From positions 124,001-188,000 of the forward strand of contig NZ_LUKE01000002.1 in the NCBI RefSeq assembly GCF_001592735.1: a stretch of 64,000 nucleotides of DNA. The letters run 5' to 3'. Positions within the stretch are counted from its first letter, which is position 1, and each line of letters starts with the position of its first letter. The notes under the pieces are model-generated. The model did no database searches and was not told where the DNA came from. It saw only the letters and a program-made list of their open reading frames with translations. The DNA comes from Bdellovibrio bacteriovorus (GTDB lineage: Bacteria; Bdellovibrionota; Bdellovibrionia; Bdellovibrionales; Bdellovibrionaceae). This document shows, piece by piece, positions 1-64,000 of the stretch. Made by a program: the position numbers and the translations under genes.

Positions 1-1
1 T

Positions 2-808
2 ACGTGGGCCGAGTTTAAACTTGCGCCCATCAATTCATCTTGGATCGTTCAAGAGCAAATTCAATTCCATTCGCTGGCAGAGTTTTTTCAACTGTCGATA
101 GAGTCTGAAAAGGATTACGAGTTCACCGTATCTTGGGTTGACTGCGTAACCCCCGGAAAAGACGTTCGAGGAATCTTCATTCGGGGCAATCAAGCAAGCC
201 CTCGCCAAGAAGCCAACTTTAAAGTTCACGCCGATCCAGGCATTAAACAGATTCCATTCTTTTTCCCTGAATGGTCTTTAAATTCGGTTAGTGTCCGGGC
301 ATTCAATGAGCTCTACTATCGCAAAAATCTTTCAAGCACTAAAACCAATGTAGTTCATTATGAACCCTTTTATTACCCCCTTGATGCTATTCACAATTGG
401 AACCGGATTTATGGACGACGCGGTTTTTTGCAATATCAGTGCGTGGTCCCCTATAAAAACGATTCGGGCAAAGCTTTGGAAGAAATATTCTCTATCTTCA
501 AAAAAACGCAGATGGGATCTTTCCTCGCAGTTCTTAAAACTTTCGGTGCAATCAAATCAGAAGGTCTTCTTTCATTCCCACGCGAAGGTGTTACGCTGGC
601 ACTGGATTTTGCAAAACATGGCATAGAACTTTTAGAGACCTTAGAGCTTTGTGACAAAATAGTCCGAAGTGTGGGCGGAGCCGTTTATCCAGCAAAAGAC
701 GCGCGCATGACAGCCGAAAGCTTTCACTCGTTCTTCCCAAGAGCAGAAGAATTCAAAAAACATATAGATCCCCAATTTTCATCCAGTTTTTGGAGACGCA
801 TCCTATGA
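2..808 (+). CDS. DprE1-like FAD-dependent oxidase, C-terminal part (5' end outside the window)
   Basis: The reading frame is open from base 2 to the TGA at 806-808, so this is the C-terminal ~268 residues of a larger protein. The segment around 380-450 reads PLDAIHNWNRIYGRRGFLQYQ, the signature of the C-terminal substrate domain of DprE1-type (decaprenylphosphoryl-ribose oxidase) flavoenzymes; SFLAVLKTFG and LLSFPREGVTLALDF further support it. In mycobacteria DprE1 oxidises the 2'-OH of a polyprenyl-phosphoryl ribose and DprE2 then reduces the ketone. The next gene is a DprE2-like reductase overlapping by 4 bases (ATGA), so the two very likely act as an epimerising pair. The FAD-binding half is outside the window, and the sugar-lipid substrate in this organism is unknown. 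Confidence 0.85.
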   Translation, partial: TWAEFKLAPINSSWIVQEQIQFHSLAEFFQLSIESEKDYEFTVSWVDCVTPGKDVRGIFIRGNQASPRQEANFKVHADPGIKQIPFFFPEWSLNSVSVRAFNELYYRKNLSSTKTNVVHYEPFYYPLDAIHNWNRIYGRRGFLQYQCVVPYKNDSGKALEEIFSIFKKTQMGSFLAVLKTFGAIKSEGLLSFPREGVTLALDFAKHGIELLETLELCDKIVRSVGGAVYPAKDARMTAESFHSFFPRAEEFKKHIDPQFSSSFWRRIL

Positions 809-1542
809 AGAAAATCGTTATTATCGGAGCAACTTCTTACATTGCCCAAGACGTCGCAAAAATCTATGCCGCTGAAAAAAATGAATTTGTTTTAGTTGGA
901 CGTAATCGTCAACATCTTGAAGTTATCTCCCAAGATCTTAAAGTTCGCGGAGCCAGCCAAGTTCATATATTGACTGAAGACCTTAACCAAATATCTGAGC
1001 ACGCAAAACTTGTTGATGCCATTTGGTCCCAGCTGCAAAACGTCGACATTGTTTTATTAGCGCACGGAATTTTGGGTGACCAGCGAAAAGCCGAAACGGA
1101 TGCTAACGAATTTTTATCCATCATTAATAGCAATTTCGTTAGCCATGCTTCACTTATGAATTTGATTGCAGAAAAAATGAAGACGCAAAAAAAAGGCACT
1201 ATCGCAGTTATTTCCTCAGTGGCCGGCGAAAGAGGAAAACAGTCCAATTATATCTATGGCGCCGCAAAAGCCGCTAAGTCCGTATTTTCAGACGGCCTTA
1301 GAAATAGACTTTTTCCCTATGGGGTTCATGTCTTGACCCTTAAATTAGGATTCGTTGATACTCCCATGACGAAGTCCTTTAAAAAGGGTCCCATCTGGGC
1401 GAAGTCCCCGACTGTTGCTAAAGGAATTGTTCACGCGATTGCAAAGAAAAAGGACTCCGTGTATCTGCCATTCTTTTGGCGCTACATCATGATGATCATC
1501 ACCTCAATTCCAGAGAGAATATTTAAGAAATTAAGCCTTTAA
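805..1542 (+). CDS. DprE2-like short-chain dehydrogenase/reductase
   Basis: 245-residue SDR. The N-terminus IIGATSYIAQDVAKIYA is a Rossmann nucleotide-binding motif of the variant seen in DprE2. The catalytic region is present: the Ser pair in VISSVAGERG and the YxxxK motif in YIYGAAKAAK. The C-terminal ~30 residues are basic and hydrophobic, suggesting membrane association. I chose the ATG at 805, which overlaps the TGA of the upstream oxidase and follows a GGAG at 792, over an in-frame TTG at 790. Coupling to the DprE1-like gene implies reduction of its 2-keto product. No downstream partner on this strand; the next gene is convergent. Confidence 0.85.
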   Translation: MKKIVIIGATSYIAQDVAKIYAAEKNEFVLVGRNRQHLEVISQDLKVRGASQVHILTEDLNQISEHAKLVDAIWSQLQNVDIVLLAHGILGDQRKAETDANEFLSIINSNFVSHASLMNLIAEKMKTQKKGTIAVISSVAGERGKQSNYIYGAAKAAKSVFSDGLRNRLFPYGVHVLTLKLGFVDTPMTKSFKKGPIWAKSPTVAKGIVHAIAKKKDSVYLPFFWRYIMMIITSIPERIFKKLSL

Positions 1543-1563
1543 CATCTTCGCACAGCTGTCACC

Positions 1564-2805
1564 TCAAGGACCGCAATACTTAATGGCTGTTTTGCTTTCT
1601 TCATAATTTGCTAAAACTTTTAGCGCTTCCCAACGCACGTCGCGCACCCATTCCTTTTGGGAAATCTGCTCAAAGTGATCGTAGGCTTCAAGACAGATGC
1701 TAGATTCGTCGTTACAATTTATATATCGAAGGTTTTCGCAGGCAATACCAATGCGACGAACAGCAAGTGCGCGAGAGGTCTCATCTGGATGAACGGCCTT
1801 TGTTCCGGCGCCTAAGATTTCGTCGAGCAGGAATCGAACCGTCTTTTCGGCGTCCGCCCGTCCAATAGGAGCAAAAGGTCTTATTTTCTCGACCACCACC
1901 CTGGACACTGTACTTCCGCGAACTCTATGCGCATCGAGAATTAGGCCGAGACTCGCAAGGTTCAAATCTAGGGACCCCATTTCCAGATCCCACGCCGCCG
2001 ACCTTTGCATCATCAAACCATCCTGACCATCGCAGTAAGGTGGTTCTGCGGCCAACAAAATGCGTACGGAGCTGCTTCCCGGGAGACTCCAGACGCTTTT
2101 GATATAATCATCCCAATCACTAATAAATGAACGTCTTGATCCATCCGCCATAGTATAGTTTTGACTACAGGGCAGACGCCCTGCATTGTAACTTTCCAAC
2201 CAGGGGCCTGCAGCTTCGCCGCCTTTAAAATGCGCTGAAAACGGTTTAAATAGAGATGCTTGAGCTTCATACTGCACAACTGAAATTGGGGCACCATCAT
2301 CATTCAGATGGTCTGGATACATAGTGGAATCCGCCGCGTACTGCTTTAAGATATCTATAAATGAAGAATCAGTGGGAGCCAAAACCCGCAGGGCCCGCAA
2401 AGTACCGACAAATCTGCTGTAACCCACAATTTGGTGATATCCCCCTGAGGTGAGCCATCGCTGGTCCCCAATGGCTTTCAAATCCTGCAGCAATACACCT
2501 GATGATCGCTTGCACCCGAATTTTGCTATCTCTCCAACAACATTAAACAAACTATCTGGAAGGTACCCGTCTTTTCCGGGTAAGGCATCTTCCCCAATAT
2601 GAGCGCTCAGTATTTGCTCTAAGTCCGTTAAACGAGCTTCATCTGCCGCACTCAAATTCTCACATTCAGCGGCCTTTAAAAATAGCGATTGCTCAGTCAG
2701 GACATTCTCGTTCTTATTCAACGCTAACGTTTCGCTGCCCTGGTTCGCAGTTTCCTTACAGCCAACTGCAAATAGTAGGGTTAGGCACATAAAACTTTGT
2801 TTCAC
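1564..2805 (-). CDS. Hypothetical lipoprotein
   Basis: 413 residues. The N-terminus carries a short type II signal peptide with a lipobox ending at Cys16 (FAVGC), followed by a Ser/Asn-rich linker, so the mature protein should be lipid-anchored. The rest is mostly helical with several Cys residues and no domain I recognise. The C-terminal stretch ending VRDVRWEALKVLANYEESK is loosely reminiscent of HEAT-type repeats. It stands alone: convergent with the DprE2-like gene and about 210 bases from the next minus-strand gene upstream. Confidence 0.75.
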   Translation of the reverse strand: MKQSFMCLTLLFAVGCKETANQGSETLALNKNENVLTEQSLFLKAAECENLSAADEARLTDLEQILSAHIGEDALPGKDGYLPDSLFNVVGEIAKFGCKRSSGVLLQDLKAIGDQRWLTSGGYHQIVGYSRFVGTLRALRVLAPTDSSFIDILKQYAADSTMYPDHLNDDGAPISVVQYEAQASLFKPFSAHFKGGEAAGPWLESYNAGRLPCSQNYTMADGSRRSFISDWDDYIKSVWSLPGSSSVRILLAAEPPYCDGQDGLMMQRSAAWDLEMGSLDLNLASLGLILDAHRVRGSTVSRVVVEKIRPFAPIGRADAEKTVRFLLDEILGAGTKAVHPDETSRALAVRRIGIACENLRYINCNDESSICLEAYDHFEQISQKEWVRDVRWEALKVLANYEESKTAIKYCGP

Positions 2806-3016
2806 CCAAAACCTCCCGGCGAAGTTTTATTATATCCTCCCTCATCTCCATCTAAACTATTTTCTATTTCTGTATAATTCCGAGAAAACCTGTGTCATTT
2901 AAGTCACGCATTTTTGAGAGTACTTAGGGACTCGTTGTTCTCAAAATTAGATTTTCATTGAATCTCTGTGTTGACTCCGACACTTGTCAAAGAGTCATAA
3001 AAAATAAACTAGTCGA

Positions 3017-4021
3017 TTATTTTGGCGTTATAAGCGGCCGCAACATTAACATCGCCGCCCGACAGTTAAAGTGAACCCCGTCATTCCAATTCACATGGGT
3101 AGCATCCGCACCCGCAATACCGTTAAAGTTATCCGCAACCGACAACCCCGGCTTATTTAAAGTTTTTAGCTGTTCAATCCAATTTAAATGACGTTGATAG
3201 ATATCCGGTTGTTCTAATTTTAGACGGGCTAAAAAGTCAGGGTGATAAGGAATAATCACCACCTGAACTTCAATACCCTTGGCCACCAACGCATTCATAA
3301 CGTCAGAAAACTTTGTCCAGGCCTGACGACTTTGCTCTGGGCTGATCACCCCGTGTACATAGCTTTGATACAACAGGTTCACTTCTTTTTTTAAGCTTTC
3401 AGCAGTTTCATTGCCCTGATAATCCGAGCTTTGACACAGACGATAGTCAATCTCGGCCCCCGAGCCTTGGGTGATCTCGGTTTGATTGCGATTTTTTAAA
3501 AAGTGCAACGAAGCTTCCAGGTTGTTGTGATCCAAAAGTCCTTGCAACGCTAACAACTTATCGCTTACGGAAAATGAATCGTCCGCTTTTAAAAAATGCT
3601 TTAAAGCAGGTGTATTTTTAATCTTTGCATCTCGGGTTTCACCGACAAGCTCAAAATAATCCGCTAGCCAAATGACTTTGCGAAGTTTGATATTTTCTTC
3701 GGCAATTTTTAAAAACGCTAGCTTCGTGGTGGCCTCGGCCCCGGCCGCACTGAGGTTCAATGTTTTTAAACCAGAGACCTCTTGCACCCATAGAGGAGGT
3801 GTTGTCTGTCCGCGAGAAGATCCCAAGATGATCACTTCTGCGTCTGGATGAGCTAAGATTCTTTGCGCCACTTGATAATATGAATTTAAAGTCCGCTTAT
3901 TTACGTCAAGTTGAGGACATTGATAATAACACTGTGGATCGACCACATAGTTAACACCGGCGATTACCGACACTATCGTTAAAACTGAAATCAATAAAGT
4001 TATGAGACTTCGTTTTGCCAT
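3017..4021 (-). CDS. SGNH/AlgJ-like membrane-anchored protein (paralog 1)
   Basis: 334 residues with an N-terminal membrane anchor (about residues 5-25) and the rest presumably periplasmic. GSSRG at 67-71 sits where block I (Gly-x-Ser) of SGNH hydrolases falls, and DGVH at 314-317 near the C-terminus fits the DxxH catalytic pair. Proteins of this layout accompany MBOAT acyltransferases (AlgJ, AlgX, DltD) and finish transfer of an acyl group to an extracellular polymer. It starts 9 bases after the stop of the MBOAT gene, so they are probably co-transcribed. It is clearly paralogous to the gene at 5518-6549, sharing the VDPxCYYxCP motif after the membrane segment. Confidence 0.75.
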   Translation of the reverse strand: MAKRSLITLLISVLTIVSVIAGVNYVVDPQCYYQCPQLDVNKRTLNSYYQVAQRILAHPDAEVIILGSSRGQTTPPLWVQEVSGLKTLNLSAAGAEATTKLAFLKIAEENIKLRKVIWLADYFELVGETRDAKIKNTPALKHFLKADDSFSVSDKLLALQGLLDHNNLEASLHFLKNRNQTEITQGSGAEIDYRLCQSSDYQGNETAESLKKEVNLLYQSYVHGVISPEQSRQAWTKFSDVMNALVAKGIEVQVVIIPYHPDFLARLKLEQPDIYQRHLNWIEQLKTLNKPGLSVADNFNGIAGADATHVNWNDGVHFNCRAAMLMLRPLITPK

Positions 4022-4030
4022 CTTATGTTC

Positions 4031-5446
4031 CTAAAATTGGAAGTATAAAAACGGCGATTCTTCGCCCATAAACGATAAACACACCACGAATAAAAATGCC
4101 AATATCAAAGCATTTTTATAGCTCGGCTTAAACTGGATCTGCCAGGTGTTCTTAGCCATGAAAGCCGCCCCTAAAGCCACAGCCAACATCAAGAAAAAGC
4201 GATCTTTATGTTTTGTGGGAATAAGCATGATATCCCACGCATAAGATCCACCATTTAAGAAAAACACCTTTTCTAACCACATCGTCGCCACACCAAAATT
4301 GGGCGATCTAAAAAACACCCACGCCACTGAAACAAAGAGGAACGTTAAAGTCCACTGCACATATTTGTTGCGAATGACATACCACCCGCGATCTTTAAAG
4401 TAACGTTCAACGGCAAGTAGAGATCCATGCATGACTCCCCAGACGACATACGTCCAAGCAGCCCCGTGCCATAATCCACCGATGGCCATTGTCAGCATTA
4501 GATTGCGATACGTTTTAATTTTGCCAGCGCGGTTGCCGCCCAGAGAAATGTAAAGATAATCCCGCAACCAAGAAGAAAGCGTGATGTGCCAGCGCTGCCA
4601 AAATTCGGTGATTGATCGCGATTTATACGGCGACATAAAGTTCGCTGGGAACTGAATGTTCATCATTAAGCCCAATCCCACGGCCATATCCGAATAACCA
4701 CTGAAATCAAAATACAGCTGCATGGTATAACCGACCATCGCAAGCCAGGCTTCTGTATTCGAAGCCATTGCCATATTTCCAACCAGTGGATCAACCACCG
4801 CGGCAATACGATCGGCGATCAACATTTTTTTAGAAAGACCAAAGACAAAGAAATAACACCCTCGCCAAAAGTTTTCGGCATTAAAAACATAGGTCTGCGG
4901 ATTTTCAAGCTGCGGGACAATTTGATTATGACGGACCAAGGGGCCAGAGATTTGATGAGGGAATAATGTGACGTAACCCGCGAATTCTAACAAATGCCCA
5001 TGAGCGTTTGACGTGCGACGATACACGTCGATCACGTAAGACATGGACTGGAATGTGTAAAATGAAATACCAATAGGTAAAATAAGATTCAATGCTGGCA
5101 AGATCGAAGATCCCCCCGCCATGGTAGCCACTTCGTTTAGGTTTTCAGCAAAGAAGTTATAATACTTAAAAAATCCTAAAACACTTAAGTTGGCGACGAT
5201 TGAAAGCATCAACAGAGCTTTGCGCTTCCCTTGCGACGAGGTCCAAAAAATGGCCTTGGCCAAATAGAAATCCATAACCACCGTAAAGAGCAGCAAAAAG
5301 ACGAAGGTGCGACTCCAATAGCAGTAAAAAACAACGCTTGAGAAAAATAAAAACCAAAGCTGAGTTCTTTTATGAGAAATAAAGAAATAACCCATCAAAG
5401 TGATAGGCAAAAACAAGAATAAGAACGCGTATGAATTAAAAAGCAT
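4031..5446 (-). CDS. MBOAT-family O-acyltransferase (AlgI/PatA type)
   Basis: 471 residues with about ten membrane segments, the usual length for AlgI-type MBOAT proteins. Diagnostic sequence: SFYTFQSMSYVIDVYRR near 128-144, the EFWQRWH motif with His287, and GGLWHGAAW with the presumed catalytic His327. The family moves acetyl groups from cytoplasmic acetyl-CoA across the membrane for O-acetylation of exopolysaccharides such as alginate, or D-alanylation in DltB. Here it lies between two paralogous SGNH-like genes on the same strand, a typical acetylation cassette. The polymer being modified cannot be told from the window. Confidence 0.92.
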   Translation of the reverse strand: MLFNSYAFLFLFLPITLMGYFFISHKRTQLWFLFFSSVVFYCYWSRTFVFLLLFTVVMDFYLAKAIFWTSSQGKRKALLMLSIVANLSVLGFFKYYNFFAENLNEVATMAGGSSILPALNLILPIGISFYTFQSMSYVIDVYRRTSNAHGHLLEFAGYVTLFPHQISGPLVRHNQIVPQLENPQTYVFNAENFWRGCYFFVFGLSKKMLIADRIAAVVDPLVGNMAMASNTEAWLAMVGYTMQLYFDFSGYSDMAVGLGLMMNIQFPANFMSPYKSRSITEFWQRWHITLSSWLRDYLYISLGGNRAGKIKTYRNLMLTMAIGGLWHGAAWTYVVWGVMHGSLLAVERYFKDRGWYVIRNKYVQWTLTFLFVSVAWVFFRSPNFGVATMWLEKVFFLNGGSYAWDIMLIPTKHKDRFFLMLAVALGAAFMAKNTWQIQFKPSYKNALILAFLFVVCLSFMGEESPFLYFQF

Positions 5447-5517
5447 TAGGGACAGAAATAATGGAAAACCAGGGCCGGCGCAAAACCTGAGTTTAAATTC
5501 ATCGCCACGTCGCGTCT

Positions 5518-6549
5518 TTAAGGGCTATTAAGCTGAGGTCCCAGCATTCGCATCACACTTTTACAAGTAAGATGAACGCCGTCATTCCAATAACCAGACC
5601 CAAAATCATCCCCTGGCACCCCATCAAAGAAATTAAGAACCTGGACGCCGGGAGCGGCTAAGGACTCTAAGTCCGCAATCCAGTGCTTTTGATACTCTTT
5701 GGTTTCCGGATACTCGGCAGCCAGTTTCTCATTAAATTTCGGATGAAAGGGAGCAATCAACAGTACTAGCTCAATATTCTTCTCCTTCAAATGCTGAACT
5801 TGTTTTTTAAATAACTCCCAATACTCCGGACTTTGAGGCCTTTGCACGTGAGGCGAAAAAATTCGGTAAGAAGATTGGATATTCTTTTTTAAATCCCCCT
5901 GAGGGATTTCAGATTGAAAATCCATAGCCTCACACCGAGCGTAATCAATGTTTGCGCCCATTCCCTGCTCCAAAAAGAGGGGACTGGTTTTATCATTAAG
6001 CTGCTCAATCGCGGCTTCAAAAGTATTGTGATTAATGAGCGTTTCTAAAATCAAACCCCAGTTTTGGATCGGATTTTTCTGGGTGATGTCTTTGATATGT
6101 GCTTGCAACGACGGGGTTAGTTTCATTTTTATATCTGTAAATGAAGGTACTAAGTCCAGATAATCCGCAAGCCAGATTACTTTTTTTACTTTAGAACCCG
6201 CATCTAGCGAAACATTTAAAACCGACATCTTATAAAGCAGGTCCCCACCACTTTGAGACAGATTGACCGTTTTTTTCCCCGTCATACCTTGGATCCAGTG
6301 CGGTGGTGTGGTTTCACCACGCGAAGACCCGAGAACCAAAATCTCGGCATCGGCATTTGCCATCGCAGTTTGGGCCACTTTGTAATAAACATTCTGGGTT
6401 CGTTTGGTTAGGTCAACTTTCGGACAGTGATAATAGCACAATGGATCCACCGCATAGTCGAACGACATAAGCGCCAAGCTTAAAATAAGTGCGAATCCAA
6501 AAATCCAGAAAATTGACCGTTTCGTGTTCAACCTCGAAGCTAAAACCAC
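5518..6549 (-). CDS. SGNH/AlgJ-like membrane-anchored protein (paralog 2)
   Basis: 343 residues with the same architecture as the gene at 3017-4021: membrane anchor (about 13-31), a VDPLCYYHCP motif, block-I-like GSSRG at 74-78 and DGVH at 323-326. The first codon of the open frame is GTG at 6547-6549 with no clear Shine-Dalgarno, so the exact start is uncertain, but the anchor requires a start near there. It is upstream of the MBOAT gene (71-base gap) and probably first in the acylation operon. The 5' region is divergent with the glycosyltransferase at 6657. Confidence 0.7.
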   Translation of the reverse strand: MVLASRLNTKRSIFWIFGFALILSLALMSFDYAVDPLCYYHCPKVDLTKRTQNVYYKVAQTAMANADAEILVLGSSRGETTPPHWIQGMTGKKTVNLSQSGGDLLYKMSVLNVSLDAGSKVKKVIWLADYLDLVPSFTDIKMKLTPSLQAHIKDITQKNPIQNWGLILETLINHNTFEAAIEQLNDKTSPLFLEQGMGANIDYARCEAMDFQSEIPQGDLKKNIQSSYRIFSPHVQRPQSPEYWELFKKQVQHLKEKNIELVLLIAPFHPKFNEKLAAEYPETKEYQKHWIADLESLAAPGVQVLNFFDGVPGDDFGSGYWNDGVHLTCKSVMRMLGPQLNSP

Positions 6550-6656
6550 TTTTATTCAAATAGCTTTAGAAGAAAAACCTTTCCAAGGCAAAAGCTTCTT
6601 TCTTCTTTTGCTTTTATCTCGAATCAAGCTACCATAAAACCCTAAGGAGCACCAAG

Positions 6657-7376
6657 ATGACCTTCCTCGTCGTCCCCTGCTACAACGAAGAAAAGCGGTT
6701 AGACATTAAAGCCTTTCAAAAAGCTTTAAGTCCGGATTTGCACATCCTCTTTGTCGACGACGGCTCGAAAGATCGCACCGTGCAAATGTTAAAAGATAAT
6801 TTCGGCAACAACCCTTACGCCCACATTTTGCCGCTAGCAAAAAATGGCGGCAAAGCCCAAGCCGTGCGTTTAGGGGTTCTGCATTTATTAAAAATCCCTG
6901 AGGCGCAAAAAGCCGACTGGTGGGGTTTTTGGGATGCCGATCTTTCCACCGACCTAAATGAAATTCCGCAATTTCTGATTTATCAAAAAACCTTCGCGCC
7001 GCAAGCTTCGGTCATTTGTGGCAGCCGCGTTTATAGACTTGGATCAAAGATCCGCAGATCTGCTTTACGCCATTACCTGGGCCGCGGATTTGCCACGATC
7101 GTCGCTCACGCCCTGCAGGTGGAAGCTTACGACACCCAATGTGGAGCAAAACTTTTTAAGCCCTTCTTAGCCGAAAAAGGCTTCCAAGAAAGCTTTATCA
7201 GTCCTTGGATTTTTGATATCGAAGTCCTATTAAGAATCGGCCAAGACCACGCCGTGGAATACCCGTTAGCTAAATGGGAGGACGTGCCGGGGTCTAAGGT
7301 CAAAATTGGCCGTGAGATCTTTCGCGTTTTAAGGGATATCTGGCTTATCCGCCAAAAATACGTGTCCAAGTTTTAG
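6657..7376 (+). CDS. Family 2 glycosyltransferase (dolichyl-phosphate-glucosyltransferase-like)
   Basis: 239-residue soluble GT-A glycosyltransferase. FLVVPCYNEEKRL at the N-terminus, FVDDGSKDRT, and the metal-binding DADLSTD are the GT2 signature; DADLSTD is typical of dolichyl- or polyprenyl-phosphate glucosyltransferases. ICGSRVYRLGSKIRRS and DTQCGAKLFKP are also characteristic of that branch. It lacks the C-terminal membrane helices of ArnC-type enzymes. AAGGAG lies about 8 bases before the ATG. Likely role: making a polyprenyl-phosphate sugar donor for envelope polysaccharide, consistent with the neighbouring acylation genes. Confidence 0.88.
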   Translation: MTFLVVPCYNEEKRLDIKAFQKALSPDLHILFVDDGSKDRTVQMLKDNFGNNPYAHILPLAKNGGKAQAVRLGVLHLLKIPEAQKADWWGFWDADLSTDLNEIPQFLIYQKTFAPQASVICGSRVYRLGSKIRRSALRHYLGRGFATIVAHALQVEAYDTQCGAKLFKPFLAEKGFQESFISPWIFDIEVLLRIGQDHAVEYPLAKWEDVPGSKVKIGREIFRVLRDIWLIRQKYVSKF

Positions 7377-7478
7377 CCATCCTTAAGGTTTCTTCATCCC
7401 CCGAAGGGCAAAGTGGAAACCGCCTCTGATTTAGGGTAAAACAGCTCCATTCAAATAACAAATACGGAGTCCCCCGCT

Positions 7479-8420
7479 ATGAAAAAACAGGTTCTCGCCT
7501 TAGTTGGTTGCGTATTATTGCTTTCTGCTTGCTCTGAAAGTTCAGACAAGACCCCGAAAATTAATATTATGGCTAAACCCGCAAACCCCGCTTCAAACTC
7601 TTACGTTGCTGACGTTTTTAGAACGGTGAATGAGTCAAGTGCGTATGTTCCTTCGGAAGACGCGATCTATGACAAAAAAATTCAAAACAACACTGAGGTC
7701 ACAGACCTTAAGGGATCGGAACAACAGCGCGAAGCTTTAAATAAGCTAAATTCCACAGGCCGTCAGTTTGTGGATAAAGTAAAATCAACTTGCACCGTTA
7801 ACAATCCAACCGTCTCAAACTCTGGCGAGCTAAAATCCGGCTCTACCATTGTCGCTAAAATGTCGTCTTCAACTACAGGTAAAAACTGTGCCCTTGAACT
7901 TAGCACTGACGTATCGGCGTCGGTTTTCTTTAATGAAGTCAGCACTCGTGGTTCACAGCTTTCTGATATCAATCGCGCCGCAGCGACTTTGACTTTAACG
8001 GCGACAAACCGTCGTTTCTTGCGCGACGAACGCATTATCGCGGCTTCAAATTTAAAAGAGCTAGCGATCAACGTCAGCGCGAGTGCCTATGGTTCGATTG
8101 ACGGGAATAAAAAAGTAGCGAGTGCCAACGCCAGCCTTGATGGCGACATTAAATTGGTTCTAGCCAACGGTGAAGTGATCTCCGGTCCTATCAACGGGAT
8201 CTTCGGATTGTCAGCCAACGGAGAAAATTCAGCCAAAGTTGAAATGACTGTCTTATTTAAAGGCTCTTCACCCAAAGGTGACATCTGGTTGGGCATGCAA
8301 TTCCGTGATCAAAAAGCCGAGATCTATCTTAACGGCCAAAAGATCTCTGAATCTTCAAGCACCAGACAGTTGACCGACGCTTTTGAAAGCACGGCGAAAT
8401 CTTTAGAGATGCAGTTTTAA
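7479..8420 (+). CDS. Hypothetical lipoprotein
   Basis: 313 residues with a clean lipoprotein signal peptide (lipobox LSAC, Cys18). The mature protein is rich in Ser, Asn and Ala and in alternating beta-type patterns, with no recognised domain. AACTCAAATAACAAATACGGAG precedes the ATG and supplies a GGAG Shine-Dalgarno. Its last 18 bases overlap the 3' end of the convergent dehydratase-like gene. Function unknown. Confidence 0.75.
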   Translation: MKKQVLALVGCVLLLSACSESSDKTPKINIMAKPANPASNSYVADVFRTVNESSAYVPSEDAIYDKKIQNNTEVTDLKGSEQQREALNKLNSTGRQFVDKVKSTCTVNNPTVSNSGELKSGSTIVAKMSSSTTGKNCALELSTDVSASVFFNEVSTRGSQLSDINRAAATLTLTATNRRFLRDERIIAASNLKELAINVSASAYGSIDGNKKVASANASLDGDIKLVLANGEVISGPINGIFGLSANGENSAKVEMTVLFKGSSPKGDIWLGMQFRDQKAEIYLNGQKISESSSTRQLTDAFESTAKSLEMQF

Positions 8421-9452
8421 TTGCCGTAATATTTCTTCCTCACTGGTACCGTTAAAATAAGCGCGGTACCAGGTGACAGCCGCCTTAATAGACTCTTCGA
8501 CACTCAAAACGGGCTGCCAACCCAAATCTTGCAAAGCCAAATCGCTATTCATCGTCCCATGAACCGACGTGGCTTTAGAACTTAAAGCCACCCCTTCAAC
8601 CGAACCCATCCAAGAGCGTTTTATCAACTCTAAAGCATCGCCCACTGTCGCCATCGAATTTGAACCCAAGTTGTAAGTCGGCGCAAGCTTTGGACCCCGC
8701 TCAAGTAATTTTTCTGCCAGTAATAACAAACCCCGCACTTGATCCAAAACATGAATCCACGACCGCATGGAAGAAGGATGACGCAAAACCATCGGCCCCC
8801 CACCCCGCACACTTTCAACCGCTTCGCGCATGAAAGACTTTAAAGCAAAATCTCCGCCGCCAACCCCCGCCCCCAGACGAGCGGTCGCGAGCGCAATTTT
8901 ATGTTTGTTGTACTTGTCAGGATTAAAAAAACTGTGACGATAAGACAGCGTCACAAGCTCTGAACACAGCCGCGCGGTGGGTAAAATCTCATACGCGCCA
9001 AGGGCTGAGTCCTCAACCGACGGCACCACTGCGGGTCGCGCATAAACCTTATCCGAACTTGCCACCACCAGGGCGCGCACCGAGGCAGTTTCGCGCAAAA
9101 GCTCTAACAAGTTGGCAGTACCGACAACGGATTTCGCAATTAATTCAGGACTTTTGCGATCTTCTTCAAACAAAAATCCCAACTCTCCTAAATGCAGAAC
9201 AATATCACTTTGCGCGAAATTTAAAGTATCACTTAAACTTTTCTCGTCGCGAATATCGGCGTAAGTCATCGATATTTTTTGCGCCAAGCCCGAGACATCA
9301 AATAAACTGAGAGCTTCAGAAGAGGCTTCCCCAAAGCCAAACACCTGAGCCCCTAGATAAGTCAGACTTAAACACGTCCATGCCCCCAAAAAAGACGTCG
9401 GCGAAGTGACAAAGACTCTTTTCCCCTGCCAGAATTCGCGACTTAGAGACAT
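8403..9452 (-). CDS. Sugar-nucleotide dehydratase-like protein (RfbG-type SDR) with degenerate active site
   Basis: 349 residues matching the extended-SDR fold of CDP-glucose 4,6-dehydratase along its length: FWQGKRVFVTSPTSFLG, VVGTANLLELLRE, LRHPSSMRSWIHVLDQVRGLLLLAE. Key positions are altered. The nucleotide loop, TGxTGFxG in active enzymes, is TSPTSFLG here with two glycines replaced. The catalytic YxxxK expected just before the SELV segment reads LPTAR. I infer an inactive or repurposed family member. Its ATG overlaps the stop of the upstream small gene by one base (TAATG), so the two are translationally coupled. Confidence 0.75.
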   Translation of the reverse strand: MSLSREFWQGKRVFVTSPTSFLGAWTCLSLTYLGAQVFGFGEASSEALSLFDVSGLAQKISMTYADIRDEKSLSDTLNFAQSDIVLHLGELGFLFEEDRKSPELIAKSVVGTANLLELLRETASVRALVVASSDKVYARPAVVPSVEDSALGAYEILPTARLCSELVTLSYRHSFFNPDKYNKHKIALATARLGAGVGGGDFALKSFMREAVESVRGGGPMVLRHPSSMRSWIHVLDQVRGLLLLAEKLLERGPKLAPTYNLGSNSMATVGDALELIKRSWMGSVEGVALSSKATSVHGTMNSDLALQDLGWQPVLSVEESIKAAVTWYRAYFNGTSEEEILRQLKLHL

Positions 9453-9766
9453 TAATGATTTCCTGAAAGACTTTGTTCGATACCTTCAAGGCGATGTTCG
9501 GGCTGAACCCATTTGGCTAAGACTTGCCCCTGATACTGCCAGTAAAATCCCACAGGTTCCGCGTCATAAATGGCGACGCGCAATTGACCGTTTTTTTCGG
9601 TGGCCTTCATTTTTAACAAAGTTTGCGCCAAAGAATCGGGACTGAGCTTCCCAGCGGCGGCCGAAGGTGTACAATGTTCCTCGTACATCCGAGCGAGTAA
9701 ACTTAACTCAACAAGGTTAAAAAGAGAGTCCCGGATCAGATATTTATCGTCATGCAGTGATTTCAT
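9452..9766 (-). CDS. Small hypothetical protein coupled to the dehydratase-like gene
   Basis: 104 residues from the chosen ATG at 9764-9766, preceded by TTGAGG a few bases upstream. The open frame extends further to 9862, but that would overlap the divergent gene starting at 9831, so the internal start is preferred. The C-terminal half (LRVAIYDAEPVGFYWQYQG) faintly resembles the strands of GNAT acetyltransferases, but the protein is too short for a full domain. Its stop codon overlaps the next gene's start. Function unknown. Confidence 0.6.
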   Translation of the reverse strand: MKSLHDDKYLIRDSLFNLVELSLLARMYEEHCTPSAAAGKLSPDSLAQTLLKMKATEKNGQLRVAIYDAEPVGFYWQYQGQVLAKWVQPEHRLEGIEQSLSGNH

Positions 9767-9830
9767 AGACCTCAAGGCTAACGCGACACCACCATGACAT
9801 CCAAGTGAATTCTTATTAACGTGGGAGCCC

Positions 9831-10202
9831 ATGGAGCAACAAAAGATCCCCATCCAAGCCAATGTCAGCGATGACCGTCGCAGCGAAGGTTACGTCAACG
9901 TCGTGTATTTTAATCCCGCCGCCCGGATGAAAGAAGCTTTAAAAAAGCTCGCTCTTTTTTGGGGAATCGCGATTGTATCTGTCGCCTTGCCGGTTGTGCA
10001 CTTTGTAACCGTGCCTTTGTTTTTTTGCTTAGGAATTTTCTTTGCCTATCGCACTTATAAAAGTGAAGGTCGTGTGATCGAAGGTCTTACTCGCTGCCCG
10101 CACTGTGAAAACGAAGTGCCTATTAAGCCCGCCGAACTTCAATGGCCTCTGACGGAAATCTGCCAAAATTGCGCACGCGTGGTGCGTATCGAAAGAAAAT
10201 AG
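9831..10202 (+). CDS. Membrane protein with C-terminal zinc ribbon
   Basis: 123 residues. Two closely spaced hydrophobic segments (about residues 40-72) form a membrane hairpin. They are followed by a cytoplasmic tail with CPHC and CQNC pairs (around 89-92 and 112-115), the four-cysteine pattern of a zinc ribbon. The CATGGAGC context at 9830 gives an ATG start. No enzymatic motif. It may be an adaptor or regulator; partner unknown. Confidence 0.75.
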   Translation: MEQQKIPIQANVSDDRRSEGYVNVVYFNPAARMKEALKKLALFWGIAIVSVALPVVHFVTVPLFFCLGIFFAYRTYKSEGRVIEGLTRCPHCENEVPIKPAELQWPLTEICQNCARVVRIERK

Positions 10203-10237
10203 ATTGAGTCCTCAATGAAGTTTATTAAGCTTAATCC

Positions 10238-11185
10238 ATGATGAAATTTTTCTCGCTCTTTTTAACTGCCACTTTTTTATCGTCTCCTAGCTTGGCCCAA
10301 GACATGATGTCAGGCTTAACTCCACCCAAGTTTCAAAAAGTCACTTTGGGATATGTCGGCGTTTTTCACAAAAAAGCGCAGTTCCCGAATGAAGAAGCCG
10401 CCGTCCGCTTTCAAGCTTTCGACATGTCCGCCCCCATCATTCGCGATGACACCGAGTCTTGGACCGCCTCACTTGCCGGCAATGAACTGGCGGTGAATCC
10501 TACACAAGGTGAGCTTTCAAGATTTTATGATCTAAAAGTCGGCTTAGGTTACACCAAAGCGCTGGATGACAAACGTTTATGGTCGGCTTCGATTCGTTAT
10601 GGCTCGGCCAGTGATCGCCTTTTTGCCAATCCCAGTGTTTCAACCATAGGGGCAACGTGGTTCTATTCTTATCCCAAAGACGAAACCGCACGCTGGTTGT
10701 TCTTAGTGGATTATTCAAACAACCGGCCGATTTTAAACAATATCCCGCTGCCAGGATTCGCTTATTTTTACACCCCATCCAAAACCTTTAAACTGGCCGT
10801 GGGCGCTCCATTTGCTTCGGTGACTTGGGACTTTCACGAATACTGGGGACTAGAGGGTTTCACCCTTGTTCCATGGGTGGTGAAAGGGAATATCTACTAT
10901 CGCGTCAATGACTTTGCCAAGCTCTACGCCGGCTTAGACTTTTCACAAATCACTTATTATCGGGCAGACCGAACAAACAACAAAGAACGAGTTTTTTATG
11001 ATGAGAAAAAACTGTTCCTCGGTGCAAAATCTCCGCTCTCTAAAAATATTCTTGCGGACTTTGAAGTGGGACACGCTTTTGATCGGGCGTTTTTTGAAGC
11101 CGAAGAGTACGAAATTGATCCAGAAAACCCCACTACTATTGCCAACGCGTTTTATGCTAAGCTATCCTTAAGGCTGTTCTTCTAA
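10238..11185 (+). CDS. Exported beta-rich protein, probable outer-membrane barrel
   Basis: 315 residues with a Sec signal peptide (MMKFFSLFLTATFLSSPSLAQ). The mature part has amphipathic strands alternating with short turns and many aromatic residues (YSYPKDETARWLFLVDYSNN, KLYAGLDFSQITYYRAD), and ends in a strand terminating with phenylalanine (AKLSLRLFF), the usual C-terminal signal of outer-membrane barrels. Resemblance to DUF6268-type barrels is possible but not certain. The stop lies 15 bases before the STAS-like gene, so they may be co-transcribed. Confidence 0.7.
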   Translation: MMKFFSLFLTATFLSSPSLAQDMMSGLTPPKFQKVTLGYVGVFHKKAQFPNEEAAVRFQAFDMSAPIIRDDTESWTASLAGNELAVNPTQGELSRFYDLKVGLGYTKALDDKRLWSASIRYGSASDRLFANPSVSTIGATWFYSYPKDETARWLFLVDYSNNRPILNNIPLPGFAYFYTPSKTFKLAVGAPFASVTWDFHEYWGLEGFTLVPWVVKGNIYYRVNDFAKLYAGLDFSQITYYRADRTNNKERVFYDEKKLFLGAKSPLSKNILADFEVGHAFDRAFFEAEEYEIDPENPTTIANAFYAKLSLRLFF

Positions 11186-11200
11186 GCTTGGTGGTAGTAA

Positions 11201-11653
11201 ATGGAATTTCATCTTGAAGGTCCGATCAGTGAAAAGACCGAAATCTTTAGTCAGGACGTGCGCAAAGCCACAAGCCTGACATTAGATCTGCACAGAGTGA
11301 CCTTTATTAACTCTATCGGAGTTAAAAATTGGATCACATGGATGATGTCGGTCCCCACAAACTGCAAGATCGAATTGCGTAACTGCCCGTTTGTGATCAT
11401 TTCTCAAATTAACATGGTTCAAGGATTCTTACCAAAGACCGCGCGTGTGCAAAGCTTCTTTGCTCCTTACGTGGATGAAAATGGGGATGAGCTGATCCGC
11501 CATCTTACGCGCGGGGTGGATTATGAATATGCCAACGGCGCCACCCCGGCGGTTTTGACTTTTGTGGAAAATTATATCGATCCACAGACAAAACAAGAAT
11601 ACGAACCGGATTTTGTGCCTAGTAAGATCACAAAGTTTTTGACGGACGTCTAA
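11201..11653 (+). CDS. STAS-like domain protein (paralog A)
   Basis: 150 residues. LTLDLHRVTFINSIGVKNWITWM matches the core of STAS domains (anti-sigma-factor antagonists and relatives), including the Ser-x-Gly region that carries the phosphorylatable serine in SpoIIAA. It then departs from the classic family with a cysteine segment (ELRNCPFVIISQINMV) and a C-terminal extension of about 50 residues. The gene at 35332-35817 has the same unusual layout, so this is a local paralogous subfamily. Partner kinase or sigma factor not identifiable here. Confidence 0.72.
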   Translation: MEFHLEGPISEKTEIFSQDVRKATSLTLDLHRVTFINSIGVKNWITWMMSVPTNCKIELRNCPFVIISQINMVQGFLPKTARVQSFFAPYVDENGDELIRHLTRGVDYEYANGATPAVLTFVENYIDPQTKQEYEPDFVPSKITKFLTDV

Positions 11654-11662
11654 ATTAAAAAT

Positions 11663-12430
11663 CTATCCGAAACGACCGGTGATATAGTTTTCTGTACGGC
11701 GGTCTTTAGGATTTGTAAAAATCTGATCACTTTCCCCAAACTCAATCAAATCACCTAAATACATAAAGGCCGTGTAATCAGAAACGCGCGCGGCTTGATG
11801 CAGACTGTGGGTCACAATCGCGATCGTGACATCTTTACGAAGTTCCCCAATAAGTTCTTCAATATGTCGAGTAGAAATAGGATCTAACGCCGAAGTCGGT
11901 TCATCCAATAATAAGATCTCAGGCTCTGTCGCTAAAGCTCGTGCGATACACAAACGCTGTTGCTGGCCGCCGGAAAGTGCGGTCGCGGGTGTGTGCAAGC
12001 GGTCTTTAACTTCATTCCAAAGCCCGGCTTGTTGCAAAGATTTTTCCACGCGCTCTTCAATAAAACTTTTCTTTTTTACGCCGCGAACTTTAAGTCCGTA
12101 AGCCACATTTTCGTAAATACTTTTAGGAAATGGATTTGGTTTTTGAAAAACCATCCCGATACGCATGCGGACTTCCATCGGATCAATTTCTTTACCTAAA
12201 ATATTTCTTTGATCCGGGTGAAGCAAGATTTCACCTTGATAGTTCGCATTTGGATAAAGGTCATGCATACGGTTAAAACAACGCAATAACGTGGTCTTAC
12301 CGCAACCCGAGGGGCCAATCAACGCGGTCACACGATCTTCATAAACCGGCAAAGTCACACCGTTAAGAACTTTTTTATCCCCGTAAGAGAACAGCAAATT
12401 TTTTACTTCAGCACGCAGTTTTAATTCCAT
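11663..12430 (-). CDS. pstB: Phosphate ABC transporter ATPase PstB
   Basis: 255 residues, the normal PstB length. Walker [11 protein letters not shown]-loop [11 protein letters not shown], signature LSGGQQQR, Walker [14 protein letters not shown] and H-loop IVTHS are all intact. It powers high-affinity phosphate import through PstA and PstC. It is the last gene of the pstSCAB operon, 3 bases after pstA. No phoU follows; the next gene is convergent. Confidence 0.97.
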
Positions 12431-12433
12431 GAA

Positions 12434-13351
12434 TTACCACTTCATCTTTTTACGGAAACGAGAGCGCAAATAAATCGCCCCGCCGTTCATAATTAAAGTC
12501 ATCAAAAGCAAAATCACACCCGTCGCCGCCGCATTCACGTGGAATTCTGGCTGCGGACGCGAGAGCCAGTTAAACATCTGGATCGGCATCACGGTAAAAG
12601 GATCCATCAACCATTTGAAATTCAAAAACGGAAAATGCCCTTCCACCGGCGGCGTCGGCAAAAAAGCAATAAAGGTCAACGCACCGATGGTAATTAACGG
12701 AGCCGTTTCCCCAATCGCGCGCGATAAAGAAATAATAACCCCGGTTAAGATACCGCCTGAAGAATAAGGCAAGATATGATAGCGGATGGTTTGCCATTTA
12801 CTAGCTCCCATGGCGTAGCTGGCTTCGCGGATGGTATTTGGAATCGCGCGAATGGCTTCACGCGTGGTCACGATAATGATCGGCAAAACAAGCAAACCTA
12901 AAGTCAGTCCGGCCGTCAGAATACTTTGACCTAATTTAAGCTTATAGACAAACAAACCCAACGCCATCAGACCGTAGGTGATCGACGGAATACCGGCAAG
13001 GTTGATAATATTGAGCTCAATTAAATGCGAAATCCAATTTTTTTTAGAATATTCCTCTAAGTAAACACCCGCGGCCACGCCTAATGGGATGGCACAAAAC
13101 GCGGTGGTCAGCATAATACAGAACGACCCCACCCATGCCGACAAAATCCCCGCGCGCTCCGCAAACCGGGATGGAAAGTTCGTAAAGAAATCAAAATTAA
13201 TACGCGGAACACCGGTCACGGCCAAATCCACGATCAGCGCTAAAAGTGTGATCAGCGCAAACAACAAAGACATAAGCCCCATCATCGCAAAGACAAAGTC
13301 CCAGAACTGACGGCGCTTGATATTGGCAAGAATATCTTGGTTTGCTTCCAT
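12434..13351 (-). CDS. pstA: Phosphate ABC transporter permease PstA
   Basis: 305 residues with six predicted membrane segments and the inner-membrane permease EAA-type loop (REASYAMGASKWQTIRYHILPYSSGGILTG). GIPSITYGLMALGLFV matches PstA. It abuts pstC exactly (pstC ends at 13352), indicating translational coupling. Confidence 0.95.
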   Translation of the reverse strand: MEANQDILANIKRRQFWDFVFAMMGLMSLLFALITLLALIVDLAVTGVPRINFDFFTNFPSRFAERAGILSAWVGSFCIMLTTAFCAIPLGVAAGVYLEEYSKKNWISHLIELNIINLAGIPSITYGLMALGLFVYKLKLGQSILTAGLTLGLLVLPIIIVTTREAIRAIPNTIREASYAMGASKWQTIRYHILPYSSGGILTGVIISLSRAIGETAPLITIGALTFIAFLPTPPVEGHFPFLNFKWLMDPFTVMPIQMFNWLSRPQPEFHVNAAATGVILLLMTLIMNGGAIYLRSRFRKKMKW

Positions 13352-14290
13352 CTATTCTCTCTCCTGAAATTTTTTGCGCAAATAAAGACCCACGATATTA
13401 AAACACAATGTCAGCAGCAAAAGACTTAAACCCGCGACGTAAATCGACTGATAACCAATGGATCCGTGCGGCAAATCCCCCAGACTTACTTGCACGATAA
13501 AGGCGGTGATCGTCGCTGCCGGCTCTGTCGGATTTAGGGTCAAATTCGGCTGCATCCCCGCGGCAATCGCGACAACCATGGTTTCCCCCAAGGCGCGCGA
13601 GATACCTAAAATATAAGCGGACGTGATCCCTGAAAAGGCCGCCGGAATCACGACTCTGAAGGCCGTTTGCATACGTGAGGCCCCGACCGCAAACGAAGCT
13701 TCGCGCAAATGGTTTGGAACCGTGCGCATAGCATCTTCACTTAAGGAACTCACATAAGGAACAATCATCATCCCGATCACAAGGCCCGCACTTAGAACGT
13801 TAAATCCGCCTAACGACGGAATGAGTTTTTGCAAAAGAGGTGTCACAAATAAAAGGGCAAAATAACCATACACGACCGTGGGGACCGCCGCTAAGAGCTC
13901 TAAAATGGGTTTTAAAACTTCGCGCGCCGAAGGTCTCACGTATTCACTTAAAAAAGCTGCGGCCACGGTTCCCAATGGAATGGCCACCGTCAAAGCAATA
14001 ATTGTGGAAAGAAAAGTTCCACACAACAGAGGCAAGATTCCATAACGAGGATTTTCAAAAAGTGGTGTCCACTGCGTGTCGGTTAAGAAATCAATCACCG
14101 ACACATGCGCGAAAAACGGAATACTTTCCGTCACCAGAATTCCCACAATCCCCACCGTAACAAGGACTGAAGAAGCAGCGGCAAAAAATAAAACCGTCTC
14201 GATAAGACGTTCTCTTAAACGACGCATCCGCCGGACCGGGTGGTCGGCGGACGTAAATTCAGAAAGTTTTTTAAGTTGATTCTTACTCAC
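13352..14290 (-). CDS. pstC: Phosphate ABC transporter permease PstC
   Basis: 312 residues with six membrane segments. AAVPTVVYGYFAL and the EAA loop REASFAVGASRMQTAFRVVIPAAFSGI identify PstC. The N-terminal ~35 residues form a charged cytoplasmic extension. It starts 4 bases after the pstS stop. Confidence 0.95.
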   Translation of the reverse strand: MSKNQLKKLSEFTSADHPVRRMRRLRERLIETVLFFAAASSVLVTVGIVGILVTESIPFFAHVSVIDFLTDTQWTPLFENPRYGILPLLCGTFLSTIIALTVAIPLGTVAAAFLSEYVRPSAREVLKPILELLAAVPTVVYGYFALLFVTPLLQKLIPSLGGFNVLSAGLVIGMMIVPYVSSLSEDAMRTVPNHLREASFAVGASRMQTAFRVVIPAAFSGITSAYILGISRALGETMVVAIAAGMQPNLTLNPTEPAATITAFIVQVSLGDLPHGSIGYQSIYVAGLSLLLLTLCFNIVGLYLRKKFQERE

Positions 14291-14294
14291 AGAA

Positions 14295-15293
14295 TTACAA
14301 TGAGCCTTCTCGTTTCATCAGATCTTCAATCTTAAGACCGATCTCAGAATGTCCCCCGAAAACGGTGCCCAGCTTGTTTTCTTTGACATGCTTTTTACCG
14401 ATTTCATAAGCCTTCGCGGGCAACGGCACGTATTTGACTTCGGGAACGATTTTCGCGGCATTGCTTAAATAGAAGTTCACGAAATCTTTGATCTCTGTTT
14501 TTTTCAAAGACGCTTCGCTGACATAGATAAACACCGGACGAGACAGCGGGAAGTAAGTGCCCGTCTCAACCGTTTCACGCGAAGGTAAAACTGCTTCGTT
14601 CTTTTTTGGCGCTTTATCGCCACCAATGATCGCTAGCGCGTTGAGCTTTGTTTTATTTTCCTCAAAATAAGCTAAAGGAATATAACCGATCGCGTATTGG
14701 TCATTAGCCACACCAGTGACGAGAGTGTTGTCGTCTTCACTGGCTGTGTAATCGCCGCGCGAAGATTTAGATTTTCCCACAACGGCTTCCGTGAAATAGT
14801 CAAAAGTTCCCGAGTCCGCCCCGGCACCGTAAAGTTTCATATTTTCTTTCGGCCAAGCGGGGTTGATATCGCTCCATTTCATGATTTTGCCTTGAGCTGC
14901 GGGTTCCCACATTTTTTTAAGGTCCGACACAGAGATGGATTTAAGCCATGTATTCTTTTTACCTACGATCACAGCAGTTGCGTCATAAGCAATAGGGATT
15001 TCAAGGAATTTGATGCCCGCTTTACGGCAAGCTTCAAGCTCTGAAGTTTGAATAGGACGAGAAGCATCTTGGATATCGATTTCGCCACGGCAGAATTTTT
15101 TAAATCCGCCACCGGTACCAGAAATACCCACGGTCACGCGAACTTTGCCTTTTTGGGCTGTTTGAAATTCTTCCGCCATTGCCTCGGTGATGGGGAACAC
15201 GGTGCTGGATCCATCGATTTTGATCACCGGCACTTGAGCGTGGGCGAAGAGGCCTAAAAATAATGACACGGCGATAATCAGTTTATTCAACAT
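14295..15293 (-). CDS. pstS: Periplasmic phosphate-binding protein PstS
   Basis: 332 residues from the ATG at 15291-15293, preceded by AGGAG; an in-frame start 12 codons further upstream would disrupt the signal peptide. The signal peptide ends at FAHAQ. Phosphate-site motifs are present: IDGSSTVFP at the mature N-terminus, [24 protein letters not shown], and [17 protein letters not shown]. It binds phosphate and hands it to PstCAB. It heads the operon and is divergent from a histidine kinase gene. I did not find a convincing Pho box in the 119-base intergenic region. Confidence 0.95.
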
Positions 15294-15412
15294 AAAAAGC
15301 GGTCTCCTGTTGGGATATAGGTCTAGCACCGTTCAATAGCCATGTATTGTTAAGGTTTCATTGAGATTTAGCTGTTTCGCGTTAGCCGAAGTTTATGTAA
15401 ACTCCATTTCGT

Positions 15413-16939
15413 ATGCATAAAAAGTATCTCTTGGATCCCAATAGCATTTTCATCAAAATCAACCACGCTATTGCTAATAGCGTTTATATCTTTGATGTGG
15501 ACGATAGCGTGCTAGTTTGGCTTTCAGATCGAGGACAAGAGCTGATAGGCCTCACTTTAAAGGACATCCAGGCGCTGGGCCCCGCCTATGTAGAAAAGAT
15601 AATGCATCCAGACGATTTGCCCAAGCTTATAGCGACGATCCGAAATATCGGCAGCATCCAAGACGATAAACCGATTCTTTTGGAATACCGCCTGCGCCAT
15701 CCGAACGGCAGTTTTAATTGGGTGCATGATCGCATCACCGTTTTTTCTAGAAAAGAAAATGGCGAAGTGGAATCCGTCTTAGGGGTCGTGACTTTGGTGA
15801 ACAGCCTCAAACGTCGAGAACAAGAACAGCTTAAAATCATCGAAAAACTAAACCTGTCGCTTTCGGCCGCAAAAATGGGAACCTGGGAGTGGGACTTAGA
15901 AAAAAATGTGCTGCATTGGGATGATCGTATGTACGACATTCATGATGTGGATCCCGCCACGGCCAAGCCCCCGGTGGAAGAAGTGTGGGCCCGAGCTGAT
16001 CGCTCAGACATGGAGCAAGTAAATATCAAAGTTCAAGAGGCGGCAGAAAAGCGCCAGGATTTTTACGTCACCTATCGCACGAAATATCGCAACGATGAAA
16101 TCCACCACATTCGCGTTTACGGACGATTTATTTCATCCTTAAACATCAATCGAATGTATGGTGTCGCCTGGGATTCGACCGAAGAAATTAAAACCGAACA
16201 AGAAGCGGCGGAAGCCAAAGCGCGCTTGATTTCTTCCACTAAAATGGCGGCATTAGGTGAAATGTCTGGCGGGATTGCTCATGAAATCAATAACCCCCTC
16301 ACCGTCATTCAAGCTCGCGCGTTTCAATTAAATCAAATGGTTGAACAAAATAAGCTTGATCCCGCGAAAGTAAAACAGGCCGCCGAAAGTATTAGTCGCA
16401 CGGCGGATAAGATCGCCAAAATCATTAAATCCTTGCGCTCCTTTGCCCGCGAAGGAACCTATGATCCCTTTGAGGTCGTCGCCGTCAACCGCTTGATTGA
16501 AGAGACTTTAGAGTTTTGCCGCACACGATTTTACAATCACGGTGTGGAGATTGAAGTCGGCCCTATTGATCCCGATTTAGAGATCGAATGTCGAGTCATC
16601 CAAATTGAACAAGTGCTTTTAAATCTGCTCAATAATTCTTTTGATGCCATTCAAAATCTGGAGGATCGATGGATCCGTATAAATGTTAAAGACATGGATG
16701 AAGAAGGTATTGAAATCATCGTGACGGATTCCGGGGCCGGCATTGCGCCGGATTTGCAAGATCAAATCATGATGCCATTTTTTACGACCAAAGAAGTCGG
16801 TAAAGGCACAGGATTAGGTTTAAGTATTTCTAGCGGGATCATTCGCAGCCACAAGGGCTCATTGCGCTTAGACCCCGTCAGTGAAAACACCACTTTTGTG
16901 GTGCAGTTGCCAAAATTTCAAGAAAACTTAGATCACTGA
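15413..16939 (+). CDS. Soluble PAS-PAS sensor histidine kinase
   Basis: 508 residues without membrane segments. Two PAS/PAC units cover about 15-140 and 150-265. The HisKA dimerisation helix has the phosphoacceptor His290 in GGIAHEINNP, and the HATPase domain has N box NSFDAIQN, G1 VTDSGAGIA and G2 GKGTGLGLSIS. No response regulator is adjacent. Position divergent from pstSCAB makes a phosphate-related role possible, but PhoR kinases usually have membrane anchors, so this is only inference. Its last 7 bases overlap the convergent Fur-family gene. Confidence 0.9.
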   Translation: MHKKYLLDPNSIFIKINHAIANSVYIFDVDDSVLVWLSDRGQELIGLTLKDIQALGPAYVEKIMHPDDLPKLIATIRNIGSIQDDKPILLEYRLRHPNGSFNWVHDRITVFSRKENGEVESVLGVVTLVNSLKRREQEQLKIIEKLNLSLSAAKMGTWEWDLEKNVLHWDDRMYDIHDVDPATAKPPVEEVWARADRSDMEQVNIKVQEAAEKRQDFYVTYRTKYRNDEIHHIRVYGRFISSLNINRMYGVAWDSTEEIKTEQEAAEAKARLISSTKMAALGEMSGGIAHEINNPLTVIQARAFQLNQMVEQNKLDPAKVKQAAESISRTADKIAKIIKSLRSFAREGTYDPFEVVAVNRLIEETLEFCRTRFYNHGVEIEVGPIDPDLEIECRVIQIEQVLLNLLNNSFDAIQNLEDRWIRINVKDMDEEGIEIIVTDSGAGIAPDLQDQIMMPFFTTKEVGKGTGLGLSISSGIIRSHKGSLRLDPVSENTTFVVQLPKFQENLDH

Positions 16940-17382
16940 CAGCGAGAACAAACGCCAAAAAAATCCAGGCGATGAGAGACTTGTTTATAGCCCATGCCTT
17001 CCACCGTTTTGATATGACTTTCTAAATCACAGATATGCAGGGGTTCCACCCTTTGGCAATGGCGGCAGATCACGTGATGGTGGTGATGGCCGGACTCCAA
17101 AGCCAATTCAAAACGAGCCACCCCGTCACCAAATTCTTGGCGCGTGACCAAAAGCACTTCTTCAAATTTCTTTAATATCCGATAGATCGTAACTAGGTCG
17201 GCCCCTTCAGATTTTGAATCGAATTTTTTAAAAATCTCGTCGGCCGAAATAGGCTCTGGATGGGCCAGCAAAATCTTAAGCACCTGACTGCGCTGTTGGG
17301 TGACTTTCATCCCCCCATTGCGCATTCGCGTGTGAAGCGAATCCATATCGATATTTTTTCGTTCGGTGCCACATTTGCTCAT
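16933..17382 (-). CDS. Fur-family metalloregulator
   Basis: 149 residues. N-terminal winged helix (VTQQRSQVLKILLAHPEPISADEIF, VTIYRILKKFEE) and C-terminal dimerisation domain with the HHHHHVICRHC metal region and a second CxxC at the C-terminus (CSRC), which together form the structural zinc site. The composition suits a Zur, PerR or Fur repressor; I cannot choose among these from sequence. It is preceded by a start with an extra hydrophilic N-terminus (MSKCGTERKN), and an internal ATG 12 codons in is also possible. Confidence 0.9.
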   Translation of the reverse strand: MSKCGTERKNIDMDSLHTRMRNGGMKVTQQRSQVLKILLAHPEPISADEIFKKFDSKSEGADLVTIYRILKKFEEVLLVTRQEFGDGVARFELALESGHHHHHVICRHCQRVEPLHICDLESHIKTVEGMGYKQVSHRLDFFGVCSRCQ

Positions 17383-17423
17383 GACTCAGGAATCTACCCT
17401 AAGTCGCCATCAAAATCCACCCT

Positions 17424-18146
17424 CTAAGCCTGATTTCTAAGGCGTTCTAAGCTATTTAGGCCGTAAAACGAATAGGCGAAAGCTGAGAACACCGGAAGTA
17501 AAATAAAAGCGAAAGGAATATATGAGGCAAAGACTAAAAGAGCACCTAAACCCCAAAGTCCGGCGGATTGTTTTTTTGCGATAAGCACCCGTTCTTCCTT
17601 AGAGGCATAGTCTTGCAGGACATCATAAACAAAAATCTTTTTATTCATCCAGATCACTAAAATCGCCGGAATCACCAGTGGCATTCCAGGAATAAGCCAC
17701 AGCGGAAGAGTCAGGAAGAATAAAACCACAAAGACGGTCAAGGTTTGGAGTGAATTCGCTAAGCTTCCTAAGGTCGATCCGCCTTTTTTCTTTTCTAGGT
17801 TTGAGAAATACTTCACCGCCACTTCACGTTGCACTAAAGGGGTTACAAAGATCGACGTCACCAATAACACCGCAACAAAAAGCACCGGAATAAAGACCAT
17901 CAACAAAAATGCGCTAGAAAAAATGGCCGGTAAAGCCTCGCGATTTCCCACCAGCACCTCCCCTAACCACTGCACCCACGCCCAGTTAGAAAAAGTATGC
18001 GTCACGCTGACAGAGAGCGAATTCCAAAAGACAATCAGGAGGACGGAGAGTAAAAAACCGGTTAAAAGTGGGGGGCATAAAACCACAAACCACGTGCGAA
18101 AATTGAAGAGGGCTTTGATTGCTTGCTGTAATGACTTTATGACCAT
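17424..18146 (-). CDS. EI24/CysZ-like integral membrane protein
   Basis: 240 residues with four to five membrane segments. The N-terminal layout (amphipathic SLQQAIKALFNF, then a first hydrophobic segment), the central LVQREVAVKYFSN region and the IPGMPLVIPAILVIWMNKK segment match the EI24 domain shared by CysZ sulfate channels. No cysteine-assimilation genes are nearby, so a sulfate role is unproven. Its start is only 17 bases from the divergent phosphatase gene. Confidence 0.75.
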   Translation of the reverse strand: MVIKSLQQAIKALFNFRTWFVVLCPPLLTGFLLSVLLIVFWNSLSVSVTHTFSNWAWVQWLGEVLVGNREALPAIFSSAFLLMVFIPVLFVAVLLVTSIFVTPLVQREVAVKYFSNLEKKKGGSTLGSLANSLQTLTVFVVLFFLTLPLWLIPGMPLVIPAILVIWMNKKIFVYDVLQDYASKEERVLIAKKQSAGLWGLGALLVFASYIPFAFILLPVFSAFAYSFYGLNSLERLRNQA

Positions 18147-18163
18147 GATGCGTTTATGATATT

Positions 18164-18772
18164 ATGAATTCTATGAAAAAGACACTCCACCTTTTTAGAC
18201 ACGGCGAAACAGACTGGAACGCGATTCGTCGCCTACAGGGGCATACCGATATTCCACTCAACGACGAAGGCCGCAAACAAGCCCGGGGTCTACAAAAATA
18301 TTTTGCCGAAAATCCGGTGGATGTTTTTTATTCTAGCGACTTAAAACGCGCCCATGAAACAGCCCAGCTTGCGAACTTCGTTTTGCAAAAGCCCTTAACG
18401 ACAAGCCCCGAGTTGCGGGAATCCTTTTTAGGAGACCTTGAAGGAAAAACCCGGGACGAAGTGTTTGTACTTTACGGCGAAGAAGATTGGCAGCGTTGGT
18501 CTTCGGTCCGCGCCGAAGATGCGGATTTTTGTTTGCCAGGCGCTGAAAGTTCTCGCGAAACGGTGTCGCGCGTGCTTCGTTTTTTAACTCGCTTTTGCCA
18601 GGAACATGACTTTACTTCGGCCGGGATTTGCACCCACGGCTTAGTGATGCGCAGGCTTTTACACTCGTTAAATCCGGAGCTAAAAAGCCTGATCGCAGTT
18701 CCAAACTGCAGGGTGTATCCGATCACCTATGATCTAGAACTTAAAAAATTCCACTTTAATCACAGCGAATAA
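18164..18772 (+). CDS. Histidine phosphatase superfamily protein (phosphoglycerate-mutase-like)
   Basis: 202 residues. LFRHGETDWN near the N-terminus carries the catalytic RHG histidine; YSSDLKRAHETA and GICTHGLVMRRLL supply the other conserved positions, including the second His. This set is typical of broad-specificity phosphatases of the GpmB/CobC branch. Start at the ATG at 18164 or, equally plausible, 18173. The last 13 bases overlap the convergent fatty acid isomerase gene. Confidence 0.88.
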   Translation: MNSMKKTLHLFRHGETDWNAIRRLQGHTDIPLNDEGRKQARGLQKYFAENPVDVFYSSDLKRAHETAQLANFVLQKPLTTSPELRESFLGDLEGKTRDEVFVLYGEEDWQRWSSVRAEDADFCLPGAESSRETVSRVLRFLTRFCQEHDFTSAGICTHGLVMRRLLHSLNPELKSLIAVPNCRVYPITYDLELKKFHFNHSE

Positions 18773-21048
18773 CGAGTCAGATCCAAATATCCAAAATCAA
18801 AGTCCGCCGTTTTTTTCTGATGCGCGGTGAGCTCGTCATAGTGCTGCCAAAATTCAGGGTTTGTGCGCGGGATTCCGAATTTAATCACAAGTTTATTAAA
18901 ATCTTTTTCCGTTTTTATGCTCTTGACTTGATTTACAAACGCCCCCACTTGCGCTTCTTCGACGGAAAAAATCATATTGGGATACGAACCCATATAGTCT
19001 TCTTTAATTGTGAGGGTGTCTTCTTCCGGCGCCATACGTAAGGACTCTCCCATGATCCAAGAGATATTTTCATGCTCTTTATTGCGGATGATCGAGAACA
19101 CCCGCAAGTCTTTTTGAGTTCGCACCTTTAACATCGCCAGATCCGGAAAGAATCTCGCAAAAGGTGTTTTGGAAATGGCTTTGATGGAGGCCATCTCGCG
19201 CAATGTTTTTTGGAGTTCGTCGGCTTTAAGCTGGTTTTGAAATTGCTCTGGCGTTTCAATGTTTTTCCAATTTAAGGCGTCAAGCTTGCCGCGCGCTTCG
19301 GGTGTGAGACGATAAAACAAGATCTTTTCGATCATTTGTTTTTTTGTCGCCTTTTCGTAAGTAAACTTCACGCCCGTCGGCTCTGCGGACCCCACGGTGG
19401 GAAACACATAAGTCATTTTAACGTCCGCTAATAATCCGCGATACCATTCGCGACGCAAAGTCAGACGTTCTTCGGGAGGTAAGAACATCAAGAATAACTC
19501 TTCGGCTTCCATGCGGATCATATCCATATAAACGCGAGTTAAAAATTGATGACTGACGTTTCCAAACACATCAAAGTTAACGACTAAATTGTAAACCAAA
19601 CGCTCAAAAAGTGGATAATCTAAAACAAAAACCGTTTTTGGCAAATCCCCTATCGCGCCTTGTTTCACCACCGCATTATCATCATGACGAAAAACCGTTA
19701 AAACCGCATTGGGATTGGTTTTATCCCCATTCCAGATGTCGTTAAGAACATACCCTTCGGGTCTAAAGGTTTTTAAATTATCCACACGGATTTTGCGGTA
19801 CTTTTCACGGTGATCAATCAAGGTCTTATAAAACAGCGGCGTTTCTTTTATATCCACGTCACTGCCAAAAACCCCCGGCAACATCAACAAAGGTGCAACC
19901 TCGTCGGAGTATGATTTTGAAAATACGGTTTTGTCGGATTCGGGCTCCATGAAAAATACATAGAACTGCTCTTGGATCGAGTTCACCGCATTGCTGCCGT
20001 TACAAACCGGGCCTTTAATGAAGGTCGCCACGTGGTATTGGGAGTCCTCCAAAAGAAAACGATAGCGGGCTTTGGTGGGAATATCTTTAAAGGCTAAAAA
20101 CGGATTTTCCGCCACACTTCGTGCGTAAGAAGGTGTGCTAGATGCTTTCCATTTGGTTTCATAAAAGATTTCTTTTACGCGCGAAAGCTTCATAGAGCTT
20201 AATTGGTAAGGTATATGCGTTTTCCTGACGACCGTGCCCGTAAATGGCGTCAGGCAATAATAAAACTTTTTCACCCCCGGATCGTCATTGGGCCTTCGCG
20301 TGGCGATCTCCATCGGATTTTTAGAGCATGCCGTTTTTGAGCGGATCAGTTTAAAAAATAAATTGGAATCTTCGGGAAAGTGAATGTGGGCTAAAAATAA
20401 ATGCTCGAAAATATATCTAGCCACTAAATGTTCTTCGTTGCTAGAGCCATTTAAAAACTTCTCCCACTCTTTGATTTGTTTTTGTGTTTTGACAGGCACC
20501 TTCACTGTCGGAGTTTCCACGGGCGCCCCCGCCTCGATCCACTTTCTCATCGTGGAAAGTTCGACAGAGTTCAGTGGCGGAAACCCATAGGGCATGCCGA
20601 GTTCTTTTAAATCTGTCAGTGTATCGGGGCACACCGCGGATTGGGCGACTTGTTTTTTAATGGCGACTTTTGGATTTTCTGCCCGCAGTTTTAGCAGACT
20701 GAAAAATAAATTCTCTTCAGGTTTTCTTGAAGTGTTAAGCTCAAAGAATCCCATGTTTCGCCATTGTCGGGTCGTGTGGGCATCCACCCACAAGCGTGTG
20801 GGCGGGACACTGGCGGTGCGAAGTCCGTTATAGACGTTGGATTTATTGGCCCCCCGTTCAAATCCTTCACGGCCTTGCAGATTCACCTGGCAAGGGGCAT
20901 TGAAACAGCTGTGGCAGGCCACGCAGCGGTTGTCAAAAAGGGGCTGAACCTCACGCGCATAAAAGTTTTCTGACAATTCGGCCAGCGACACGAAAGGTGT
21001 CATAGTGAGGACTATAACGCTGACACACTTTAACAGAATGAATTGCAT
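18760..21048 (-). CDS. cti: Periplasmic fatty acid cis/trans isomerase
   Basis: 762 residues, the usual length for Cti. A signal peptide is followed by a c-type heme site CVACH (Cys42-His46). The sequence between, FYAREVQPLFDNRC, and later segments (PFTGTVVRKTHIPYQL, YPLFERLVYNLVVNFDVFGNVSHQ) match the Cti family. The enzyme converts cis-unsaturated membrane fatty acids to trans without a cofactor other than heme, stiffening membranes under solvent or heat stress. Presence in an organism that lives partly inside prey suggests membrane adaptation; that is inference. Confidence 0.9.
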   Translation of the reverse strand: MQFILLKCVSVIVLTMTPFVSLAELSENFYAREVQPLFDNRCVACHSCFNAPCQVNLQGREGFERGANKSNVYNGLRTASVPPTRLWVDAHTTRQWRNMGFFELNTSRKPEENLFFSLLKLRAENPKVAIKKQVAQSAVCPDTLTDLKELGMPYGFPPLNSVELSTMRKWIEAGAPVETPTVKVPVKTQKQIKEWEKFLNGSSNEEHLVARYIFEHLFLAHIHFPEDSNLFFKLIRSKTACSKNPMEIATRRPNDDPGVKKFYYCLTPFTGTVVRKTHIPYQLSSMKLSRVKEIFYETKWKASSTPSYARSVAENPFLAFKDIPTKARYRFLLEDSQYHVATFIKGPVCNGSNAVNSIQEQFYVFFMEPESDKTVFSKSYSDEVAPLLMLPGVFGSDVDIKETPLFYKTLIDHREKYRKIRVDNLKTFRPEGYVLNDIWNGDKTNPNAVLTVFRHDDNAVVKQGAIGDLPKTVFVLDYPLFERLVYNLVVNFDVFGNVSHQFLTRVYMDMIRMEAEELFLMFLPPEERLTLRREWYRGLLADVKMTYVFPTVGSAEPTGVKFTYEKATKKQMIEKILFYRLTPEARGKLDALNWKNIETPEQFQNQLKADELQKTLREMASIKAISKTPFARFFPDLAMLKVRTQKDLRVFSIIRNKEHENISWIMGESLRMAPEEDTLTIKEDYMGSYPNMIFSVEEAQVGAFVNQVKSIKTEKDFNKLVIKFGIPRTNPEFWQHYDELTAHQKKTADFDFGYLDLTRYSL

Positions 21049-21103
21049 ATATGTGGGCTCCCTGTATATTGAAACAATAGTAACTTAAAATCTAAGGACG
21101 ATC

Positions 21104-21622
21104 ATGGATAAAATTCCTTCTCAAACAGTGCAAAATTCGATTGACCAAATCTGCGGGATTACCGAGGAAGCGGACCTTGAGCTCGCGTCCCAGCATTTTT
21201 TTGATGTCCAACCGGATTTGGGTGGCTTTTTCATGGAGTTTATCGAGGACATGAGCGAGGAAGCTCAAGACTTGGGCTTTATGATGGCTTTAATTTTAAA
21301 TAAAGCTTTTGAGGATCAGTATAAAAAAATCCGCCCTATGAACGAAGACGAAGTGGTTGCGCGTTTTGAAGCCAATGAAGCTGAGTTTGAAAGTTTCTTA
21401 AAGATCAATGACGATATGATTGCCGACCTTCAAGATAAGGCGCGCGCCGAAGGACAGCCGGAAGTCTTTAATTATATCGTCGAAGAACTTTTCATGTCGC
21501 CAGAGCTTGAACCCGCCTTGGGCGCTAATGAACAGATTCATCTTTTCATTATCTGTAAATTCTTGATTGATTGCCTGAATGAGATGGCCAAAGAAGGCGC
21601 GCCAGAACTCGTTCGCCACTAA
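21104..21622 (+). CDS. Hypothetical acidic cytoplasmic protein
   Basis: 172 residues, strongly acidic (many Glu and Asp), helical, no signal peptide and no domain I recognise. AAGGACG seven bases before the ATG is a good ribosome-binding site. It is divergent from cti. Function unknown. Confidence 0.72.
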   Translation: MDKIPSQTVQNSIDQICGITEEADLELASQHFFDVQPDLGGFFMEFIEDMSEEAQDLGFMMALILNKAFEDQYKKIRPMNEDEVVARFEANEAEFESFLKINDDMIADLQDKARAEGQPEVFNYIVEELFMSPELEPALGANEQIHLFIICKFLIDCLNEMAKEGAPELVRH

Positions 21623-21637
21623 AAATGCCAGGTTCTT

Positions 21638-22060
21638 TTAGCCGCTTTTCTTTAAGATGACGTTGATATCGTCGATCTCTTCTTTAAAGTAGTCATTTTC
21701 TCGCAAACGAATATGGGGATCCTTCGCGGTCCCCTCTTGAATACTGCGAATCACACGCCGAGCATTATACAAAGGCCCCGCAATCCGACTGGTGAGGCGA
21801 TTAAAAACAAAAACTCCCGCCAGCAGGCACACGGCTAAGGGAATGGTTTGATAGATTAAAAAACTCACCTTATAACGCGATAAAAATTCGGCTGCCGACA
21901 TCGAGCCCACGACCTCTTCGACTTGCGAAACGAAAAGATACCCTGCCGCCACTTGGCCCATAAATAGCGACATGACAAAAAGCCCCACGTACATCAATAC
22001 GTCGTATTGAACCTCACGGTTGACGATCAAGCGCCGGCGCGCATGGGGTTTTTGGTCCAT
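21638..22060 (-). CDS. Two-helix membrane protein with HAMP domain
   Basis: 140 residues. Two hydrophobic segments (about 20-48 and 66-88) bracket a short periplasmic loop, followed by a HAMP linker (FNRLTSRIAGPLYNARRVIRSIQEG..., ending DDINVILKKSG). No kinase, cyclase or methyl-accepting domain follows, so this is a stand-alone sensor/transmitter fragment or an adaptor. The ATG is preceded by GGAG. Confidence 0.78.
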   Translation of the reverse strand: MDQKPHARRRLIVNREVQYDVLMYVGLFVMSLFMGQVAAGYLFVSQVEEVVGSMSAAEFLSRYKVSFLIYQTIPLAVCLLAGVFVFNRLTSRIAGPLYNARRVIRSIQEGTAKDPHIRLRENDYFKEEIDDINVILKKSG

Positions 22061-22124
22061 AAAAGACTCCTCTTGCTTAGGTATCCATTCTACCGGAAAA
22101 CTTCCCCCGGAGCCCGCGCTTTAA

Positions 22125-22177
22125 GGTGCCAGGTCCTATTTCTGTACATACCGCTTCCGTAAACAGGACCTGGCACC
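22125..22177. repeat. REP-like palindrome, 13-bp inverted repeat
   Basis: GGTGCCAGGTCCT at 22125-22137 is repeated in perfect inverse at 22165-22177 with a 27-base loop. It lies in the 228-base region between divergent genes, so it is not a simple terminator. A related half (TGCCAGGTTCT) lies at 21626-21636. Similar GGTGCC palindromes occur as REP elements in other genomes. Confidence 0.7.
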
Positions 22178-22288
22178 AAAAAGTGTCACAACCTTGAACT
22201 TTTTTTCGGCATCTCCTTTAGAGACGGCGTTAATGGCTTCTTAACCGCGATTCGCACTGGCCGTGGCATTGCATCGTCTTTAGCTTGT

Positions 22289-23206
22289 ATGAAAACCCTT
22301 TTCGCCCTCACCTTATCCATCCTGCTTTTCGGAGCTCACGTGGCCCACGCGGAAGTAACTCGCGTTTTGGTCTCCGTCGGCGAGCTCGGGCCCAATAAGG
22401 ATTTGCAGTGGCGAAAAGAGATCTGCGCTGACATCCATAACATCGGCAATCAAATGATGACGGAGGGTGTTCAAGTCACCTGCCGCCAAGACTCTATTCA
22501 CGTGATTGATACTTACCTGCAACAGCTTAAGGGTGATAACCAGTACCATATCCGCGTCTTAAAGGGTTTTAAAGGGGCTTACCGTCTTTCCGTTTCTAAT
22601 TGGAATCGTCAATTTGAGAGCGATTTTGCAACCCTGGGATGGAATATCGGCCGAGAGCCTCACACCCGGGATCTGGGACAAGATGGCCTGATGGTCGTTT
22701 TAACAAATTTCTTTTCTTACCTTGAAAACGAAACCGCGCTTAAAACCGAGTGGCTTTTAAATGCCCGCACTCTTTCAAACGCCATCACCTATGACTTTAA
22801 AAATCTATCGTTTAAGTCGGTGAAAGATCGTAAGCGCATTTCCGTGGCGACAGCTTTGCGACTCTTTGAGCAAGAAAATCCTGAAAATATGGACTACCTG
22901 CGCAGCCGTCAAGAAATGGCCTTGGCCTACGCGGCGATCGCGCGAAATGATTTAAATATCTTAAATCCCGAAGACAACCTGCTAGACATCTTAGAAAAGG
23001 CGGCCCTGCAAGGAAGACAGGCCGCTTTAAGATGGAGCCGCGTCATCACATTTGACGAACGAGCGGTTTCAAAATTAACTTTGGAGCTGATCCAAGAGGC
23101 TTCCGACGAAGCCCTGCCTGGCGGAAACGATGTCCAGCAAAGGCCCGTCACTTCGGAGCTGCCGACCCCGAAAAAGGCGCTAGGCAAGTTGGTTTATTTA
23201 TTTTAA
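22289..23206 (+). CDS. Hypothetical exported protein
   Basis: 305 residues with a Sec signal peptide (MKTLFALTLSILLFGAHVAHAE). The mature N-terminal region (VTRVLVSVGELGPNKDLQWRKEIC) is mixed alpha/beta; the C-terminal region is helical with a TPR-like flavour but no clear repeats. No domain recognised. Convergent with the HD-GYP gene. Confidence 0.72.
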   Translation: MKTLFALTLSILLFGAHVAHAEVTRVLVSVGELGPNKDLQWRKEICADIHNIGNQMMTEGVQVTCRQDSIHVIDTYLQQLKGDNQYHIRVLKGFKGAYRLSVSNWNRQFESDFATLGWNIGREPHTRDLGQDGLMVVLTNFFSYLENETALKTEWLLNARTLSNAITYDFKNLSFKSVKDRKRISVATALRLFEQENPENMDYLRSRQEMALAYAAIARNDLNILNPEDNLLDILEKAALQGRQAALRWSRVITFDERAVSKLTLELIQEASDEALPGGNDVQQRPVTSELPTPKKALGKLVYLF

Positions 23207-23220
23207 GTGGACCAGGGCGT

Positions 23221-24192
23221 TTAAGCTGACTTTTTAACAGCTTCCTGCAAGGACATTTTTAAAGCGACAAACGCCGGCTTATGGAAGGGCTGACCTAGTG
23301 TGAGCTCAATATACTGAATGGCGGCCGCCGCATTTTTAGGATGCGGATTATTCACCGACTCCATCACTAATTCCGAAAAACAATCCGCTAAAGCTACGAT
23401 TCGCGCAAACGGATTCATCTTAATATCCCGGATGCGACGAGGATACCCTTGCCCGTGTGCATTTTCGTGATGTTCCAGCGCCATGGCGATCACATCTTCA
23501 GAGATCGAAGGCATGGTTCTTAAAATTTCTACTCCTCGATACACGTGCGACTCATATATCGCCGTTTGTTCACGGTTCATCGCATGTCTAGGAAGTTCTA
23601 AGATATCATCAGGAATGTCTTTAAGGCCCACATCGTGAAGCAGGGCTCCTAGAGCTAACTTTTCTAAGTTTTGTGACAGCGTCCACTTCATGGATTTGGC
23701 GATGATCACCGACACGGCAGAGACCATCATCGAATGGCGAATCAAACCGTCGTTCAGACTGTTCATCATCTCCACCACCGAAGAAATATCGGTTTTACGA
23801 TCTACCAAAATTTGAATAGATTTACTGATGACTTTAGAGTGCTCGAGTGCTTGGTGATCAAAACCTAACTGCGAGATTTCGTTAAATATAGACTCTGCGG
23901 CTTTAGAAAGGACCAGGGCCTTTTTATCTTCGGCGATGGCCTCGTTTTCTAAAACAATCCCCGCCACCGTCAACGCTTTACCCACACACTTGTGATATTC
24001 CGACTTACGCACATAAAGCCACTCGGATCGTTCAGGGAAATGCATTTGATCAAAAAGGACTTTAGCGCCCTCTTTTAAGATCATCACGTAATTGTGTTCC
24101 GAGAGTTTTAAAAATAGATCGACCGGAACCTGGGTTCCGGCGATAAACTGCTCTTTAGAAACTGCAACGTACTCTTCGTGCTTTGGACTCAT
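23221..24192 (-). CDS. HD-GYP domain protein
   Basis: 323 residues. The C-terminal half is an HD-GYP phosphodiesterase-type domain: LLHDVGLKDIP keeps the HD pair, ALEHHENAHGQGYPRRI keeps the HHE and GYP region, and the later DVYDALT-like motif is DCFSELV. The N-terminal ~110 residues form a separate sensing domain starting FIAGTQVPVDLFLKL, seen in other HD-GYP proteins. The family degrades cyclic-di-GMP, so the protein probably links that messenger to motility or predation. A sigma-28-type -10 box at 24202-24209 precedes the start by only 9 bases. Confidence 0.88.
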   Translation of the reverse strand: MSPKHEEYVAVSKEQFIAGTQVPVDLFLKLSEHNYVMILKEGAKVLFDQMHFPERSEWLYVRKSEYHKCVGKALTVAGIVLENEAIAEDKKALVLSKAAESIFNEISQLGFDHQALEHSKVISKSIQILVDRKTDISSVVEMMNSLNDGLIRHSMMVSAVSVIIAKSMKWTLSQNLEKLALGALLHDVGLKDIPDDILELPRHAMNREQTAIYESHVYRGVEILRTMPSISEDVIAMALEHHENAHGQGYPRRIRDIKMNPFARIVALADCFSELVMESVNNPHPKNAAAAIQYIELTLGQPFHKPAFVALKMSLQEAVKKSA

Positions 24193-24201
24193 GTGAATCT
24201 C

Positions 24202-24228
24202 TTATCGGACCTCTTGAGGATACCTTGA
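24202..24228 (-). promoter_or_regulatory. Sigma-28-type promoter of the HD-GYP gene
   Basis: On the minus strand TCCGATAA (24209 to 24202) matches 7 of 8 bases of the FliA -10 box GCCGATAA. Exactly 15 bases upstream lies TCAA (consensus TAAA). The -10 box is 9 bases from the ATG. Confidence 0.6.
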
Positions 24229-24253
24229 GATTCTCATTTTGAGACAGGACTTT

Positions 24254-24268
24254 GTGCCCGCCAGGCAC
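24254..24268. repeat. Short GTGCC/GGCAC palindrome
   Basis: GTGCC and GGCAC arms with a 5-base loop between the HD-GYP promoter and the end of the exported-ligase operon. It shares the GTGCC core with the palindrome at 22125-22177. There is no T-run, so a terminator role is doubtful. Confidence 0.4.
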
Positions 24269-24274
24269 CCAGGG

Positions 24275-24817
24275 CTATCGCCCTTCAATTAAGCGCAACG
24301 AAGCCTCGATCCATTTCTTTTTAGAGGTCACATAAAAACGCAGCTTTTCGGGATGAGAGGCCTTGGAGTTTAATGTCAGCTCAATAGGATCAATCTGCTT
24401 CCATGCCTGCCCATTCTTTTCAATAAAGCGAACTTGGAAGGTCCCACGACGGACTTCGTCTACGGACACCTTAGAAAACTTAGGGTGGGCTATATTAAAC
24501 ACGCCCTGCATGGGGGCCGCTCCGTCCGTAAATAAAAATCTGGGGACAGGGACGCTGTAGCGCTCTTTAATCATGTCGCCGGTGATGATGCAGGCAGAAA
24601 GGCGGATCTCAGCTTCAACGAAGTCTTTTTTAGAATTTAAGTCCGACTTATCGATATTAAATCTAACTTGGCTGATTTCCTTTTGCCCTTCATAAGTGCA
24701 TGACGACGTCATCCCAAATAAAAGATTGAGTTTGTATTTAAACGCCACCTCTTGAGCTAGAGAAATATGGGACGCGAATAGCACTGCTATAACAGAAATT
24801 AATTTAAGCCTAGCCAT
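24275..24817 (-). CDS. Hypothetical exported protein, last gene of the ligase operon
   Basis: 180 residues with a signal peptide (MARLKLISVIAVLFASHISLAQ). Predicted beta-rich, two cysteines in the mature part (SSCTYEG, SACIITG) that could form a disulfide. No family recognised. Its start lies 19 bases inside the 3' end of the 817-residue gene, so it is translationally coupled to the operon. Confidence 0.72.
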   Translation of the reverse strand: MARLKLISVIAVLFASHISLAQEVAFKYKLNLLFGMTSSCTYEGQKEISQVRFNIDKSDLNSKKDFVEAEIRLSACIITGDMIKERYSVPVPRFLFTDGAAPMQGVFNIAHPKFSKVSVDEVRRGTFQVRFIEKNGQAWKQIDPIELTLNSKASHPEKLRFYVTSKKKWIEASLRLIEGR

Positions 24818-27252
24818 TTGTTCTTCTCCTCAATTAACTGAAATGCGGTTGTGACCGGGATTTCGCCATATGAAAAATTCTGTTCAACCAGTGCATGCTC
24901 TTTCATATGCGGTCTAAATACATGCAAACTGACTGACGTATTTTTTAACTTCTTTAATAAAAACTTTAAAATCACGTCTTTTGAATTCGACTGCGCAATC
25001 CAATTAAAGAAAGCCTTCGCGCGGGCTTCTTCCGTGTTTTGTCCTAGGACCTGATGGATCGCCATGACAAATACAAATCTTTCGTGCGCCTCTTCGTCGA
25101 TTTTGATGTTTTCTCTAGATGTTTTTCTAAGATTTAAGATCTCGCTTTCTAATTCTTTGATCCAGCCCGTGTTATTACCACCTTGTGCGAATAACGGAGA
25201 CAAATCTTTCCAGGACATTTTCACGTCCCAAGACAACTCTGCTTGTTTGTCGTCTTCAGGTTTTGGCAATAGCCCCGCTTGCATGGATTTTAAATCCATA
25301 TTCAGCGATGACGTAATTTGCGAAAGCGCGTAGAGCGTTAACGGCCTTTTTTCCGTGTAGAAGTGCGTACACGTCAATTTAAAGCTTCCGTCAAAGAATC
25401 GAGTTTGTGGGTTATTCGCGTCAGCTTCAAAGGCGGCCCATGTCGTGCAGACTTCATTGGCAGGATCATTGCCCAGCGAAAAGCGCTTGCTAGAGTCGGC
25501 AGAGCTTTCCAGTAAATAAAAGCGATGACGTTGATCCACCAAGTTTGATGGGTTCAAGGACTCTGGCTTTAGATCTATGAAACCATCCCAACGAGTCTTG
25601 GTCGTTTTAAAAAACCACACATTCGAGTGCATGTATTTGTTGATATAGTCAGCATCATATTTTACTTCGGCATATTTCCCATGATAGTCCGCCTCTTTAC
25701 CTACTTCGCCTTTTTTTACAAGTTCCGCCATGGGAACACGATACACCCCGCCCTTTTGCGCTAAGGCCGAGTATGACCATGTTAAAACAGGTAACTTTGC
25801 AAATCTGGTAACGGCGCGAAAAAAAACTTGAGCACTGAAATCATAACCGCGAGAATCACCAAAACCAACGAGCGCATTATTTTCGTCTTCCATGTAAACA
25901 TAGTGACGGCTTAAAAAGCGGTACGATCCACCAAAGTTTGCTTGCGGTCGTACGCGAGAAGATTTGTAAATTTCAAGATATCCACTGGCCACCGCTCCCG
26001 CCGTCCAGCCGGACTCGACAGTAAAGCTTTGACCTCGCTTAAGTTGATCTATGGATGCCCCCATCACCATCTCTTTGGTCAATGTCCACGGCGATTTTGA
26101 AGCCGTCTCCTTAGATGAAGCAAAAGAGCTAAATAGGTATTTACGCATATAACCTGGGCCCACGCCAATGCCTGCGCGCGCGGGTCCGAGAGACTTTCCG
26201 TAACCCACGTTTATGGTCACAATTAAATCGACGGAGTCATTAATACGATACAGATTCGCCGGAGAATTCGAGTGTGGATTTTTTAAAATTTTTCTTTTAA
26301 TACGGAACATAAATCCAGGGCCCACGCTAAAGCCACCAAGGCCTTTATCGTATTCGTAAGCAACATAGGGAGAATGCGCCAGCAAATACTTTGCAAGACC
26401 TTCCACATCTTCATAGCGATTTGAGATAAAATCCCGAATCTTTGCATCCAGACGGTCAAAAGTGAAATCCACTTCCAAGCCTTCCGGATTTTTCATCAAA
26501 ACACCATCACGGATGACTTCGCCATATTGGAAATTTTGAACTTGAGATAAAAAGATGTTTTTCTCTCTCAATAACGAAGCACGGCGGGAAAGAAGCTTCA
26601 CCGCATTCCACTGTGCGAGTGAATTAGGCATGCCGGCTTTTTGAAAGGCTTTCGCTAAGGCAAAAGCCGTCAGATCTTTGGTACGCATGCGGAAACTCTC
26701 TAGATCTTCGGGCTTAAGGGTCTTTGCCACTTCAAATGGAATTTCTGCAGACAAAAGATTTGGATTTGAAAGCGTGTCATTCATACCTAGGCATAAGTGC
26801 TCGGAATCAACACAACCTAGCCATAATAAATCCACAGCCGGCGCAGCACCTTGGGCCTTGAGAGCTTGCCGTAAAGACTTTTTCACGTAAAGATGAACCC
26901 AATCCCCTTCATGAGTCCAAGACTCAAAGATATTTTCCATTTTGGCTTGCAAGGGAGCCTCTTTAGATAAACGTAAAAAACGTTGGAAAATGGCATTGGG
27001 AATTATAATTTTCTGACCATTGGCCCACTGCGAGTCAAAGATTCCATTTCCTGTAGACAAAAGTAAAACTTGATCGCGTGCCGCACGAAACTCTAAGGCA
27101 CTTGAGAAAATATACTTGCTCTCGCCATTTTGTAAGACGACTTCTTGCGAATCAATTTGCGCCGACCAATGGTCGCGATTGTCCGCGAATGCTGTCACCG
27201 ACAGCACCATCGTTATTACTAAATAAAAAAATGCCAAGATCTTAGAAATCAT
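24799..27252 (-). CDS. Large hypothetical exported protein of the ligase operon
   Basis: 817 residues with a signal peptide ending near VTAFAD. Mixed composition with a central beta-rich, barrel-like stretch containing Gly-rich strands (VGPGFMFRIKRK, GYGKSLGPARAGIGVGPGY) and a short CTTW motif in NEVCTTWAAFEA that echoes the NCTTW of the gene just upstream. No domain recognised. It overlaps that gene by 4 bases (ATGA), so it must be made together with it. A role as scaffold or substrate handler of the ligases is only inference. Confidence 0.75.
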   Translation of the reverse strand: MISKILAFFYLVITMVLSVTAFADNRDHWSAQIDSQEVVLQNGESKYIFSSALEFRAARDQVLLLSTGNGIFDSQWANGQKIIIPNAIFQRFLRLSKEAPLQAKMENIFESWTHEGDWVHLYVKKSLRQALKAQGAAPAVDLLWLGCVDSEHLCLGMNDTLSNPNLLSAEIPFEVAKTLKPEDLESFRMRTKDLTAFALAKAFQKAGMPNSLAQWNAVKLLSRRASLLREKNIFLSQVQNFQYGEVIRDGVLMKNPEGLEVDFTFDRLDAKIRDFISNRYEDVEGLAKYLLAHSPYVAYEYDKGLGGFSVGPGFMFRIKRKILKNPHSNSPANLYRINDSVDLIVTINVGYGKSLGPARAGIGVGPGYMRKYLFSSFASSKETASKSPWTLTKEMVMGASIDQLKRGQSFTVESGWTAGAVASGYLEIYKSSRVRPQANFGGSYRFLSRHYVYMEDENNALVGFGDSRGYDFSAQVFFRAVTRFAKLPVLTWSYSALAQKGGVYRVPMAELVKKGEVGKEADYHGKYAEVKYDADYINKYMHSNVWFFKTTKTRWDGFIDLKPESLNPSNLVDQRHRFYLLESSADSSKRFSLGNDPANEVCTTWAAFEADANNPQTRFFDGSFKLTCTHFYTEKRPLTLYALSQITSSLNMDLKSMQAGLLPKPEDDKQAELSWDVKMSWKDLSPLFAQGGNNTGWIKELESEILNLRKTSRENIKIDEEAHERFVFVMAIHQVLGQNTEEARAKAFFNWIAQSNSKDVILKFLLKKLKNTSVSLHVFRPHMKEHALVEQNFSYGEIPVTTAFQLIEEKNKWLGLN

Positions 27253-29495
27253 TTACGATTAAAATCCCAATTTAATGTATTGTCGGTAAAATCTTCTTTT
27301 AAAGAGTTTTGGATAGATTTTGGCGTCCAGTAAGCCACCATCGGCACGCGCTCTAAAGAAGCTGTGCCCACCATCCAAGATCCTAACCATCCCGGGTTTT
27401 GTTGCACCCAAGGAACGGTTCTGTCGCCACCTAAAAGCCAAACCAGTGATTCTCCATTTTTGCCAATCGGCGCACCCGTCACCCAAGTGGTGCAGTTATT
27501 ACCGCACTCGCTTTTATTGTTATCGATCTTGCCATGAGTTCTTGGATCCCCTTCAAGGCGGAAACGACCCAGCACCGCGTTTTTATTATCTTTGATGTTG
27601 GCGATGTATTTGGTCATGTTGACTTCTTCGAGACGGCTTAAAAGCACGATCGGCTCTAAGCGACGTGAAGAAGCGGCGGCATAATCCCCCGTACGGAATT
27701 TAGAAAAATACTGAATGGGGTTGTAACCAAAGTTATAAACTTTGCCATCTACTTGCACCAAAGTGTGGCTGGCGCGCTCTTTTAACGGAAAAGTCATAGC
27801 CTGGATCGTGATCATGTCTAAGTAATCTTTTTCAAGCTTAGAAACCTGGGCGGCTGATAAACCATCCGTTGAAATCATCAAGACGTCACGGTCCGTGTTG
27901 GTTTTTTGTTCGCCATCACGGTATTTAAAAGTCACGCCTGGAATGACTTGCACATTGTCTTTCCATTGATTTTTAAAAGAAGCGAGTCTTAATTCCAACC
28001 CGCGGCGAGGAGCCATAAGACCTGTGTGTCCTTCGGAATATCTTTTAGGCAGTACCGACTGGAAATTCACGAAAGTTTCATTCAAACGGCTTTCCACCGC
28101 AAACTGAGACAAAGCTCCTTGAGTTAAAGCGCGGGCTTGCTCGGTGGTGATTTGGCCTTGGGCATGATCTGCCGCAATTTGAGTTAATTTGGCAACGTAA
28201 GCCTCTTGCGCCGCACTCACCGTTTTTGAAAGTCCACTGGCATCTAAAGCTTGAAGAGTGGGTCTCCACGATTTTAATGGATACGCAAAATTACGGAAAG
28301 TTTCATGAACTAAAATGGCTTTATCAAATTCGAATTTTTTTGGCGCCTTACTTGGATAAATAGTTTTTAGTAAGTTCTGCACTTCAGGTGTGAACTTTTC
28401 AAAATCGCTTTGAGTATCTAAAACCTTGATCTTATCCATACCGACAAAGGGGCTGCGACCTTTTTGGGCGTAATAAATAGATCTGGCCACGCGGTCAACC
28501 AGCAGAGCTTCGTCTTTATGGGCGTCACGCACTTCCTGAGAAACGCGCGTTGTGCCCGCAATGTCCGGGCGCCATGAAGAAGAGCCAATATATTTAAAGG
28601 AATGCTCAAGCTTGATGATCGCGGCGGTTTCTTCGGGATTTAAAATTTTACCGTGTGCCACTTCCGTCATGGCTTCGACCATTTTTTTATGGCGGAATTT
28701 CACCATGGGTCCTAGATAAGGATGTAAGAAAGGTCGCATCACTTCTTTAGAATTGTCCGCCGCAAATTTTTCAGCCCCTTGAGCCATGCGCGATAAAACG
28801 TCGGCCTCATGGACAAAGTTAAAATACCCGATGTCTTCTTTTAAAGTGACTTCTTTGATATCTCCGCTGGGAGCAAAGAAGCTTTCTTTGGGTTGGCTGA
28901 TCATGGCTTGCATGGATCCCACACCTAGATTTTTGTTAATCCAACGAACTTGGTTGAGCCAAGTTTCAAATCTATTGGCTGGAGCCACGACGATTTCCAC
29001 GTTCCCCGTGTCGTCTTTAATAAGTTGCTGAGGCAGAAATGAAAGTTCGGGATTTTTATCTAAAAGCACCATCACCGGGTCTTTGGCCCCAAACGGAATT
29101 GATTTTGCCTTGGCAAAAACCCATTCCATGCGCTTTTCAACCGGCATCGCCAGCCATGCTTGTTTTGAAATCCCCGCTTCAGGTGCAGGACCATAGAAAT
29201 TTGTCAACGGGCCGACTTCATTCAGAGTGTATTCGGATTCAAAACCAAATTGCATTTCTTTGCCCGCGGTTTTTAGCGAGCCCTTGGCAAACGCAAAGCC
29301 TTGTGCATCAAGTTCAATCAAATCTTTGTAAGAGATTTTATCAACCGCTTGCAGGCGCGCTACGGGAGATACCGCCCCTTTAGTAAAGACCGACTCACAG
29401 CGCATGGCTTCGGCCATGGCCGGTGAAACGGCCGTGACTTGGGTTAGCAAGATGGCAGCGGCGATAAGATGTTTTTTAGCGAAGTGCAATTTCAT
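27249..29495 (-). CDS. Exported amidoligase-like protein fused to a permuted papain-like domain
   Basis: 748 residues with a signal peptide (residues 1-30). The N-terminal ~510 residues carry marks of the glutamine-synthetase-like COOH-NH2 ligase fold: FGFESEY (83-89, the E-x-E pair), DDTGNVEIVV (161-170), a WRPDIAGTTRVSQE segment (308-321) and RRGLELR (497-503). The C-terminal domain has ASHTLVQVDGKVYNFG with His577 and, about 90 residues later, NNCTTWVTGAPIG with Cys668. His before Cys is the order of circularly permuted papain-like thiol hydrolases. I infer a ligase joined to a peptidase or amidase. The domain calls rest on motifs only. Confidence 0.6.
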   Translation of the reverse strand: MKLHFAKKHLIAAAILLTQVTAVSPAMAEAMRCESVFTKGAVSPVARLQAVDKISYKDLIELDAQGFAFAKGSLKTAGKEMQFGFESEYTLNEVGPLTNFYGPAPEAGISKQAWLAMPVEKRMEWVFAKAKSIPFGAKDPVMVLLDKNPELSFLPQQLIKDDTGNVEIVVAPANRFETWLNQVRWINKNLGVGSMQAMISQPKESFFAPSGDIKEVTLKEDIGYFNFVHEADVLSRMAQGAEKFAADNSKEVMRPFLHPYLGPMVKFRHKKMVEAMTEVAHGKILNPEETAAIIKLEHSFKYIGSSSWRPDIAGTTRVSQEVRDAHKDEALLVDRVARSIYYAQKGRSPFVGMDKIKVLDTQSDFEKFTPEVQNLLKTIYPSKAPKKFEFDKAILVHETFRNFAYPLKSWRPTLQALDASGLSKTVSAAQEAYVAKLTQIAADHAQGQITTEQARALTQGALSQFAVESRLNETFVNFQSVLPKRYSEGHTGLMAPRRGLELRLASFKNQWKDNVQVIPGVTFKYRDGEQKTNTDRDVLMISTDGLSAAQVSKLEKDYLDMITIQAMTFPLKERASHTLVQVDGKVYNFGYNPIQYFSKFRTGDYAAASSRRLEPIVLLSRLEEVNMTKYIANIKDNKNAVLGRFRLEGDPRTHGKIDNNKSECGNNCTTWVTGAPIGKNGESLVWLLGGDRTVPWVQQNPGWLGSWMVGTASLERVPMVAYWTPKSIQNSLKEDFTDNTLNWDFNRK

Positions 29496-29504
29496 AACTG
29501 ACTC

Positions 29505-30590
29505 CTAGTGTCCGGCAAACACCGCAGAACACGCGCGGGCTTTGATGCTTAAAAACTTTTGATAATCTTCAGGGTGATTCACGCGGAAAAACCCGACTGT
29601 TTCACTCAGACGTTTTAATCCCAAAGTCTCACGCACCGCTTTAACCACATTAAAGTTGTTGTTTGGTTCGCGATTTTCAAACAAAGGGTAACCTTTAAAC
29701 CATGTGGTTTCGACTAAGAACTTAGACAGAGGATCCTGCGGCATCATGTACATCATCATTGAAGAAAGACGTAAGTAGTTCCATTTCATCACCGGCAAGA
29801 TTTTATCAAATCCTTCAGCATGAAGCTTGTACATCACTTCTTTTTTCACTTGGCTGATTGGAGACTTCCACGCACCTTCAATGCCCATCACTTCGGCACC
29901 TTGGCGGTACATGAAATCGTTATAGAACTCTCTCCAAGTAGGATTGTAATGAGGTTGATTGATCAGCTTCATAAAGCCTGGTGAAAAATCACCTAAGTAT
30001 TTACGACGGAATTCTGGCACTTGGTAAGTGGCCGCAATGTCTTTGCGGTTTTCAGGGCTTAAGTAAGTCTTAATCAAATCAATAATTTCTTGCGGCGTCG
30101 CCTTGCTGCGGTCCCCTTGAGCGATTTCGACATTCACTTGAATCGAAACGGCTAAACCATCCGCCGTGCCCTTCGCACCCGAAGCTTTCAAAGCGTCCAT
30201 GGCTTTTTGCAATTTTTCGACATCCGCATAATGAATCGGATCCGTCACGATTTCGGTGATCAATGTTTTTTCGTAAGCTTCTTCTAAGTTACCAATCGCT
30301 GAAGAACCATTATCCTCAGGTTTTACGACCACGCGTCCAATGGCAGATTTTTGTAAATGATATTCCGGCACGCCGTATTCATTAGGAACAATTTGAATTT
30401 CACCACCGATTTTCTTTTGTACAATCAAAGCGATTTCTTTGGTACGAAGTCCCGACATCTCCACTTCGATCCCTACGCGCGGGGCTTTGTCGGCATCAAA
30501 TGCTTCATCATGAGCAAACTTCATCAGCTGTTGCGCCTGAGCGCCCACTGAAAGACATAATAAAAGGAATGTCATTGCCGCGGTTTTCAT
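29505..30590 (-). CDS. Exported Amidoligase_2-like protein
   Basis: 361 residues from the ATG at 30588-30590, which overlaps the stop of the upstream ATP-grasp gene by one base (TAATG); an in-frame start 8 codons earlier would spoil the signal peptide. After the signal peptide, RVGIEVEMSGL (38-48) is the hallmark N-terminal motif of Amidoligase_2 proteins, and TLITEIVTDPIHYADVEKL fits the next conserved block. The usual GLHVHV block is changed to GLAVSIQVNVEI. The family forms amide bonds with ATP. A signal peptide on such an enzyme is unexpected. Ends 9 bases before the fused-domain gene. Confidence 0.72.
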   Translation of the reverse strand: MKTAAMTFLLLCLSVGAQAQQLMKFAHDEAFDADKAPRVGIEVEMSGLRTKEIALIVQKKIGGEIQIVPNEYGVPEYHLQKSAIGRVVVKPEDNGSSAIGNLEEAYEKTLITEIVTDPIHYADVEKLQKAMDALKASGAKGTADGLAVSIQVNVEIAQGDRSKATPQEIIDLIKTYLSPENRKDIAATYQVPEFRRKYLGDFSPGFMKLINQPHYNPTWREFYNDFMYRQGAEVMGIEGAWKSPISQVKKEVMYKLHAEGFDKILPVMKWNYLRLSSMMMYMMPQDPLSKFLVETTWFKGYPLFENREPNNNFNVVKAVRETLGLKRLSETVGFFRVNHPEDYQKFLSIKARACSAVFAGH

Positions 30591-31936
30591 TAGTGCTCCA
30601 ATGTCTTTGTCCAAGTGACAAAGTCGTTCCAGGCTTTATCGCCGATTTTTTTAACCTTGCTTAAACGGATCGAATAGTTTTGCGCAAAATCCAATAGTTC
30701 CACGAAGTCAGCGCTTTGCAATTTCACCGGGTCCTTTGCGTTCTCTAAAACCGGTGCAAAATAATCTTTTTGCATCATGCGAAAGCCTTCAAGAGCATAG
30801 TCATGACTTTCAGGGTTTGCCGCGTCCTTCATCCAATCGACGATGTCATGTTTCACGTGTTTTTTGGCGTTGGCTAAATTATTATAAAACATCCAGCCTT
30901 CGGTGCCCTCAATCGCCCAACCGTAATGATCTTTCACGTGACGAGCGTAAGCACCAATCGTTTTTGGTGTTCTTAAAAACCCTGACCAATTGGTTCTTTC
31001 ACCCCGATTGGTGTTCACTTCAATGATTTGCAGCTTTCCTTGGGGAGTGACGAAAATATCAAAAGAAAATCCCATGCGATGAGAAAATCCTTTAGGCATG
31101 CTTTGCAAAAGGTCTTCAACAAAGCGATCGACCGCTTCAATTTTTTCTTTGTTTTGTGGGGTGTACCAGCGAGTTTCGGTCGCCCCTTTTACGACATGAC
31201 CATAAAAAGCATGGGCGCGGAATTCATTGGCTTCACCGTATTTTGAATTGGACAATCCCGTCCCTTCGATCATCCCCATCATCATCAGTTTTTCACCACT
31301 GCCGATGCGACCGGTCTTGTTACCGCCAAAGGCTTCGGCCATATCCGCTGAATTATAAAGAGCATTATCACCCTTCATTAAAAGGTCGACGATTTCTTTT
31401 TTGTCTTTATAAAAGCTTTTACCACTAGAAGACCAATCCAGTGTGGGCTTGATGATAAAACCTTGAGGAAATTCTTTATCTAACGCGGCTGAGAGTTTTG
31501 CTTTAGACACAATCACTTTGCCGTCGGCATTGACGAATTTATTTTTGGCTAAGAACTCTTTTACACCCATTGTTGGGGGGTGGAATTCCAAGAAGCGATC
31601 CCCTAAGTGTTTTTGCAGGATTTTCGCCATGATAAGCTTATCGGCCATTAAGTGCGTGGTTTCAGAGAATTCCACGATCTTGTTATCATAGAAAAAGCCC
31701 ATCAAATCATCGCGTTTGGCGCCCAGCTTTAACTTCAGTGGGGCGTAGGCAAGATCAGCACTTTGATTTTCTAAAAGAATCCGCGCTTCGACCTTGTTCA
31801 CTTTATCATTCAAGAATGTCACAGGAGAGTAGTCTGAAACATGGGAGAAGACTCTGGCGCAAACAGGGGCCGCAGGGGCATAAGCTCCCATGAAGAGACT
31901 TCCAACAATCGCAATAGATACCGCTACAGATTTCAT
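30590..31936 (-). CDS. Exported ATP-grasp-like ligase
   Basis: 448 residues with a signal peptide (about 1-22). ATP-grasp landmarks appear in order: GFIIKPTLDWSSSGKSF with Lys163 and the Ser/Gly phosphate loop, NEFRAHAFYGHVVKG (237-251), and FDIFVTPQGKLQIIEVNTNRG with Asp293, Glu306 and Asn308 as the metal-binding set. These enzymes join a carboxylate to an amine or thiol via acyl-phosphate. It is the first gene of the five-gene exported operon. Periplasmic ATP is normally scarce, which is the oddity of this locus. Confidence 0.75.
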   Translation of the reverse strand: MKSVAVSIAIVGSLFMGAYAPAAPVCARVFSHVSDYSPVTFLNDKVNKVEARILLENQSADLAYAPLKLKLGAKRDDLMGFFYDNKIVEFSETTHLMADKLIMAKILQKHLGDRFLEFHPPTMGVKEFLAKNKFVNADGKVIVSKAKLSAALDKEFPQGFIIKPTLDWSSSGKSFYKDKKEIVDLLMKGDNALYNSADMAEAFGGNKTGRIGSGEKLMMMGMIEGTGLSNSKYGEANEFRAHAFYGHVVKGATETRWYTPQNKEKIEAVDRFVEDLLQSMPKGFSHRMGFSFDIFVTPQGKLQIIEVNTNRGERTNWSGFLRTPKTIGAYARHVKDHYGWAIEGTEGWMFYNNLANAKKHVKHDIVDWMKDAANPESHDYALEGFRMMQKDYFAPVLENAKDPVKLQSADFVELLDFAQNYSIRLSKVKKIGDKAWNDFVTWTKTLEH

Positions 31937-32081
31937 CTGCTACTCCTACCTAACTGGTAGATATAGCAAGAGCGGCACCGCCCCAAATCCATTAAAGCAA
32001 CGCTCGGGTGTGCCGAATCGAGACGATAACAGATTTAGTCATCGCCCTGATAACTTCTTTGACAGCAGCCTGGGGACACAA

Positions 32082-32267
32082 CTAGCGATGTAAAAAGCTA
32101 AGAATTTTTCCGATCGTTGTAAGCACCCCGGGTTTTGGTGCGGCAAGCTGTTTAGGTCCTGGCGGGGGCTGAATGCGATCATTGTGATCGTTAATATATT
32201 CTTCAGGGGGGCCCTCAGGAGTGTGCGTCTGCGAGGGCTTAGGATGATGTTCTTGGTTTTGAGCCAT
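32082..32267 (-). CDS. Small proline-rich hypothetical protein
   Basis: 61 residues, Pro/His/Gln-rich (KPSQTHTPEGPPEEYI, QPPPGPKQ) with a short hydrophobic C-terminus. GGAGGTG lies at good spacing before the ATG, which is the main reason to accept it. No family recognised. Confidence 0.6.
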   Translation of the reverse strand: MAQNQEHHPKPSQTHTPEGPPEEYINDHNDRIQPPPGPKQLAAPKPGVLTTIGKILSFLHR

Positions 32268-32508
32268 AATTCACCTCCATATGACCCATTTAGTTTACGC
32301 CCAGCCTCCCCTGCGGACCAAGGCTGAGAATGGTGTATAACCGCAATGGCCTTATGTCGCGGCGAGACAACTCTACTATAAGCCCATTACACCCTATATT
32401 GCTTTCAATGGATTTTCATAGGACATCCGTTACCAATTTAGAATTGGCCATCCGGCCTGCCTTGAGATACAAAGGCCCCTCTAAAACACCCCTCTTAAAG
32501 GATTTGTT

Positions 32509-33090
32509 ATGAAGTCTTTGGCCGTTATTTCTTCGATCTTGTTGCTCAGTGTTTCTTCTTTTGCGAAAAGTGCTGACGCCTACAACTGGCTTTTCCAAGA
32601 TATGAAAAAAGCGGAGAGCTTAGCGGAAACCGTTTCGGCGCCAAAACATGGCGAATACTTTTTTGGCGACAAAGAAGCCCGCATGTTGATTTATGACGAC
32701 GCGACTGTTGAACATGCATTGCAATTAAAAAAAGAAGGCAAGTTCCAACACTTTGCGATTAAGTCGGAGGACGATAAACGCAAACTTCGCGAGCTTATCG
32801 ATCAGGGTTATGAAGCCGATGCTTTAGTGACTCATATCTTTCAAACGGTTGAGATCGATGAAGTGAAATTCAACTTGATCGCGTTACTGCCGAAAACAAA
32901 ATTTAAAACTTTGGATTTCCGAGGCTATCAATATTCTACAAGCCTTCCCGGCTTCCCGGGCTTACGTGCGAAATACAATCGCACCGTGACGTTTTCATCA
33001 GACAAAGAAACTGGCGCGTTGGTTAAAGGCGAAATCTATCAAATGTCTTTAAGCGGACTTTTACAGCCCGTGGTTCTTCCCCTTAATTAA
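32509..33090 (+). CDS. Hypothetical exported protein
   Basis: 193 residues with a signal peptide (MKSLAVISSILLLSVSSFAKS). AAGGATTTG precedes the ATG. The mature protein is mixed alpha/beta and ends in a hydrophobic strand; no domain recognised. A hairpin follows the stop. Confidence 0.75.
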   Translation: MKSLAVISSILLLSVSSFAKSADAYNWLFQDMKKAESLAETVSAPKHGEYFFGDKEARMLIYDDATVEHALQLKKEGKFQHFAIKSEDDKRKLRELIDQGYEADALVTHIFQTVEIDEVKFNLIALLPKTKFKTLDFRGYQYSTSLPGFPGLRAKYNRTVTFSSDKETGALVKGEIYQMSLSGLLQPVVLPLN

Positions 33091-33103
33091 TTAAACACTT
33101 CCA

Positions 33104-33148
33104 AAGACCGGGAGAATGACAATCTTGAAAAGGTTCGTTCCCGGTCTT
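33104..33148 (+). terminator. Hairpin after the exported-protein gene
   Basis: AAGACCGGGA (33104-33113) pairs perfectly with TCCCGGTCTT (33139-33148) across a 25-base loop. There is no T-run, so this may be a factor-dependent terminator or an mRNA end-stabiliser. Confidence 0.45.
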
Positions 33149-33198
33149 GCTCAAGCCTGATCTTTTGCGCACCATGGAGTCCTCAAGAGGTGCAAAAG

Positions 33199-33612
33199 AT
33201 GCGACAAGATTTAAACCCAACGACCACAACCCCGAAGGTTTTGGCCATTGATGACTGCATTGATTCTATAAGACTTCTATCGACCATTCTTTCCCACTAT
33301 CACTGCGATTTGGACCTGGCTTTTGATGGCCAGGACGCGATTCCCCTTTTGCAAAGTCAAAACTTTGACCTCGTGATTTTAGATTGGCAAATGCCCAAGA
33401 TGGGTGGACAAGAAACCTTGCTGCTCTTAGAACAAATTGTTCCGCCTTCACGGAAAAAATCCCCGACGCCTGTCCTGCTTTACACGTCTTCGCATTACTC
33501 GCAAATCACGCTACCCGAGTTGCGACAGTTTAAATATGCCGGATGGATTGATAAACAGAGTTCTTTTAATTCAAAATTCCGTTCCATCGGGAATGCACTC
33601 GCTCTTATTTAG
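33199..33612 (+). CDS. Single-domain response regulator
   Basis: 137 residues from the ATG at 33199, chosen because AAGAGGTG lies at proper spacing before it; a GTG at 33190 would sit inside that ribosome-binding site. The whole protein is a receiver domain: acidic pair in AIDDCIDS, phosphoacceptor Asp in LVILDWQMPKMGG, Ser/Thr in LLYTSSHYS and Lys in GWIDKQSS. No output domain, so it acts as a CheY/Spo0F-like relay. No kinase is adjacent. Confidence 0.88.
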   Translation: MRQDLNPTTTTPKVLAIDDCIDSIRLLSTILSHYHCDLDLAFDGQDAIPLLQSQNFDLVILDWQMPKMGGQETLLLLEQIVPPSRKKSPTPVLLYTSSHYSQITLPELRQFKYAGWIDKQSSFNSKFRSIGNALALI

Positions 33613-33641
33613 TTGAGTGGTGAAAGTTTATTTCCACACAG

Positions 33642-33675
33642 GACCCGGAAGAAGATTTCTTTCGGGTCTTTTTTT
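33642..33675 (+). terminator. Rho-independent terminator of the response-regulator gene
   Basis: GACCCG (33642) and CGGGTC (33663-33668) with an inner AAGAA/TTCTT extension form a long hairpin with a 3-base loop, followed at once by seven T residues. Confidence 0.88.
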
Positions 33676-33711
33676 ATTTCATAATGAGCTTACAACAAAA
33701 AGGAGGCCATC

Positions 33712-33861
33712 ATGGCAAAACAAAATAGTTCACGACGAAGTTCTTCAAGCTCTTCAAAACCATCTAGTTCATCTTCTCGCTCTTCTTCGTCATCCGTAAA
33801 ATCTCAAAGTTCAAAACGTGGTGCAAGAACCACTAAAAATGACGAAATGGATGAAGAATAG
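33712..33861 (+). CDS. Serine-rich basic mini-protein (49 aa)
   Basis: An ATG at 33712 follows an excellent AAAGGAGG ribosome-binding site. The 49-residue product is nearly half serine, broken up by Lys and Arg, and ends in an acidic tail (NDEMDEE). It lies between a strong terminator and a hairpin, so it is a separate small transcription unit. The low complexity gives no homology clue; a nucleic-acid-binding or phosphorylated small protein is conceivable. Confidence 0.7.
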   Translation: MAKQNSSRRSSSSSSKPSSSSSRSSSSSVKSQSSKRGARTTKNDEMDEE

Positions 33862-33869
33862 GTATTACT

Positions 33870-33897
33870 GAACTAGGAGGTTTTTATCTCCTAGTTC
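33870..33897. terminator. Hairpin between convergent genes
   Basis: GAACTAGGAG (33870-33879) and CTCCTAGTTC (33888-33897) form a perfect 10-bp stem with an 8-base T-rich loop. It covers the stop codon of the amylase-like gene. No flanking T-run on either strand. Confidence 0.5.
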
Positions 33898-35180
33898 GCT
33901 CCCCCGGCGGAAATCCCATTGACCGTCACCTTTTGATTTGCAAAATCAAACGTCACCTTATGAGATCCCTGAACTGTCACGTGCACCTGAGCCGCCATTC
34001 GTTTCACAGATGTGATCGTATTAAACCCTCCCAAACTTTTTCGCCATCGAATCAATTTTTGATAATGCAACCAAAGTGATGCATCATGCTCCGCCAAGGT
34101 GATTTCAGGCTGGATGGAAGGCAAATGCCATTGCGGGTACTTGAAACCCTCCGCTTGACCATAGAACATTAACAGAGGGCCTGGCAGGAACGCCATCACG
34201 GAGGCCGCAAAGAACGTTTGTTCCCGGGTGTGGGAGAATAAAAAGCTGGGTGTGTCGTTATTTTGCAGATAGCGCGCCACGCGGGAAGCATCTTTATTTT
34301 TTTGCTCACGCAAAATATCGGCTAAATATTGGGCGGCGGCTTCAGGATCCTTTTCATTAAAAATTGTTTCTTCGTGACCTTCACCCGTCTGAAACGCCCA
34401 TCGCGACACCCAGTCTGGATCTTGATTGTTCCAATCATAAGCCCACGTGTAGGGCCCAGCGGCGAAAAAAGCTTTGTCTTCCGCTAAGATCAAGGCCTCG
34501 GGGTTGATCTTTTTTAGCTCTTTGACAATGCTTTCATAAAATAACGGCCATCGTGAAGCGGGTGCCCAACCAGCATCCAGACGAAATCCATCAACGGAAA
34601 ATTTCAAAGTCCAATGCCTTAACACTTCAATCGCATACCTTTGGACCGCGGGATGGGCGTAATTAAGATTCACTAGCTTTTCCCAGAAGTAATAGACAAA
34701 AGGAATTTCATCTACCATCAGAATATTTTGAAATTGCGAGTACACGCTGGCCGTTTCAATTTCATGCTGATAAAAATCATAAAGGCGTGATGCTTTACCG
34801 TTTCGTAGAACCTCTTGAGCAAAAGGATGCTGCAAGGGTGTGTGATTCAAAGCGATATCTAAGATGACTTTGATATTTAACGCGTGGGCATTGCGGATTA
34901 AGTTTTTAAATTGTTCTTCAGTTCCATAGCTGGGATTGATCGTAAAAAAATCGATGGTGTCATAAGATTGACCCGGCTCCGCAGAAGGAAAAATCGGCTG
35001 CACCCACAAGACGGTCACACCCAGATCTTTGAGTTCCGGCAGACGTCGCGTGATTTCAGAAATCACCGTGAGCGGGCGACCTTGAGTGAAGTAATAAGGC
35101 GAAACCCCATAAATCACATCATAGGCCAAAGCACGGCAGGATAAAAAACCAAAGAAGAAAAAGAAAATAAATTTGAACAT
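33891..35180 (-). CDS. Exported GH13 alpha-amylase-family protein
   Basis: 429 residues with a signal peptide (MFKFIFFFFFGFLSCRALA). The GH13 barrel regions are present: LDIALNH (region I, 107-113), GFRLDA with nucleophile Asp202 (region II), ILAED with acid/base Glu234 (region III). Region IV reads NNDT (307-310), so the usual His before the transition-state Asp309 is Asn. It likely acts on an alpha-glucan outside the cytoplasm, which in a predator could be prey glycogen or its own envelope polymer. It lacks most of a C-terminal domain C beyond a short beta-rich tail. Confidence 0.85.
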   Translation of the reverse strand: MFKFIFFFFFGFLSCRALAYDVIYGVSPYYFTQGRPLTVISEITRRLPELKDLGVTVLWVQPIFPSAEPGQSYDTIDFFTINPSYGTEEQFKNLIRNAHALNIKVILDIALNHTPLQHPFAQEVLRNGKASRLYDFYQHEIETASVYSQFQNILMVDEIPFVYYFWEKLVNLNYAHPAVQRYAIEVLRHWTLKFSVDGFRLDAGWAPASRWPLFYESIVKELKKINPEALILAEDKAFFAAGPYTWAYDWNNQDPDWVSRWAFQTGEGHEETIFNEKDPEAAAQYLADILREQKNKDASRVARYLQNNDTPSFLFSHTREQTFFAASVMAFLPGPLLMFYGQAEGFKYPQWHLPSIQPEITLAEHDASLWLHYQKLIRWRKSLGGFNTITSVKRMAAQVHVTVQGSHKVTFDFANQKVTVNGISAGGAN

Positions 35181-35331
35181 GACGGCATAAAGTCAGAGAC
35201 CGTTTACAGGGTCAAGCACAACCGCCACGACGAGAAAGAGTAATATTAAACAACGAGGTTTGGTTTATTTTTTAGGATTCATTCGTATTCATCATGAAAA
35301 CGCCACCACGAATACGGTTCGACCTTCTTAT

Positions 35332-35817
35332 TTAAAAATAGTCGTTTAAGAAATTAAAATATCTTTCGGTCATAATATCTGGCTGCATAGCATCGCCTTT
35401 AGAATCCAAAACTTCCGGCTTTTCTAATACGACTTTGCCGCCCACTTTTTTATAGTGAACATCTTTTTTGAAAAGAACCAATTTTTCTTCTTTCGTGCCG
35501 TCTGAATAATAAGGCACTAAAAAGCTTTCGATATGGCTTTTGGATGGTAAAAAATGAGGCACAAGGTTCAATTGATAAATAAAAATGGGAGGGCAGTTTT
35601 CAAAAATCACTTCCCTAGCCTGAAGTCCAGAGCTCCATGCATGAAAGTGGCGAACGCCCATGGAGTTAATAAGCTTTAGACCTTCGAGGTCGACAATTAG
35701 ATCGTAAGTAGGATTGATATTAAGACCTTCAAACTCAGAATCAGGCTCTATCAGGCTGCCTTCGATGGACATCATCGTGCAATTGCCTGAAGTTTTAACA
35801 TTCATTTTAACAGCCAC
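35332..35817 (-). CDS. STAS-like domain protein (paralog B)
   Basis: 161 residues from a GTG start at 35817 with AGGAGG six bases upstream. YDLIVDLEGLKLINSMGVRHFHAWSS is the STAS core and aligns with the protein at 11201-11653, as do the following FENCPPIFIYQLNLV cysteine segment and the long C-terminal extension. The N-terminal ~15 residues are extra relative to paralog A. Located between the amylase-like gene and the first fibre gene. Confidence 0.72.
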   Translation of the reverse strand: MAVKMNVKTSGNCTMMSIEGSLIEPDSEFEGLNINPTYDLIVDLEGLKLINSMGVRHFHAWSSGLQAREVIFENCPPIFIYQLNLVPHFLPSKSHIESFLVPYYSDGTKEEKLVLFKKDVHYKKVGGKVVLEKPEVLDSKGDAMQPDIMTERYFNFLNDYF

Positions 35818-36240
35818 AACGTTCCTCCTGAACCTTTAGACCACCTCCCTGTATGATAACGGCGCGGCCGAACGCTGTCGAGTCCGTATGTGAATAATAA
35901 TTTGAAAATGTTCGGGGACAAAAAGTTCTTTTTTGAACCCTGGGAACGTATTCCCAAATAAATAACGACCTTCCAATTTTCACTTTTACTTTTGCTTCTT
36001 CAAAACATTCTCGCACCCACGCAGATTCAATCGGATAGAATCAAACTTTTTCATATTTATAAAATCTTAGTTATTACTCATATTTCGCGGCTTAAAAGTT
36101 CACCAGCTGCATTTTATTGGTTTTCACGTTGTCAGGTTCTCTAGGTGGCTCATTTTAATGATTTTCTCGCAATCTTACTAAGGAAACCAATCCAAAGTTC
36201 CGAAAAGAGTACAACCCTTCTAGAACGTGTAGGTACGGTT
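35818..36240. other. 423-base intergenic region before fibre 1
   Basis: No convincing gene. It holds the ribosome-binding site of the divergent STAS-like gene, a TGGGAA/TTCCCA palindrome at 35941-35956, and an A/T-rich stretch around 36040-36080. A weak sigma-28-like arrangement (TAAG at 36179, 15 bases, TTCCGAAA at 36198-36205) could serve fibre 1, but matches the -10 consensus poorly. Confidence 0.5.
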
Positions 36241-39200
36241 ATGAGAATTTTCATTTTGCTAACAGTTTTTTTCGGATCATCTCTGACAATGGCAGCCCCC
36301 GCCTCTTTAAGTTATCAAGGTCGTATCGTCAAAGCAGATGGTCAGCCGTTACAACACACAAGTGTCAGTTTCCAATTTGAAATCACTTCACCCAACGGAT
36401 CCTGCGTTATATTTCGCGAGCAAGTCAATGGCCTGAATATGGCTAACTCCAACGGTATTTTTGATACGCCGATTGGAGCTTCTCACAATTTCCCTCTGAC
36501 CGCGAGCTTCACCATATTAGACGCATTTAATAATCTTGGCAGCTTTACTTGTGATGGCGGCGCGACTTACGTTCCGGCAGTCAATGATGGACGCCGCTTG
36601 CGCGTGCAATTTCATGATGGCTCTTCTTGGCGTATGATTTCACCGGATTCGATCATCCGCTCTGTCCCTTTTGCAGGATTCAGTCTTGCCGCTGAAAAAC
36701 TTGGTAATCATCCGGTCGCGGATTTTGTGATGAAGAGCTCTTTACCTAGCACGGCGTGCTCTGGCACCCAAGTCCTTTCGTTTAATGGAACTGGTTTTCA
36801 GTGTGTGACCGATCAAACTGGCAGCGGTGGCGGCGGCACCATCACGGGTGTCGCGGGTTCAGGCCCGATTGTGGTCTCTGGAACAGGCAACGTCACAATT
36901 TCTGCGACGGTCGGAACAGCTTCGGGAACTTTGGCCGCGGGTAATGATTCGCGCATCGTCAATGCTTTGCAATCTGGCGCGACCGCCGGCGGAGATTTAG
37001 CCGGCACTTATCCGAACCCTACTGTTGCTAAAATCAAAGGAGTGGGAATTGATTTTTCAACCGCTCCCACCACGGGAAAATTTTTAAAATTTGATGGGAC
37101 TAATTGGGTTCCGGGTGACATGGGTCAAAGTTCAGCCTCAACATCGGGATATTTGTCGGCGACAGATTGGAATACTTTTAACTCTAAGCAAGACGCCCTG
37201 ACATCAGCGATCACCGGAAATTTTTGGAGTGGTGACGGTACGAATGTGTATCGCACGACAGGAAAAGTGGGCGTTGGGACAAACTCTCCGGATGTGTCTT
37301 TGACGATTCAGTCCACCACACCTTCCACCGCCGTTCATCCGAATCGCGCGGGTGTGATTGTTAAAGCCGAAGGCACGGACGTGGGCGGTCGCTATGCGGC
37401 TAGAACAGCCTCTGGCACCGAGAACCCCACCTTTACCGGTTATCGAAGCCAAGGAACCTTGGCCGCCCCCACTGCTATTAATACTTCTCAACACCTGCTG
37501 AATGTCAACGGCATGGGTTATGATGGGGCCGCTTGGAAAGAAGGGGCGTCGATCTTACTTTCACCAGGGGAAGCTTGGGATACGACAAAAACCGGAACTA
37601 ATATTATTTTTAAAACCGCCACCAATGGCACAAACTCGAGCACCGAAAAAGTGCGTATCTCGCACAACGGTCGCATCGGGGTTGGGGTCACTTCTCCGGC
37701 GGCGCTAGTTGATGCGGAGTCCACTGGAACAGGAACGATGGTGTCGGGTCGCTTTGCCAGCAACCCGGGTGCCGTGGGTGCCGCAAATCTAAATGCGTTA
37801 GTCTTAGATAATACTTTTGGCGCAGGAAACTTTAAAAGTGAAATCAAATTCCGTGGCGGTGGCACAGACCAGTTTACGATCGGGGTCGATCCCGCGGGTT
37901 CGGGCACACAAGCTTTTTATATCTGGGATGCGATCGCCAACGCTCGCCGTCTGAGCATGGATTCCTCGGGTAATATCGGATTCGGGGTTGATAATCCAAC
38001 GCAAAAAATAGATGTTGCGGGAAAAGTCAAAGCCACCGAGTTTTGTATCGGTGCTTCATGTATCAGCTCTTGGCCGTCTGGCGGCGGAAGCCTTGCTGCC
38101 GGCAGTGTGGGCACAACAGAACTTGCTGATGGTGCTGTCACTCAAAACAAACTTGAAACGGTGTCCGGCTTAACGGCCGGCACTTACGGCAGTGCAACGG
38201 CAATCCCCGCCGTAACAGTCGATGCTAAGGGACGTGTGACGGCGATTTCAACCAATGCCATCACCGGACTTCCGACGGCTTCGGGCGCCAGTGGAAAATT
38301 TTTGAAATCAAATGGCACGGTGTGGTCCGGCCAAGACATTCTTTTTAGTGACATTAAAAACTCGGTCGGTGGTTCGGCGTTTAATGTCGGATCGTGCGCT
38401 GCCAATCAAACCGTCGCTTGGTCTTCATTAACGGATTCATTCACTTGCCAAGGCATTGGCTCTTTAGATGCGGGCGCCATCACGACGGGCACTATCGATG
38501 CCGCGCGCCTTCCCTCATCGGTCACCACGGCCCAATGGACCGCGGCCAGCGGAAATGTTTATAGATCTACGGGAAGTGTGGGTATCGGAACCGCTTCACC
38601 AGAATCTTCACTTCATATTAGTGGTGGCGATATCTTGCTAGATAACGCGCGGTTTTTAAAAATGAAACGAAATACGGGCGGAATGGCCATTGATGTTTTG
38701 GGTTTTGCCTCTGGCACGGACAACTTAAAATTAAAAATGGGCACATCGTCTTCGACAGCCGGTCTTGATTTCGTAAATAGCAGTAACAACGTGATGGCGA
38801 CATTAACGGGCGCCGGAAATTTTGGGATCGGATCCTCCTCGCCTTCTCATTTATTAAACGTGGTCGGTGGCGGAAATACGAACAAAACCGTTTTGGCCGA
38901 GCTTCGCTCTAATTTTGGTGGTGCGGGAACTGGGACGACTCTAAATTTAGTTAATAGCACGGTTGCTGGTGGATTTGCTGGCAGTGCCGCGATTGAGTCC
39001 ATCCGTCAAAGCGACACGTCAGGGGATTTTGCCATTAAAGCGGCGGATTCTTCGGCTACTGGCGTGGAAGTCCTGCGCATCAAAGGCTCTAACGGGAACG
39101 TCGGGATCGGAACGAACTCGCCGACTGAAAAACTCAGTGTCGTGGGCGGGCGTTTGGGTGTCATGGCCAATGATTGGAACGACATGTACAACCACGTCTC

Positions 39201-40011
39201 ATCCAGCAGTGCAAGTCCTAACATCTATACGGTGAGATCTCGTGGGACCTACTCATCCCCCACCTACGCCCAAAATGGGGATATCCTAGGAACCATCCAA
39301 ATGCGTAATCACAATTCAAACTCTGGCGCCGGAATGATTTCGGTTGCCACTGAAAACCACTCTGCCTCGGCGGCGGGTGCGAATCTGATATTAACGGTCG
39401 TTCCCAATGGATCCTCGTCGTATGCAGAATCTATGACTCTGCTTGCTAATGGCAATGTGGGGGTCGCAACCCCTAATCCGCAAAGTGCCTTGCACGTCAC
39501 AGGTTATGTGCAACTGGATGTAATCAATGGTGTCCCCGCCGCTACAGATTGTGATGCCGCTGCGGAATACGGAAGAATTAAATCAGATCCTACCAATAAC
39601 AAACTTTATATGTGTGGATCTGCAGGATGGGTTGAATACTCCGTCGGCGCTGGCGGCCCCACCACCTGCCCGACCGGATACACTTTGATTGGCGCGGCCG
39701 GATTGCCAAGCAGTTACTGCATCAGCACCGTAGAAAAAACAGCCGCGACGTTCTTAAATGCGAAAACAACTTGTTATGCTGAATCCACCACTCGTGGTGT
39801 GGCTTCGTTGTGCTCTAACGACCAGTGGTATCGAGCGTGCAAAACGGGTTTACCTACCGCCATGAGTTCTGGAAATAACGAATGGGCCAGTGATGAACAC
39901 TACAATATCAGCGGCACTCATTTTGCCCTCACGATGGGTAACGGAAGTTGTGAAACCATGACCGACCAAGCGATCACGGGAACACGAACTTATCGCTGCT
40001 GTATTAAGTAG
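36241..40011 (+). CDS. Mosaic fibre protein 1 (MAT-type adhesin) with cysteine-rich tip
   Basis: 1256 residues from the ATG at 36241, which begins the signal peptide MRIFILLTVFFGSSLTMA; the open frame continues 32 codons upstream but would bury that peptide. Residues ~20-190 form the N-terminal domain common to all four fibres (SYQGRIVKADGQPL..., RSVPFAGFS). The shaft has IGTxSP-type repeats and one copy of the 140-residue shared module. Unlike the other three it has no S74 chaperone; it ends in a ~110-residue cysteine-rich, C-type-lectin-like tip (CPTGYTLIG...YRCCIK). Probably an exported trimeric fibre for recognising prey or surfaces. Confidence 0.82.
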   Translation: MRIFILLTVFFGSSLTMAAPASLSYQGRIVKADGQPLQHTSVSFQFEITSPNGSCVIFREQVNGLNMANSNGIFDTPIGASHNFPLTASFTILDAFNNLGSFTCDGGATYVPAVNDGRRLRVQFHDGSSWRMISPDSIIRSVPFAGFSLAAEKLGNHPVADFVMKSSLPSTACSGTQVLSFNGTGFQCVTDQTGSGGGGTITGVAGSGPIVVSGTGNVTISATVGTASGTLAAGNDSRIVNALQSGATAGGDLAGTYPNPTVAKIKGVGIDFSTAPTTGKFLKFDGTNWVPGDMGQSSASTSGYLSATDWNTFNSKQDALTSAITGNFWSGDGTNVYRTTGKVGVGTNSPDVSLTIQSTTPSTAVHPNRAGVIVKAEGTDVGGRYAARTASGTENPTFTGYRSQGTLAAPTAINTSQHLLNVNGMGYDGAAWKEGASILLSPGEAWDTTKTGTNIIFKTATNGTNSSTEKVRISHNGRIGVGVTSPAALVDAESTGTGTMVSGRFASNPGAVGAANLNALVLDNTFGAGNFKSEIKFRGGGTDQFTIGVDPAGSGTQAFYIWDAIANARRLSMDSSGNIGFGVDNPTQKIDVAGKVKATEFCIGASCISSWPSGGGSLAAGSVGTTELADGAVTQNKLETVSGLTAGTYGSATAIPAVTVDAKGRVTAISTNAITGLPTASGASGKFLKSNGTVWSGQDILFSDIKNSVGGSAFNVGSCAANQTVAWSSLTDSFTCQGIGSLDAGAITTGTIDAARLPSSVTTAQWTAASGNVYRSTGSVGIGTASPESSLHISGGDILLDNARFLKMKRNTGGMAIDVLGFASGTDNLKLKMGTSSSTAGLDFVNSSNNVMATLTGAGNFGIGSSSPSHLLNVVGGGNTNKTVLAELRSNFGGAGTGTTLNLVNSTVAGGFAGSAAIESIRQSDTSGDFAIKAADSSATGVEVLRIKGSNGNVGIGTNSPTEKLSVVGGRLGVMANDWNDMYNHVSSSSASPNIYTVRSRGTYSSPTYAQNGDILGTIQMRNHNSNSGAGMISVATENHSASAAGANLILTVVPNGSSSYAESMTLLANGNVGVATPNPQSALHVTGYVQLDVINGVPAATDCDAAAEYGRIKSDPTNNKLYMCGSAGWVEYSVGAGGPTTCPTGYTLIGAAGLPSSYCISTVEKTAATFLNAKTTCYAESTTRGVASLCSNDQWYRACKTGLPTAMSSGNNEWASDEHYNISGTHFALTMGNGSCETMTDQAITGTRTYRCCIK
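38101..38530 (+). repeat. Shared shaft module, copy in fibre 1
   Basis: Encodes the ELADGAVTQNKLETVSGL to DAARLPSS unit. Differs from other copies mainly at third codon positions. Confidence 0.85.
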
Positions 40012-40043
40012 TATTCTCCGAAAAGCAATTCCCGCGCAAAAAT

Positions 40044-41102
40044 TTACTGCTTTAAAAAAGGATAATCTGTGTAGCCCGTCTCGCCTTCGGCATAAAAGGT
40101 CTGAGGTTGTGGCTCATTGAGCGGAGCATTTTGTTTAAAGCGCTCGGGCAGATCCGGATTCGCGATAAAAAGTTTTCCGAATGAAACGGCGTCTGCTGCT
40201 TTGCTAGATATTAATTTCTCTGCACTTTCTTTGGTCATCTTTTCATTCACGATCAATACGCCGTGATAGTTCTTACGAATGATCGGCGTGATGCTGTCGG
40301 GCCCTTCGTATTCACGAGTGAAGATAAAAGCCACTTTGCGTTTATCCAGTTCTTGAGCGGCATAAGCAAAAGTTTTTTCTGGGTTTGAATCCCCCATATC
40401 ATGGGAATCACGGCGAGGTGCTAAATGCACGCCGACTTTATCAGCACCCCACACGGAAATCACCGCATCCGTGATTTCTAATAAAAACTTCGCGCGATTT
40501 TCAATCGAGCCTCCGTATTCATCGGTGCGATGATTGGTGCTGTCTTGTAAAAACTGATCAATCAAATAACCGTTGGCCGCGTGAAGTTCGACTCCATCAA
40601 AGCCCGCTTCTTTTGCGTTGGCGGCACCGATTTTATATTGTTGGACGATCTCTTTGACTTCGGCAGTTTCAAGAGCTCTCGGGGTCACATATTCCGTGAT
40701 CGGTCTTACTAAGCTGACATGACCTTTAGGTTTAATCGCGGAAGGCGCCACAGGTTCTTTGCCATTTAAAAATACCGGATGAGAGATTCGTCCCACATGC
40801 CATAACTGCATAAAGATCAGACCGCCTTTTTTATGAACAGCCTCCGTGATTTTCTTCCAGCCTTGGACTTGTTCTTTGGACCAAATTCCGGGCGTGTGCG
40901 CATAGCCTACGCCCATCGGCGTCACCGCGGTGGCTTCAGTCAGAATCAAACCTGCCGATGCGCGTTGTTCATAGTACTTCACCATAAGATCGTTGGGGAT
41001 GCGCCCTTCGCCGACCGCGCGCGAGCGCGTTAACGGGGCCATAACAAGTCTATTTTTAAGAGTGAGAGAACCTAGCTTTAAAGGATCAAACAATGTCGAC
41101 AT
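40044..41102 (-). CDS. Old Yellow Enzyme family alkene reductase (NemA-like)
   Basis: 352 residues. FDPLKLGSLTLKNRLVMAPLTRSRA at the N-terminus, QLWHVGRISHP, and HAANGYLIDQFLQDSTNHRTDEYGGSIENR are the FMN- and substrate-binding signatures of the NemA/xenobiotic reductase branch. It reduces activated C=C bonds or nitro compounds with NAD(P)H. It sits alone between fibre 1 and a small exported protein, so its link to the fibres is only positional. Confidence 0.94.
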   Translation of the reverse strand: MSTLFDPLKLGSLTLKNRLVMAPLTRSRAVGEGRIPNDLMVKYYEQRASAGLILTEATAVTPMGVGYAHTPGIWSKEQVQGWKKITEAVHKKGGLIFMQLWHVGRISHPVFLNGKEPVAPSAIKPKGHVSLVRPITEYVTPRALETAEVKEIVQQYKIGAANAKEAGFDGVELHAANGYLIDQFLQDSTNHRTDEYGGSIENRAKFLLEITDAVISVWGADKVGVHLAPRRDSHDMGDSNPEKTFAYAAQELDKRKVAFIFTREYEGPDSITPIIRKNYHGVLIVNEKMTKESAEKLISSKAADAVSFGKLFIANPDLPERFKQNAPLNEPQPQTFYAEGETGYTDYPFLKQ

Positions 41103-41277
41103 GAAAACTCCTGATGATCACTTAGATATCAAGGGTTCAGCTTAATTGCAACAGTTATTGTTACATTATAAACTCCCCTCCTGCCTGTTGACACATTACA
41201 GCTCCTTAAATTGCCGCATGATTAAGAACCCTATTAAAACTGTCCCCAAGTTTTAACTAACCATAAGGAGAGGTTTC

Positions 41278-41706
41278 ATGAAGAAAATGGTTTTAGCAGC
41301 AATGTCGATGGCTTTATTGGGCTCAGTTTCTTACGCCAATGATTTTGTGACTGAAAATATCGACAACTCTTACGTCTATGAACAAGAAGAAGGCGCGATG
41401 TCTCCAGAAGCCATCGAAATGCTTTCACCAGATGGTATGCATGTTTTTGGCGCTACTGAAATTCAGAGCTGGCCACGCCGTCCGGGACCAGATCGTCCGG
41501 GTCGTCCAGGCCGCCCAGGTGGACCGGGTTATGGTCACCCAGGTCGTCCAGGCCCTCGTCCTCCACAATACGTGACTTGTTTTGCTCGCAACGCCCGTGG
41601 CGAAATGTTCCGTGCGACTGCCAACGATCCCCGTTGGGCTCAAAGAATGGCGATGGATAAATGCGAACGCTTCTCTCGCTTCTGCCGTCCTGCTGGCTGC
41701 CGATAA
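41278..41706 (+). CDS. Exported protein with Pro/Gly/Arg-rich repeat
   Basis: 142 residues with a signal peptide (MKKMVLAAMSMALLGSVSYAN). The middle (about 70-98) is a run of GRPG/PGRP-type units, encoded by GGTCGTCCAGG-like repeats at 41496-41562. The C-terminal part has four cysteines (VTCFARNARGEMF, DKCERFSRFCRPAGC), probably disulfide-bonded. AAGGAGAGG precedes the ATG and a terminator follows. No family recognised. Confidence 0.78.
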   Translation: MKKMVLAAMSMALLGSVSYANDFVTENIDNSYVYEQEEGAMSPEAIEMLSPDGMHVFGATEIQSWPRRPGPDRPGRPGRPGGPGYGHPGRPGPRPPQYVTCFARNARGEMFRATANDPRWAQRMAMDKCERFSRFCRPAGCR

Positions 41707-41731
41707 TTTTTTGTCACTCAACAGAACGCAA

Positions 41732-41761
41732 AGGCTCTGATCTCTAGATCAGGGCCTTTTT
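41732..41761 (+). terminator. Rho-independent terminator
   Basis: An 11-bp stem (41732-41742 with 41747-41757, one G-U pair) with a TCTA loop, followed by four further T residues. Confidence 0.88.
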
Positions 41762-41964
41762 ACTATCAGGACCCCAGGCCGCGCCCTGCGACTTTTGCCT
41801 CGCCGCCTTTATGCAAATTACTAAAAAGCCCCATGAAGAAATCTTAACTGCGATATATCAGTTTTAAACCAAAAAGGCTCGTGGCACGTGGATCGCAAAC
41901 CAGGATTTCGAACGAAAACAAAAACGTCTGAAACTTTTTTCAGCGAATTCATCGGAGAAAAAAA

Positions 41965-43314
41965 ATGAACTTCAAAATATCTGCGCGAATTTTGCCTCTG
42001 TGCGTGTTTGCCACATTGGCCGCATGTTCTTCAAAACCAAAAATGGCGGACATTGACCCGTCGTCAAACCCAACCACCGAAATCACTCGCTTAGAAGCGG
42101 CTATCGCCGAGGGCCATGCAAAGCAGCTTGATGTCCTGGCAAGTGACGATTTTGAAAAAGCTCAAAAATATCTTAAAGAGGCTCAAGATGACTTAGCTTC
42201 TTCTCAAGATCAAAAAGAAATCTTGGGCGACGTGGCTCAAGCTCAGGCTTACCTAGATAAAGCGACTCAAACAGGCGAAGAAAGACGCGCCAAAGTATCG
42301 CAAATCATCGAAGCTCGTGAAAAATCATTGGCAGCTGGCGCCCGAAACTTCCCAAGAACAAAAGAGGCCCTTAAAGATATCGATGATGACCTTCGTTCGG
42401 AAGCAAAAAAACTTGATAAACTTAAAGTCGACGAGATCGCGAAATTCCAACGTGATTATCTAAACCTTGAACTAGAATCTGTTTTAGAAACCCAATTGGG
42501 CGACAGCCGTGCACGTATTAAAGCTGCTGACGACGCAAAAGCGCGCAAATATTCTCCGAGCGCTCTAAAAACAGCGCAAGTAGACATGACGACGGCCGAA
42601 AATAAAATCCGCGCCAATCGCAACATGCCAGAAAATTTTTCTGCCGATGTCGCGAAATCGAAAGAGTCGGCATTGATGCTAACTTCCGTTCTTGCGGCGA
42701 CCAAAAATGGAAAAGTCGATGAGGGCACGGCGACTCGTTTGGTAGAACAAGAACAAAAAATCAGTTCTTTAAATAAAAATCTAGAAAGCTCAGAGGCGAC
42801 CAGCCAAGCTTTAGAAGGTCAAGTTTTGCAACAATCACAAAACATGGCGGCCCAAAATGCTCGTTTGCAAAAAGCCAACTCTGCGATCGCTTTGCAAAAT
42901 TCGATTGCTCAAGCGCAAAAAAGTTTTAGCAAAGATGAAGCAGAAGTTTTTCAACAAGGAAATAACTTAGTCATTCGCCTTAAAAAAATGGAGTTCCCAT
43001 CAGGCACGGCAAATCTGCCGGAATCCTCAATGGATCTTTTGGCTAAAGTGCGTGACATTGCTGTGGACCTTAAAGCGTCTCAAGTTGTCGTGGAAGGCCA
43101 TACAGATTCAACCGGCACGAAAGCTGCTAACATGAAGCTTTCACAAATTCGCGCGGATTCTGTCGCGAAGTATCTTGAAAACAACGGCCTTGAAGAAGCG
43201 AAAGTTTCCGCTGTGGGTGTTGGTTTTGACAAACCGCTGACTTCAAATAAAACAAAAGAAGGTCGTGCGCAAAATCGTCGCGTAGACGTGATTGTAACGC
43301 CCACAACTTTATAA
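41965..43314 (+). CDS. OmpA-family lipoprotein with coiled-coil stalk
   Basis: 449 residues. Lipobox ending at Cys21 (TLAAC). Residues ~35-320 are almost entirely charged helix with coiled-coil character. The C-terminal ~110 residues are an OmpA peptidoglycan-binding domain (FPSGTANLPESSMDLLAKV, VEGHTDSTGT, NRRVDVIV). It likely anchors the outer membrane to peptidoglycan across a long helical spacer. Its own terminator follows. Confidence 0.9.
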   Translation: MNFKISARILPLCVFATLAACSSKPKMADIDPSSNPTTEITRLEAAIAEGHAKQLDVLASDDFEKAQKYLKEAQDDLASSQDQKEILGDVAQAQAYLDKATQTGEERRAKVSQIIEAREKSLAAGARNFPRTKEALKDIDDDLRSEAKKLDKLKVDEIAKFQRDYLNLELESVLETQLGDSRARIKAADDAKARKYSPSALKTAQVDMTTAENKIRANRNMPENFSADVAKSKESALMLTSVLAATKNGKVDEGTATRLVEQEQKISSLNKNLESSEATSQALEGQVLQQSQNMAAQNARLQKANSAIALQNSIAQAQKSFSKDEAEVFQQGNNLVIRLKKMEFPSGTANLPESSMDLLAKVRDIAVDLKASQVVVEGHTDSTGTKAANMKLSQIRADSVAKYLENNGLEEAKVSAVGVGFDKPLTSNKTKEGRAQNRRVDVIVTPTTL

Positions 43315-43329
43315 TTCACCCATCCCTCC

Positions 43330-43362
43330 GGCGAGCTCGCCCCTCGAGCTCGCCATTTTTTT
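43330..43362 (+). terminator. Rho-independent terminator of the OmpA-type gene
   Basis: GGCGAGCTCG and CGAGCTCGCC form a 10-bp stem with a 5-base loop, followed by A and seven T residues. Confidence 0.92.
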
Positions 43363-43477
43363 GTATTTCCGACTGTGACACGCCGCTCGAAGAGTGTGTT
43401 TACAACTCATAAACATCCTAGAAAAAGTTTTGTCATTTGACTTGAACTTATCGTCCCTCGGGGGATAGTCTACGGGC

Positions 43478-44254
43478 ATGAAAGAAGCCTGGCAGACACA
43501 GTTCGAAAATATTCTCGAAAAACAGTTTCAAGATATAAAGAAACGCAATCGCCGCTTTTCCTTACGGACTTTCGCTAAGACGGCCAATATTTCTCCAACA
43601 TCCATGTCTTTTATTTTGAACCGCACTCCGAACTGGAGTCTTTCATTAGAGCGAGCCATCGAAAGTTTAGAACACCTCAAGGTGACCCAAGAAAAGATCG
43701 ACCACTTTAAAGTTATCGCCTCAAAAAAGCTTCATGAAGCCGCGGCCTCTTTGTCAGAGTTTGACCAAAACTCGATGCTTACCAGTCCTCACTATATCCC
43801 GATTCTACTTTCTCAGAATCTAGATACGGTCCCGTCAAACAAAGTCCTTGCTGAAAAATTAGGAATTGAAGAAACCGAAGTCTTAAACATCATCGAAAAT
43901 CTTATCAGCTTAGGCCACTTAGAAAGAGTTCAAGGCAAAGTCCGCCTTCCCGCCGCTTCCGATAAATTAAAAACGCAAGATGGTCCTTCAAATGAGGTGA
44001 TCCGTCAGCATCATGCGGCGAACATGGATATTATTCGTCATTCACTTTTAAATGATCCTGCCGAAGCGCGCGATGTGACAAGCCTCACCTTTACCGGCGA
44101 TGCCAGTCAGATAGAGGAAGTAAAAAAAGAAATTCGTCAGTTTTACCAAAGAGTGCATGCGATCATGAATCATTCTGAGAAAAAGAACGAAATCTTTAAA
44201 ATCCTTGTGGGCTTCATGCCACTGAACCTTCACGAATCTAATGAGAGTTTATGA
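43478..44254 (+). CDS. TIGR02147-type transcriptional regulator
   Basis: 258 residues. The N-terminal FSLRTFAKTANISPTSMSFILNRTPNWSLSLERA is a helix-turn-helix of the lineage-specific TIGR02147/DUF4423 type, and the C-terminal half keeps its layout (MDIIRHSLLND, FTGDASQIEEVKKEIRQFYQRV). The family is abundant in Bdellovibrio and Fibrobacter. Its stop overlaps the next start by 4 bases (ATGA), so it forms an operon with an exported protein. Targets unknown. Confidence 0.82.
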   Translation: MKEAWQTQFENILEKQFQDIKKRNRRFSLRTFAKTANISPTSMSFILNRTPNWSLSLERAIESLEHLKVTQEKIDHFKVIASKKLHEAAASLSEFDQNSMLTSPHYIPILLSQNLDTVPSNKVLAEKLGIEETEVLNIIENLISLGHLERVQGKVRLPAASDKLKTQDGPSNEVIRQHHAANMDIIRHSLLNDPAEARDVTSLTFTGDASQIEEVKKEIRQFYQRVHAIMNHSEKKNEIFKILVGFMPLNLHESNESL

Positions 44255-45291
44255 AATTTCTTTTTTCGGTGTTAGCGTATCTAATTCTTCTTCTGGCTGT
44301 TCACAACGCCCACGCCAGTTACGTCTTTGTGGGAAGTGGTGGTGAAGGCTACGAGTCCGAAGGACAGATTTACACCCGAGATCTTTACGATTATGACCTT
44401 CACAAAACCCCGTGGTTTGGAAACGATCGCGACCCGATTCTTGAGGCTCGCCTAAAAAATTGGGATCAACTCGACCTTTCTGCGGAAGAACGGGATTTGC
44501 TCTTAAGAAAACTCACCGATCTCAATGCCCGCCACCCCTATTTGGGTGATGATATCATGATGGTTTTAGAATATTTCCGCTGGTCCTACAGCAACGAAAA
44601 ACTGGTTCTTTTAGAGCCCGACGAGATTCGTAAGCCGATTGATAAAACCAAAAGGGTTTCCATTGCCAATCGTTTTATAAATTCAATCCTTGTCGAGCGT
44701 AACGCGTTTCAAAAGCTGGATTCAAAAAATAAAATTGCTCTGCTACTGCATGAAGCGATTTATTCTTTGACGGATATTCATTATAACGAAAAAGGCATGG
44801 CTGTGGTGAGTGTAGCAACAGCCAGACTGATTACATCCACATTATTTGACAAAGCCGCCCTTGAAAGTGCTTCCACCGCGAACTTGTTCCGAAATCAACT
44901 TCGTCTTTCACTCAATTCCGATCTTTTCCGAGCTTTTACCGGAAGCTATGTGCAAGTAGTTTTGTCGGATAAGTCGGGCTCATTAAGCTCGTCTCACAGA
45001 GCCGTGTTTTCTTTAAACGGGATTCTTGGCGACTCGCGCCCTTTAAAAGAGATGTGTATTGTTTTTTTAAGCAAAGGCACGGCCCCCTTGGGATATGTGG
45101 AGCTTTCTGCTTTGGATAAAATCGTGAAAGCTGAAAGCTATCATTTTCCTTCGGGAACCCAAGATGCTCTTTCTATTCAAATCTTTTCTTCGGGACATAT
45201 GGGTTTTAGACTTACTACCACGGAACCTGAGAACTGCTCCTTTATTATTGAGGAGACAATTCGAAGAAGATTCACGGCAAAAAAGAATTAG
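44251..45291 (+). CDS. Exported protein coupled to the TIGR02147 regulator
   Basis: 346 residues with a signal peptide (ending NAHAS). LLHEAIYS around His167 resembles a zinc-protease helix but lacks the second His of HExxH. Other parts are mixed alpha/beta. The translational coupling to the regulator suggests a shared stimulus. Followed by a GC-rich hairpin. Confidence 0.72.
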   Translation: MKFLFSVLAYLILLLAVHNAHASYVFVGSGGEGYESEGQIYTRDLYDYDLHKTPWFGNDRDPILEARLKNWDQLDLSAEERDLLLRKLTDLNARHPYLGDDIMMVLEYFRWSYSNEKLVLLEPDEIRKPIDKTKRVSIANRFINSILVERNAFQKLDSKNKIALLLHEAIYSLTDIHYNEKGMAVVSVATARLITSTLFDKAALESASTANLFRNQLRLSLNSDLFRAFTGSYVQVVLSDKSGSLSSSHRAVFSLNGILGDSRPLKEMCIVFLSKGTAPLGYVELSALDKIVKAESYHFPSGTQDALSIQIFSSGHMGFRLTTTEPENCSFIIEETIRRRFTAKKN

Positions 45292-45308
45292 ACTCTTGAA
45301 TTTCTGGT

Positions 45309-45330
45309 GGGCGGTCCGACCGCCCTTTAA
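45309..45330 (+). terminator. Terminator-like hairpin
   Basis: GGGCGGT/ACCGCCC stem with a 3-base loop (45309-45325), followed by TTTAA. Ends the regulator/exported-protein operon. Confidence 0.6.
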
Positions 45331-45419
45331 AACCTAAGTCGTTCCCATGTCGTGTTTAATTTTAATAAACATCTAGTCGCCCTTTGAGGGTTTAGTGCCT
45401 TATCCGACTTCGAGATTTC

Positions 45420-45427
45420 TCCGATAA
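45420..45427 (+). promoter_or_regulatory. Sigma-28-type -10 box of fibre 2
   Basis: TCCGATAA matches 7 of 8 bases of GCCGATAA. The base four positions expected for -35 (45401-45404) read TATC, a weak match. The ATG follows after 7 bases with no Shine-Dalgarno. Confidence 0.5.
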
Positions 45428-45434
45428 GAAGATC

Positions 45435-48400
45435 ATGAACTCGGTGATTAACCTCGGAACATTTTGGATTGGTATTCTGGTCACGTTTTACATTAGCTTT
45501 GTAAATGCGGCCCCGACGACATTTAGCTATCAAGGTCGAATTGTAAAGTCAGATAATAAGCCGCTACAGTATCATTCCGTTTCATTCGAATTTCGCATCA
45601 CTAATCCCAATGGGGCTTGCGTGCTTTATCGTGAACAAGTGAGTGGCATCGACATGTCTAATTCGAACGGGATTTTCGATATTCCTATTGGCTTAGGCAC
45701 GAAGCTTTTCCCACTTTCATCTAGCTTTAATCTTTTAGATGCGTTTGAAAATGCGGGCACTTTAAATTGTGAAGGCGGAGCCACGTACTCGCCGCTTTCG
45801 ACCGATGGACGTTTATTACGCGTGCAATTTCACGATGGAAGCGGATGGAAGTTGATTGCTCCGGATAACATCATCCGCTCGGTTCCGTTTGCGGCATTCG
45901 CCGGCAAATCGGGTTCAAGCTCAATGTTAGGCACAAAGACCGAAGCGGATTTTGTTTTAAAAAGTTCTATTCCCACTTGTGGAACGGGTTATGTTTTAAC
46001 TTCTACTTCCTCCGGAATTCTTTCGTGCGCCCTGGCCTCTGCTGGCTCTGGCAGCGGAGTGAGCTCTATCGCCGCATCGAGCCCTCTTTCTGTGGCAGAT
46101 CTTGGAAGTGGATCCTATTCTATTTCTGCAAATGTCGGCACAACCGCGGGCACATTGGCCGCCGGAAATGATTCGCGAATTACAAACGCCATGCAAACAG
46201 GTGCTACGGCAGGCGGAGATCTTTCCGGCACCTATCCAAATCCAAACGTGGCGAAGATCCAAAACATCGGTGTGACATTTACCAGTCCCGCTTCAGGACA
46301 GTTTTTAAAATACAACGGCTCTCAATGGGTGAACGCCACCTTGTCCTCCGCGGATCTGCCATCAGGAACGGCTTCAGCCACCGGAACTGCGGGCGCCATT
46401 CCGTATTTTAGTGCCACAAATACTTTGTCGGACTCTCTGATCTTCCAATCAAGTGGACGCATCGGCATTGGCACAACCACACCGGCATTTGCGCTGGATG
46501 TTGTCGGAGATCTCAATATCACCGGAAGTATTTTGCAAGGTTCTTCTCGACTGCTCCACAACTACACAGCCTCTGGCACAACGGGAAAAAATATTTTCGT
46601 CGGCATCGGTTCAGGCAATACGACCATGGCGTATTCAAGTAACGTCAACAACGCCAGTCTTAACACCGGACTTGGAGCTGACACCTTAAAGTCACTCACC
46701 ACGGGGCGCAGCAATGTGGCCATCGGTACGGGGGCGACAACATCTGTAACAACCGGTTCCTACAATGTTGCTGTTGGGGTGGATACTCTTTCAGTAGCGA
46801 CTTCCGCCGGGTGGAGCACAGCTCTGGGATACAAGGCCTTAAGCGCAACAACTTCGGGAACCTCCAACTCTGCCATGGGGGCTTATGCCCTTTCGGCTAA
46901 CACAACGGGATTAGATAACGTGAGTGTGGGGGCTTCTTCAATGCTAAACACCACCACCGGCAGTTTTAATACGGCCTTAGGGGGCTACAGCCTTGGAAGC
47001 TCTGGCACCGGAGACTCCAATACCGCTGTCGGTCACGCAGCCATGCAAAGTAAATCCGGCGCGCTTAATACAGTTCTTGGAAAAAATGCGGCCAAAGCAC
47101 CAGGTTCCATAAATAATGCCGTGATCCTGGGCGCTGGTGCTGGTGATGTGCAATCCGGTTCTACGGGAAATATTCTTGTTGGTTATCAAGCAGGTAAAAC
47201 CATCACCTCAGGGTCCTATAATATTTTGCTTGGTTACGACATTGATACTCCCGCCGTGACGACAAATAATTTCCTTAATATCGGTAACATGATCTATGCC
47301 ACAAACTTAGGAACGGGATCCACAGCCGCCACGGGAAACGTCGGGATCGGTGTTACTTCCCCCACAGAAAAATTGGATGTCAATGGCAAGGTCAAGGCGA
47401 CAGAGTTTTGTATTGGCGGTTCTTGTATCAGCTCTTGGCCCTCGGGTGGTGGCAGCGGAACCGTCACAAATATTGCCACCGGCACGGGCTTAACAGGGGG
47501 CCCTATCACCGCCACGGGAACTATTTCGATTGCTAACGGTGGTGTCGGTACAACCCAGCTTGCCGATGGCGCGGTCACGCAAAACAAACTTGAAACTGTG
47601 AGTGGATTAACAGCCGGTGCTTACGGCAGTGCCACAGCTATCCCGGCCATCACTGTCGATGCCAAAGGGCGCGTGACAGCGATTTCAACCAATGCGATCA
47701 CCGGTTTACCGGCGGCCAGTGGTGTCAGCGGTAAATTCTTAAAATCCAACGGCACGGCGTGGTCCGGCCAAGATATTTTATTTAGTGATATTAAAAACTC
47801 TGTCGGTGGATCGGCGTTTAATGTGGCTTCTTGTGCTGCCAATCAAACTGTCGCGTGGTCTTCGCTGACAGATTCATTTACGTGCCAGGGCATTGGGTCC
47901 TTAGATGCTTCTGCCATCACAACGGGAACTTTAGATGTGGCGCGATTGCCCGCCTCGGTGACTGATGGTGTTTGGGCGGCTTCTAGTGGAAATGTTTATA
48001 GATCCTCTGGAAACGTCGGTATCGGAACGTCCTCGCCTATAAGCCCTTTGCATGTGACGGGACAAATCCGATCAGACTTAGGCTTATCCGTAACCAGTGC
48101 GGGGAATATTTATAAAGACGCTTCTAGTAATCTTGCGTTTAATTCCGCCACCAATGTTATTAATTTTACTAACTCTGCACTGACATCCACTTACATGACC
48201 ATTGCTTCCGGAAAAGTAGGCATTGGTGAAACAAATCCCGCCCACAAACTTTCCGTGAAATCACTTTCACAAGAAACGGCCAACACGGATATCGCCGCCG
48301 CCTTTAGTTACATGTATGCTTGGCCGACGACTTCAAGTGCGGGCCGATTTATCGGACAATTTAATGGGGTTGAAAACGGAAATACGGCCGCTATCACTGG

Positions 48401-49565
48401 CGAACTTGTCGGACAAGCCAATTATGTCAACAACCTCACCTCCCCAGCAATAAACAAAATCACGGGTTCCTGGAGTGGCGTTAAAAATCGCAGCGGCGGA
48501 GGAGCCGTCGCGACGGCGACTGGTTTTCAAGGTGAAATCGAAAATCTTTCTGCAAGCACCGTCACTACCGCGATGGGTGTTCAGTCCTCAGTCACCAACT
48601 CTGGCAGCGGCGCCATTACCAATGCATATGGTTTGTATGTGGGAGACGTCCAAGGAACCAATAAATGGTCGGTTTACGCCTCGGACACTTCCGCGCTTAA
48701 TTATTTTGGCGGCTTTGTGGGAATCGGAAACACGACCCCCACTGTGGCTTTGACCGTCGGTAGTACGGTCAATGGAAACGGAACGATTTTAATCAATCGT
48801 CAAAATACGGGCGGCAACGAGGGTGGAGAAATACAATTTGCTCCGGGAACTAATGGAGAAGATAATTTTGTCATCGACAGTTATTTAGCCGGCGCCAATC
48901 AGCTTCTTAGACTGCGCAGTACGACTAATAATTCTATTCTTAATTTATCTAAAACTGGGAACGTAGGTTTTGGTACGGCCACACCCAAAACCCGCATGCA
49001 CCTGAAACAAGTCGCTGATAACTATACCGGCGGATTTGTGATGGAGGCCAGTGGATCTTCATCCGGCTGGAATATGTTTAGCAATGGCGCAGGGACATCC
49101 TTAATATTTAGTTACGCCGGTGACGTATCTAACATAGATAACTTCGCAGGACAGCACAAAATGTATGTCACCACCGGTGGCAATATGTGGATCGCGGGAA
49201 CTTTAAGCCAAGCCTCGGACATCAGACTTAAAAAAGATATTACTCCGATCAGTGATGCCTTAAATAAAATCACGCAGCTCAACGGTGTCACTTACAACTG
49301 GAAAAACCCGGCCGCGGATCAAGACCTCCAAATGGGTCTTATCGCCCAAGAAGTGCAAAAAGTATTTCCGGAGGCGGTGAAGGAAAATAGTGACGGCTTC
49401 TTATCCGTGAGTTATTCAAATTTAGTGGCGCCGATTATTCAAAGTATCAAAGAGCTTTTCAGTCGCTCTCAAGAGCAAGAACGTGAAATCGCCTCCCTTA
49501 AAGAGGATAATAAGGAAATGAAGAAAGCCTTGTGTGAGTTAGGCAAAACTGCGTTCTGCAAATAG
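45435..49565 (+). CDS. Mosaic fibre protein 2 (MAT-type adhesin) with YadA-like beta-roll and S74 chaperone
   Basis: 1376 residues. Signal peptide, then the common N-terminal domain. After the first shaft repeats, residues ~390-600 are a run of ~14-residue units such as SNVAIGTGA, SYNVAVGVDT and SNTAVGHAA, the pattern of YadA/trimeric-autotransporter head beta-rolls. One shared shaft module follows. The C-terminus is a peptidase S74 intramolecular chaperone starting SDIRLKKDI, with Ser1261 and Lys1266 as the autocleavage dyad, then a coiled coil. The chaperone should trimerise the fibre and cut itself off. Confidence 0.87.
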   Translation: MNSVINLGTFWIGILVTFYISFVNAAPTTFSYQGRIVKSDNKPLQYHSVSFEFRITNPNGACVLYREQVSGIDMSNSNGIFDIPIGLGTKLFPLSSSFNLLDAFENAGTLNCEGGATYSPLSTDGRLLRVQFHDGSGWKLIAPDNIIRSVPFAAFAGKSGSSSMLGTKTEADFVLKSSIPTCGTGYVLTSTSSGILSCALASAGSGSGVSSIAASSPLSVADLGSGSYSISANVGTTAGTLAAGNDSRITNAMQTGATAGGDLSGTYPNPNVAKIQNIGVTFTSPASGQFLKYNGSQWVNATLSSADLPSGTASATGTAGAIPYFSATNTLSDSLIFQSSGRIGIGTTTPAFALDVVGDLNITGSILQGSSRLLHNYTASGTTGKNIFVGIGSGNTTMAYSSNVNNASLNTGLGADTLKSLTTGRSNVAIGTGATTSVTTGSYNVAVGVDTLSVATSAGWSTALGYKALSATTSGTSNSAMGAYALSANTTGLDNVSVGASSMLNTTTGSFNTALGGYSLGSSGTGDSNTAVGHAAMQSKSGALNTVLGKNAAKAPGSINNAVILGAGAGDVQSGSTGNILVGYQAGKTITSGSYNILLGYDIDTPAVTTNNFLNIGNMIYATNLGTGSTAATGNVGIGVTSPTEKLDVNGKVKATEFCIGGSCISSWPSGGGSGTVTNIATGTGLTGGPITATGTISIANGGVGTTQLADGAVTQNKLETVSGLTAGAYGSATAIPAITVDAKGRVTAISTNAITGLPAASGVSGKFLKSNGTAWSGQDILFSDIKNSVGGSAFNVASCAANQTVAWSSLTDSFTCQGIGSLDASAITTGTLDVARLPASVTDGVWAASSGNVYRSSGNVGIGTSSPISPLHVTGQIRSDLGLSVTSAGNIYKDASSNLAFNSATNVINFTNSALTSTYMTIASGKVGIGETNPAHKLSVKSLSQETANTDIAAAFSYMYAWPTTSSAGRFIGQFNGVENGNTAAITGELVGQANYVNNLTSPAINKITGSWSGVKNRSGGGAVATATGFQGEIENLSASTVTTAMGVQSSVTNSGSGAITNAYGLYVGDVQGTNKWSVYASDTSALNYFGGFVGIGNTTPTVALTVGSTVNGNGTILINRQNTGGNEGGEIQFAPGTNGEDNFVIDSYLAGANQLLRLRSTTNNSILNLSKTGNVGFGTATPKTRMHLKQVADNYTGGFVMEASGSSSGWNMFSNGAGTSLIFSYAGDVSNIDNFAGQHKMYVTTGGNMWIAGTLSQASDIRLKKDITPISDALNKITQLNGVTYNWKNPAADQDLQMGLIAQEVQKVFPEAVKENSDGFLSVSYSNLVAPIIQSIKELFSRSQEQEREIASLKEDNKEMKKALCELGKTAFCK
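46600..47260 (+). repeat. YadA-like head repeats within fibre 2
   Basis: Tandem ~14-residue units with NxAxG-type cores (VAIGTG, VAVGVD, TALGYK, SAMGAY, VSVGAS, TALGGY, TAVGHA). Unique to this fibre among the four. Confidence 0.8.
47530..47965 (+). repeat. Shared shaft module, copy in fibre 2
   Basis: Same protein unit as at 38101-38530, with DVARLPAS at its end. Confidence 0.85.
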
Positions 49566-49643
49566 ACTCTCGTATTGTTTATGTGCCCTAAACATAATAG
49601 GTCTCATATATCGACAACGCCCCTGTATTATGACTCAAAAAAT

Positions 49644-49651
49644 ACCGATAA
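49644..49651 (+). promoter_or_regulatory. Sigma-28-type -10 box of fibre 3
   Basis: ACCGATAA, 7 of 8 bases of the consensus, 8 bases before the ATG at 49660. No good -35 match at the 15-base spacing (GTAT). Confidence 0.45.
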
Positions 49652-49659
49652 GTTCTTTG

Positions 49660-52600
49660 ATGGGACGTCTTCTGATCACTCTTATTTTTGTTCTAAACGT
49701 GTCACATGCCTTCGCCACGCCGGGGACTTTAACATATCAAGGTCGTATCGTGAGATCCGACGGTATTCCTCTTGAACACTCTAGCGTCTCTTTTGAATTT
49801 AGAATCACGAATCCTAGCGGCTCGTGCGTAATTTATCGCGAACAAAAAAATGGTTTGGATATGACTAACTCCAAAGGAGTGTTCGACACCCCGATTGGGG
49901 ATGGCACTGTTTTATACCCGACCGATCCCAGTTTTAATTTACAAAAATCTTTTGAGAATAGCGGGACCTTAAACTGTGAAGGTGGCACGACGTACTCGCC
50001 TGTTAATACCGACGGGCGACTTCTTCGCGTCAAATTTCATGATGGTTCTGGTTGGAAATCCATTTCACCGGACAACATCATTCGCACGGTCCCCTATGCC
50101 GCTTATTCCGCCAAAGCGGTATCGGCCACCTTACTGGGCACCAAGGCTGAAACTGATTTCGTTTTAAAAACCGGCATCCCTACTTGCGGCACAGGTTATG
50201 TCTTAACTTCCACATCGGCGGGAGTATTAACTTGTACTTTGGATACGGGCGGCTCGTTGAGTACCGTGAACTCGATCACGGGCGTGCCACCTCTTTCTGC
50301 TGTCGACTTAGGGGCCGGGGCTTACTCGATCTCTGCAAGCATCGGGACGTCCGCAGGAACTTTAGCCGCAGGCAATGACACACGCATCGTGAATGCCTTG
50401 CAAAGTGGCGCGACAGCCGGTGGGGATCTTTCAGGAACTTATCCAAATCCCTCGGTGGCAAAAATTCAGAATGTCGGAATAGACTTTTCAACGGCACCCA
50501 CGACCGGCCAATTTTTAAAATTTGATGGTACAAATTGGGTGGCTAGCAGTACGCTGCCTAATTCTATTAGTAATAATCTTTGGAGTGGGAACGGCACGAA
50601 TATTTATCGCGCAACGGGTTTGGTAGGTATCGGAACCAACTCCCCCACTGAGACCCTTGACGTCCACCAAAACATTGGCAACACACCTTTAAGCGCGACT
50701 TTTGCCAATGATGCCACAGGAGCCACCGCCCACAGCGTTTTATTTCTTAAAACGGCAAGTTCTGGTGGTGATACTTTTATCCGCTACCAGCCCGATGATG
50801 CCAGTCATATTTGGACGACGGGTGTGGATGTCAGCGATGGCGGTAAATTTAAAATCGCGGCCGATTCGTCTAATATCGGCCCGGGTTTCGGGGATATTTT
50901 AACGGTCACCACCGCAGGAAGTGTCGGCATCGGCACGACCACTCCCAGTGCCAAGCTTCATGTCGCAGGATCGGTGATCGTCGGTAACGGCGGGGAAACT
51001 TGTTCAGCCTCTTTAGCCGGCGCTCTTCGCTATTCTTCTAGTTCGATCCAATTTTGTAACGCTTCGACTTGGGTGACACTTGGTACGGGCTCTTCAAGCG
51101 GAACAGTGACTTCCGTGACTGCGGGCACAGGTCTTAATGGCGGAAATATCACGACCTCGGGGACGATTTCCATTGCGGACGGCGGCGTTGGCACCACTCA
51201 ACTGGCGGATGGTGCTGTGACTTCGGCAAAACTTGAAACCGTGTCCGGGCTCTCCGCGGGAAGTTACGGCAGTGCCACAGCTGTACCGGCCATCACGGTG
51301 GATGCCAAAGGACGCGTGACGGCGATTTCCACTAACGCGATCACCGGTTTGCCGACCGCCAGTGGTGTCAGCGGGAAATTTTTAAAATCAAATGGAACTA
51401 TCTGGTCCGGACAAGACATTTTATTTAGTGATATCAAAAATTCTGTCGGTGGTTCGGCGTTTAACGTGGCCACGTGTGCCGCCAACCAAACCGTCGCTTG
51501 GTCTTCACTGACGGATTCATTCACTTGCCAAAATATCGGGTTGTTGAACGCTTCAACCATCACCGCCGGAACTTTAGACATCGCTCGCTTACCATCTTCC
51601 GTGACTGACGGCATCTGGAGTGGTTCTAGTGGCAACGTCTATCGCACCAGCGGCAACGTGGGTATTGGCATCTCTGCCCCCACCCGTCGTCTGCATATTA
51701 TTGGCGACGGAACTGATTACGGCGACGATCTATTTTTCGAAGGCACTAATTCCGAAACGGCCGTTCCTCAAATTAACCTTGTGCGCGCTCGCGGAACAAC
51801 AACCACTCGCAACGCGGTTCAGGCCGGAGATGATTTAGGCGTTGTCGCCTTCCGGGGATACGATGGGACCACCCACGCCTATGGCAGCCGCATCTCAGGA
51901 AGTGCCGAGACGACATTTTCGACGGCAGTGAATGGCTCTTTAAGATTTCTAACCACCGCCGCGGGCACCGAAGCGGAGCGCATGAGACTTTCTTCCACCG
52001 GAAATCTCGGTATTGGCACGACAACTCCTCAAGTGAAACTGGAAGTGTCGGACGATGTTTCTGGCGGCACAGGCGGAAAGTTTCTTTTAAGAAATCCGTC
52101 CGAAGCCGTGAATTCAAGCTCGACGCTTTATTTTGGCACGGGAATTGGTGGGCCCACGGTCAATAATCTTCAAGCCTTTATTCGCGGCACGGTCGTTCAA
52201 GCCGATCCCAATCCGCTTAAAGGGGAGCTTCAATTTTGGATTAATGGTGGAGATTCCACCGCGCAAGCGATGACCATCAAGGACAACGGGAATGTTGGTA
52301 TTGGCACGACAACAGCCCCCTCTCCGTTAACGGTGGCTACGGGCTCAGCTCAGTTCACCTCAGGAATTTCCATCATGCCCAGCACACATTCCACATCACG
52401 ACGCTCTTCGATCTTGCTGGATGATTGGAACATAGGCCAAGACCTCCAAGGCAACGGAACCAAAGATTTATACTTCTGGCAAGGCTCTACCGGTGTAACG
52501 CGGTTTATGATTAATCCGAGCGGTAACGTCGGCATCGGGACGGCAAGTCCCCTCTCTAAGTTACATGTTACCGGTGGATCCATCACTCTAGATACCGGGC

Positions 52601-53232
52601 AAGGAATTCAGATTGGCAACTGGTCCGCGTTCGCCGCAAGTTCCAACACCGCTTTTGTTCGCGGTGACAATATCGCCTTTCAAAGCAGTGCCGCGAACTC
52701 GACATATATGTATATGAACAGTGCGGGGAATATCGGCGTGGGCACTATTTCTCCGGGCTATAAACTCGATGTCATTGGCAACATGCGTGCGTATGGAATC
52801 ACGGATTCTTCAGACGTTCGTTTGAAGCGTGACATTCAACCGCTGACAAATGATTTAGATAAAATTCTAAATCTTCAAGGGGTCAGCTATTTTTGGAAAG
52901 ACAATGAGACACACGGGTCTCGGAAACAAATTGGGGTTATCGCCCAAGATATTGAGAAAGAATATCCAGAGCTCGTTGAAACCGACAAAGAAGGTATGAA
53001 ATCGGTCAACTATTCACATTTCATTGCTCCTTTGATTGAGTCTATTAAAACGCTCTACAAACAGGTCGTCGGCATTAAAGACCATCAGGTGACTTTAGAG
53101 CGACAAATCGCTTCTAAGGCTGACCAGAGCGAAATAGACGCCCTTAAAGCTAAAAATCTGGAGCTTGAAAAACAGAACGCGGAACTGAAAATTCGACTGG
53201 ATAAGATCGAAGAAATGCTCAAATCAAAATAG
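49660..53232 (+). CDS. Mosaic fibre protein 3 (MAT-type adhesin) with S74 chaperone
   Basis: 1190 residues from the ATG at 49660. The frame is open to 49630, but the -10 box at 49644 and the ideal signal peptide MGRLLITLIFVLNVSHAFA both favour 49660. Common N-terminal domain, shaft with several IGTTTPxxKLxV repeats, and one shared module. The C-terminus is an S74 chaperone beginning SDVRLKRDI (Ser1051, Lys1056), followed by a long coiled coil (RQIASKADQSEIDALKAK...). No extra tip domain is evident; specificity probably lies in the region before the chaperone. Confidence 0.85.
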   Translation: MGRLLITLIFVLNVSHAFATPGTLTYQGRIVRSDGIPLEHSSVSFEFRITNPSGSCVIYREQKNGLDMTNSKGVFDTPIGDGTVLYPTDPSFNLQKSFENSGTLNCEGGTTYSPVNTDGRLLRVKFHDGSGWKSISPDNIIRTVPYAAYSAKAVSATLLGTKAETDFVLKTGIPTCGTGYVLTSTSAGVLTCTLDTGGSLSTVNSITGVPPLSAVDLGAGAYSISASIGTSAGTLAAGNDTRIVNALQSGATAGGDLSGTYPNPSVAKIQNVGIDFSTAPTTGQFLKFDGTNWVASSTLPNSISNNLWSGNGTNIYRATGLVGIGTNSPTETLDVHQNIGNTPLSATFANDATGATAHSVLFLKTASSGGDTFIRYQPDDASHIWTTGVDVSDGGKFKIAADSSNIGPGFGDILTVTTAGSVGIGTTTPSAKLHVAGSVIVGNGGETCSASLAGALRYSSSSIQFCNASTWVTLGTGSSSGTVTSVTAGTGLNGGNITTSGTISIADGGVGTTQLADGAVTSAKLETVSGLSAGSYGSATAVPAITVDAKGRVTAISTNAITGLPTASGVSGKFLKSNGTIWSGQDILFSDIKNSVGGSAFNVATCAANQTVAWSSLTDSFTCQNIGLLNASTITAGTLDIARLPSSVTDGIWSGSSGNVYRTSGNVGIGISAPTRRLHIIGDGTDYGDDLFFEGTNSETAVPQINLVRARGTTTTRNAVQAGDDLGVVAFRGYDGTTHAYGSRISGSAETTFSTAVNGSLRFLTTAAGTEAERMRLSSTGNLGIGTTTPQVKLEVSDDVSGGTGGKFLLRNPSEAVNSSSTLYFGTGIGGPTVNNLQAFIRGTVVQADPNPLKGELQFWINGGDSTAQAMTIKDNGNVGIGTTTAPSPLTVATGSAQFTSGISIMPSTHSTSRRSSILLDDWNIGQDLQGNGTKDLYFWQGSTGVTRFMINPSGNVGIGTASPLSKLHVTGGSITLDTGQGIQIGNWSAFAASSNTAFVRGDNIAFQSSAANSTYMYMNSAGNIGVGTISPGYKLDVIGNMRAYGITDSSDVRLKRDIQPLTNDLDKILNLQGVSYFWKDNETHGSRKQIGVIAQDIEKEYPELVETDKEGMKSVNYSHFIAPLIESIKTLYKQVVGIKDHQVTLERQIASKADQSEIDALKAKNLELEKQNAELKIRLDKIEEMLKSK
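51180..51612 (+). repeat. Shared shaft module, copy in fibre 3
   Basis: Variant with SAKLETVSGLSAGSYG and a LLNASTITAG end. Confidence 0.85.
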
Positions 53233-53308
53233 GTTTTCATTCGCAGCCTAAAGATTTTTTTCGTTTATGCGAGATAAACGAATCATCTTTACTTTACGTC
53301 AAATTTGC

Positions 53309-53335
53309 TAAAACTTTCTCAAAGTAAGCCGATAA
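53309..53335 (+). promoter_or_regulatory. Consensus sigma-28 promoter of fibre 4
   Basis: TAAA at 53309-53312, exactly 15 bases, then GCCGATAA at 53328-53335: a perfect match to the FliA core. The ATG follows 7 bases later, where transcription should begin, with no Shine-Dalgarno. Confidence 0.8.
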
Positions 53336-53342
53336 GTAAAGC

Positions 53343-56300
53343 ATGGAATGTTCTGGGTTTTCGTTCTATTTTTTCGTCCTTTCGGCATTGCTCTCTTTGC
53401 TAGGTCCTCAGAGGGCTTCAGCTTCTCCACCGACATTTTCTTATCAAGGTCGCATTTTAAAATCTGACGGCGCTCCCCTTCAATATAACAACGTATCCTT
53501 TGAATTTCGTATCACCAGTCCCGATGGATCTTGCATCCTTTATCGCGAACAAAAAAATGGCGTTGATATGACCAACTCCAAAGGGATCTTTGACACACCG
53601 ATTGGCGCTGGCACTAAACTTTTTCCGGCCGATCCTCTTTTTACTTTGATTGACGCTTTTGAAAACTCAGGAACTTTGAACTGTGAAGGTGGCGCGACTT
53701 ACAATCCCATTAATACCGATGGCCGCCTTTTAAGAGTGCAATTCCATGACGGCGGAGGATGGAAATCTATTTCGCCGGATAATATCATTCGTTCGGTTCC
53801 ATTTTCTTCTTACGCCGCCAAAGCCGCTACGTCCAAACGCTTGGGAACGAAAACGGAAACGGATTTTGTTTTAAAAAGTGCGATTCCTGTTTGCGGCACC
53901 GGTTACGTTTTAACTTCAACAACCTCCGGCGTTTTAACATGCGCGCTAGACGGCGGAACTCAACTTGCTGACGGTGCAGTCACCCCAAACAAACTTGAAA
54001 CCGTCTCGGGCCTCACCGCGGGAAGTTATGGTAACTCATCCACGGTTCCGGTGATCACTGTTGATACCAAAGGACGTATCACCGCAATTTCCACAAACAC
54101 AGTCACAGGCTTGCCTGTGGCCAGTGGTGTTAGCGGAAAATTTCTAAAATCAAATGGCACTGCGTGGTCAGGCCAGGATATTTTATTTAGCGATATTAAA
54201 AATTCCTCCGGGACATCGGCTTTCAATGTGGCTGCTTGCGGAGCGAATCAAACTGTCGCTTGGGCTTCTTTGACAGACTCATTTACGTGTCAGAGTATCG
54301 GGTCATTAGATGCTTCGGCTATTTCATCCGGAACGCTCAATGTCGCCCGTCTTCCCTCCTCTCTCACCAATGGCGCATGGAACGGCGATGGTACCAATGT
54401 CTATCGCACCACGGGCCGAGTCGGTGTCGGAACAAACACTCCGTCACAAGAATTAGATGTCGTCGGTAAAGTGAACGCCACCGAGTTTTGTATTGCCGGA
54501 TCTTGTATTAGTTCTTGGCCTTCGGGCGGAGGTGGTACGGTCACAAATATCGCGACTGGCACGGGCTTAACCGGCGGACCGATCACGGCCACCGGAACCA
54601 TCTCAATTGCCAATGGCGGTGTCGGCACAACTCAGATCGCCGATGGTGCGGTCACTCAAAACAAACTTGAAACCGTGACGGGACTTACTGCAGGTGCTTA
54701 TGGCAGTGCGACGGCTGTTCCTTCAATTACCGTTGATGCCAAGGGTCGCGTGACGGCTATTTCTACAAATTCGATCACAGGTTTACCCGCGGCCAGTGGT
54801 GTGAGCGGGACATTCTTAAAATCAAACGGCACGACGTGGTCAGGGCAAAATATTTTATTTAGTGATATCAAAAATTCTGTCGGTGGGTCAGCCTTTAATG
54901 TGGGTTCTTGTGCTGCGAACCAAACTGTCGCTTGGTCTTCACTCACGGATTCATTCACTTGCCAAAACATTGGGTCCTTAGATGCTTCAGCCATCACCGC
55001 GGGAACTTTAGATATCGCCCGTCTTCCATCGGCTGTGACCGACGGGATGTGGGGAGCTTCCACCGGAAACGTCTATCGTTCCACGGGCAACGTGGGAATC
55101 GGCACCTCGTCGCCGGCCTTAAAATTAAGTGTTAATGGTGAAGTGCAATTAAGCTCCACCGGTGCAGTTTGTAATAGCACTAACGCCGGCGCTTTGCAGT
55201 ACGCTTCGGGAACTCTGCAGCTGTGTAACGGAACAAATTGGACCTCACTCAGTGGCGCGCCTGCGGGTTTAGTGAGTGCTTTTTCAGTGAACACCTGCCC
55301 TGCGGGATGGCTTGAAGCCAACGGCGCGACTGTGTCTCGCACGACGTACTCGGCTTTGTTTTCTGCAGTCGGAACGACTTTTGGTGCCGGTGATGGATCC
55401 ACCACGTTCCAACTGCCCGATCTGCGCGGCGAATTTATTCGTGGTTGGGATCATGGACGTGGTGTCGACAGTGGTCGCACATTTGGTTCATGGCAAGTCG
55501 GAAGTTACTTTATCCAACGTGACGCTAATAATGCTGGGAACGGCATTCAGCCTGAATTTTCTGACGATGCTTTCGGCAGCAATGCCAGCTGGGATGGTGG
55601 TGGTGGACGTGTGAGCGCACCGTACACCATTCCCGGAACTTCGATTACAATTGCGGCCCGTGCGGCCACCGCGTTATCAACCCAAGGAGCTACTGTTGCC
55701 ACCAACAATCTTCTGGTGATGAGAGGCGCGCGTCCCCGTAATATCTCGCTGATCTATTGTGTTAGCACCGCCACAAATACTTCAAGCACGGTGGCAAGTA
55801 CGGGAACCGGAACCACAAATTACATTCCGAAGTGGACTAGCACCACAGGACTTGGCAACAGCATTTTATTTGATGCCGGAACAGGTATCGGGATTGGCAC
55901 GACCACTCCCTCTCAAGCTCTAGATGTTGCGGGTAAAGTGAATGCCACAGAGTATTGCATCGCCGGATCTTGTATCAACTCTTGGCCATCCGGTGGCGGC
56001 AGTGGCACGGTCACAAATATTGCAACCGGCACAGGCTTAACCGGCGGACCTATCACGGCCACGGGAACTATTGCAATTGCCAATGGGGGTGTGGGCACGA
56101 CCCAACTTGCAGATGGCGCCGTCACTCAAAGCAAACTTGAAACAGTAAGTGGTCTTACCGCAGGTGCTTATGGAAGTGCGACGGCTATTCCGTCAATCAC
56201 AGTTGATACCAAAGGTCGCGTCACCGCCATTTCAACAAACACCATCACAGGGCTGCCTTCTGCGGGTACGAGTGGTAAATTTTTAAAATCCAATGGCACC

Positions 56301-58199
56301 ACTTGGTCCGGCCAAGATATTTTATTTAGTGATATCAAAAATTCTGTCGGCGGCTCCGCCTTTAACGTGGCTTCTTGTGCCGCAAACCAAACTGTCGCTT
56401 GGTCGTCGCTGACGGATTCATTCACTTGCCAAAACATTGGGTCTTTAGATGCGTCTGCCATCACCGCAGGAACTTTGGATGTAGCTCGCCTCCCCGCTGC
56501 GGTGACCGACGGTCTGTGGAGCAGCACTAGCGGAAATGCGTATCGTTCTACGGGCAACGTGGGCGTGGGCACGACAAGTCCCGTCCAGCTTATGCAACTG
56601 CATAAATCAACGGCGGCGTCGTCATTAACGGCTTACACAAACTCGAGCACGGGGGCTACTTTGTCCGATGGTTCCGTGGTGGGTATTGATGCCACAGGAA
56701 ATATGTGGCTTTGGAATCAAGAAAATTTACCGGTCTTGTTTGGAACCAATAATGGCGAGCGCATGCGTATTGCCGCTAATGGCAATGTTGGGATTGGCAC
56801 AACCTCCCCATCTGCAAAACTTGAGATCGGCGGAACACCCGGCACGGATGGTATTAGATTTCCGGATGGAACATTGCAAACGACGGCGGCCTCGACGATT
56901 GGGGTTAATAACACCTTTGTCAGCAACTGGCCGGATGTGATTTATTGTAATGACGGCAGCGAATATTCAATTCTTCACATAGACACGAAAGAATCTGCAG
57001 CCACCCGAGTATGGTATACCAAGGCCGCTGGCGGAGGCGCTCACTACATCCGCTTTAATTCGAGCAACGGTGCTTTCGTGGATACGACCTCCTTCACGGG
57101 TTATTCTGCTTGTAACAACAAAAGCATTTCTACCCTTACCAGCGAAGGGCGAACTCATAATATCGCTAAAGGCCCAGCGGCTCAGTGGCTGCAATCCGGT
57201 AACGATGCTTATTACAATGCAGGCAAAGTGGGTATCGGGACATCCTCTCCGACGGCTCCTTTGACTCTGGCCACCGCCTCAGCGGTGAACGGACCGCTTG
57301 CTTATTTCTCGACTCCGAATACGGCCGGCAACTGGAGTTACGTGCAAGTCGATCGTGGCACTTACAAAAGCACTTTCGGTATTGATCCAAACGGCAATGC
57401 CCATGTTTTTGCGGGCCCGGGGCAAGCAACGACCTTCTGGGCTAACGGAACTCAGCACGCCATCTTAAACACCTCAGGAAATTTCGGTGTGGGAACTGGA
57501 AGTCCGCAAGGACGTTTTGATTCAAATATCACGGATGGTGTTTGGGCGTACGCGGTCAGTCGTTCCGGAACTATGCTTGGGGGATTGCACGGAAACTCAG
57601 GCGTTCTGAACTTAACTGCTCTCGCTGGCAACCCTTTAACTCTGCAAGGAAATGGCGGAAAAGTCGGCATCGGCATGACCAACCCAAGCCAAGCCCTCGA
57701 GGTGAACGGAAGAATTAAAACAGCCTCGTCAGCCACGGACTGTGTCGGCGGCTGGGACTGCACGGCCTATTTCTGGGATATGTCGGTAGCTTCTATTTAT
57801 TATTCAGGCCTTACGCAAAGATCGGATCGCCGACTTAAAGAAAATATCACACCGCTAAAAGACGAATATTTAGATCGCTTAGAATACTTGAACCCAGTGA
57901 CTTACACTTGGAAAGATCCAAAAAATGGACATGGTACTAAGTTTGGTCTTATCGCTCAAGAAGTTGAAAGCGTATGGCCTGAAATCGTATCCACGGCCGA
58001 TGATGAAATGAAAACAAAGTCTGTCGATTACACTCAATTGATTTCGCCACTTTTACGACAAGCGCAAGAATCTAGAAAATTTAATCGCGAAGTGCAATCC
58101 GTGATCGAATCTTTAGAACAAAGCAACCGCGACAAAGACAAAGAAATCGCAGAGCTTAAAGCGCGTCTAGAAAAAATCGAAAAAGCCCTTGGCAAATAG
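53343..58199 (+). CDS. Mosaic fibre protein 4 (MAT-type adhesin) with tail-collar domain and S74 chaperone
   Basis: 1618 residues, the largest of the four. Signal peptide and common N-terminal domain, then three copies of the shared shaft module. Between copies 2 and 3, residues ~640-810 form a phage tail-collar domain (CPAGWLEANGATVSRTTYSALFSAVGTTFGAGDG, LPDLRGEFIRGWDHGRG...). The end is an S74 chaperone starting SDRRLKENI (Ser1494, Lys1499) plus a coiled coil. The collar domain is normally found in phage tail fibres. Three modules plus this insert explain its size. Confidence 0.88.
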   Translation: MECSGFSFYFFVLSALLSLLGPQRASASPPTFSYQGRILKSDGAPLQYNNVSFEFRITSPDGSCILYREQKNGVDMTNSKGIFDTPIGAGTKLFPADPLFTLIDAFENSGTLNCEGGATYNPINTDGRLLRVQFHDGGGWKSISPDNIIRSVPFSSYAAKAATSKRLGTKTETDFVLKSAIPVCGTGYVLTSTTSGVLTCALDGGTQLADGAVTPNKLETVSGLTAGSYGNSSTVPVITVDTKGRITAISTNTVTGLPVASGVSGKFLKSNGTAWSGQDILFSDIKNSSGTSAFNVAACGANQTVAWASLTDSFTCQSIGSLDASAISSGTLNVARLPSSLTNGAWNGDGTNVYRTTGRVGVGTNTPSQELDVVGKVNATEFCIAGSCISSWPSGGGGTVTNIATGTGLTGGPITATGTISIANGGVGTTQIADGAVTQNKLETVTGLTAGAYGSATAVPSITVDAKGRVTAISTNSITGLPAASGVSGTFLKSNGTTWSGQNILFSDIKNSVGGSAFNVGSCAANQTVAWSSLTDSFTCQNIGSLDASAITAGTLDIARLPSAVTDGMWGASTGNVYRSTGNVGIGTSSPALKLSVNGEVQLSSTGAVCNSTNAGALQYASGTLQLCNGTNWTSLSGAPAGLVSAFSVNTCPAGWLEANGATVSRTTYSALFSAVGTTFGAGDGSTTFQLPDLRGEFIRGWDHGRGVDSGRTFGSWQVGSYFIQRDANNAGNGIQPEFSDDAFGSNASWDGGGGRVSAPYTIPGTSITIAARAATALSTQGATVATNNLLVMRGARPRNISLIYCVSTATNTSSTVASTGTGTTNYIPKWTSTTGLGNSILFDAGTGIGIGTTTPSQALDVAGKVNATEYCIAGSCINSWPSGGGSGTVTNIATGTGLTGGPITATGTIAIANGGVGTTQLADGAVTQSKLETVSGLTAGAYGSATAIPSITVDTKGRVTAISTNTITGLPSAGTSGKFLKSNGTTWSGQDILFSDIKNSVGGSAFNVASCAANQTVAWSSLTDSFTCQNIGSLDASAITAGTLDVARLPAAVTDGLWSSTSGNAYRSTGNVGVGTTSPVQLMQLHKSTAASSLTAYTNSSTGATLSDGSVVGIDATGNMWLWNQENLPVLFGTNNGERMRIAANGNVGIGTTSPSAKLEIGGTPGTDGIRFPDGTLQTTAASTIGVNNTFVSNWPDVIYCNDGSEYSILHIDTKESAATRVWYTKAAGGGAHYIRFNSSNGAFVDTTSFTGYSACNNKSISTLTSEGRTHNIAKGPAAQWLQSGNDAYYNAGKVGIGTSSPTAPLTLATASAVNGPLAYFSTPNTAGNWSYVQVDRGTYKSTFGIDPNGNAHVFAGPGQATTFWANGTQHAILNTSGNFGVGTGSPQGRFDSNITDGVWAYAVSRSGTMLGGLHGNSGVLNLTALAGNPLTLQGNGGKVGIGMTNPSQALEVNGRIKTASSATDCVGGWDCTAYFWDMSVASIYYSGLTQRSDRRLKENITPLKDEYLDRLEYLNPVTYTWKDPKNGHGTKFGLIAQEVESVWPEIVSTADDEMKTKSVDYTQLISPLLRQAQESRKFNREVQSVIESLEQSNRDKDKEIAELKARLEKIEKALGK
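53957..54370 (+). repeat. Shared shaft module, fibre 4 copy 1
   Basis: Most diverged copy: KNSSGTSAFNVAACGANQ in place of KNSVGGSAFNV, and VTVFVEI-antisense differences at DNA level. Confidence 0.8.
54612..55043 (+). repeat. Shared shaft module, fibre 4 copy 2
   Basis: Lies directly before the tail-collar insertion; has SGTFLKSNGTTWSGQN. Confidence 0.85.
55267..55770 (+). other. Tail-collar domain insertion in fibre 4
   Basis: Encodes the domain with PAGWLEANG and LPDLRGEFIRGWDHG motifs, inserted between two shaft modules. Confidence 0.85.
56090..56510 (+). repeat. Shared shaft module, fibre 4 copy 3
   Basis: Two residues shorter than copy 2 (LPSAGTSGKF instead of LPAASGVSGTF). Confidence 0.85.
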
Positions 58200-58260
58200 T
58201 TCAACCCTAAGAGTCCCATAAGATCAGACTCCCATACATTCGTATATTATTTGTAAACTC

Positions 58261-58287
58261 TTAAGCATGCGAAAAACGTCCCGATAA
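58261..58287 (+). promoter_or_regulatory. Sigma-28-type promoter of the glycosidase-like lipoprotein
   Basis: TTAA (58261-58264), 15 bases, CCCGATAA (58280-58287; 7 of 8). Unlike the fibre promoters it leaves a leader of about 25 bases with a GGAAAGG ribosome-binding site. Confidence 0.55.
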
Positions 58288-58318
58288 GATCCTTTGGAAC
58301 TTTTGGAAAGGTTTTTTT

Positions 58319-60247
58319 ATGAAACTAAGACTGGCATGCTTAGTATTATTACTTCCGCTTCTCAACGGCTGCTCAGGCTGCAGCAGTTTTGAACTTCTTA
58401 ATACCTCCTCCTCTTCATCCGGCGGCAACACCACCTCACCAACCCCTTCCACGTTTGTTCCTGAAATCGACACTCTTTCATTGAATTACTTAAAAACCAT
58501 TCAAGATCAATACACCAGCTCGACGTCTTCGTTTTACGTTTTTAAAGATTCTCTGTCCCCCGCAAATCATTTCAATCTTGGCGCCACCTATAATGGCAAT
58601 GGCGGAAGTATTAGCTATGACGATAAGTCCTGCACTTCAACGCAAAGCTACACTGGCGATTCTTGCATCAAATTCACCTATTCTGCGACGGGGGCCATTG
58701 GTGATGGCGGTTATGCGGGATGGGATTTGCTTAACGGAGCTTTTCCTAACGGAGCCGGAAGTCCCCAAATCAACTACGGCACCATTGCTAACGCCGGGTG
58801 GAATTTAACGGGTGCGACGTCTTTAACTTTTTGGGCCAAGGGACAAAGTGGCGGTGAAAAAGTAAAATTTTATGCGCTGGGTGCCGGCTATAGCGTTGAG
58901 GCCAATCCCGACTCAAATCCCGAAGTTCATGTGATCGGGGCTGACGGCAGTGGCTTCATCACGCTGACCACGACATGGACCCAATATACGATGGATCTTA
59001 GTGCAGCGAACCTTTCTTATGTTTTGCGCGGCTTTGGTGCTGTCACAAGTTCCGCAGATTTAAATTCCACCAATGGTGTTTTTTACGTCGATGAAATTAA
59101 ATTTAACGGCATCACCAATTCCCAAAGCCTTGGCTTTTTACAAAGTTACGAATCCCCCGCTTACACCAATCCCGACGGATACTGGCGACAATCGGCGTAT
59201 TCATATGACAACGCCTTAGCATTAATTGCTTTTGTCGGAGCCGAAGAATATGTGCGCGCAAAAAAGATCGCCGATTCTTTTTTATATGCCTTAAGTAAAG
59301 ATCCCACTTTCACGGATGGACGCGTTCGCAATGCCTATACCGCCGGGGATTTAAAAATGGCCCCCGGCTGGGAAAATACGGGAGTCAGTCAAGCAGTGCA
59401 AATGCCTTTGATTTACGATTCAGGAACCGGATTGGTGAATTCAGATTCATACAGTTACGGAACTGCGACCGGAAACGTGGCCTGGGCGTTGTTAGGAATT
59501 TTATCCTATTACGAAAATTACGGAAAAAACCAAGCCGGTGCGAGTAATTATCTCACCGCCGCAAGAAGCATGGCTGATTGGATTCACAATGAAATGACGG
59601 ACTCTCGAGGGGCCGGCGGATTTAAAGGGGGCTATGCAGGTTTTGACGGCGCACAAACAACCGATGATTGGAAATCGGTGGAACACAACTTAGATATTTA
59701 TGCCGCCTTCCAACGATTGTGTTCAATAACGGGAGTAAACACTTATTGCACCGATGCGGCAAAAGCCAAAACGTTTATTCTTTCTATGTGGAATGCTTCG
59801 TCGGGATGTTTTTGGCCCGGAACTGGGACAGATGGCGTGACCACCAATACCGCGGCCTATGCTCTGGATGTGCAGGCCTGGTCGGTTTTGGCCCTTAAAG
59901 ACAGTAATTACTATCAGGCTCTTAACTGCGCTGATACGAAAATGAAAACATCCTCGGGAGCTTACTCTTTTGACGATGGCAACAGTCTTGGACACGATTG
60001 GTATGAGGGCACCGCGCAAATGCTTTCAGCCAATATTCTGGTCGCGAAAGCTTCAGAAGCCCAACGCATTTCGAATGTCTTAAAATCCGTCCGCAGAGTC
60101 GATGGAGCCATCGTCGCCACCCAGAGCACGCACTTTTCGACTTCTTTTGGAAACGGCTATTACAACCGAGCCCACGTCGGAGCCACCGCGTGGTATCTCA
60201 TTGCCCAGATGGGGATCAATCCTTTTTGGCATGGGCATCAACCATGA
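58319..60247 (+). CDS. Lipoprotein with carbohydrate-binding-like and six-hairpin-glycosidase-like domains
   Basis: 642 residues. Lipobox ending at Cys18 (LLNGC), then a Ser/Thr/Pro linker. Residues ~60-260 look like a beta-sandwich of the CBM11/CIA30 kind (GYAGWDLLNG, LTFWAKGQSGGEKVKFYALG, FYVDEIKFNG). Residues ~270-640 form an all-helical domain with alternating helix pairs and aromatic, acidic loops (WRQSAYSYDNALALIAFV, DIYAAFQRL, GHDWYEGTAQM) typical of an (alpha/alpha)6 barrel. Probably a surface carbohydrate-active enzyme. It lies just after fibre 4 and has its own sigma-28-type promoter. Confidence 0.72.
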   Translation: MKLRLACLVLLLPLLNGCSGCSSFELLNTSSSSSGGNTTSPTPSTFVPEIDTLSLNYLKTIQDQYTSSTSSFYVFKDSLSPANHFNLGATYNGNGGSISYDDKSCTSTQSYTGDSCIKFTYSATGAIGDGGYAGWDLLNGAFPNGAGSPQINYGTIANAGWNLTGATSLTFWAKGQSGGEKVKFYALGAGYSVEANPDSNPEVHVIGADGSGFITLTTTWTQYTMDLSAANLSYVLRGFGAVTSSADLNSTNGVFYVDEIKFNGITNSQSLGFLQSYESPAYTNPDGYWRQSAYSYDNALALIAFVGAEEYVRAKKIADSFLYALSKDPTFTDGRVRNAYTAGDLKMAPGWENTGVSQAVQMPLIYDSGTGLVNSDSYSYGTATGNVAWALLGILSYYENYGKNQAGASNYLTAARSMADWIHNEMTDSRGAGGFKGGYAGFDGAQTTDDWKSVEHNLDIYAAFQRLCSITGVNTYCTDAAKAKTFILSMWNASSGCFWPGTGTDGVTTNTAAYALDVQAWSVLALKDSNYYQALNCADTKMKTSSGAYSFDDGNSLGHDWYEGTAQMLSANILVAKASEAQRISNVLKSVRRVDGAIVATQSTHFSTSFGNGYYNRAHVGATAWYLIAQMGINPFWHGHQP

Positions 60248-60401
60248 TTATAGGCTATAAACATTCGGCAATTCCTGTCATGACGTACCGAGTTCGACAG
60301 AAAGCCCCTCCGTTTATCCCGCTAAATCCCTAAGGAATTCACTTTAACGAAATTTTCTCTGGCATCATCCCTGCAATGCTAATCGAAAAAGGGAGAAGCT
60401 A

Positions 60402-60965
60402 GTGAAAAATGTTTTAGCGATTATTTTAGTATCCATGATGGTGACTTCTACCATGGCTGCGGCGTCTCAAAATGAGACATCACTTTATTCCCCTCTAGCT
60501 TCAAGTCTCCTCAGCTCTGCTTCTGCAGAGTCGCTCACCTATTGGAATGAACAAAACTTAAGAGCAAATTCCAGCTGCTTACTGAGCATTGTGCGATCAA
60601 AAATGAATAGCACCAAGGCTTCAGCTTTGCCCGAGTTAAAATTTTCAAGCTCAACTTCATTGGAAGAATTTCAGGCCGCCATTGAACAATGGTGGGGCTT
60701 TCGCCCCGAAAAGTTTGTCAATGTTTACAACGCTAATACGAACACTTTGTATTTAAATAATAATAAAGCTTCTTACAAAAATTCACGCACCCCGGTGGAT
60801 TCTTTGGTGCATGAGCTGGTCCATTTTGTCCAAAGCAAAGACTTCAACGCGTCTCACGAAGACGGTGAATATTTAGAAGATCAAGCGGTTCAAGTGCAAA
60901 CCTGGTTTCGAGATAACTATGGTTTACACATCCAAAACGAAGACTATCAAGGTCCTTGTAAATAG
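60402..60965 (+). CDS. Small exported zinc metalloprotease-like protein
   Basis: 187 residues starting at a GTG preceded by GGGAGAAG. Signal peptide (about 1-20). HELVH at 137-141 is a zinc-binding HExxH; Glu159 in YLEDQAVQ, about 20 residues on, could be the third ligand in an ExxA setting of the gluzincin type. Compact, with two Cys outside the core. It lies just upstream of the caspase-fold gene, probably in one operon. Confidence 0.78.
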   Translation: MKNVLAIILVSMMVTSTMAAASQNETSLYSPLASSLLSSASAESLTYWNEQNLRANSSCLLSIVRSKMNSTKASALPELKFSSSTSLEEFQAAIEQWWGFRPEKFVNVYNANTNTLYLNNNKASYKNSRTPVDSLVHELVHFVQSKDFNASHEDGEYLEDQAVQVQTWFRDNYGLHIQNEDYQGPCK

Positions 60966-60979
60966 CGATGGAGAATCAG

Positions 60980-63772
60980 ATGAAAAAATCATGGGTCCTA
61001 GCATTCTTATTGGGAACAACTTTGGCCTCATCGCTGGCCATAGCTGCGCCGCTAGCTAAAAAAACTCAAGTGTGCTCAGTAACTATCAATTCATCTGATG
61101 AAATTGAAGTCTTTAAAAAAAATCTTAATCCCGCCACCCACGATTTTATCGAACTGACGACGTTACAGGAAAAAGACAGTGATGAAACTGAGGCGAATGC
61201 CAATTGGTTTCCTCTTGCCTGTAAGAAAAAGGTTCAGTGCGATATTTTACTTATCTCCGGACATTTTGGGGGCTCTTTCTTTGGCAGCTCCGGGCTAAAT
61301 CTTCCCGTGGAAGAACTTGAAAAAAAATCTTGCGATACGAGCTGTGATGGCGTTTTGCAGGCACCAAAGGAAGTCTTTCTTTTTGGATGTAATACTTTAG
61401 CAGGAAAAAACGCGGATCGCCGCACACCTGAAGAGTATCGCCGTGTCCTTATTGCTGATGGATTTTCCACCGAAGAAGCCGAACAGGTTGTGTCTTTCCG
61501 CTATTCTCCATTAGGAAATAGTTTTGGGGAGCGCATGCGACGTATTTTCCGTGGTGCTCCTCGCATCTATGGATTTGATTCCATCGCGCCATCGGGAAAA
61601 AATGTGCGCGGTCTTTTAGATAATTACTTTAAAAAAGTTCCAAAACAATATTACACCCCGGCCCATTTGAACAAAATCTCAAGTGATCGTAACGATATCC
61701 TGGCCCAAGCGCTAAAAGTGACGGCCCTTACCCAAGTCGCGGGTGCCAGCGAGCTGAAACGTGAACAGATTCCTGCGTGTTTTCTTAATAACGAAAACGT
61801 CGGTTTTTATAAAAAACTTCACTGGGTGAAGTCGGCCCTGAATTCAGATCAAAGCTTTCAGTCCCTGCCAGCCATCAATGAGTGGTTGATCAGTCTGACG
61901 GATCAAAATTATCAATGGCGCGACAAGGAATTCGAAGTCCTAGAGCAGGTCATGGCCAACACCACCTTGCGCGATCGCCTGGCGGCCATCATCAAAACCA
62001 AAGACACTTCCATGCTAGGAATGCAGCTAAAAATTCTTAGCTTTATGAAATTTTTTGGCTGGGTGTATGCCAAAGATTACTCAACAAAGCTGCAAAATCT
62101 TCTTTTAGGAGACATCAATCAAGATTATACGATCGAACATAAGGATCAAGTGTGTTCGTACGCGGAAAATCTGGGGATTAAAATAGACATGACGTCCGAT
62201 ATGATCCCTGCAGCGCGCTGGCAAGATCCAGAATTCTTGGACGTTTTAGCCTGCACTTCTATGTATCGCCCGGATGTCTTTAGAAAAGCCATGACACAAT
62301 ATTTAGAGTTGCCACAGAATTCCCCAGTGGGCGCATCCAGTCTGAACTTGATGCTCTCCTATAAGGTTCCGACAGCAGATCAGGCAGATATCTTCAAAAC
62401 TCTGGTGGGAACTGGGACTTCCCCTATCTCTGAAAAAGCCAAAGGTTACCTATGCTCTTACAGAGTCGAGGGAAAAATGACTTTAGCTTTACCGGAAATC
62501 CCACCGGCCCTTTTAAACGACAAAAACTATCTGGACTCAGCGCCTTGTTTTATCAAATTCAATCAACGCATTTTTGAGCAGCTTTTTACCGAGTACACTC
62601 AAGCCATCAGAAACAAAAATAAAGATCGCCAGACGCTGATGTTTGACGTCCTGCGCGACTATTCATCGAAGTCTTCAGATATTTCTAATAATACGGCTCA
62701 GCTCATGTTAAATGCAGCAGACAGTTCAGATGCCAAAATTTCTCAAGATATGGAATGGCTCATGATATACTACTTCGAAAATACTTCTTCAAAGTTTTCG
62801 CCGTCTATTGTTCAGCAGATCGCAAAAAAGGCTTTGAAAAAGTTTGATCAGCTTCAGTATCAAGAGAGCTATGAAACAAACCTTGTACAAATCATGATGA
62901 ATCAAAATAAAGAATATGGATGTTCTGTATTAAAAGAAAAGGCCCTTCAGGAAATCCCCAAAAACATCGCCGTTGCGGCACAAACTCTGAACTTCGCTGT
63001 CGATCATTGTCGCGAGAGTTTCAATGACGACACTTTGGCCACGTTTTTATCAACCTTAGCAAAGAAAAAGTCGACAGTACTGCGAGCCGGAAATCTTAAG
63101 AATTTAACAACCGCCATCAGTTTAAACTCCAACTATAACGGTCCGAATGAATATATCAGAATCCGTGACTGGAAGGAGCTATTGGCTCTGACAAGCCTTC
63201 TTGCGGAATCTTTTGAAAAAGGCGGCGAAGTTTTAGAACCAGAGGATATGCTTAAAGTCACCGACATGACCGTGGTTCGTCCACAAATTATCGAACAAGC
63301 TCTAAAAGGAAATGCGTCCGCTTTTGGTTTGATTAAGACTTTTTCCATCCAGGATGCCCGACTTAAAGAAGCGCTGGTCGCACAGATAAAGAAATCAACA
63401 TTAAAACATGCTGATGATTCTGGTAAACTCTCCGTCCTAATGACTTTAGATTCGTCCGCGGGCACAAAATTGCTTATGGAGCTATCGTTAAAGGATTCTA
63501 AATCAGCGCAAGAAATTTCTTGGATCAGTGTGGATCACAAAACATTTTGGCAACACCTTAAAGCCACCTTAGGCCGTGCGGATCTTAATGACAACGCGAA
63601 GGCGGAATATCTTAAAGCCGTCACCAAATTTTATATTGATGGCGCGGTGAAGGCCTCCATCCAAGAGGTCGATAAGCTGCTTAAAACTCAACAGCCGCGT
63701 GCGGTTCAACAGTTATTAAAAGCGTTAAAGGAACAATTAACGGAACGCGCGGCTGATGAAGAAATAATTTAG
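60980..63772 (+). CDS. Exported caspase-fold (CHAT/clostripain-like) protein with helical C-terminus
   Basis: 930 residues from the ATG at 60980, with GGAGA five bases upstream; another ATG lies 12 bases earlier. Signal peptide ends near LAIAAP. CDILLISGHFGGSF with His95 and KEVFLFGCNTLAG with Cys137 are the two strand-end catalytic positions of caspase-like proteases (C14, C25, CHAT). IYGFDSIAPSGKNVRGLLDNYF follows as in that fold. The remaining ~700 residues are helical repeats without recognised family. Probably an exported protease or a receptor with a protease-like domain. Confidence 0.68.
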   Translation: MKKSWVLAFLLGTTLASSLAIAAPLAKKTQVCSVTINSSDEIEVFKKNLNPATHDFIELTTLQEKDSDETEANANWFPLACKKKVQCDILLISGHFGGSFFGSSGLNLPVEELEKKSCDTSCDGVLQAPKEVFLFGCNTLAGKNADRRTPEEYRRVLIADGFSTEEAEQVVSFRYSPLGNSFGERMRRIFRGAPRIYGFDSIAPSGKNVRGLLDNYFKKVPKQYYTPAHLNKISSDRNDILAQALKVTALTQVAGASELKREQIPACFLNNENVGFYKKLHWVKSALNSDQSFQSLPAINEWLISLTDQNYQWRDKEFEVLEQVMANTTLRDRLAAIIKTKDTSMLGMQLKILSFMKFFGWVYAKDYSTKLQNLLLGDINQDYTIEHKDQVCSYAENLGIKIDMTSDMIPAARWQDPEFLDVLACTSMYRPDVFRKAMTQYLELPQNSPVGASSLNLMLSYKVPTADQADIFKTLVGTGTSPISEKAKGYLCSYRVEGKMTLALPEIPPALLNDKNYLDSAPCFIKFNQRIFEQLFTEYTQAIRNKNKDRQTLMFDVLRDYSSKSSDISNNTAQLMLNAADSSDAKISQDMEWLMIYYFENTSSKFSPSIVQQIAKKALKKFDQLQYQESYETNLVQIMMNQNKEYGCSVLKEKALQEIPKNIAVAAQTLNFAVDHCRESFNDDTLATFLSTLAKKKSTVLRAGNLKNLTTAISLNSNYNGPNEYIRIRDWKELLALTSLLAESFEKGGEVLEPEDMLKVTDMTVVRPQIIEQALKGNASAFGLIKTFSIQDARLKEALVAQIKKSTLKHADDSGKLSVLMTLDSSAGTKLLMELSLKDSKSAQEISWISVDHKTFWQHLKATLGRADLNDNAKAEYLKAVTKFYIDGAVKASIQEVDKLLKTQQPRAVQQLLKALKEQLTERAADEEII

Positions 63773-63803
63773 GATGCGACCGTACTGAGCAGGCATATAA
63801 ACA

Positions 63804-63825
63804 CGGAGCCCGCAAGTGGGCTCCG
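63804..63825. terminator. Hairpin between convergent genes
   Basis: CGGAGCCC/GGGCTCCG 8-bp stem with a 6-base loop. On the minus strand a TGTTTAT stretch follows, so it probably ends the partial minus-strand gene. Confidence 0.6.
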
Positions 63826-63854
63826 AAGATAGAAGAGAACTAAAAATTTCATAT

Positions 63855-64000
63855 CTATTTAAATCCTAAAGGTGCTTCCACAGGATATTCATAAGGCTTC
63901 AAATCATCAAAATTATGATTATTGAGTCCTTCATCCCACGGAAGATGCGGTCCTTTCGGAATACCACTATCACCCAGCTCGCTACGAGCTTTTCGGATCG
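63855..64000 (-). CDS. Partial gene, C-terminal 47 residues
   Basis: The minus strand is open from the window edge to a TAG at 63855-63857 (frame begins at 63998). The piece reads like a protein tail with GIPKGPHLPWDEGLNN and ends in APLGFK. The start and most of the gene are outside the window and no family can be named. Confidence 0.55.
   Translation of the reverse strand, partial: IRKARSELGDSGIPKGPHLPWDEGLNNHNFDDLKPYEYPVEAPLGFK

What the first reader, a model, noticed from the sequence alone, without database searches (positions are those of the whole stretch)
24275..31936. An exported ATP-grasp/amidoligase operon: a candidate peptide-ligating system outside the cytoplasm
Seen: five minus-strand genes with overlaps of 1, 4 and 19 bases and one 9-base gap, all with signal peptides. 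The first is ATP-grasp-like (Lys163, Glu306, Asn308), the second has the Amidoligase_2 motif VGIEVEMSG, the third joins an amidoligase-like region to a papain-like one. Known: ATP-grasp and GS-like amidoligases co-occur with papain-like peptidases in cytoplasmic peptide-tagging clusters. Inference: here the chemistry is moved to the periplasm or outside, where ATP is scarce. A predator growing inside a prey periplasm might use prey ATP, and the target could be prey or own peptidoglycan or a protein tag.
Basis: partly seen in the sequence, partly recalled or inferred. Interest (0 to 1): 0.85.

Follow-up and report, generated by a model that had tools for sequence, protein, structure and literature searches.

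The report
Exported ATP-dependent amide-ligase operon in Bdellovibrionota
A bacterium of the predatory Bdellovibrio family carries a run of five genes whose proteins look like ATP-driven amide-bond-forming enzymes yet all carry tags for export out of the cell, where ATP is normally scarce; distant relatives keep the same export tags and intact active sites, so this looks like a real ligase system working outside the cytoplasm, possibly in or on prey.

Summary
Five minus-strand genes (24275-31936) overlap or nearly touch and all start with Sec-type signal peptides. g1 is an ATP-grasp (closest to the R2K clade), g2 an Amidoligase_2 protein above the Pfam cut-off, g3 a GS/GCS-fold ligase-like domain joined to a Cys-His domain, g4 and g5 exported proteins of unknown fold. 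New evidence: elsewhere in the phylum g2 homologs are fused to the same ATP-grasp family as g1 (hhalign 99%), once as ATP-grasp/amidoligase/ATP-grasp in one exported chain. Of 46 homologs with a readable start, 39 carry an export signal; in the one locus where g3 lost it, its neighbours lost it too. ATP-grasp and GS-like catalytic residues are intact in the exported core. The 'papain-like' domain is a circularly permuted NlpC/P60 type whose only clear structural match is the T6SS effector TseH, a group tied to acyl chemistry. Relatives pair g3 with exported CN-hydrolases or S58 peptidases. Export of catalytically intact ligases is well supported; energy source, substrate and any role in prey are inferred. 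In passing: a C-x-x-[VIL]-F motif marks the ends of g1-g3 and other exported enzymes.

The parts
30590..31936 (-). g1: exported ATP-grasp protein (448 aa), nearest to the R2K clade; signal peptide 1-20, sole mature Cys C26 in 'CARVF'; K163, R240, D293, E306, N308
29505..30590 (-). g2: exported Amidoligase_2 (361 aa); signal peptide 1-19; E42-x-E44, N153-x-E155, E305-x-R307; sole mature Cys C354 in C-terminal 'CSAVFAGH'
28028..29495 (-). g3 N-terminal domain (about residues 52-490): GS/GCS-fold ligase-like; E86-x-E88, N165-x-E167, E321-x-R323; mature N-terminal 'CESVF'
27249..28028 (-). g3 C-terminal domain (residues about 490-748): permuted NlpC/P60 (TseH-like), dyad H577/C668
24799..27252 (-). 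g4: exported 817-aa protein of unknown fold, four Cys; homologs next to g3 (L105), next to g1 (L066) and next to an Lnb_N protein (L221)
24275..24817 (-). g5: exported 180-aa protein of unknown function; follows g4 in L105 and, weakly similar, in L066

Best explanation
The operon encodes a Sec-exported amide-bond-making and -editing module. g1 (ATP-grasp) and g2 (GS-like amidoligase) work as a pair, as their fusion elsewhere indicates, and form amide links from carboxylates and amines on an acceptor outside the producer's cytoplasm. g3 contributes a second GS-like ligase site and, on the same chain, a Cys-His hydrolase/acyltransferase domain that cleaves or exchanges acyl or amide groups on the same class of substrate. 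g4 and g5 are exported accessories of the permuted NlpC/P60 enzyme. ATP would come from prey while the predator sits in the prey periplasm or feeds on lysed cells. Shown: the operon, export signals and their conservation, domain assignments, intact active sites, fusions. Inferred: ATP hydrolysis outside, the acceptor (envelope glutamate/DAP carboxyls or aminolipids are my guess), and the link to prey.
For: Fusions: L065 (G099) is one 1176-aa ORF with ATP-grasp, amidoligase and a second ATP-grasp; L067, L078, L080-L083 are amidoligase/ATP-grasp fusions. The g1 family and the fused ATP-grasp match at 99.2%, E 3.4e-19. Export: 39 of 46 homologs with a readable start; in L075/L111 g3N, g3C and the ATP-grasp all lack it, so location changes as a set. 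Active sites: K, R, D, E-x-N intact in 7 of 7 fused ATP-grasps and in most g1 homologs; E44, N153-x-E155, E305-x-R307 in 11 of 11 g2 homologs. g3N model: all top 50 PDB rows are GS/GCS-superfamily enzymes, e.g. Dop 9cku Z 7.7, GS 8tfc Z 7.5, YbdK 1r8g Z 6.9. g3C model: TseH 6v98 Z 7.5, next row 3.3; H and C are kept in 10 of 11 and lost together in L110. Partners: exported CN_hydrolase and Peptidase_S58. ATP transport by Bdellovibrio 109J was reported (Ruby & McCabe 1986, seen here only as a cited title).
Against: No localisation, expression or biochemical data. ATP in a periplasm is normally too low for ligases. g1 by itself scores below Pfam cut-offs (17.6 and 16.8 bits), and profile searches of the PDB found nothing for g1, g2 or g3. 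Z values for g3N are under 8. g2 and g3N are not detectably related by profile. The distribution is patchy (g1 18/291, g2 18/291, g3 19/291 genomes), and no other locus read holds all of g1-g3. Two exported g1 homologs (L068, L073) have lost K and E-x-N.
Confidence: 0.45

Rival explanations
1. Prey-cytosol effectors: the proteins leave the predator by Sec and then a second step puts them into the prey cytoplasm, where ATP is plentiful; the terminal C-x-x-[VIL]-F motif would belong to that route. They would tag or modify prey proteins, as proposed for R2K ATP-grasps delivered by T6SS/T4SS.
For: R2K ATP-grasps are predicted secreted effectors in other bacteria (PMC4431377). The motif is enriched at the ends of exported proteins of this genome (N-terminal 5 vs background 0.22, C-terminal 5 vs 0.44) and the carriers include a Fic protein, a GNAT plus acyltransferase protein and an ADP-ribosyltransferase-like protein, all using cytosolic co-substrates.
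Against: I know of no machinery that moves Sec-exported Bdellovibrio proteins across a prey inner membrane; the TseH-like domain is of a kind that acts in the periplasm; the motif also sits on an ordinary exported hydrolase.
Confidence: 0.2
2. Dop-like hydrolase module: the GS-like domains hold a nucleotide as a non-consumed cofactor and cleave amides, so no ATP supply is needed outside; the operon trims rather than ligates.
For: The best-scoring structural match of g3N is Dop (9cku, Z 7.7, tied with GS), known to use nucleotide plus phosphate catalytically (own knowledge); partners are hydrolases.
Against: ATP-grasp domains with an intact E-x-N metal site are kept in the exported fusions, which points to ATP turnover; a Sec-exported protein would still have to pick up its nucleotide outside.
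Confidence: 0.15
3. The signal peptides are real but the proteins are no longer ligases: repurposed folds that bind envelope substrates, or decaying genes.
For: Some relatives have lost catalytic residues (L068 and L073 ATP-grasp, L110 hydrolase dyad, L081 E42); the distribution is patchy.
Against: The window genes keep every catalytic residue checked, with open frames and a tight operon, and the set g1-g3-g4-g5 is kept in another genus at about 25-52% identity.
Confidence: 0.12

Closest known systems
Amidoligase clusters with ATP-grasp and GS-like ligases and peptidases (Iyer et al. 2009, from memory; paper not held)
   Same: ATP-grasp plus GS-like amidoligase plus papain-fold, CN-hydrolase or S58-type hydrolase
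   Different: Those are described as cytoplasmic; here the ligases and the hydrolases carry export signals
R2K-clade ATP-grasp (CDC123-like; PMC4431377)
   Same: Best Pfam matches of homologs (R2K_2 to 1.2e-7, R2K_3 to 7.8e-7), conserved Lys, Arg and E-x-N; linked to conflict systems
   Different: g1 itself is below the R2K cut-offs; the paper holds no mention of 'signal peptide', 'periplasm' or Bdellovibrio
TseH / Tox-Act1 / DUF4105 (Lnb) permuted NlpC/P60 enzymes (PMC12994826)
   Same: His-before-Cys permuted core, fold match Z 7.5 to TseH, acts outside the producer's cytoplasm
   Different: Fused behind a GS-like domain; no sequence-profile match found to Pfam or PDB
Dop/PafA, GS and YbdK (GS/GCS superfamily)
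   Same: Fold of g3N and E-x-E, N-x-E, E-x-R pattern
   Different: Exported; about 5-14% identity; substrate unknown
Glutathionylspermidine synthetase/amidase (from memory)
   Same: ATP-dependent amide ligase and papain-fold amidase on one chain
   Different: ATP-grasp with CHAP amidase, cytoplasmic; g3 has a GS-like ligase and a permuted domain, exported

Membership tests
ATP-grasp superfamily (g1) | Nucleotide-binding Lys, metal-binding Asp/Glu and Asn (E-x-N) | tested here: met
   K163, D293, E306, N308 conserved
ATP-grasp superfamily (g1) | Homology to known ATP-grasp families | tested here: met
   Top Pfam hits of g1 are all ATP-grasp but weak (E 0.0024, 0.0066); homologs R2K_2 1.2e-7; hhalign to the fused R2K-matching domain E 3.4e-19
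R2K clade (PF18299/PF14243) | Score above the curated cut-off | tested here: not met
   g1 16.8 and 12.6 bits against cut-offs 26.2 and 26.3. So g1 is filed only as ATP-grasp, near R2K
Amidoligase_2 (PF12224, g2) | Score above curated cut-off | tested here: met
   65 bits against 22; 11 of 11 homologs match
Amidoligase_2 / GS-like (g2) | Metal and nucleotide residues of the GS-like site | tested here: met
   E44, N153, E155, E305, R307 in 11 of 11, E42 in 10 of 11
GS/GCS superfamily (g3 N-domain) | GS-like fold | tested here: inconclusive
   All 50 listed PDB rows are GS/GCS enzymes but best Z 7.7, below 8; no Foldseek hit at E<=0.001
GS/GCS superfamily (g3 N-domain) | E-x-E, N-x-E and E-x-R pattern | tested here: met
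   E86/E88, E167, E321/R323 in 13 of 13 and N165 in 12 of 13
Amidoligase_2 (g3 N-domain) | Profile similarity to PF12224 or to g2 | tested here: not met
   No Pfam hit; hhalign g2 vs g3 probability 1%
Permuted NlpC/P60 (g3 C-domain) | Catalytic His preceding catalytic Cys | tested here: met
   H577 and C668, 10 of 11 homologs, both lost in L110
Permuted NlpC/P60 (g3 C-domain) | Fold | tested here: inconclusive
   TseH 6v98 Z 7.5, rmsd 3.0, 130 aligned, next unrelated row 3.3. Below Z 8 but far above the rest
Cytoplasmic amidoligase/ATP-grasp/peptidase cluster | Cytoplasmic location | tested here: not met
   Signal peptides on all five genes and on 39 of 46 homologs. Sequence-based only
Cytoplasmic amidoligase/ATP-grasp/peptidase cluster | Ligation activity | not testable with these tools
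   No biochemistry available

The most novel reading that the evidence does not exclude
Bdellovibrionota run ATP-dependent amide ligation outside their own cytoplasm, fuelled by prey ATP, as one branch of a larger set of exported enzymes with normally cytosolic chemistry (ligases, Fic, ADP-ribosyltransferase-like, acyl-CoA-type transferases) that share a terminal C-x-x-[VIL]-F tag for delivery or anchoring at or in prey.
Probability: 0.2. Interest if true: 0.93.

Novelty: new variant of a known kind. Interest (0 to 1): 0.74.

Why it matters
ATP-dependent ligases are assumed to be cytoplasmic. A conserved exported set with intact active sites, including single chains carrying two ATP-grasps and an amidoligase, means either that ATP is available and used in the prey compartment or that the proteins reach prey cytoplasm. 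Either answer would open predator-prey biochemistry to direct test and give new prey-modifying enzymes.

Tried and rejected
Direct profile search of g1, g2, g3 and g3C families against PDB sequences gave no relative. A single-sequence scan of genome contigs with g2 found none, and viral contigs with the g2 alignment none. hhalign between g2 and g3 found no relation, so g3N rests on fold and motif pattern. Foldseek alone gave no PDB hit at E<=0.001 for either model; VIA-align then gave the GS and TseH matches. I considered that signal peptides were start-site errors: rejected, because export signals recur in 39 of 46 homologs. I considered that the papain-like domain is an ordinary peptidoglycan peptidase: not favoured, because the His-before-Cys order and the TseH match place it with permuted enzymes tied to acyl chemistry (PMC12994826). 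Tat export of pre-loaded enzyme: no twin-Arg motif seen. Promoter and terminator scans were no better than shuffles.

Full report
The genes. g1-g4 pass a rule-based Sec signal-peptide test that only a quarter of the genome's ORFs pass (368 of 1467), and g5 reads as one by eye. No later transmembrane segment is seen and no twin-Arg motif by eye. The window lies in a 3.93 Mb genome of 9 contigs; a same-family genome is a named Bdellovibrionaceae MAG (G245 has the contig of L105). The host genus is probably Bdellovibrio, but that is inferred.

What each protein is. g2 matches Amidoligase_2 at 65 bits against a cut-off of 22 and is the only such match in its genome. g1 alone is weak: its best matches in two libraries are all ATP-grasp models but below cut-off. 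Its homologs reach R2K_2 at 1.2e-7 and R2K_3 at 7.8e-7. It keeps K163, R240, D293, E306 and N308. g3 has no Pfam match. An AlphaFold2 model of g3 from 17 sequences (pLDDT 82) was compared with the PDB: every one of the 50 listed rows for its N-domain is a GS/GCS-superfamily enzyme (Dop, GS, YbdK, PafA, GshF, plant GCL), best Z 7.7. Z is below 8, but the list holds no unrelated fold, and the E-x-E, N-x-E, E-x-R pattern is conserved in 13 of 13 sequences apart from one change at N165. The g3 C-domain was modelled alone (pLDDT 86): TseH, a type VI effector, stands at Z 7.5 with everything else at 3.3 or less. H577 precedes C668; both are kept in 10 of 11 homologs and both are lost in L110, as expected for a catalytic dyad. 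TseH belongs with permuted NlpC/P60 enzymes, for which lipid or acyl substrates are argued (PMC12994826).

Fusions join g1 and g2. In other families of the phylum the g2 homolog continues into an ATP-grasp (L067, L078, L080-L083), and in L065 a single 1176-aa ORF reads ATP-grasp, amidoligase, ATP-grasp. Seven members of the g2 alignment match R2K models, the number that carry the extension. The g1 family and the fused ATP-grasp align at 99.2% probability, E 3.4e-19. So two separate genes of the window are one exported chain elsewhere, which is strong evidence that they act together and in one compartment.

Export is conserved and moves as a set. Of 54 homologs listed, I set aside six truncated or masked and two weak hits; 39 of the remaining 46 start with a signal peptide, lipobox or hydrophobic export segment. 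The seven without are L070 and L072 (g1 paralogs in an operon of glycosyltransferase-like genes), the three genes of L075 (g3N, g3C and the ATP-grasp, also seen as L111), and two short g2-like proteins (L095, L102). Where g3 is cytoplasmic, so is its ATP-grasp neighbour. Exported fusions keep Lys, Arg, Asp and E-x-N in 7 of 7.

Neighbours. L105, another genus, keeps g1-g3-g4-g5 without g2, at about 25-52% identity. L066, another family, has g1, a g4 homolog and a weakly similar g5. In L221 a g4 homolog follows a protein matching Lnb_N/DUF4105 just at the cut-off, another permuted NlpC/P60 family, so g4 seems to accompany that enzyme type. g3 homologs elsewhere sit beside exported CN-hydrolases (L096, L107, L112, L114) or S58 peptidases (L109, L117; another S58 gene lies near g3 in L096). 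Distribution is patchy: 18, 18, 19 and 4 genomes for g1, g2, g3 and g4. In the host's own genus, besides this genome, g1 is found only as paralogs of which the ones read lack a signal peptide, and g2 only as a fusion in one genome.

Mechanism. Shown here: operon, export signals, domain assignments, fusions, intact sites. Inferred: that ATP is used outside. Sec export means the enzymes fold and meet nucleotide outside the cytoplasm. Bdellovibrio 109J was reported to have an ATP transport system (title cited in PMC4834554), so ATP at the predator's surface inside prey is plausible. I favour amide ligation and editing on envelope or prey-derived carboxylates and amines, with g3C exchanging acyl or amide groups. 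Rivals are delivery to prey cytosol, Dop-like catalysis without ATP consumption, and loss of ligase function.

A shared terminal motif. g1 and g3 have C-x-x-V-F just after the signal peptide, g2 has it at the C-terminus, and in mature g1 and g2 that Cys is the only one. Across 2.0 Mb of this genome the strict motif C-x-x-[VIL]-F occurs in 5 exported proteins at the N-end (background 0.22 per equal window) and 5 at the C-end (background 0.44); these counts include g1 and g2, and g3 was missed by the cleavage rule. Because the motif was noticed on g1-g3, those should be left out when judging it: 4 and 4 remain. Other carriers include a 1317-aa Fic protein, a GNAT plus acyltransferase protein and an alpha/beta hydrolase, a 312-aa protein with weak ADP-ribosyltransferase matches and a 384-aa protein with an amidoligase-like GAEFNF motif by eye. 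In neighbour loci of other genomes, after removing g1-g3 homologs, the N-terminal motif is again enriched (7 vs 0.22), but several of these are paralogs and only the N-end holds there. I treat this as a lead.

Verdict. Real, not chance, and unusual: an exported variant of a known ligase-cluster type. Function, energy source and prey link remain open.

Noticed in passing
window 30590-31936 (C26), 29505-30590 (C354), 27249-29495 (C33); G000 C1/C2: Short motif C-x-x-[VIL]-F just after the signal peptide or at the C-terminus of exported proteins, enriched in half the genome; carriers are mostly enzymes with cytosolic-type chemistry.
   Followed up: partly
L138:14925-18875 (-): Exported 1317-aa protein with a Fic domain (PF02661, 6.4e-8) and, by eye, an N-terminal ADP-ribosyltransferase-like stretch; ends in CRNVFAI.
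   Followed up: partly
L185:1439-2374 (-): Exported 312-aa protein with FRFDSRPP, weak matches to Scabin-like and Pertussis_S1 ADP-ribosyltransferase models (E 0.07, 0.17); N-terminal CQNIF.
   Followed up: partly
L207:15420-17516 (+): Exported 699-aa protein with GNAT (Acetyltransf_5) and acyltransferase domains, normally acyl-CoA/ACP-dependent; N-terminal CATIF.
   Followed up: partly
L123:12585-13736 (-): Exported 384-aa protein with an amidoligase-like GAEFNF...FEIR pattern by eye, no Pfam match, ends in CRRIF.
   Followed up: no
L171:13929-17087 (-): Two adjacent exported proteins (539 and 500 aa) of unknown function, both with terminal Cys motifs (CQAVF, CGRVL).
   Followed up: no
L111:9902-15545 (L075): Cytoplasmic version: g3N, g3C, histidine-phosphatase-like, ATP-grasp, then deacetylase- and glycosyltransferase-like genes (by eye), the ligase genes without a signal peptide; may show the ancestral biosynthetic role.
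   Followed up: partly
phylum genomes; L108:4214-7249 (-): Amidoligase_2 is found in 41 of 192 genomes of the phylum, often in roughly 1000-2100-aa frames; the one read (L108) looks exported and ends in SCTSIFRYLANSF.
   Followed up: no
L096:2979-8484 (+): Tandem exported 438-445-aa paralogs of unknown function with N-terminal C-x-x-[LI]-F, just upstream of a g3N homolog and near an exported S58 peptidase.
   Followed up: no
window 33891-35180 (-): Alpha-amylase-like ORF with an export signal (by eye) upstream of the operon region.
   Followed up: no

Follow-up and report, generated by a model that had tools for sequence, protein, structure and literature searches.

Putative FliA-type promoters with a leaderless geometry and a second conserved element at the mosaic adhesive trimer genes of Bdellovibrio bacteriovorus

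The stretch of DNA analysed here (the window; 64,000 nucleotides of Bdellovibrio bacteriovorus) carries three consecutive fibre genes on the plus strand: fibre 2 (45435..49565; 1376 aa, with a C-terminal S74 chaperone domain, PF13884, 7.8e-21), fibre 3 (49660..53232; 1190 aa, S74 domain, PF13884, 4.8e-18) and fibre 4 (53343..58199; 1618 aa, phage tail collar, PF07484, and S74, PF13884), a part of which resembles the solved Bd2133 tip (PDB 8ond, E 1.8e-10). Directly after this cluster, on the same strand, lies the gene of a putative secreted lipoprotein of 642 aa (58319..60247; signal MKLRLACLVLLLPLLNGC), for which we found no Pfam or NCBIfam match. An HD-GYP-type gene (323 aa, HD_5 domain, PF13487, 1.1e-25) occupies 23221..24192 on the minus strand. 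A further fibre gene, fibre 1 (36241..40011, plus strand; 1256 aa), lies in an open reading frame that extends from 36145 to 40011 and for which 36241 is the better start; it has no S74 match in Pfam.

All four fibres match NF053851, the N-terminal domain of the mosaic adhesive trimer (MAT), with E-values between 6.5e-68 and 7.1e-62 (fibre 1, 7.1e-62; fibre 2, 3.8e-64; fibre 3, 7.7e-68; fibre 4, 6.5e-68). In each of them the conserved beta-rich domain of ~130 aa follows the signal peptide, and fibres 2-4 carry S74 as the variable C-terminal tip. By family match the four fibres are MAT proteins, with putative trimeric surface display. MATs have been described as proteins with this N-terminal domain after a signal peptide, with S74 or other tips and with many paralogues, 21 of them reported in strain HD100 (PMC10769870); the genes studied here share the domain, the tips and the paralogy. 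With a profile of the N-terminal domain we found 24 MAT genes in the genome that contains the window, compared to the 21 in HD100, and 4 to 30 per genome among 21 genomes of the genus (our own included). The main text of PMC10769870 contains neither 'FliA' nor 'promoter', so that the regulation described here is an addition to it. Within the MAT N-terminal domain, the Val codon of the NVSF stretch is GTC in 62 of 94 cases (about 30% elsewhere), often inside AACGTCAG.

For the comparison of upstream regions we collected 140 MAT 5' regions, namely 24 from our own genome, 108 from relatives (28 loci plus the best 80 of the further matches listed) and 8 named MATs. B. bacteriovorus kdesi is present twice in this set (G015; L092, L094 and L095), as near-identical copies were removed only from a non-redundant set of 119 MATs, in which loci ≥75% identical over 110 nt were dropped and L138 and L143 were left out because they have no YQG anchor.

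The first-pass annotation had noted −10 boxes within one base of GCCGATAA just before five genes of the window, and all five are present: TCCGATAA at 24202-24209 (minus strand) and at 45420, ACCGATAA at 49644, GCCGATAA at 53328 and CCCGATAA at 58280. The promoter of fibre 4 indeed matches TAAA-N15-GCCGATAA without a mismatch (53309-53335), and two other sites keep TNAA at the 15-base spacing (TCAA at 24228, minus strand; TTAA at 58261). The remaining two have TATC (45401) and GTAT (49625) at N15, and two of the five sites are thus without a good −35. Common to all five is the longer word CCGATAAG, an exact −10 with a five-base −35 candidate at N16. Fibre 2 has a FliA-type promoter at 45400..45434 (TTATC 45400-45404, N16, CCGATAAG 45421-45428, 6 nt, ATG 45435), and fibre 4 one at 53308..53342 (CTAAA 53308-53312, N16, CCGATAAG 53329-53336, 6 nt, ATG 53343). 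In fibre 3 (49624..49659) the word lies at 49645-49652, 7 nt before ATG 49660, with a poor −35 (TGTAT). The longest open reading frame of this gene starts at 49630, upstream of the −10 box; the geometry argues that ATG 49660, not 49630, is the better start. The lipoprotein gene (promoter 58260..58318; CTTAA, N16, CCGATAAG 58281-58288) has a normal leader with GGAAAGG before ATG 58319. The promoter of the HD-GYP-type gene (24193..24229, minus strand; CTCAA, N16, CCGATAAG 24208-24201, 8 nt, ATG 24192) would leave a leader of 2 nt. Fibre 1 has what we read as a weak FliA-like box (36179..36240; TAAGG, N16, CCGAAAAG 36200-36207, ATG 36241). This fourth MAT gene, together with the leaderless geometry and the second element described below, goes beyond the first-pass annotation.

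Whether such boxes stand out against shuffled sequence depends on how strictly they are defined. Boxes with at most one mismatch to GCCGATAA do so weakly (79 in the window versus 55.5 ± 7.2 in shuffles), and TAAA-N15-GCCGATAA with up to three mismatches occurs 103 times in the window (75.7 ± 9.0 expected), whereas the exact CCGATAAG is enriched, with 6 copies compared to about 1.5 expected and a maximum of 7 in 200 first-order Markov simulations. Five of the 6 copies directly precede gene starts, the fibre 3 copy lying within the longest open reading frame but before the better ATG 49660; the sixth (31644, minus strand) is located within coding sequence. In 30 further stretches of this genome, 600 kb in all and none of it from the window, 4 of 20 CCGATAAG sites are found upstream of open reading frames (binomial P = 0.0017). 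The density is 127 per Mb for the 60 nt preceding open reading frames and 13.7 per Mb elsewhere; this 9-fold difference is not the equal frequency in coding sequence that the first-pass annotation had named as evidence against its reading. Across the whole genome, TAAA-N15-GCCGATAA with at most one mismatch occurs 78 times and the reversed pattern 35 times, so roughly half of these 78 sites would be chance matches. The boxes of the window are real, and the earlier observation is confirmed.

In B. bacteriovorus HD100, sigma-28/FliA has been described as the master regulator of the attack phase, with the consensus TTAAG-N16-CCGATA in 92 of 140 attack-phase promoters, which were read as FliA sites and whose targets include 'cell-surface anchors' (PMC3627812). 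FliA has also been shown, in an E. coli reporter, to drive the TAD/Flp pilus operon of HD100 and B. exovorus, and is reported to be essential (PMC5430801). The genome studied here has one clear FliA gene (TIGR02479, 282 bits, above the cut-off, 6e-84). The boxes of the window agree with CCGATA(A) and a TTAAG-like −35 at N16, apart from the poor −35 of fibre 3, and the MAT genes as a family fit the same pattern: when 57 non-redundant MAT promoters are combined in a logo, 44 show T at −35, after which come an A-rich stretch and, 16 nt further, CCGATAAG. Upstream of the 140 MAT loci CCGATAA occurs 85 times on the coding strand and 3 times on the other strand, with no occurrence over the 290 nt of coding sequence that follow (less than 290 nt of it was available for the stretches of 601 bases). 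Among the 24 MATs of our own genome 13 are without an exact CCGATAA; the promoter architecture recurs at MAT genes of other Bdellovibrio species. For the three fibre genes, the claim of a FliA regulon is therefore well supported by consensus, spacing, the presence of a FliA gene and conservation, and their boxes are best read as sigma-28 promoters of the attack-phase type, the FliA dependence and the phase being predicted from the motif and the published regulon. The membership of the lipoprotein and the HD-GYP-type gene is predicted from motif and position, and the first-pass interpretation as a whole is partly supported.

FliA control of attack-phase 'cell-surface anchors' is thus already published, and that of MATs is probably implicit in the HD100 table of PMC3627812, since one HD100 MAT bears the PDB name 'Cell wall surface anchor family protein': it is identical to PDB 8oml_A over residues 818-1151, and its full length, 1151 aa, fits Bd1334. 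The system described here shares with the HD100 regulon the −10, the −35, the 16-nt spacing, a single FliA and surface proteins among the targets. It differs in that the window belongs to another genome than HD100; the word 'leaderless' does not occur in the main text of PMC3627812, and the passages of it covered here describe no downstream element. The TAD/Flp pilus operon is likewise a FliA-controlled surface structure of predation, but comprises different genes, and the passages of PMC5430801 covered here have nothing on leaderless starts.

One distance between the −10 box and the start codon is strongly preferred. From the first C of CCGATAAG (C1) to the A of the ATG we counted 14 nt in 50 of the 140 MAT loci if the word is exact, and in 70 if one mismatch is allowed; for other spacings between 8 and 40 nt there are at most 4 exact loci, or 8 with one mismatch. 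By group, this geometry (at most one mismatch) is found in 5 of 24 MATs of our own genome, in 3 of 8 named MATs and in 62 of 108 relatives, a figure biased upward because the relatives are the best of the matches listed. In the window, fibres 2 and 4 have the 14-nt distance, whereas fibre 3 has 15 nt (with 7 nt separating box and ATG) and the HD-GYP-type gene 16 nt; the boxes of the lipoprotein gene and of fibre 1 are not at leaderless distance, and fibres 2 and 3 have a poor −35. In the 57 aligned promoters the base before the ATG is always a pyrimidine, C or T (34 and 23). Moreover, a Shine-Dalgarno match is absent from 69 of the 70 MATs with the 14-nt geometry. Such a match is carried by each of 7 flagellin-family genes (4 or 5 bases) and by 215 of 433 background open reading frames.

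Published transcription starts allow this distance to be interpreted. Of the three HD100 small RNAs that the published table flags FliA, two have their start exactly 14 nt from C1 and one has it at 18. The coordinates of that table hold, as the merRNA position in HD100 contains a c-di-GMP riboswitch. Given small RNA starts at +14 and a MAT spacing of 14, the mRNAs of MATs with this geometry should be leaderless: a start at or next to the ATG is the best reading of the geometry and the two published starts, and for fibre 2 the predicted transcription start is the A of ATG 45435 (C1+14), from the spacing statistics and the published offset. Two side observations concern further RNAs of HD100. 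APsRNA5 of HD100 (L279) has a perfect CCGATAAG and a published start listed at +30, and is not flagged FliA in the table; ~1.3 kb downstream of the merRNA of HD100 (L268, L280), on the same strand, is a MAT gene whose promoter has the 14-nt geometry. In other bacteria, some delta-proteobacteria included, leaderless genes are marked by a signal resembling a −10 box some 10 bp upstream of their start codon (PMC3160421), and the signal near the start codon seen here is alike in this respect. The signals described there are similar to sigma-70 boxes of the TA type, in contrast to the sigma-28 signal here, and Bdellovibrio is absent from the main text of that paper.

The preferred spacing is not restricted to MATs. 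In our own genome CCGATAAG-N(0-30)-ATG has 86 matches, 17 of them at N6 and about 2.3 at each other spacing (P ~5e-10). MATs account for five of the 17, four with in-frame starts and one with a promoter whose ATG is out of frame. Of the 12 non-MAT matches about 8 resemble real gene starts, including those of lipoproteins and a PilZ-like protein (both identified by eye). Over 24 Bdellovibrio genomes N6 yields 340 matches, compared to 19 for the reversed pattern and 363 for N7 to N12 combined; in 42 further genomes of the family, outside the genus, there are 0 to 9 N6 matches per genome. Among the MATs of one other genus, 4 of 30 combine the 14-nt geometry with an ATG, and a further two or more, judged by eye, combine it with GTG. 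In MATs of another genus (L309, L286), CCGATAAG or CCGATAAA apparently precedes a GTG by 6 nt, and leaderless starts may therefore also use this codon.

A second signal, YKGNACGTNYYT, is specific to MATs and located near the start codon. At more than 8 bits it is found in 101 of 119 non-redundant MATs, in 3 shuffled sequences and in 1 of 56 coding controls; a fixed consensus in place of the fitted matrix gives 80 of 119, with 12 on the reverse strand, 4 shuffled and 2 of 56 coding. In our own genome 15 of 24 MATs carry it at more than 8 bits, compared to 8 of 568 other gene starts, and all 11 HD100 MATs that were retrieved have GNACGT near the start (by eye). The element is nearly absent from the MATs of another genus (2 of 30). 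In the window, fibre 3 has the core as GGACGT (49663..49668), 3 nt past the A of the ATG, and fibre 1 has GAACGT in its leader (36223-36228); in fibres 2 and 4 the element is degenerate (GGAACAT, 45456..45462, 8.9 bits, with one change in the GNACGT core; GAATGT, 53346..53351, 11.7 bits), all on the plus strand. The conservation acts on nucleotides. Among 67 genes that have the 14-nt geometry when two mismatches are tolerated, the first 36 nt contain GNACGT 57 times, versus 12.8 in synonymous shuffles, and over the three reading frames the counts are 43, 9 and 5 versus 10.9, 1.0 and 0.9. Likewise, 47 of 82 Thr codons at positions 2-10 of MATs are ACG, compared to 11 of 51 at positions 11-26. 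Bdellovibrio MAT genes thus usually have GNACGTNYYT, kept as a nucleotide sequence irrespective of frame. Neither the 14-nt MAT spacing nor this element has apparently been reported: in the part of the open-access PMC literature covered we found no mention of leaderless starts or of a shared element in MAT genes.

Several possible partners of the element were considered. No convincing complement was found in 8 published attack-phase small RNAs, a partial match in APsRNA3 being about as good as chance. Pairing with the YQGR codons or with another part of the mRNA itself is unconvincing and was rejected (element unpaired 0.456 versus 0.463 in control windows; 1.45 expected pairs versus 1.04 after synonymous shuffling), and predicted folding revealed nothing special. 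A CsrA-type GGA site is not favoured, as the conserved G is followed by different bases (A 55, T 32, C 16 and G 7; n = 110).

The explanation we favour, with good though not full confidence, joins these observations: sigma-28 promoters would produce typically leaderless MAT mRNAs, on which the second element would serve as a recognition site on the nascent transcript. Several observations speak against it: the 14-nt geometry is in the minority among the MATs of our own genome, more than half of which also have no exact CCGATAA; one FliA-flagged small RNA starts at +18, and the start of APsRNA5 is listed at +30; the spacing of fibre 3 is longer by one nucleotide, and fibres 2 and 3 have a poor −35; and the second element is degenerate in fibres 2 and 4, nearly absent from another genus and without a convincing complement in the 8 small RNAs. 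The strongest competing view, which we consider unlikely but worth weighing, takes the second element for a DNA operator, bound by a transcription factor just past the start site, and not for an RNA signal. Operators at +10 to +30 are common, and the ACGT core is palindromic. Yet four features suggest otherwise: the element is oriented (at more than 8 bits 101 forward versus 23 reverse); it lies anywhere between 17 and 56 nt from the −10 box (mode 24), with no clear helical phasing; it stays by the start codon also in several genes with longer leaders; and among changes in its core, those that preserve G-U pairing outnumber the others (12 versus 2, small numbers selected after looking, hence suggestive).

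A second alternative concerns the spacing, and we regard it as improbable. Here the promoters would be ordinary short-leader FliA promoters, and the 14 nt would be inherited from an ancestral cassette of promoter and signal peptide that was copied along with the N-terminal MAT domain, in the absence of selection for leaderless translation. MAT genes are paralogues with a common N-terminal domain, which makes such a cassette plausible; however, the spacing peak is genome-wide and in our own genome consists mostly of non-MAT matches, the spacing is kept although the rest of the upstream region has diverged (57 of 70 distinct at 75% identity), and the second element shifts frame, which speaks against rigid copying. 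Finally, that the fibre boxes are chance matches or belong to another regulator, with the genes transcribed from other promoters, is very improbable and was already disfavoured, for although one-mismatch boxes are frequent in the window and two of five lack a −35, the exact 8-mer is enriched at starts and is conserved, along with a −35 spaced as in the published consensus, in MATs from many species.

Sigma-28 promoters with mostly leaderless mRNAs and a recognition element thus remain our preferred reading, and the course of events would be as follows. In the attack phase, sigma-28 would transcribe the fibre genes, and in typical MAT genes RNA polymerase would start at, or 1-2 nt from, the A of the ATG. 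A start there would give a leaderless mRNA, and its translation would have to begin without a Shine-Dalgarno site. The placement of the MAT boxes would in this way let one sigma factor produce two kinds of mRNA: leadered ones with a Shine-Dalgarno site for the flagellins, and leaderless ones for many MATs, several lipoproteins and secreted proteins. The second element would then be recognized on the nascent mRNA by a trans-acting RNA or protein, affecting translation or stability, and such recognition would allow the fibre repertoire to be controlled as a group. In its most specific form, which we put forward tentatively and would sooner doubt than assert, the MAT mRNAs may constitute a post-transcriptional regulon: a 5'-terminal GNACGU element, situated in the ribosome-binding stretch of mostly leaderless mRNAs, would be the target of a dedicated small RNA, or of an RNA-binding protein, that sets when, or which, fibres are translated after FliA transcription.

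The question addressed is how a predator controls at least 20 prey-recognition fibres. A direct consequence is a corrected gene start, fibre 3 beginning at 49660, not at 49630. HD100, for which MATs, FliA and maps of transcription starts are already available, would allow the proposed control point to be tested. If the proposal is true, fibre synthesis could be uncoupled from that of the flagellins, which are made with the same sigma factor, and the non-growing attack phase would offer, in leaderless translation, a natural case of Shine-Dalgarno-free initiation.
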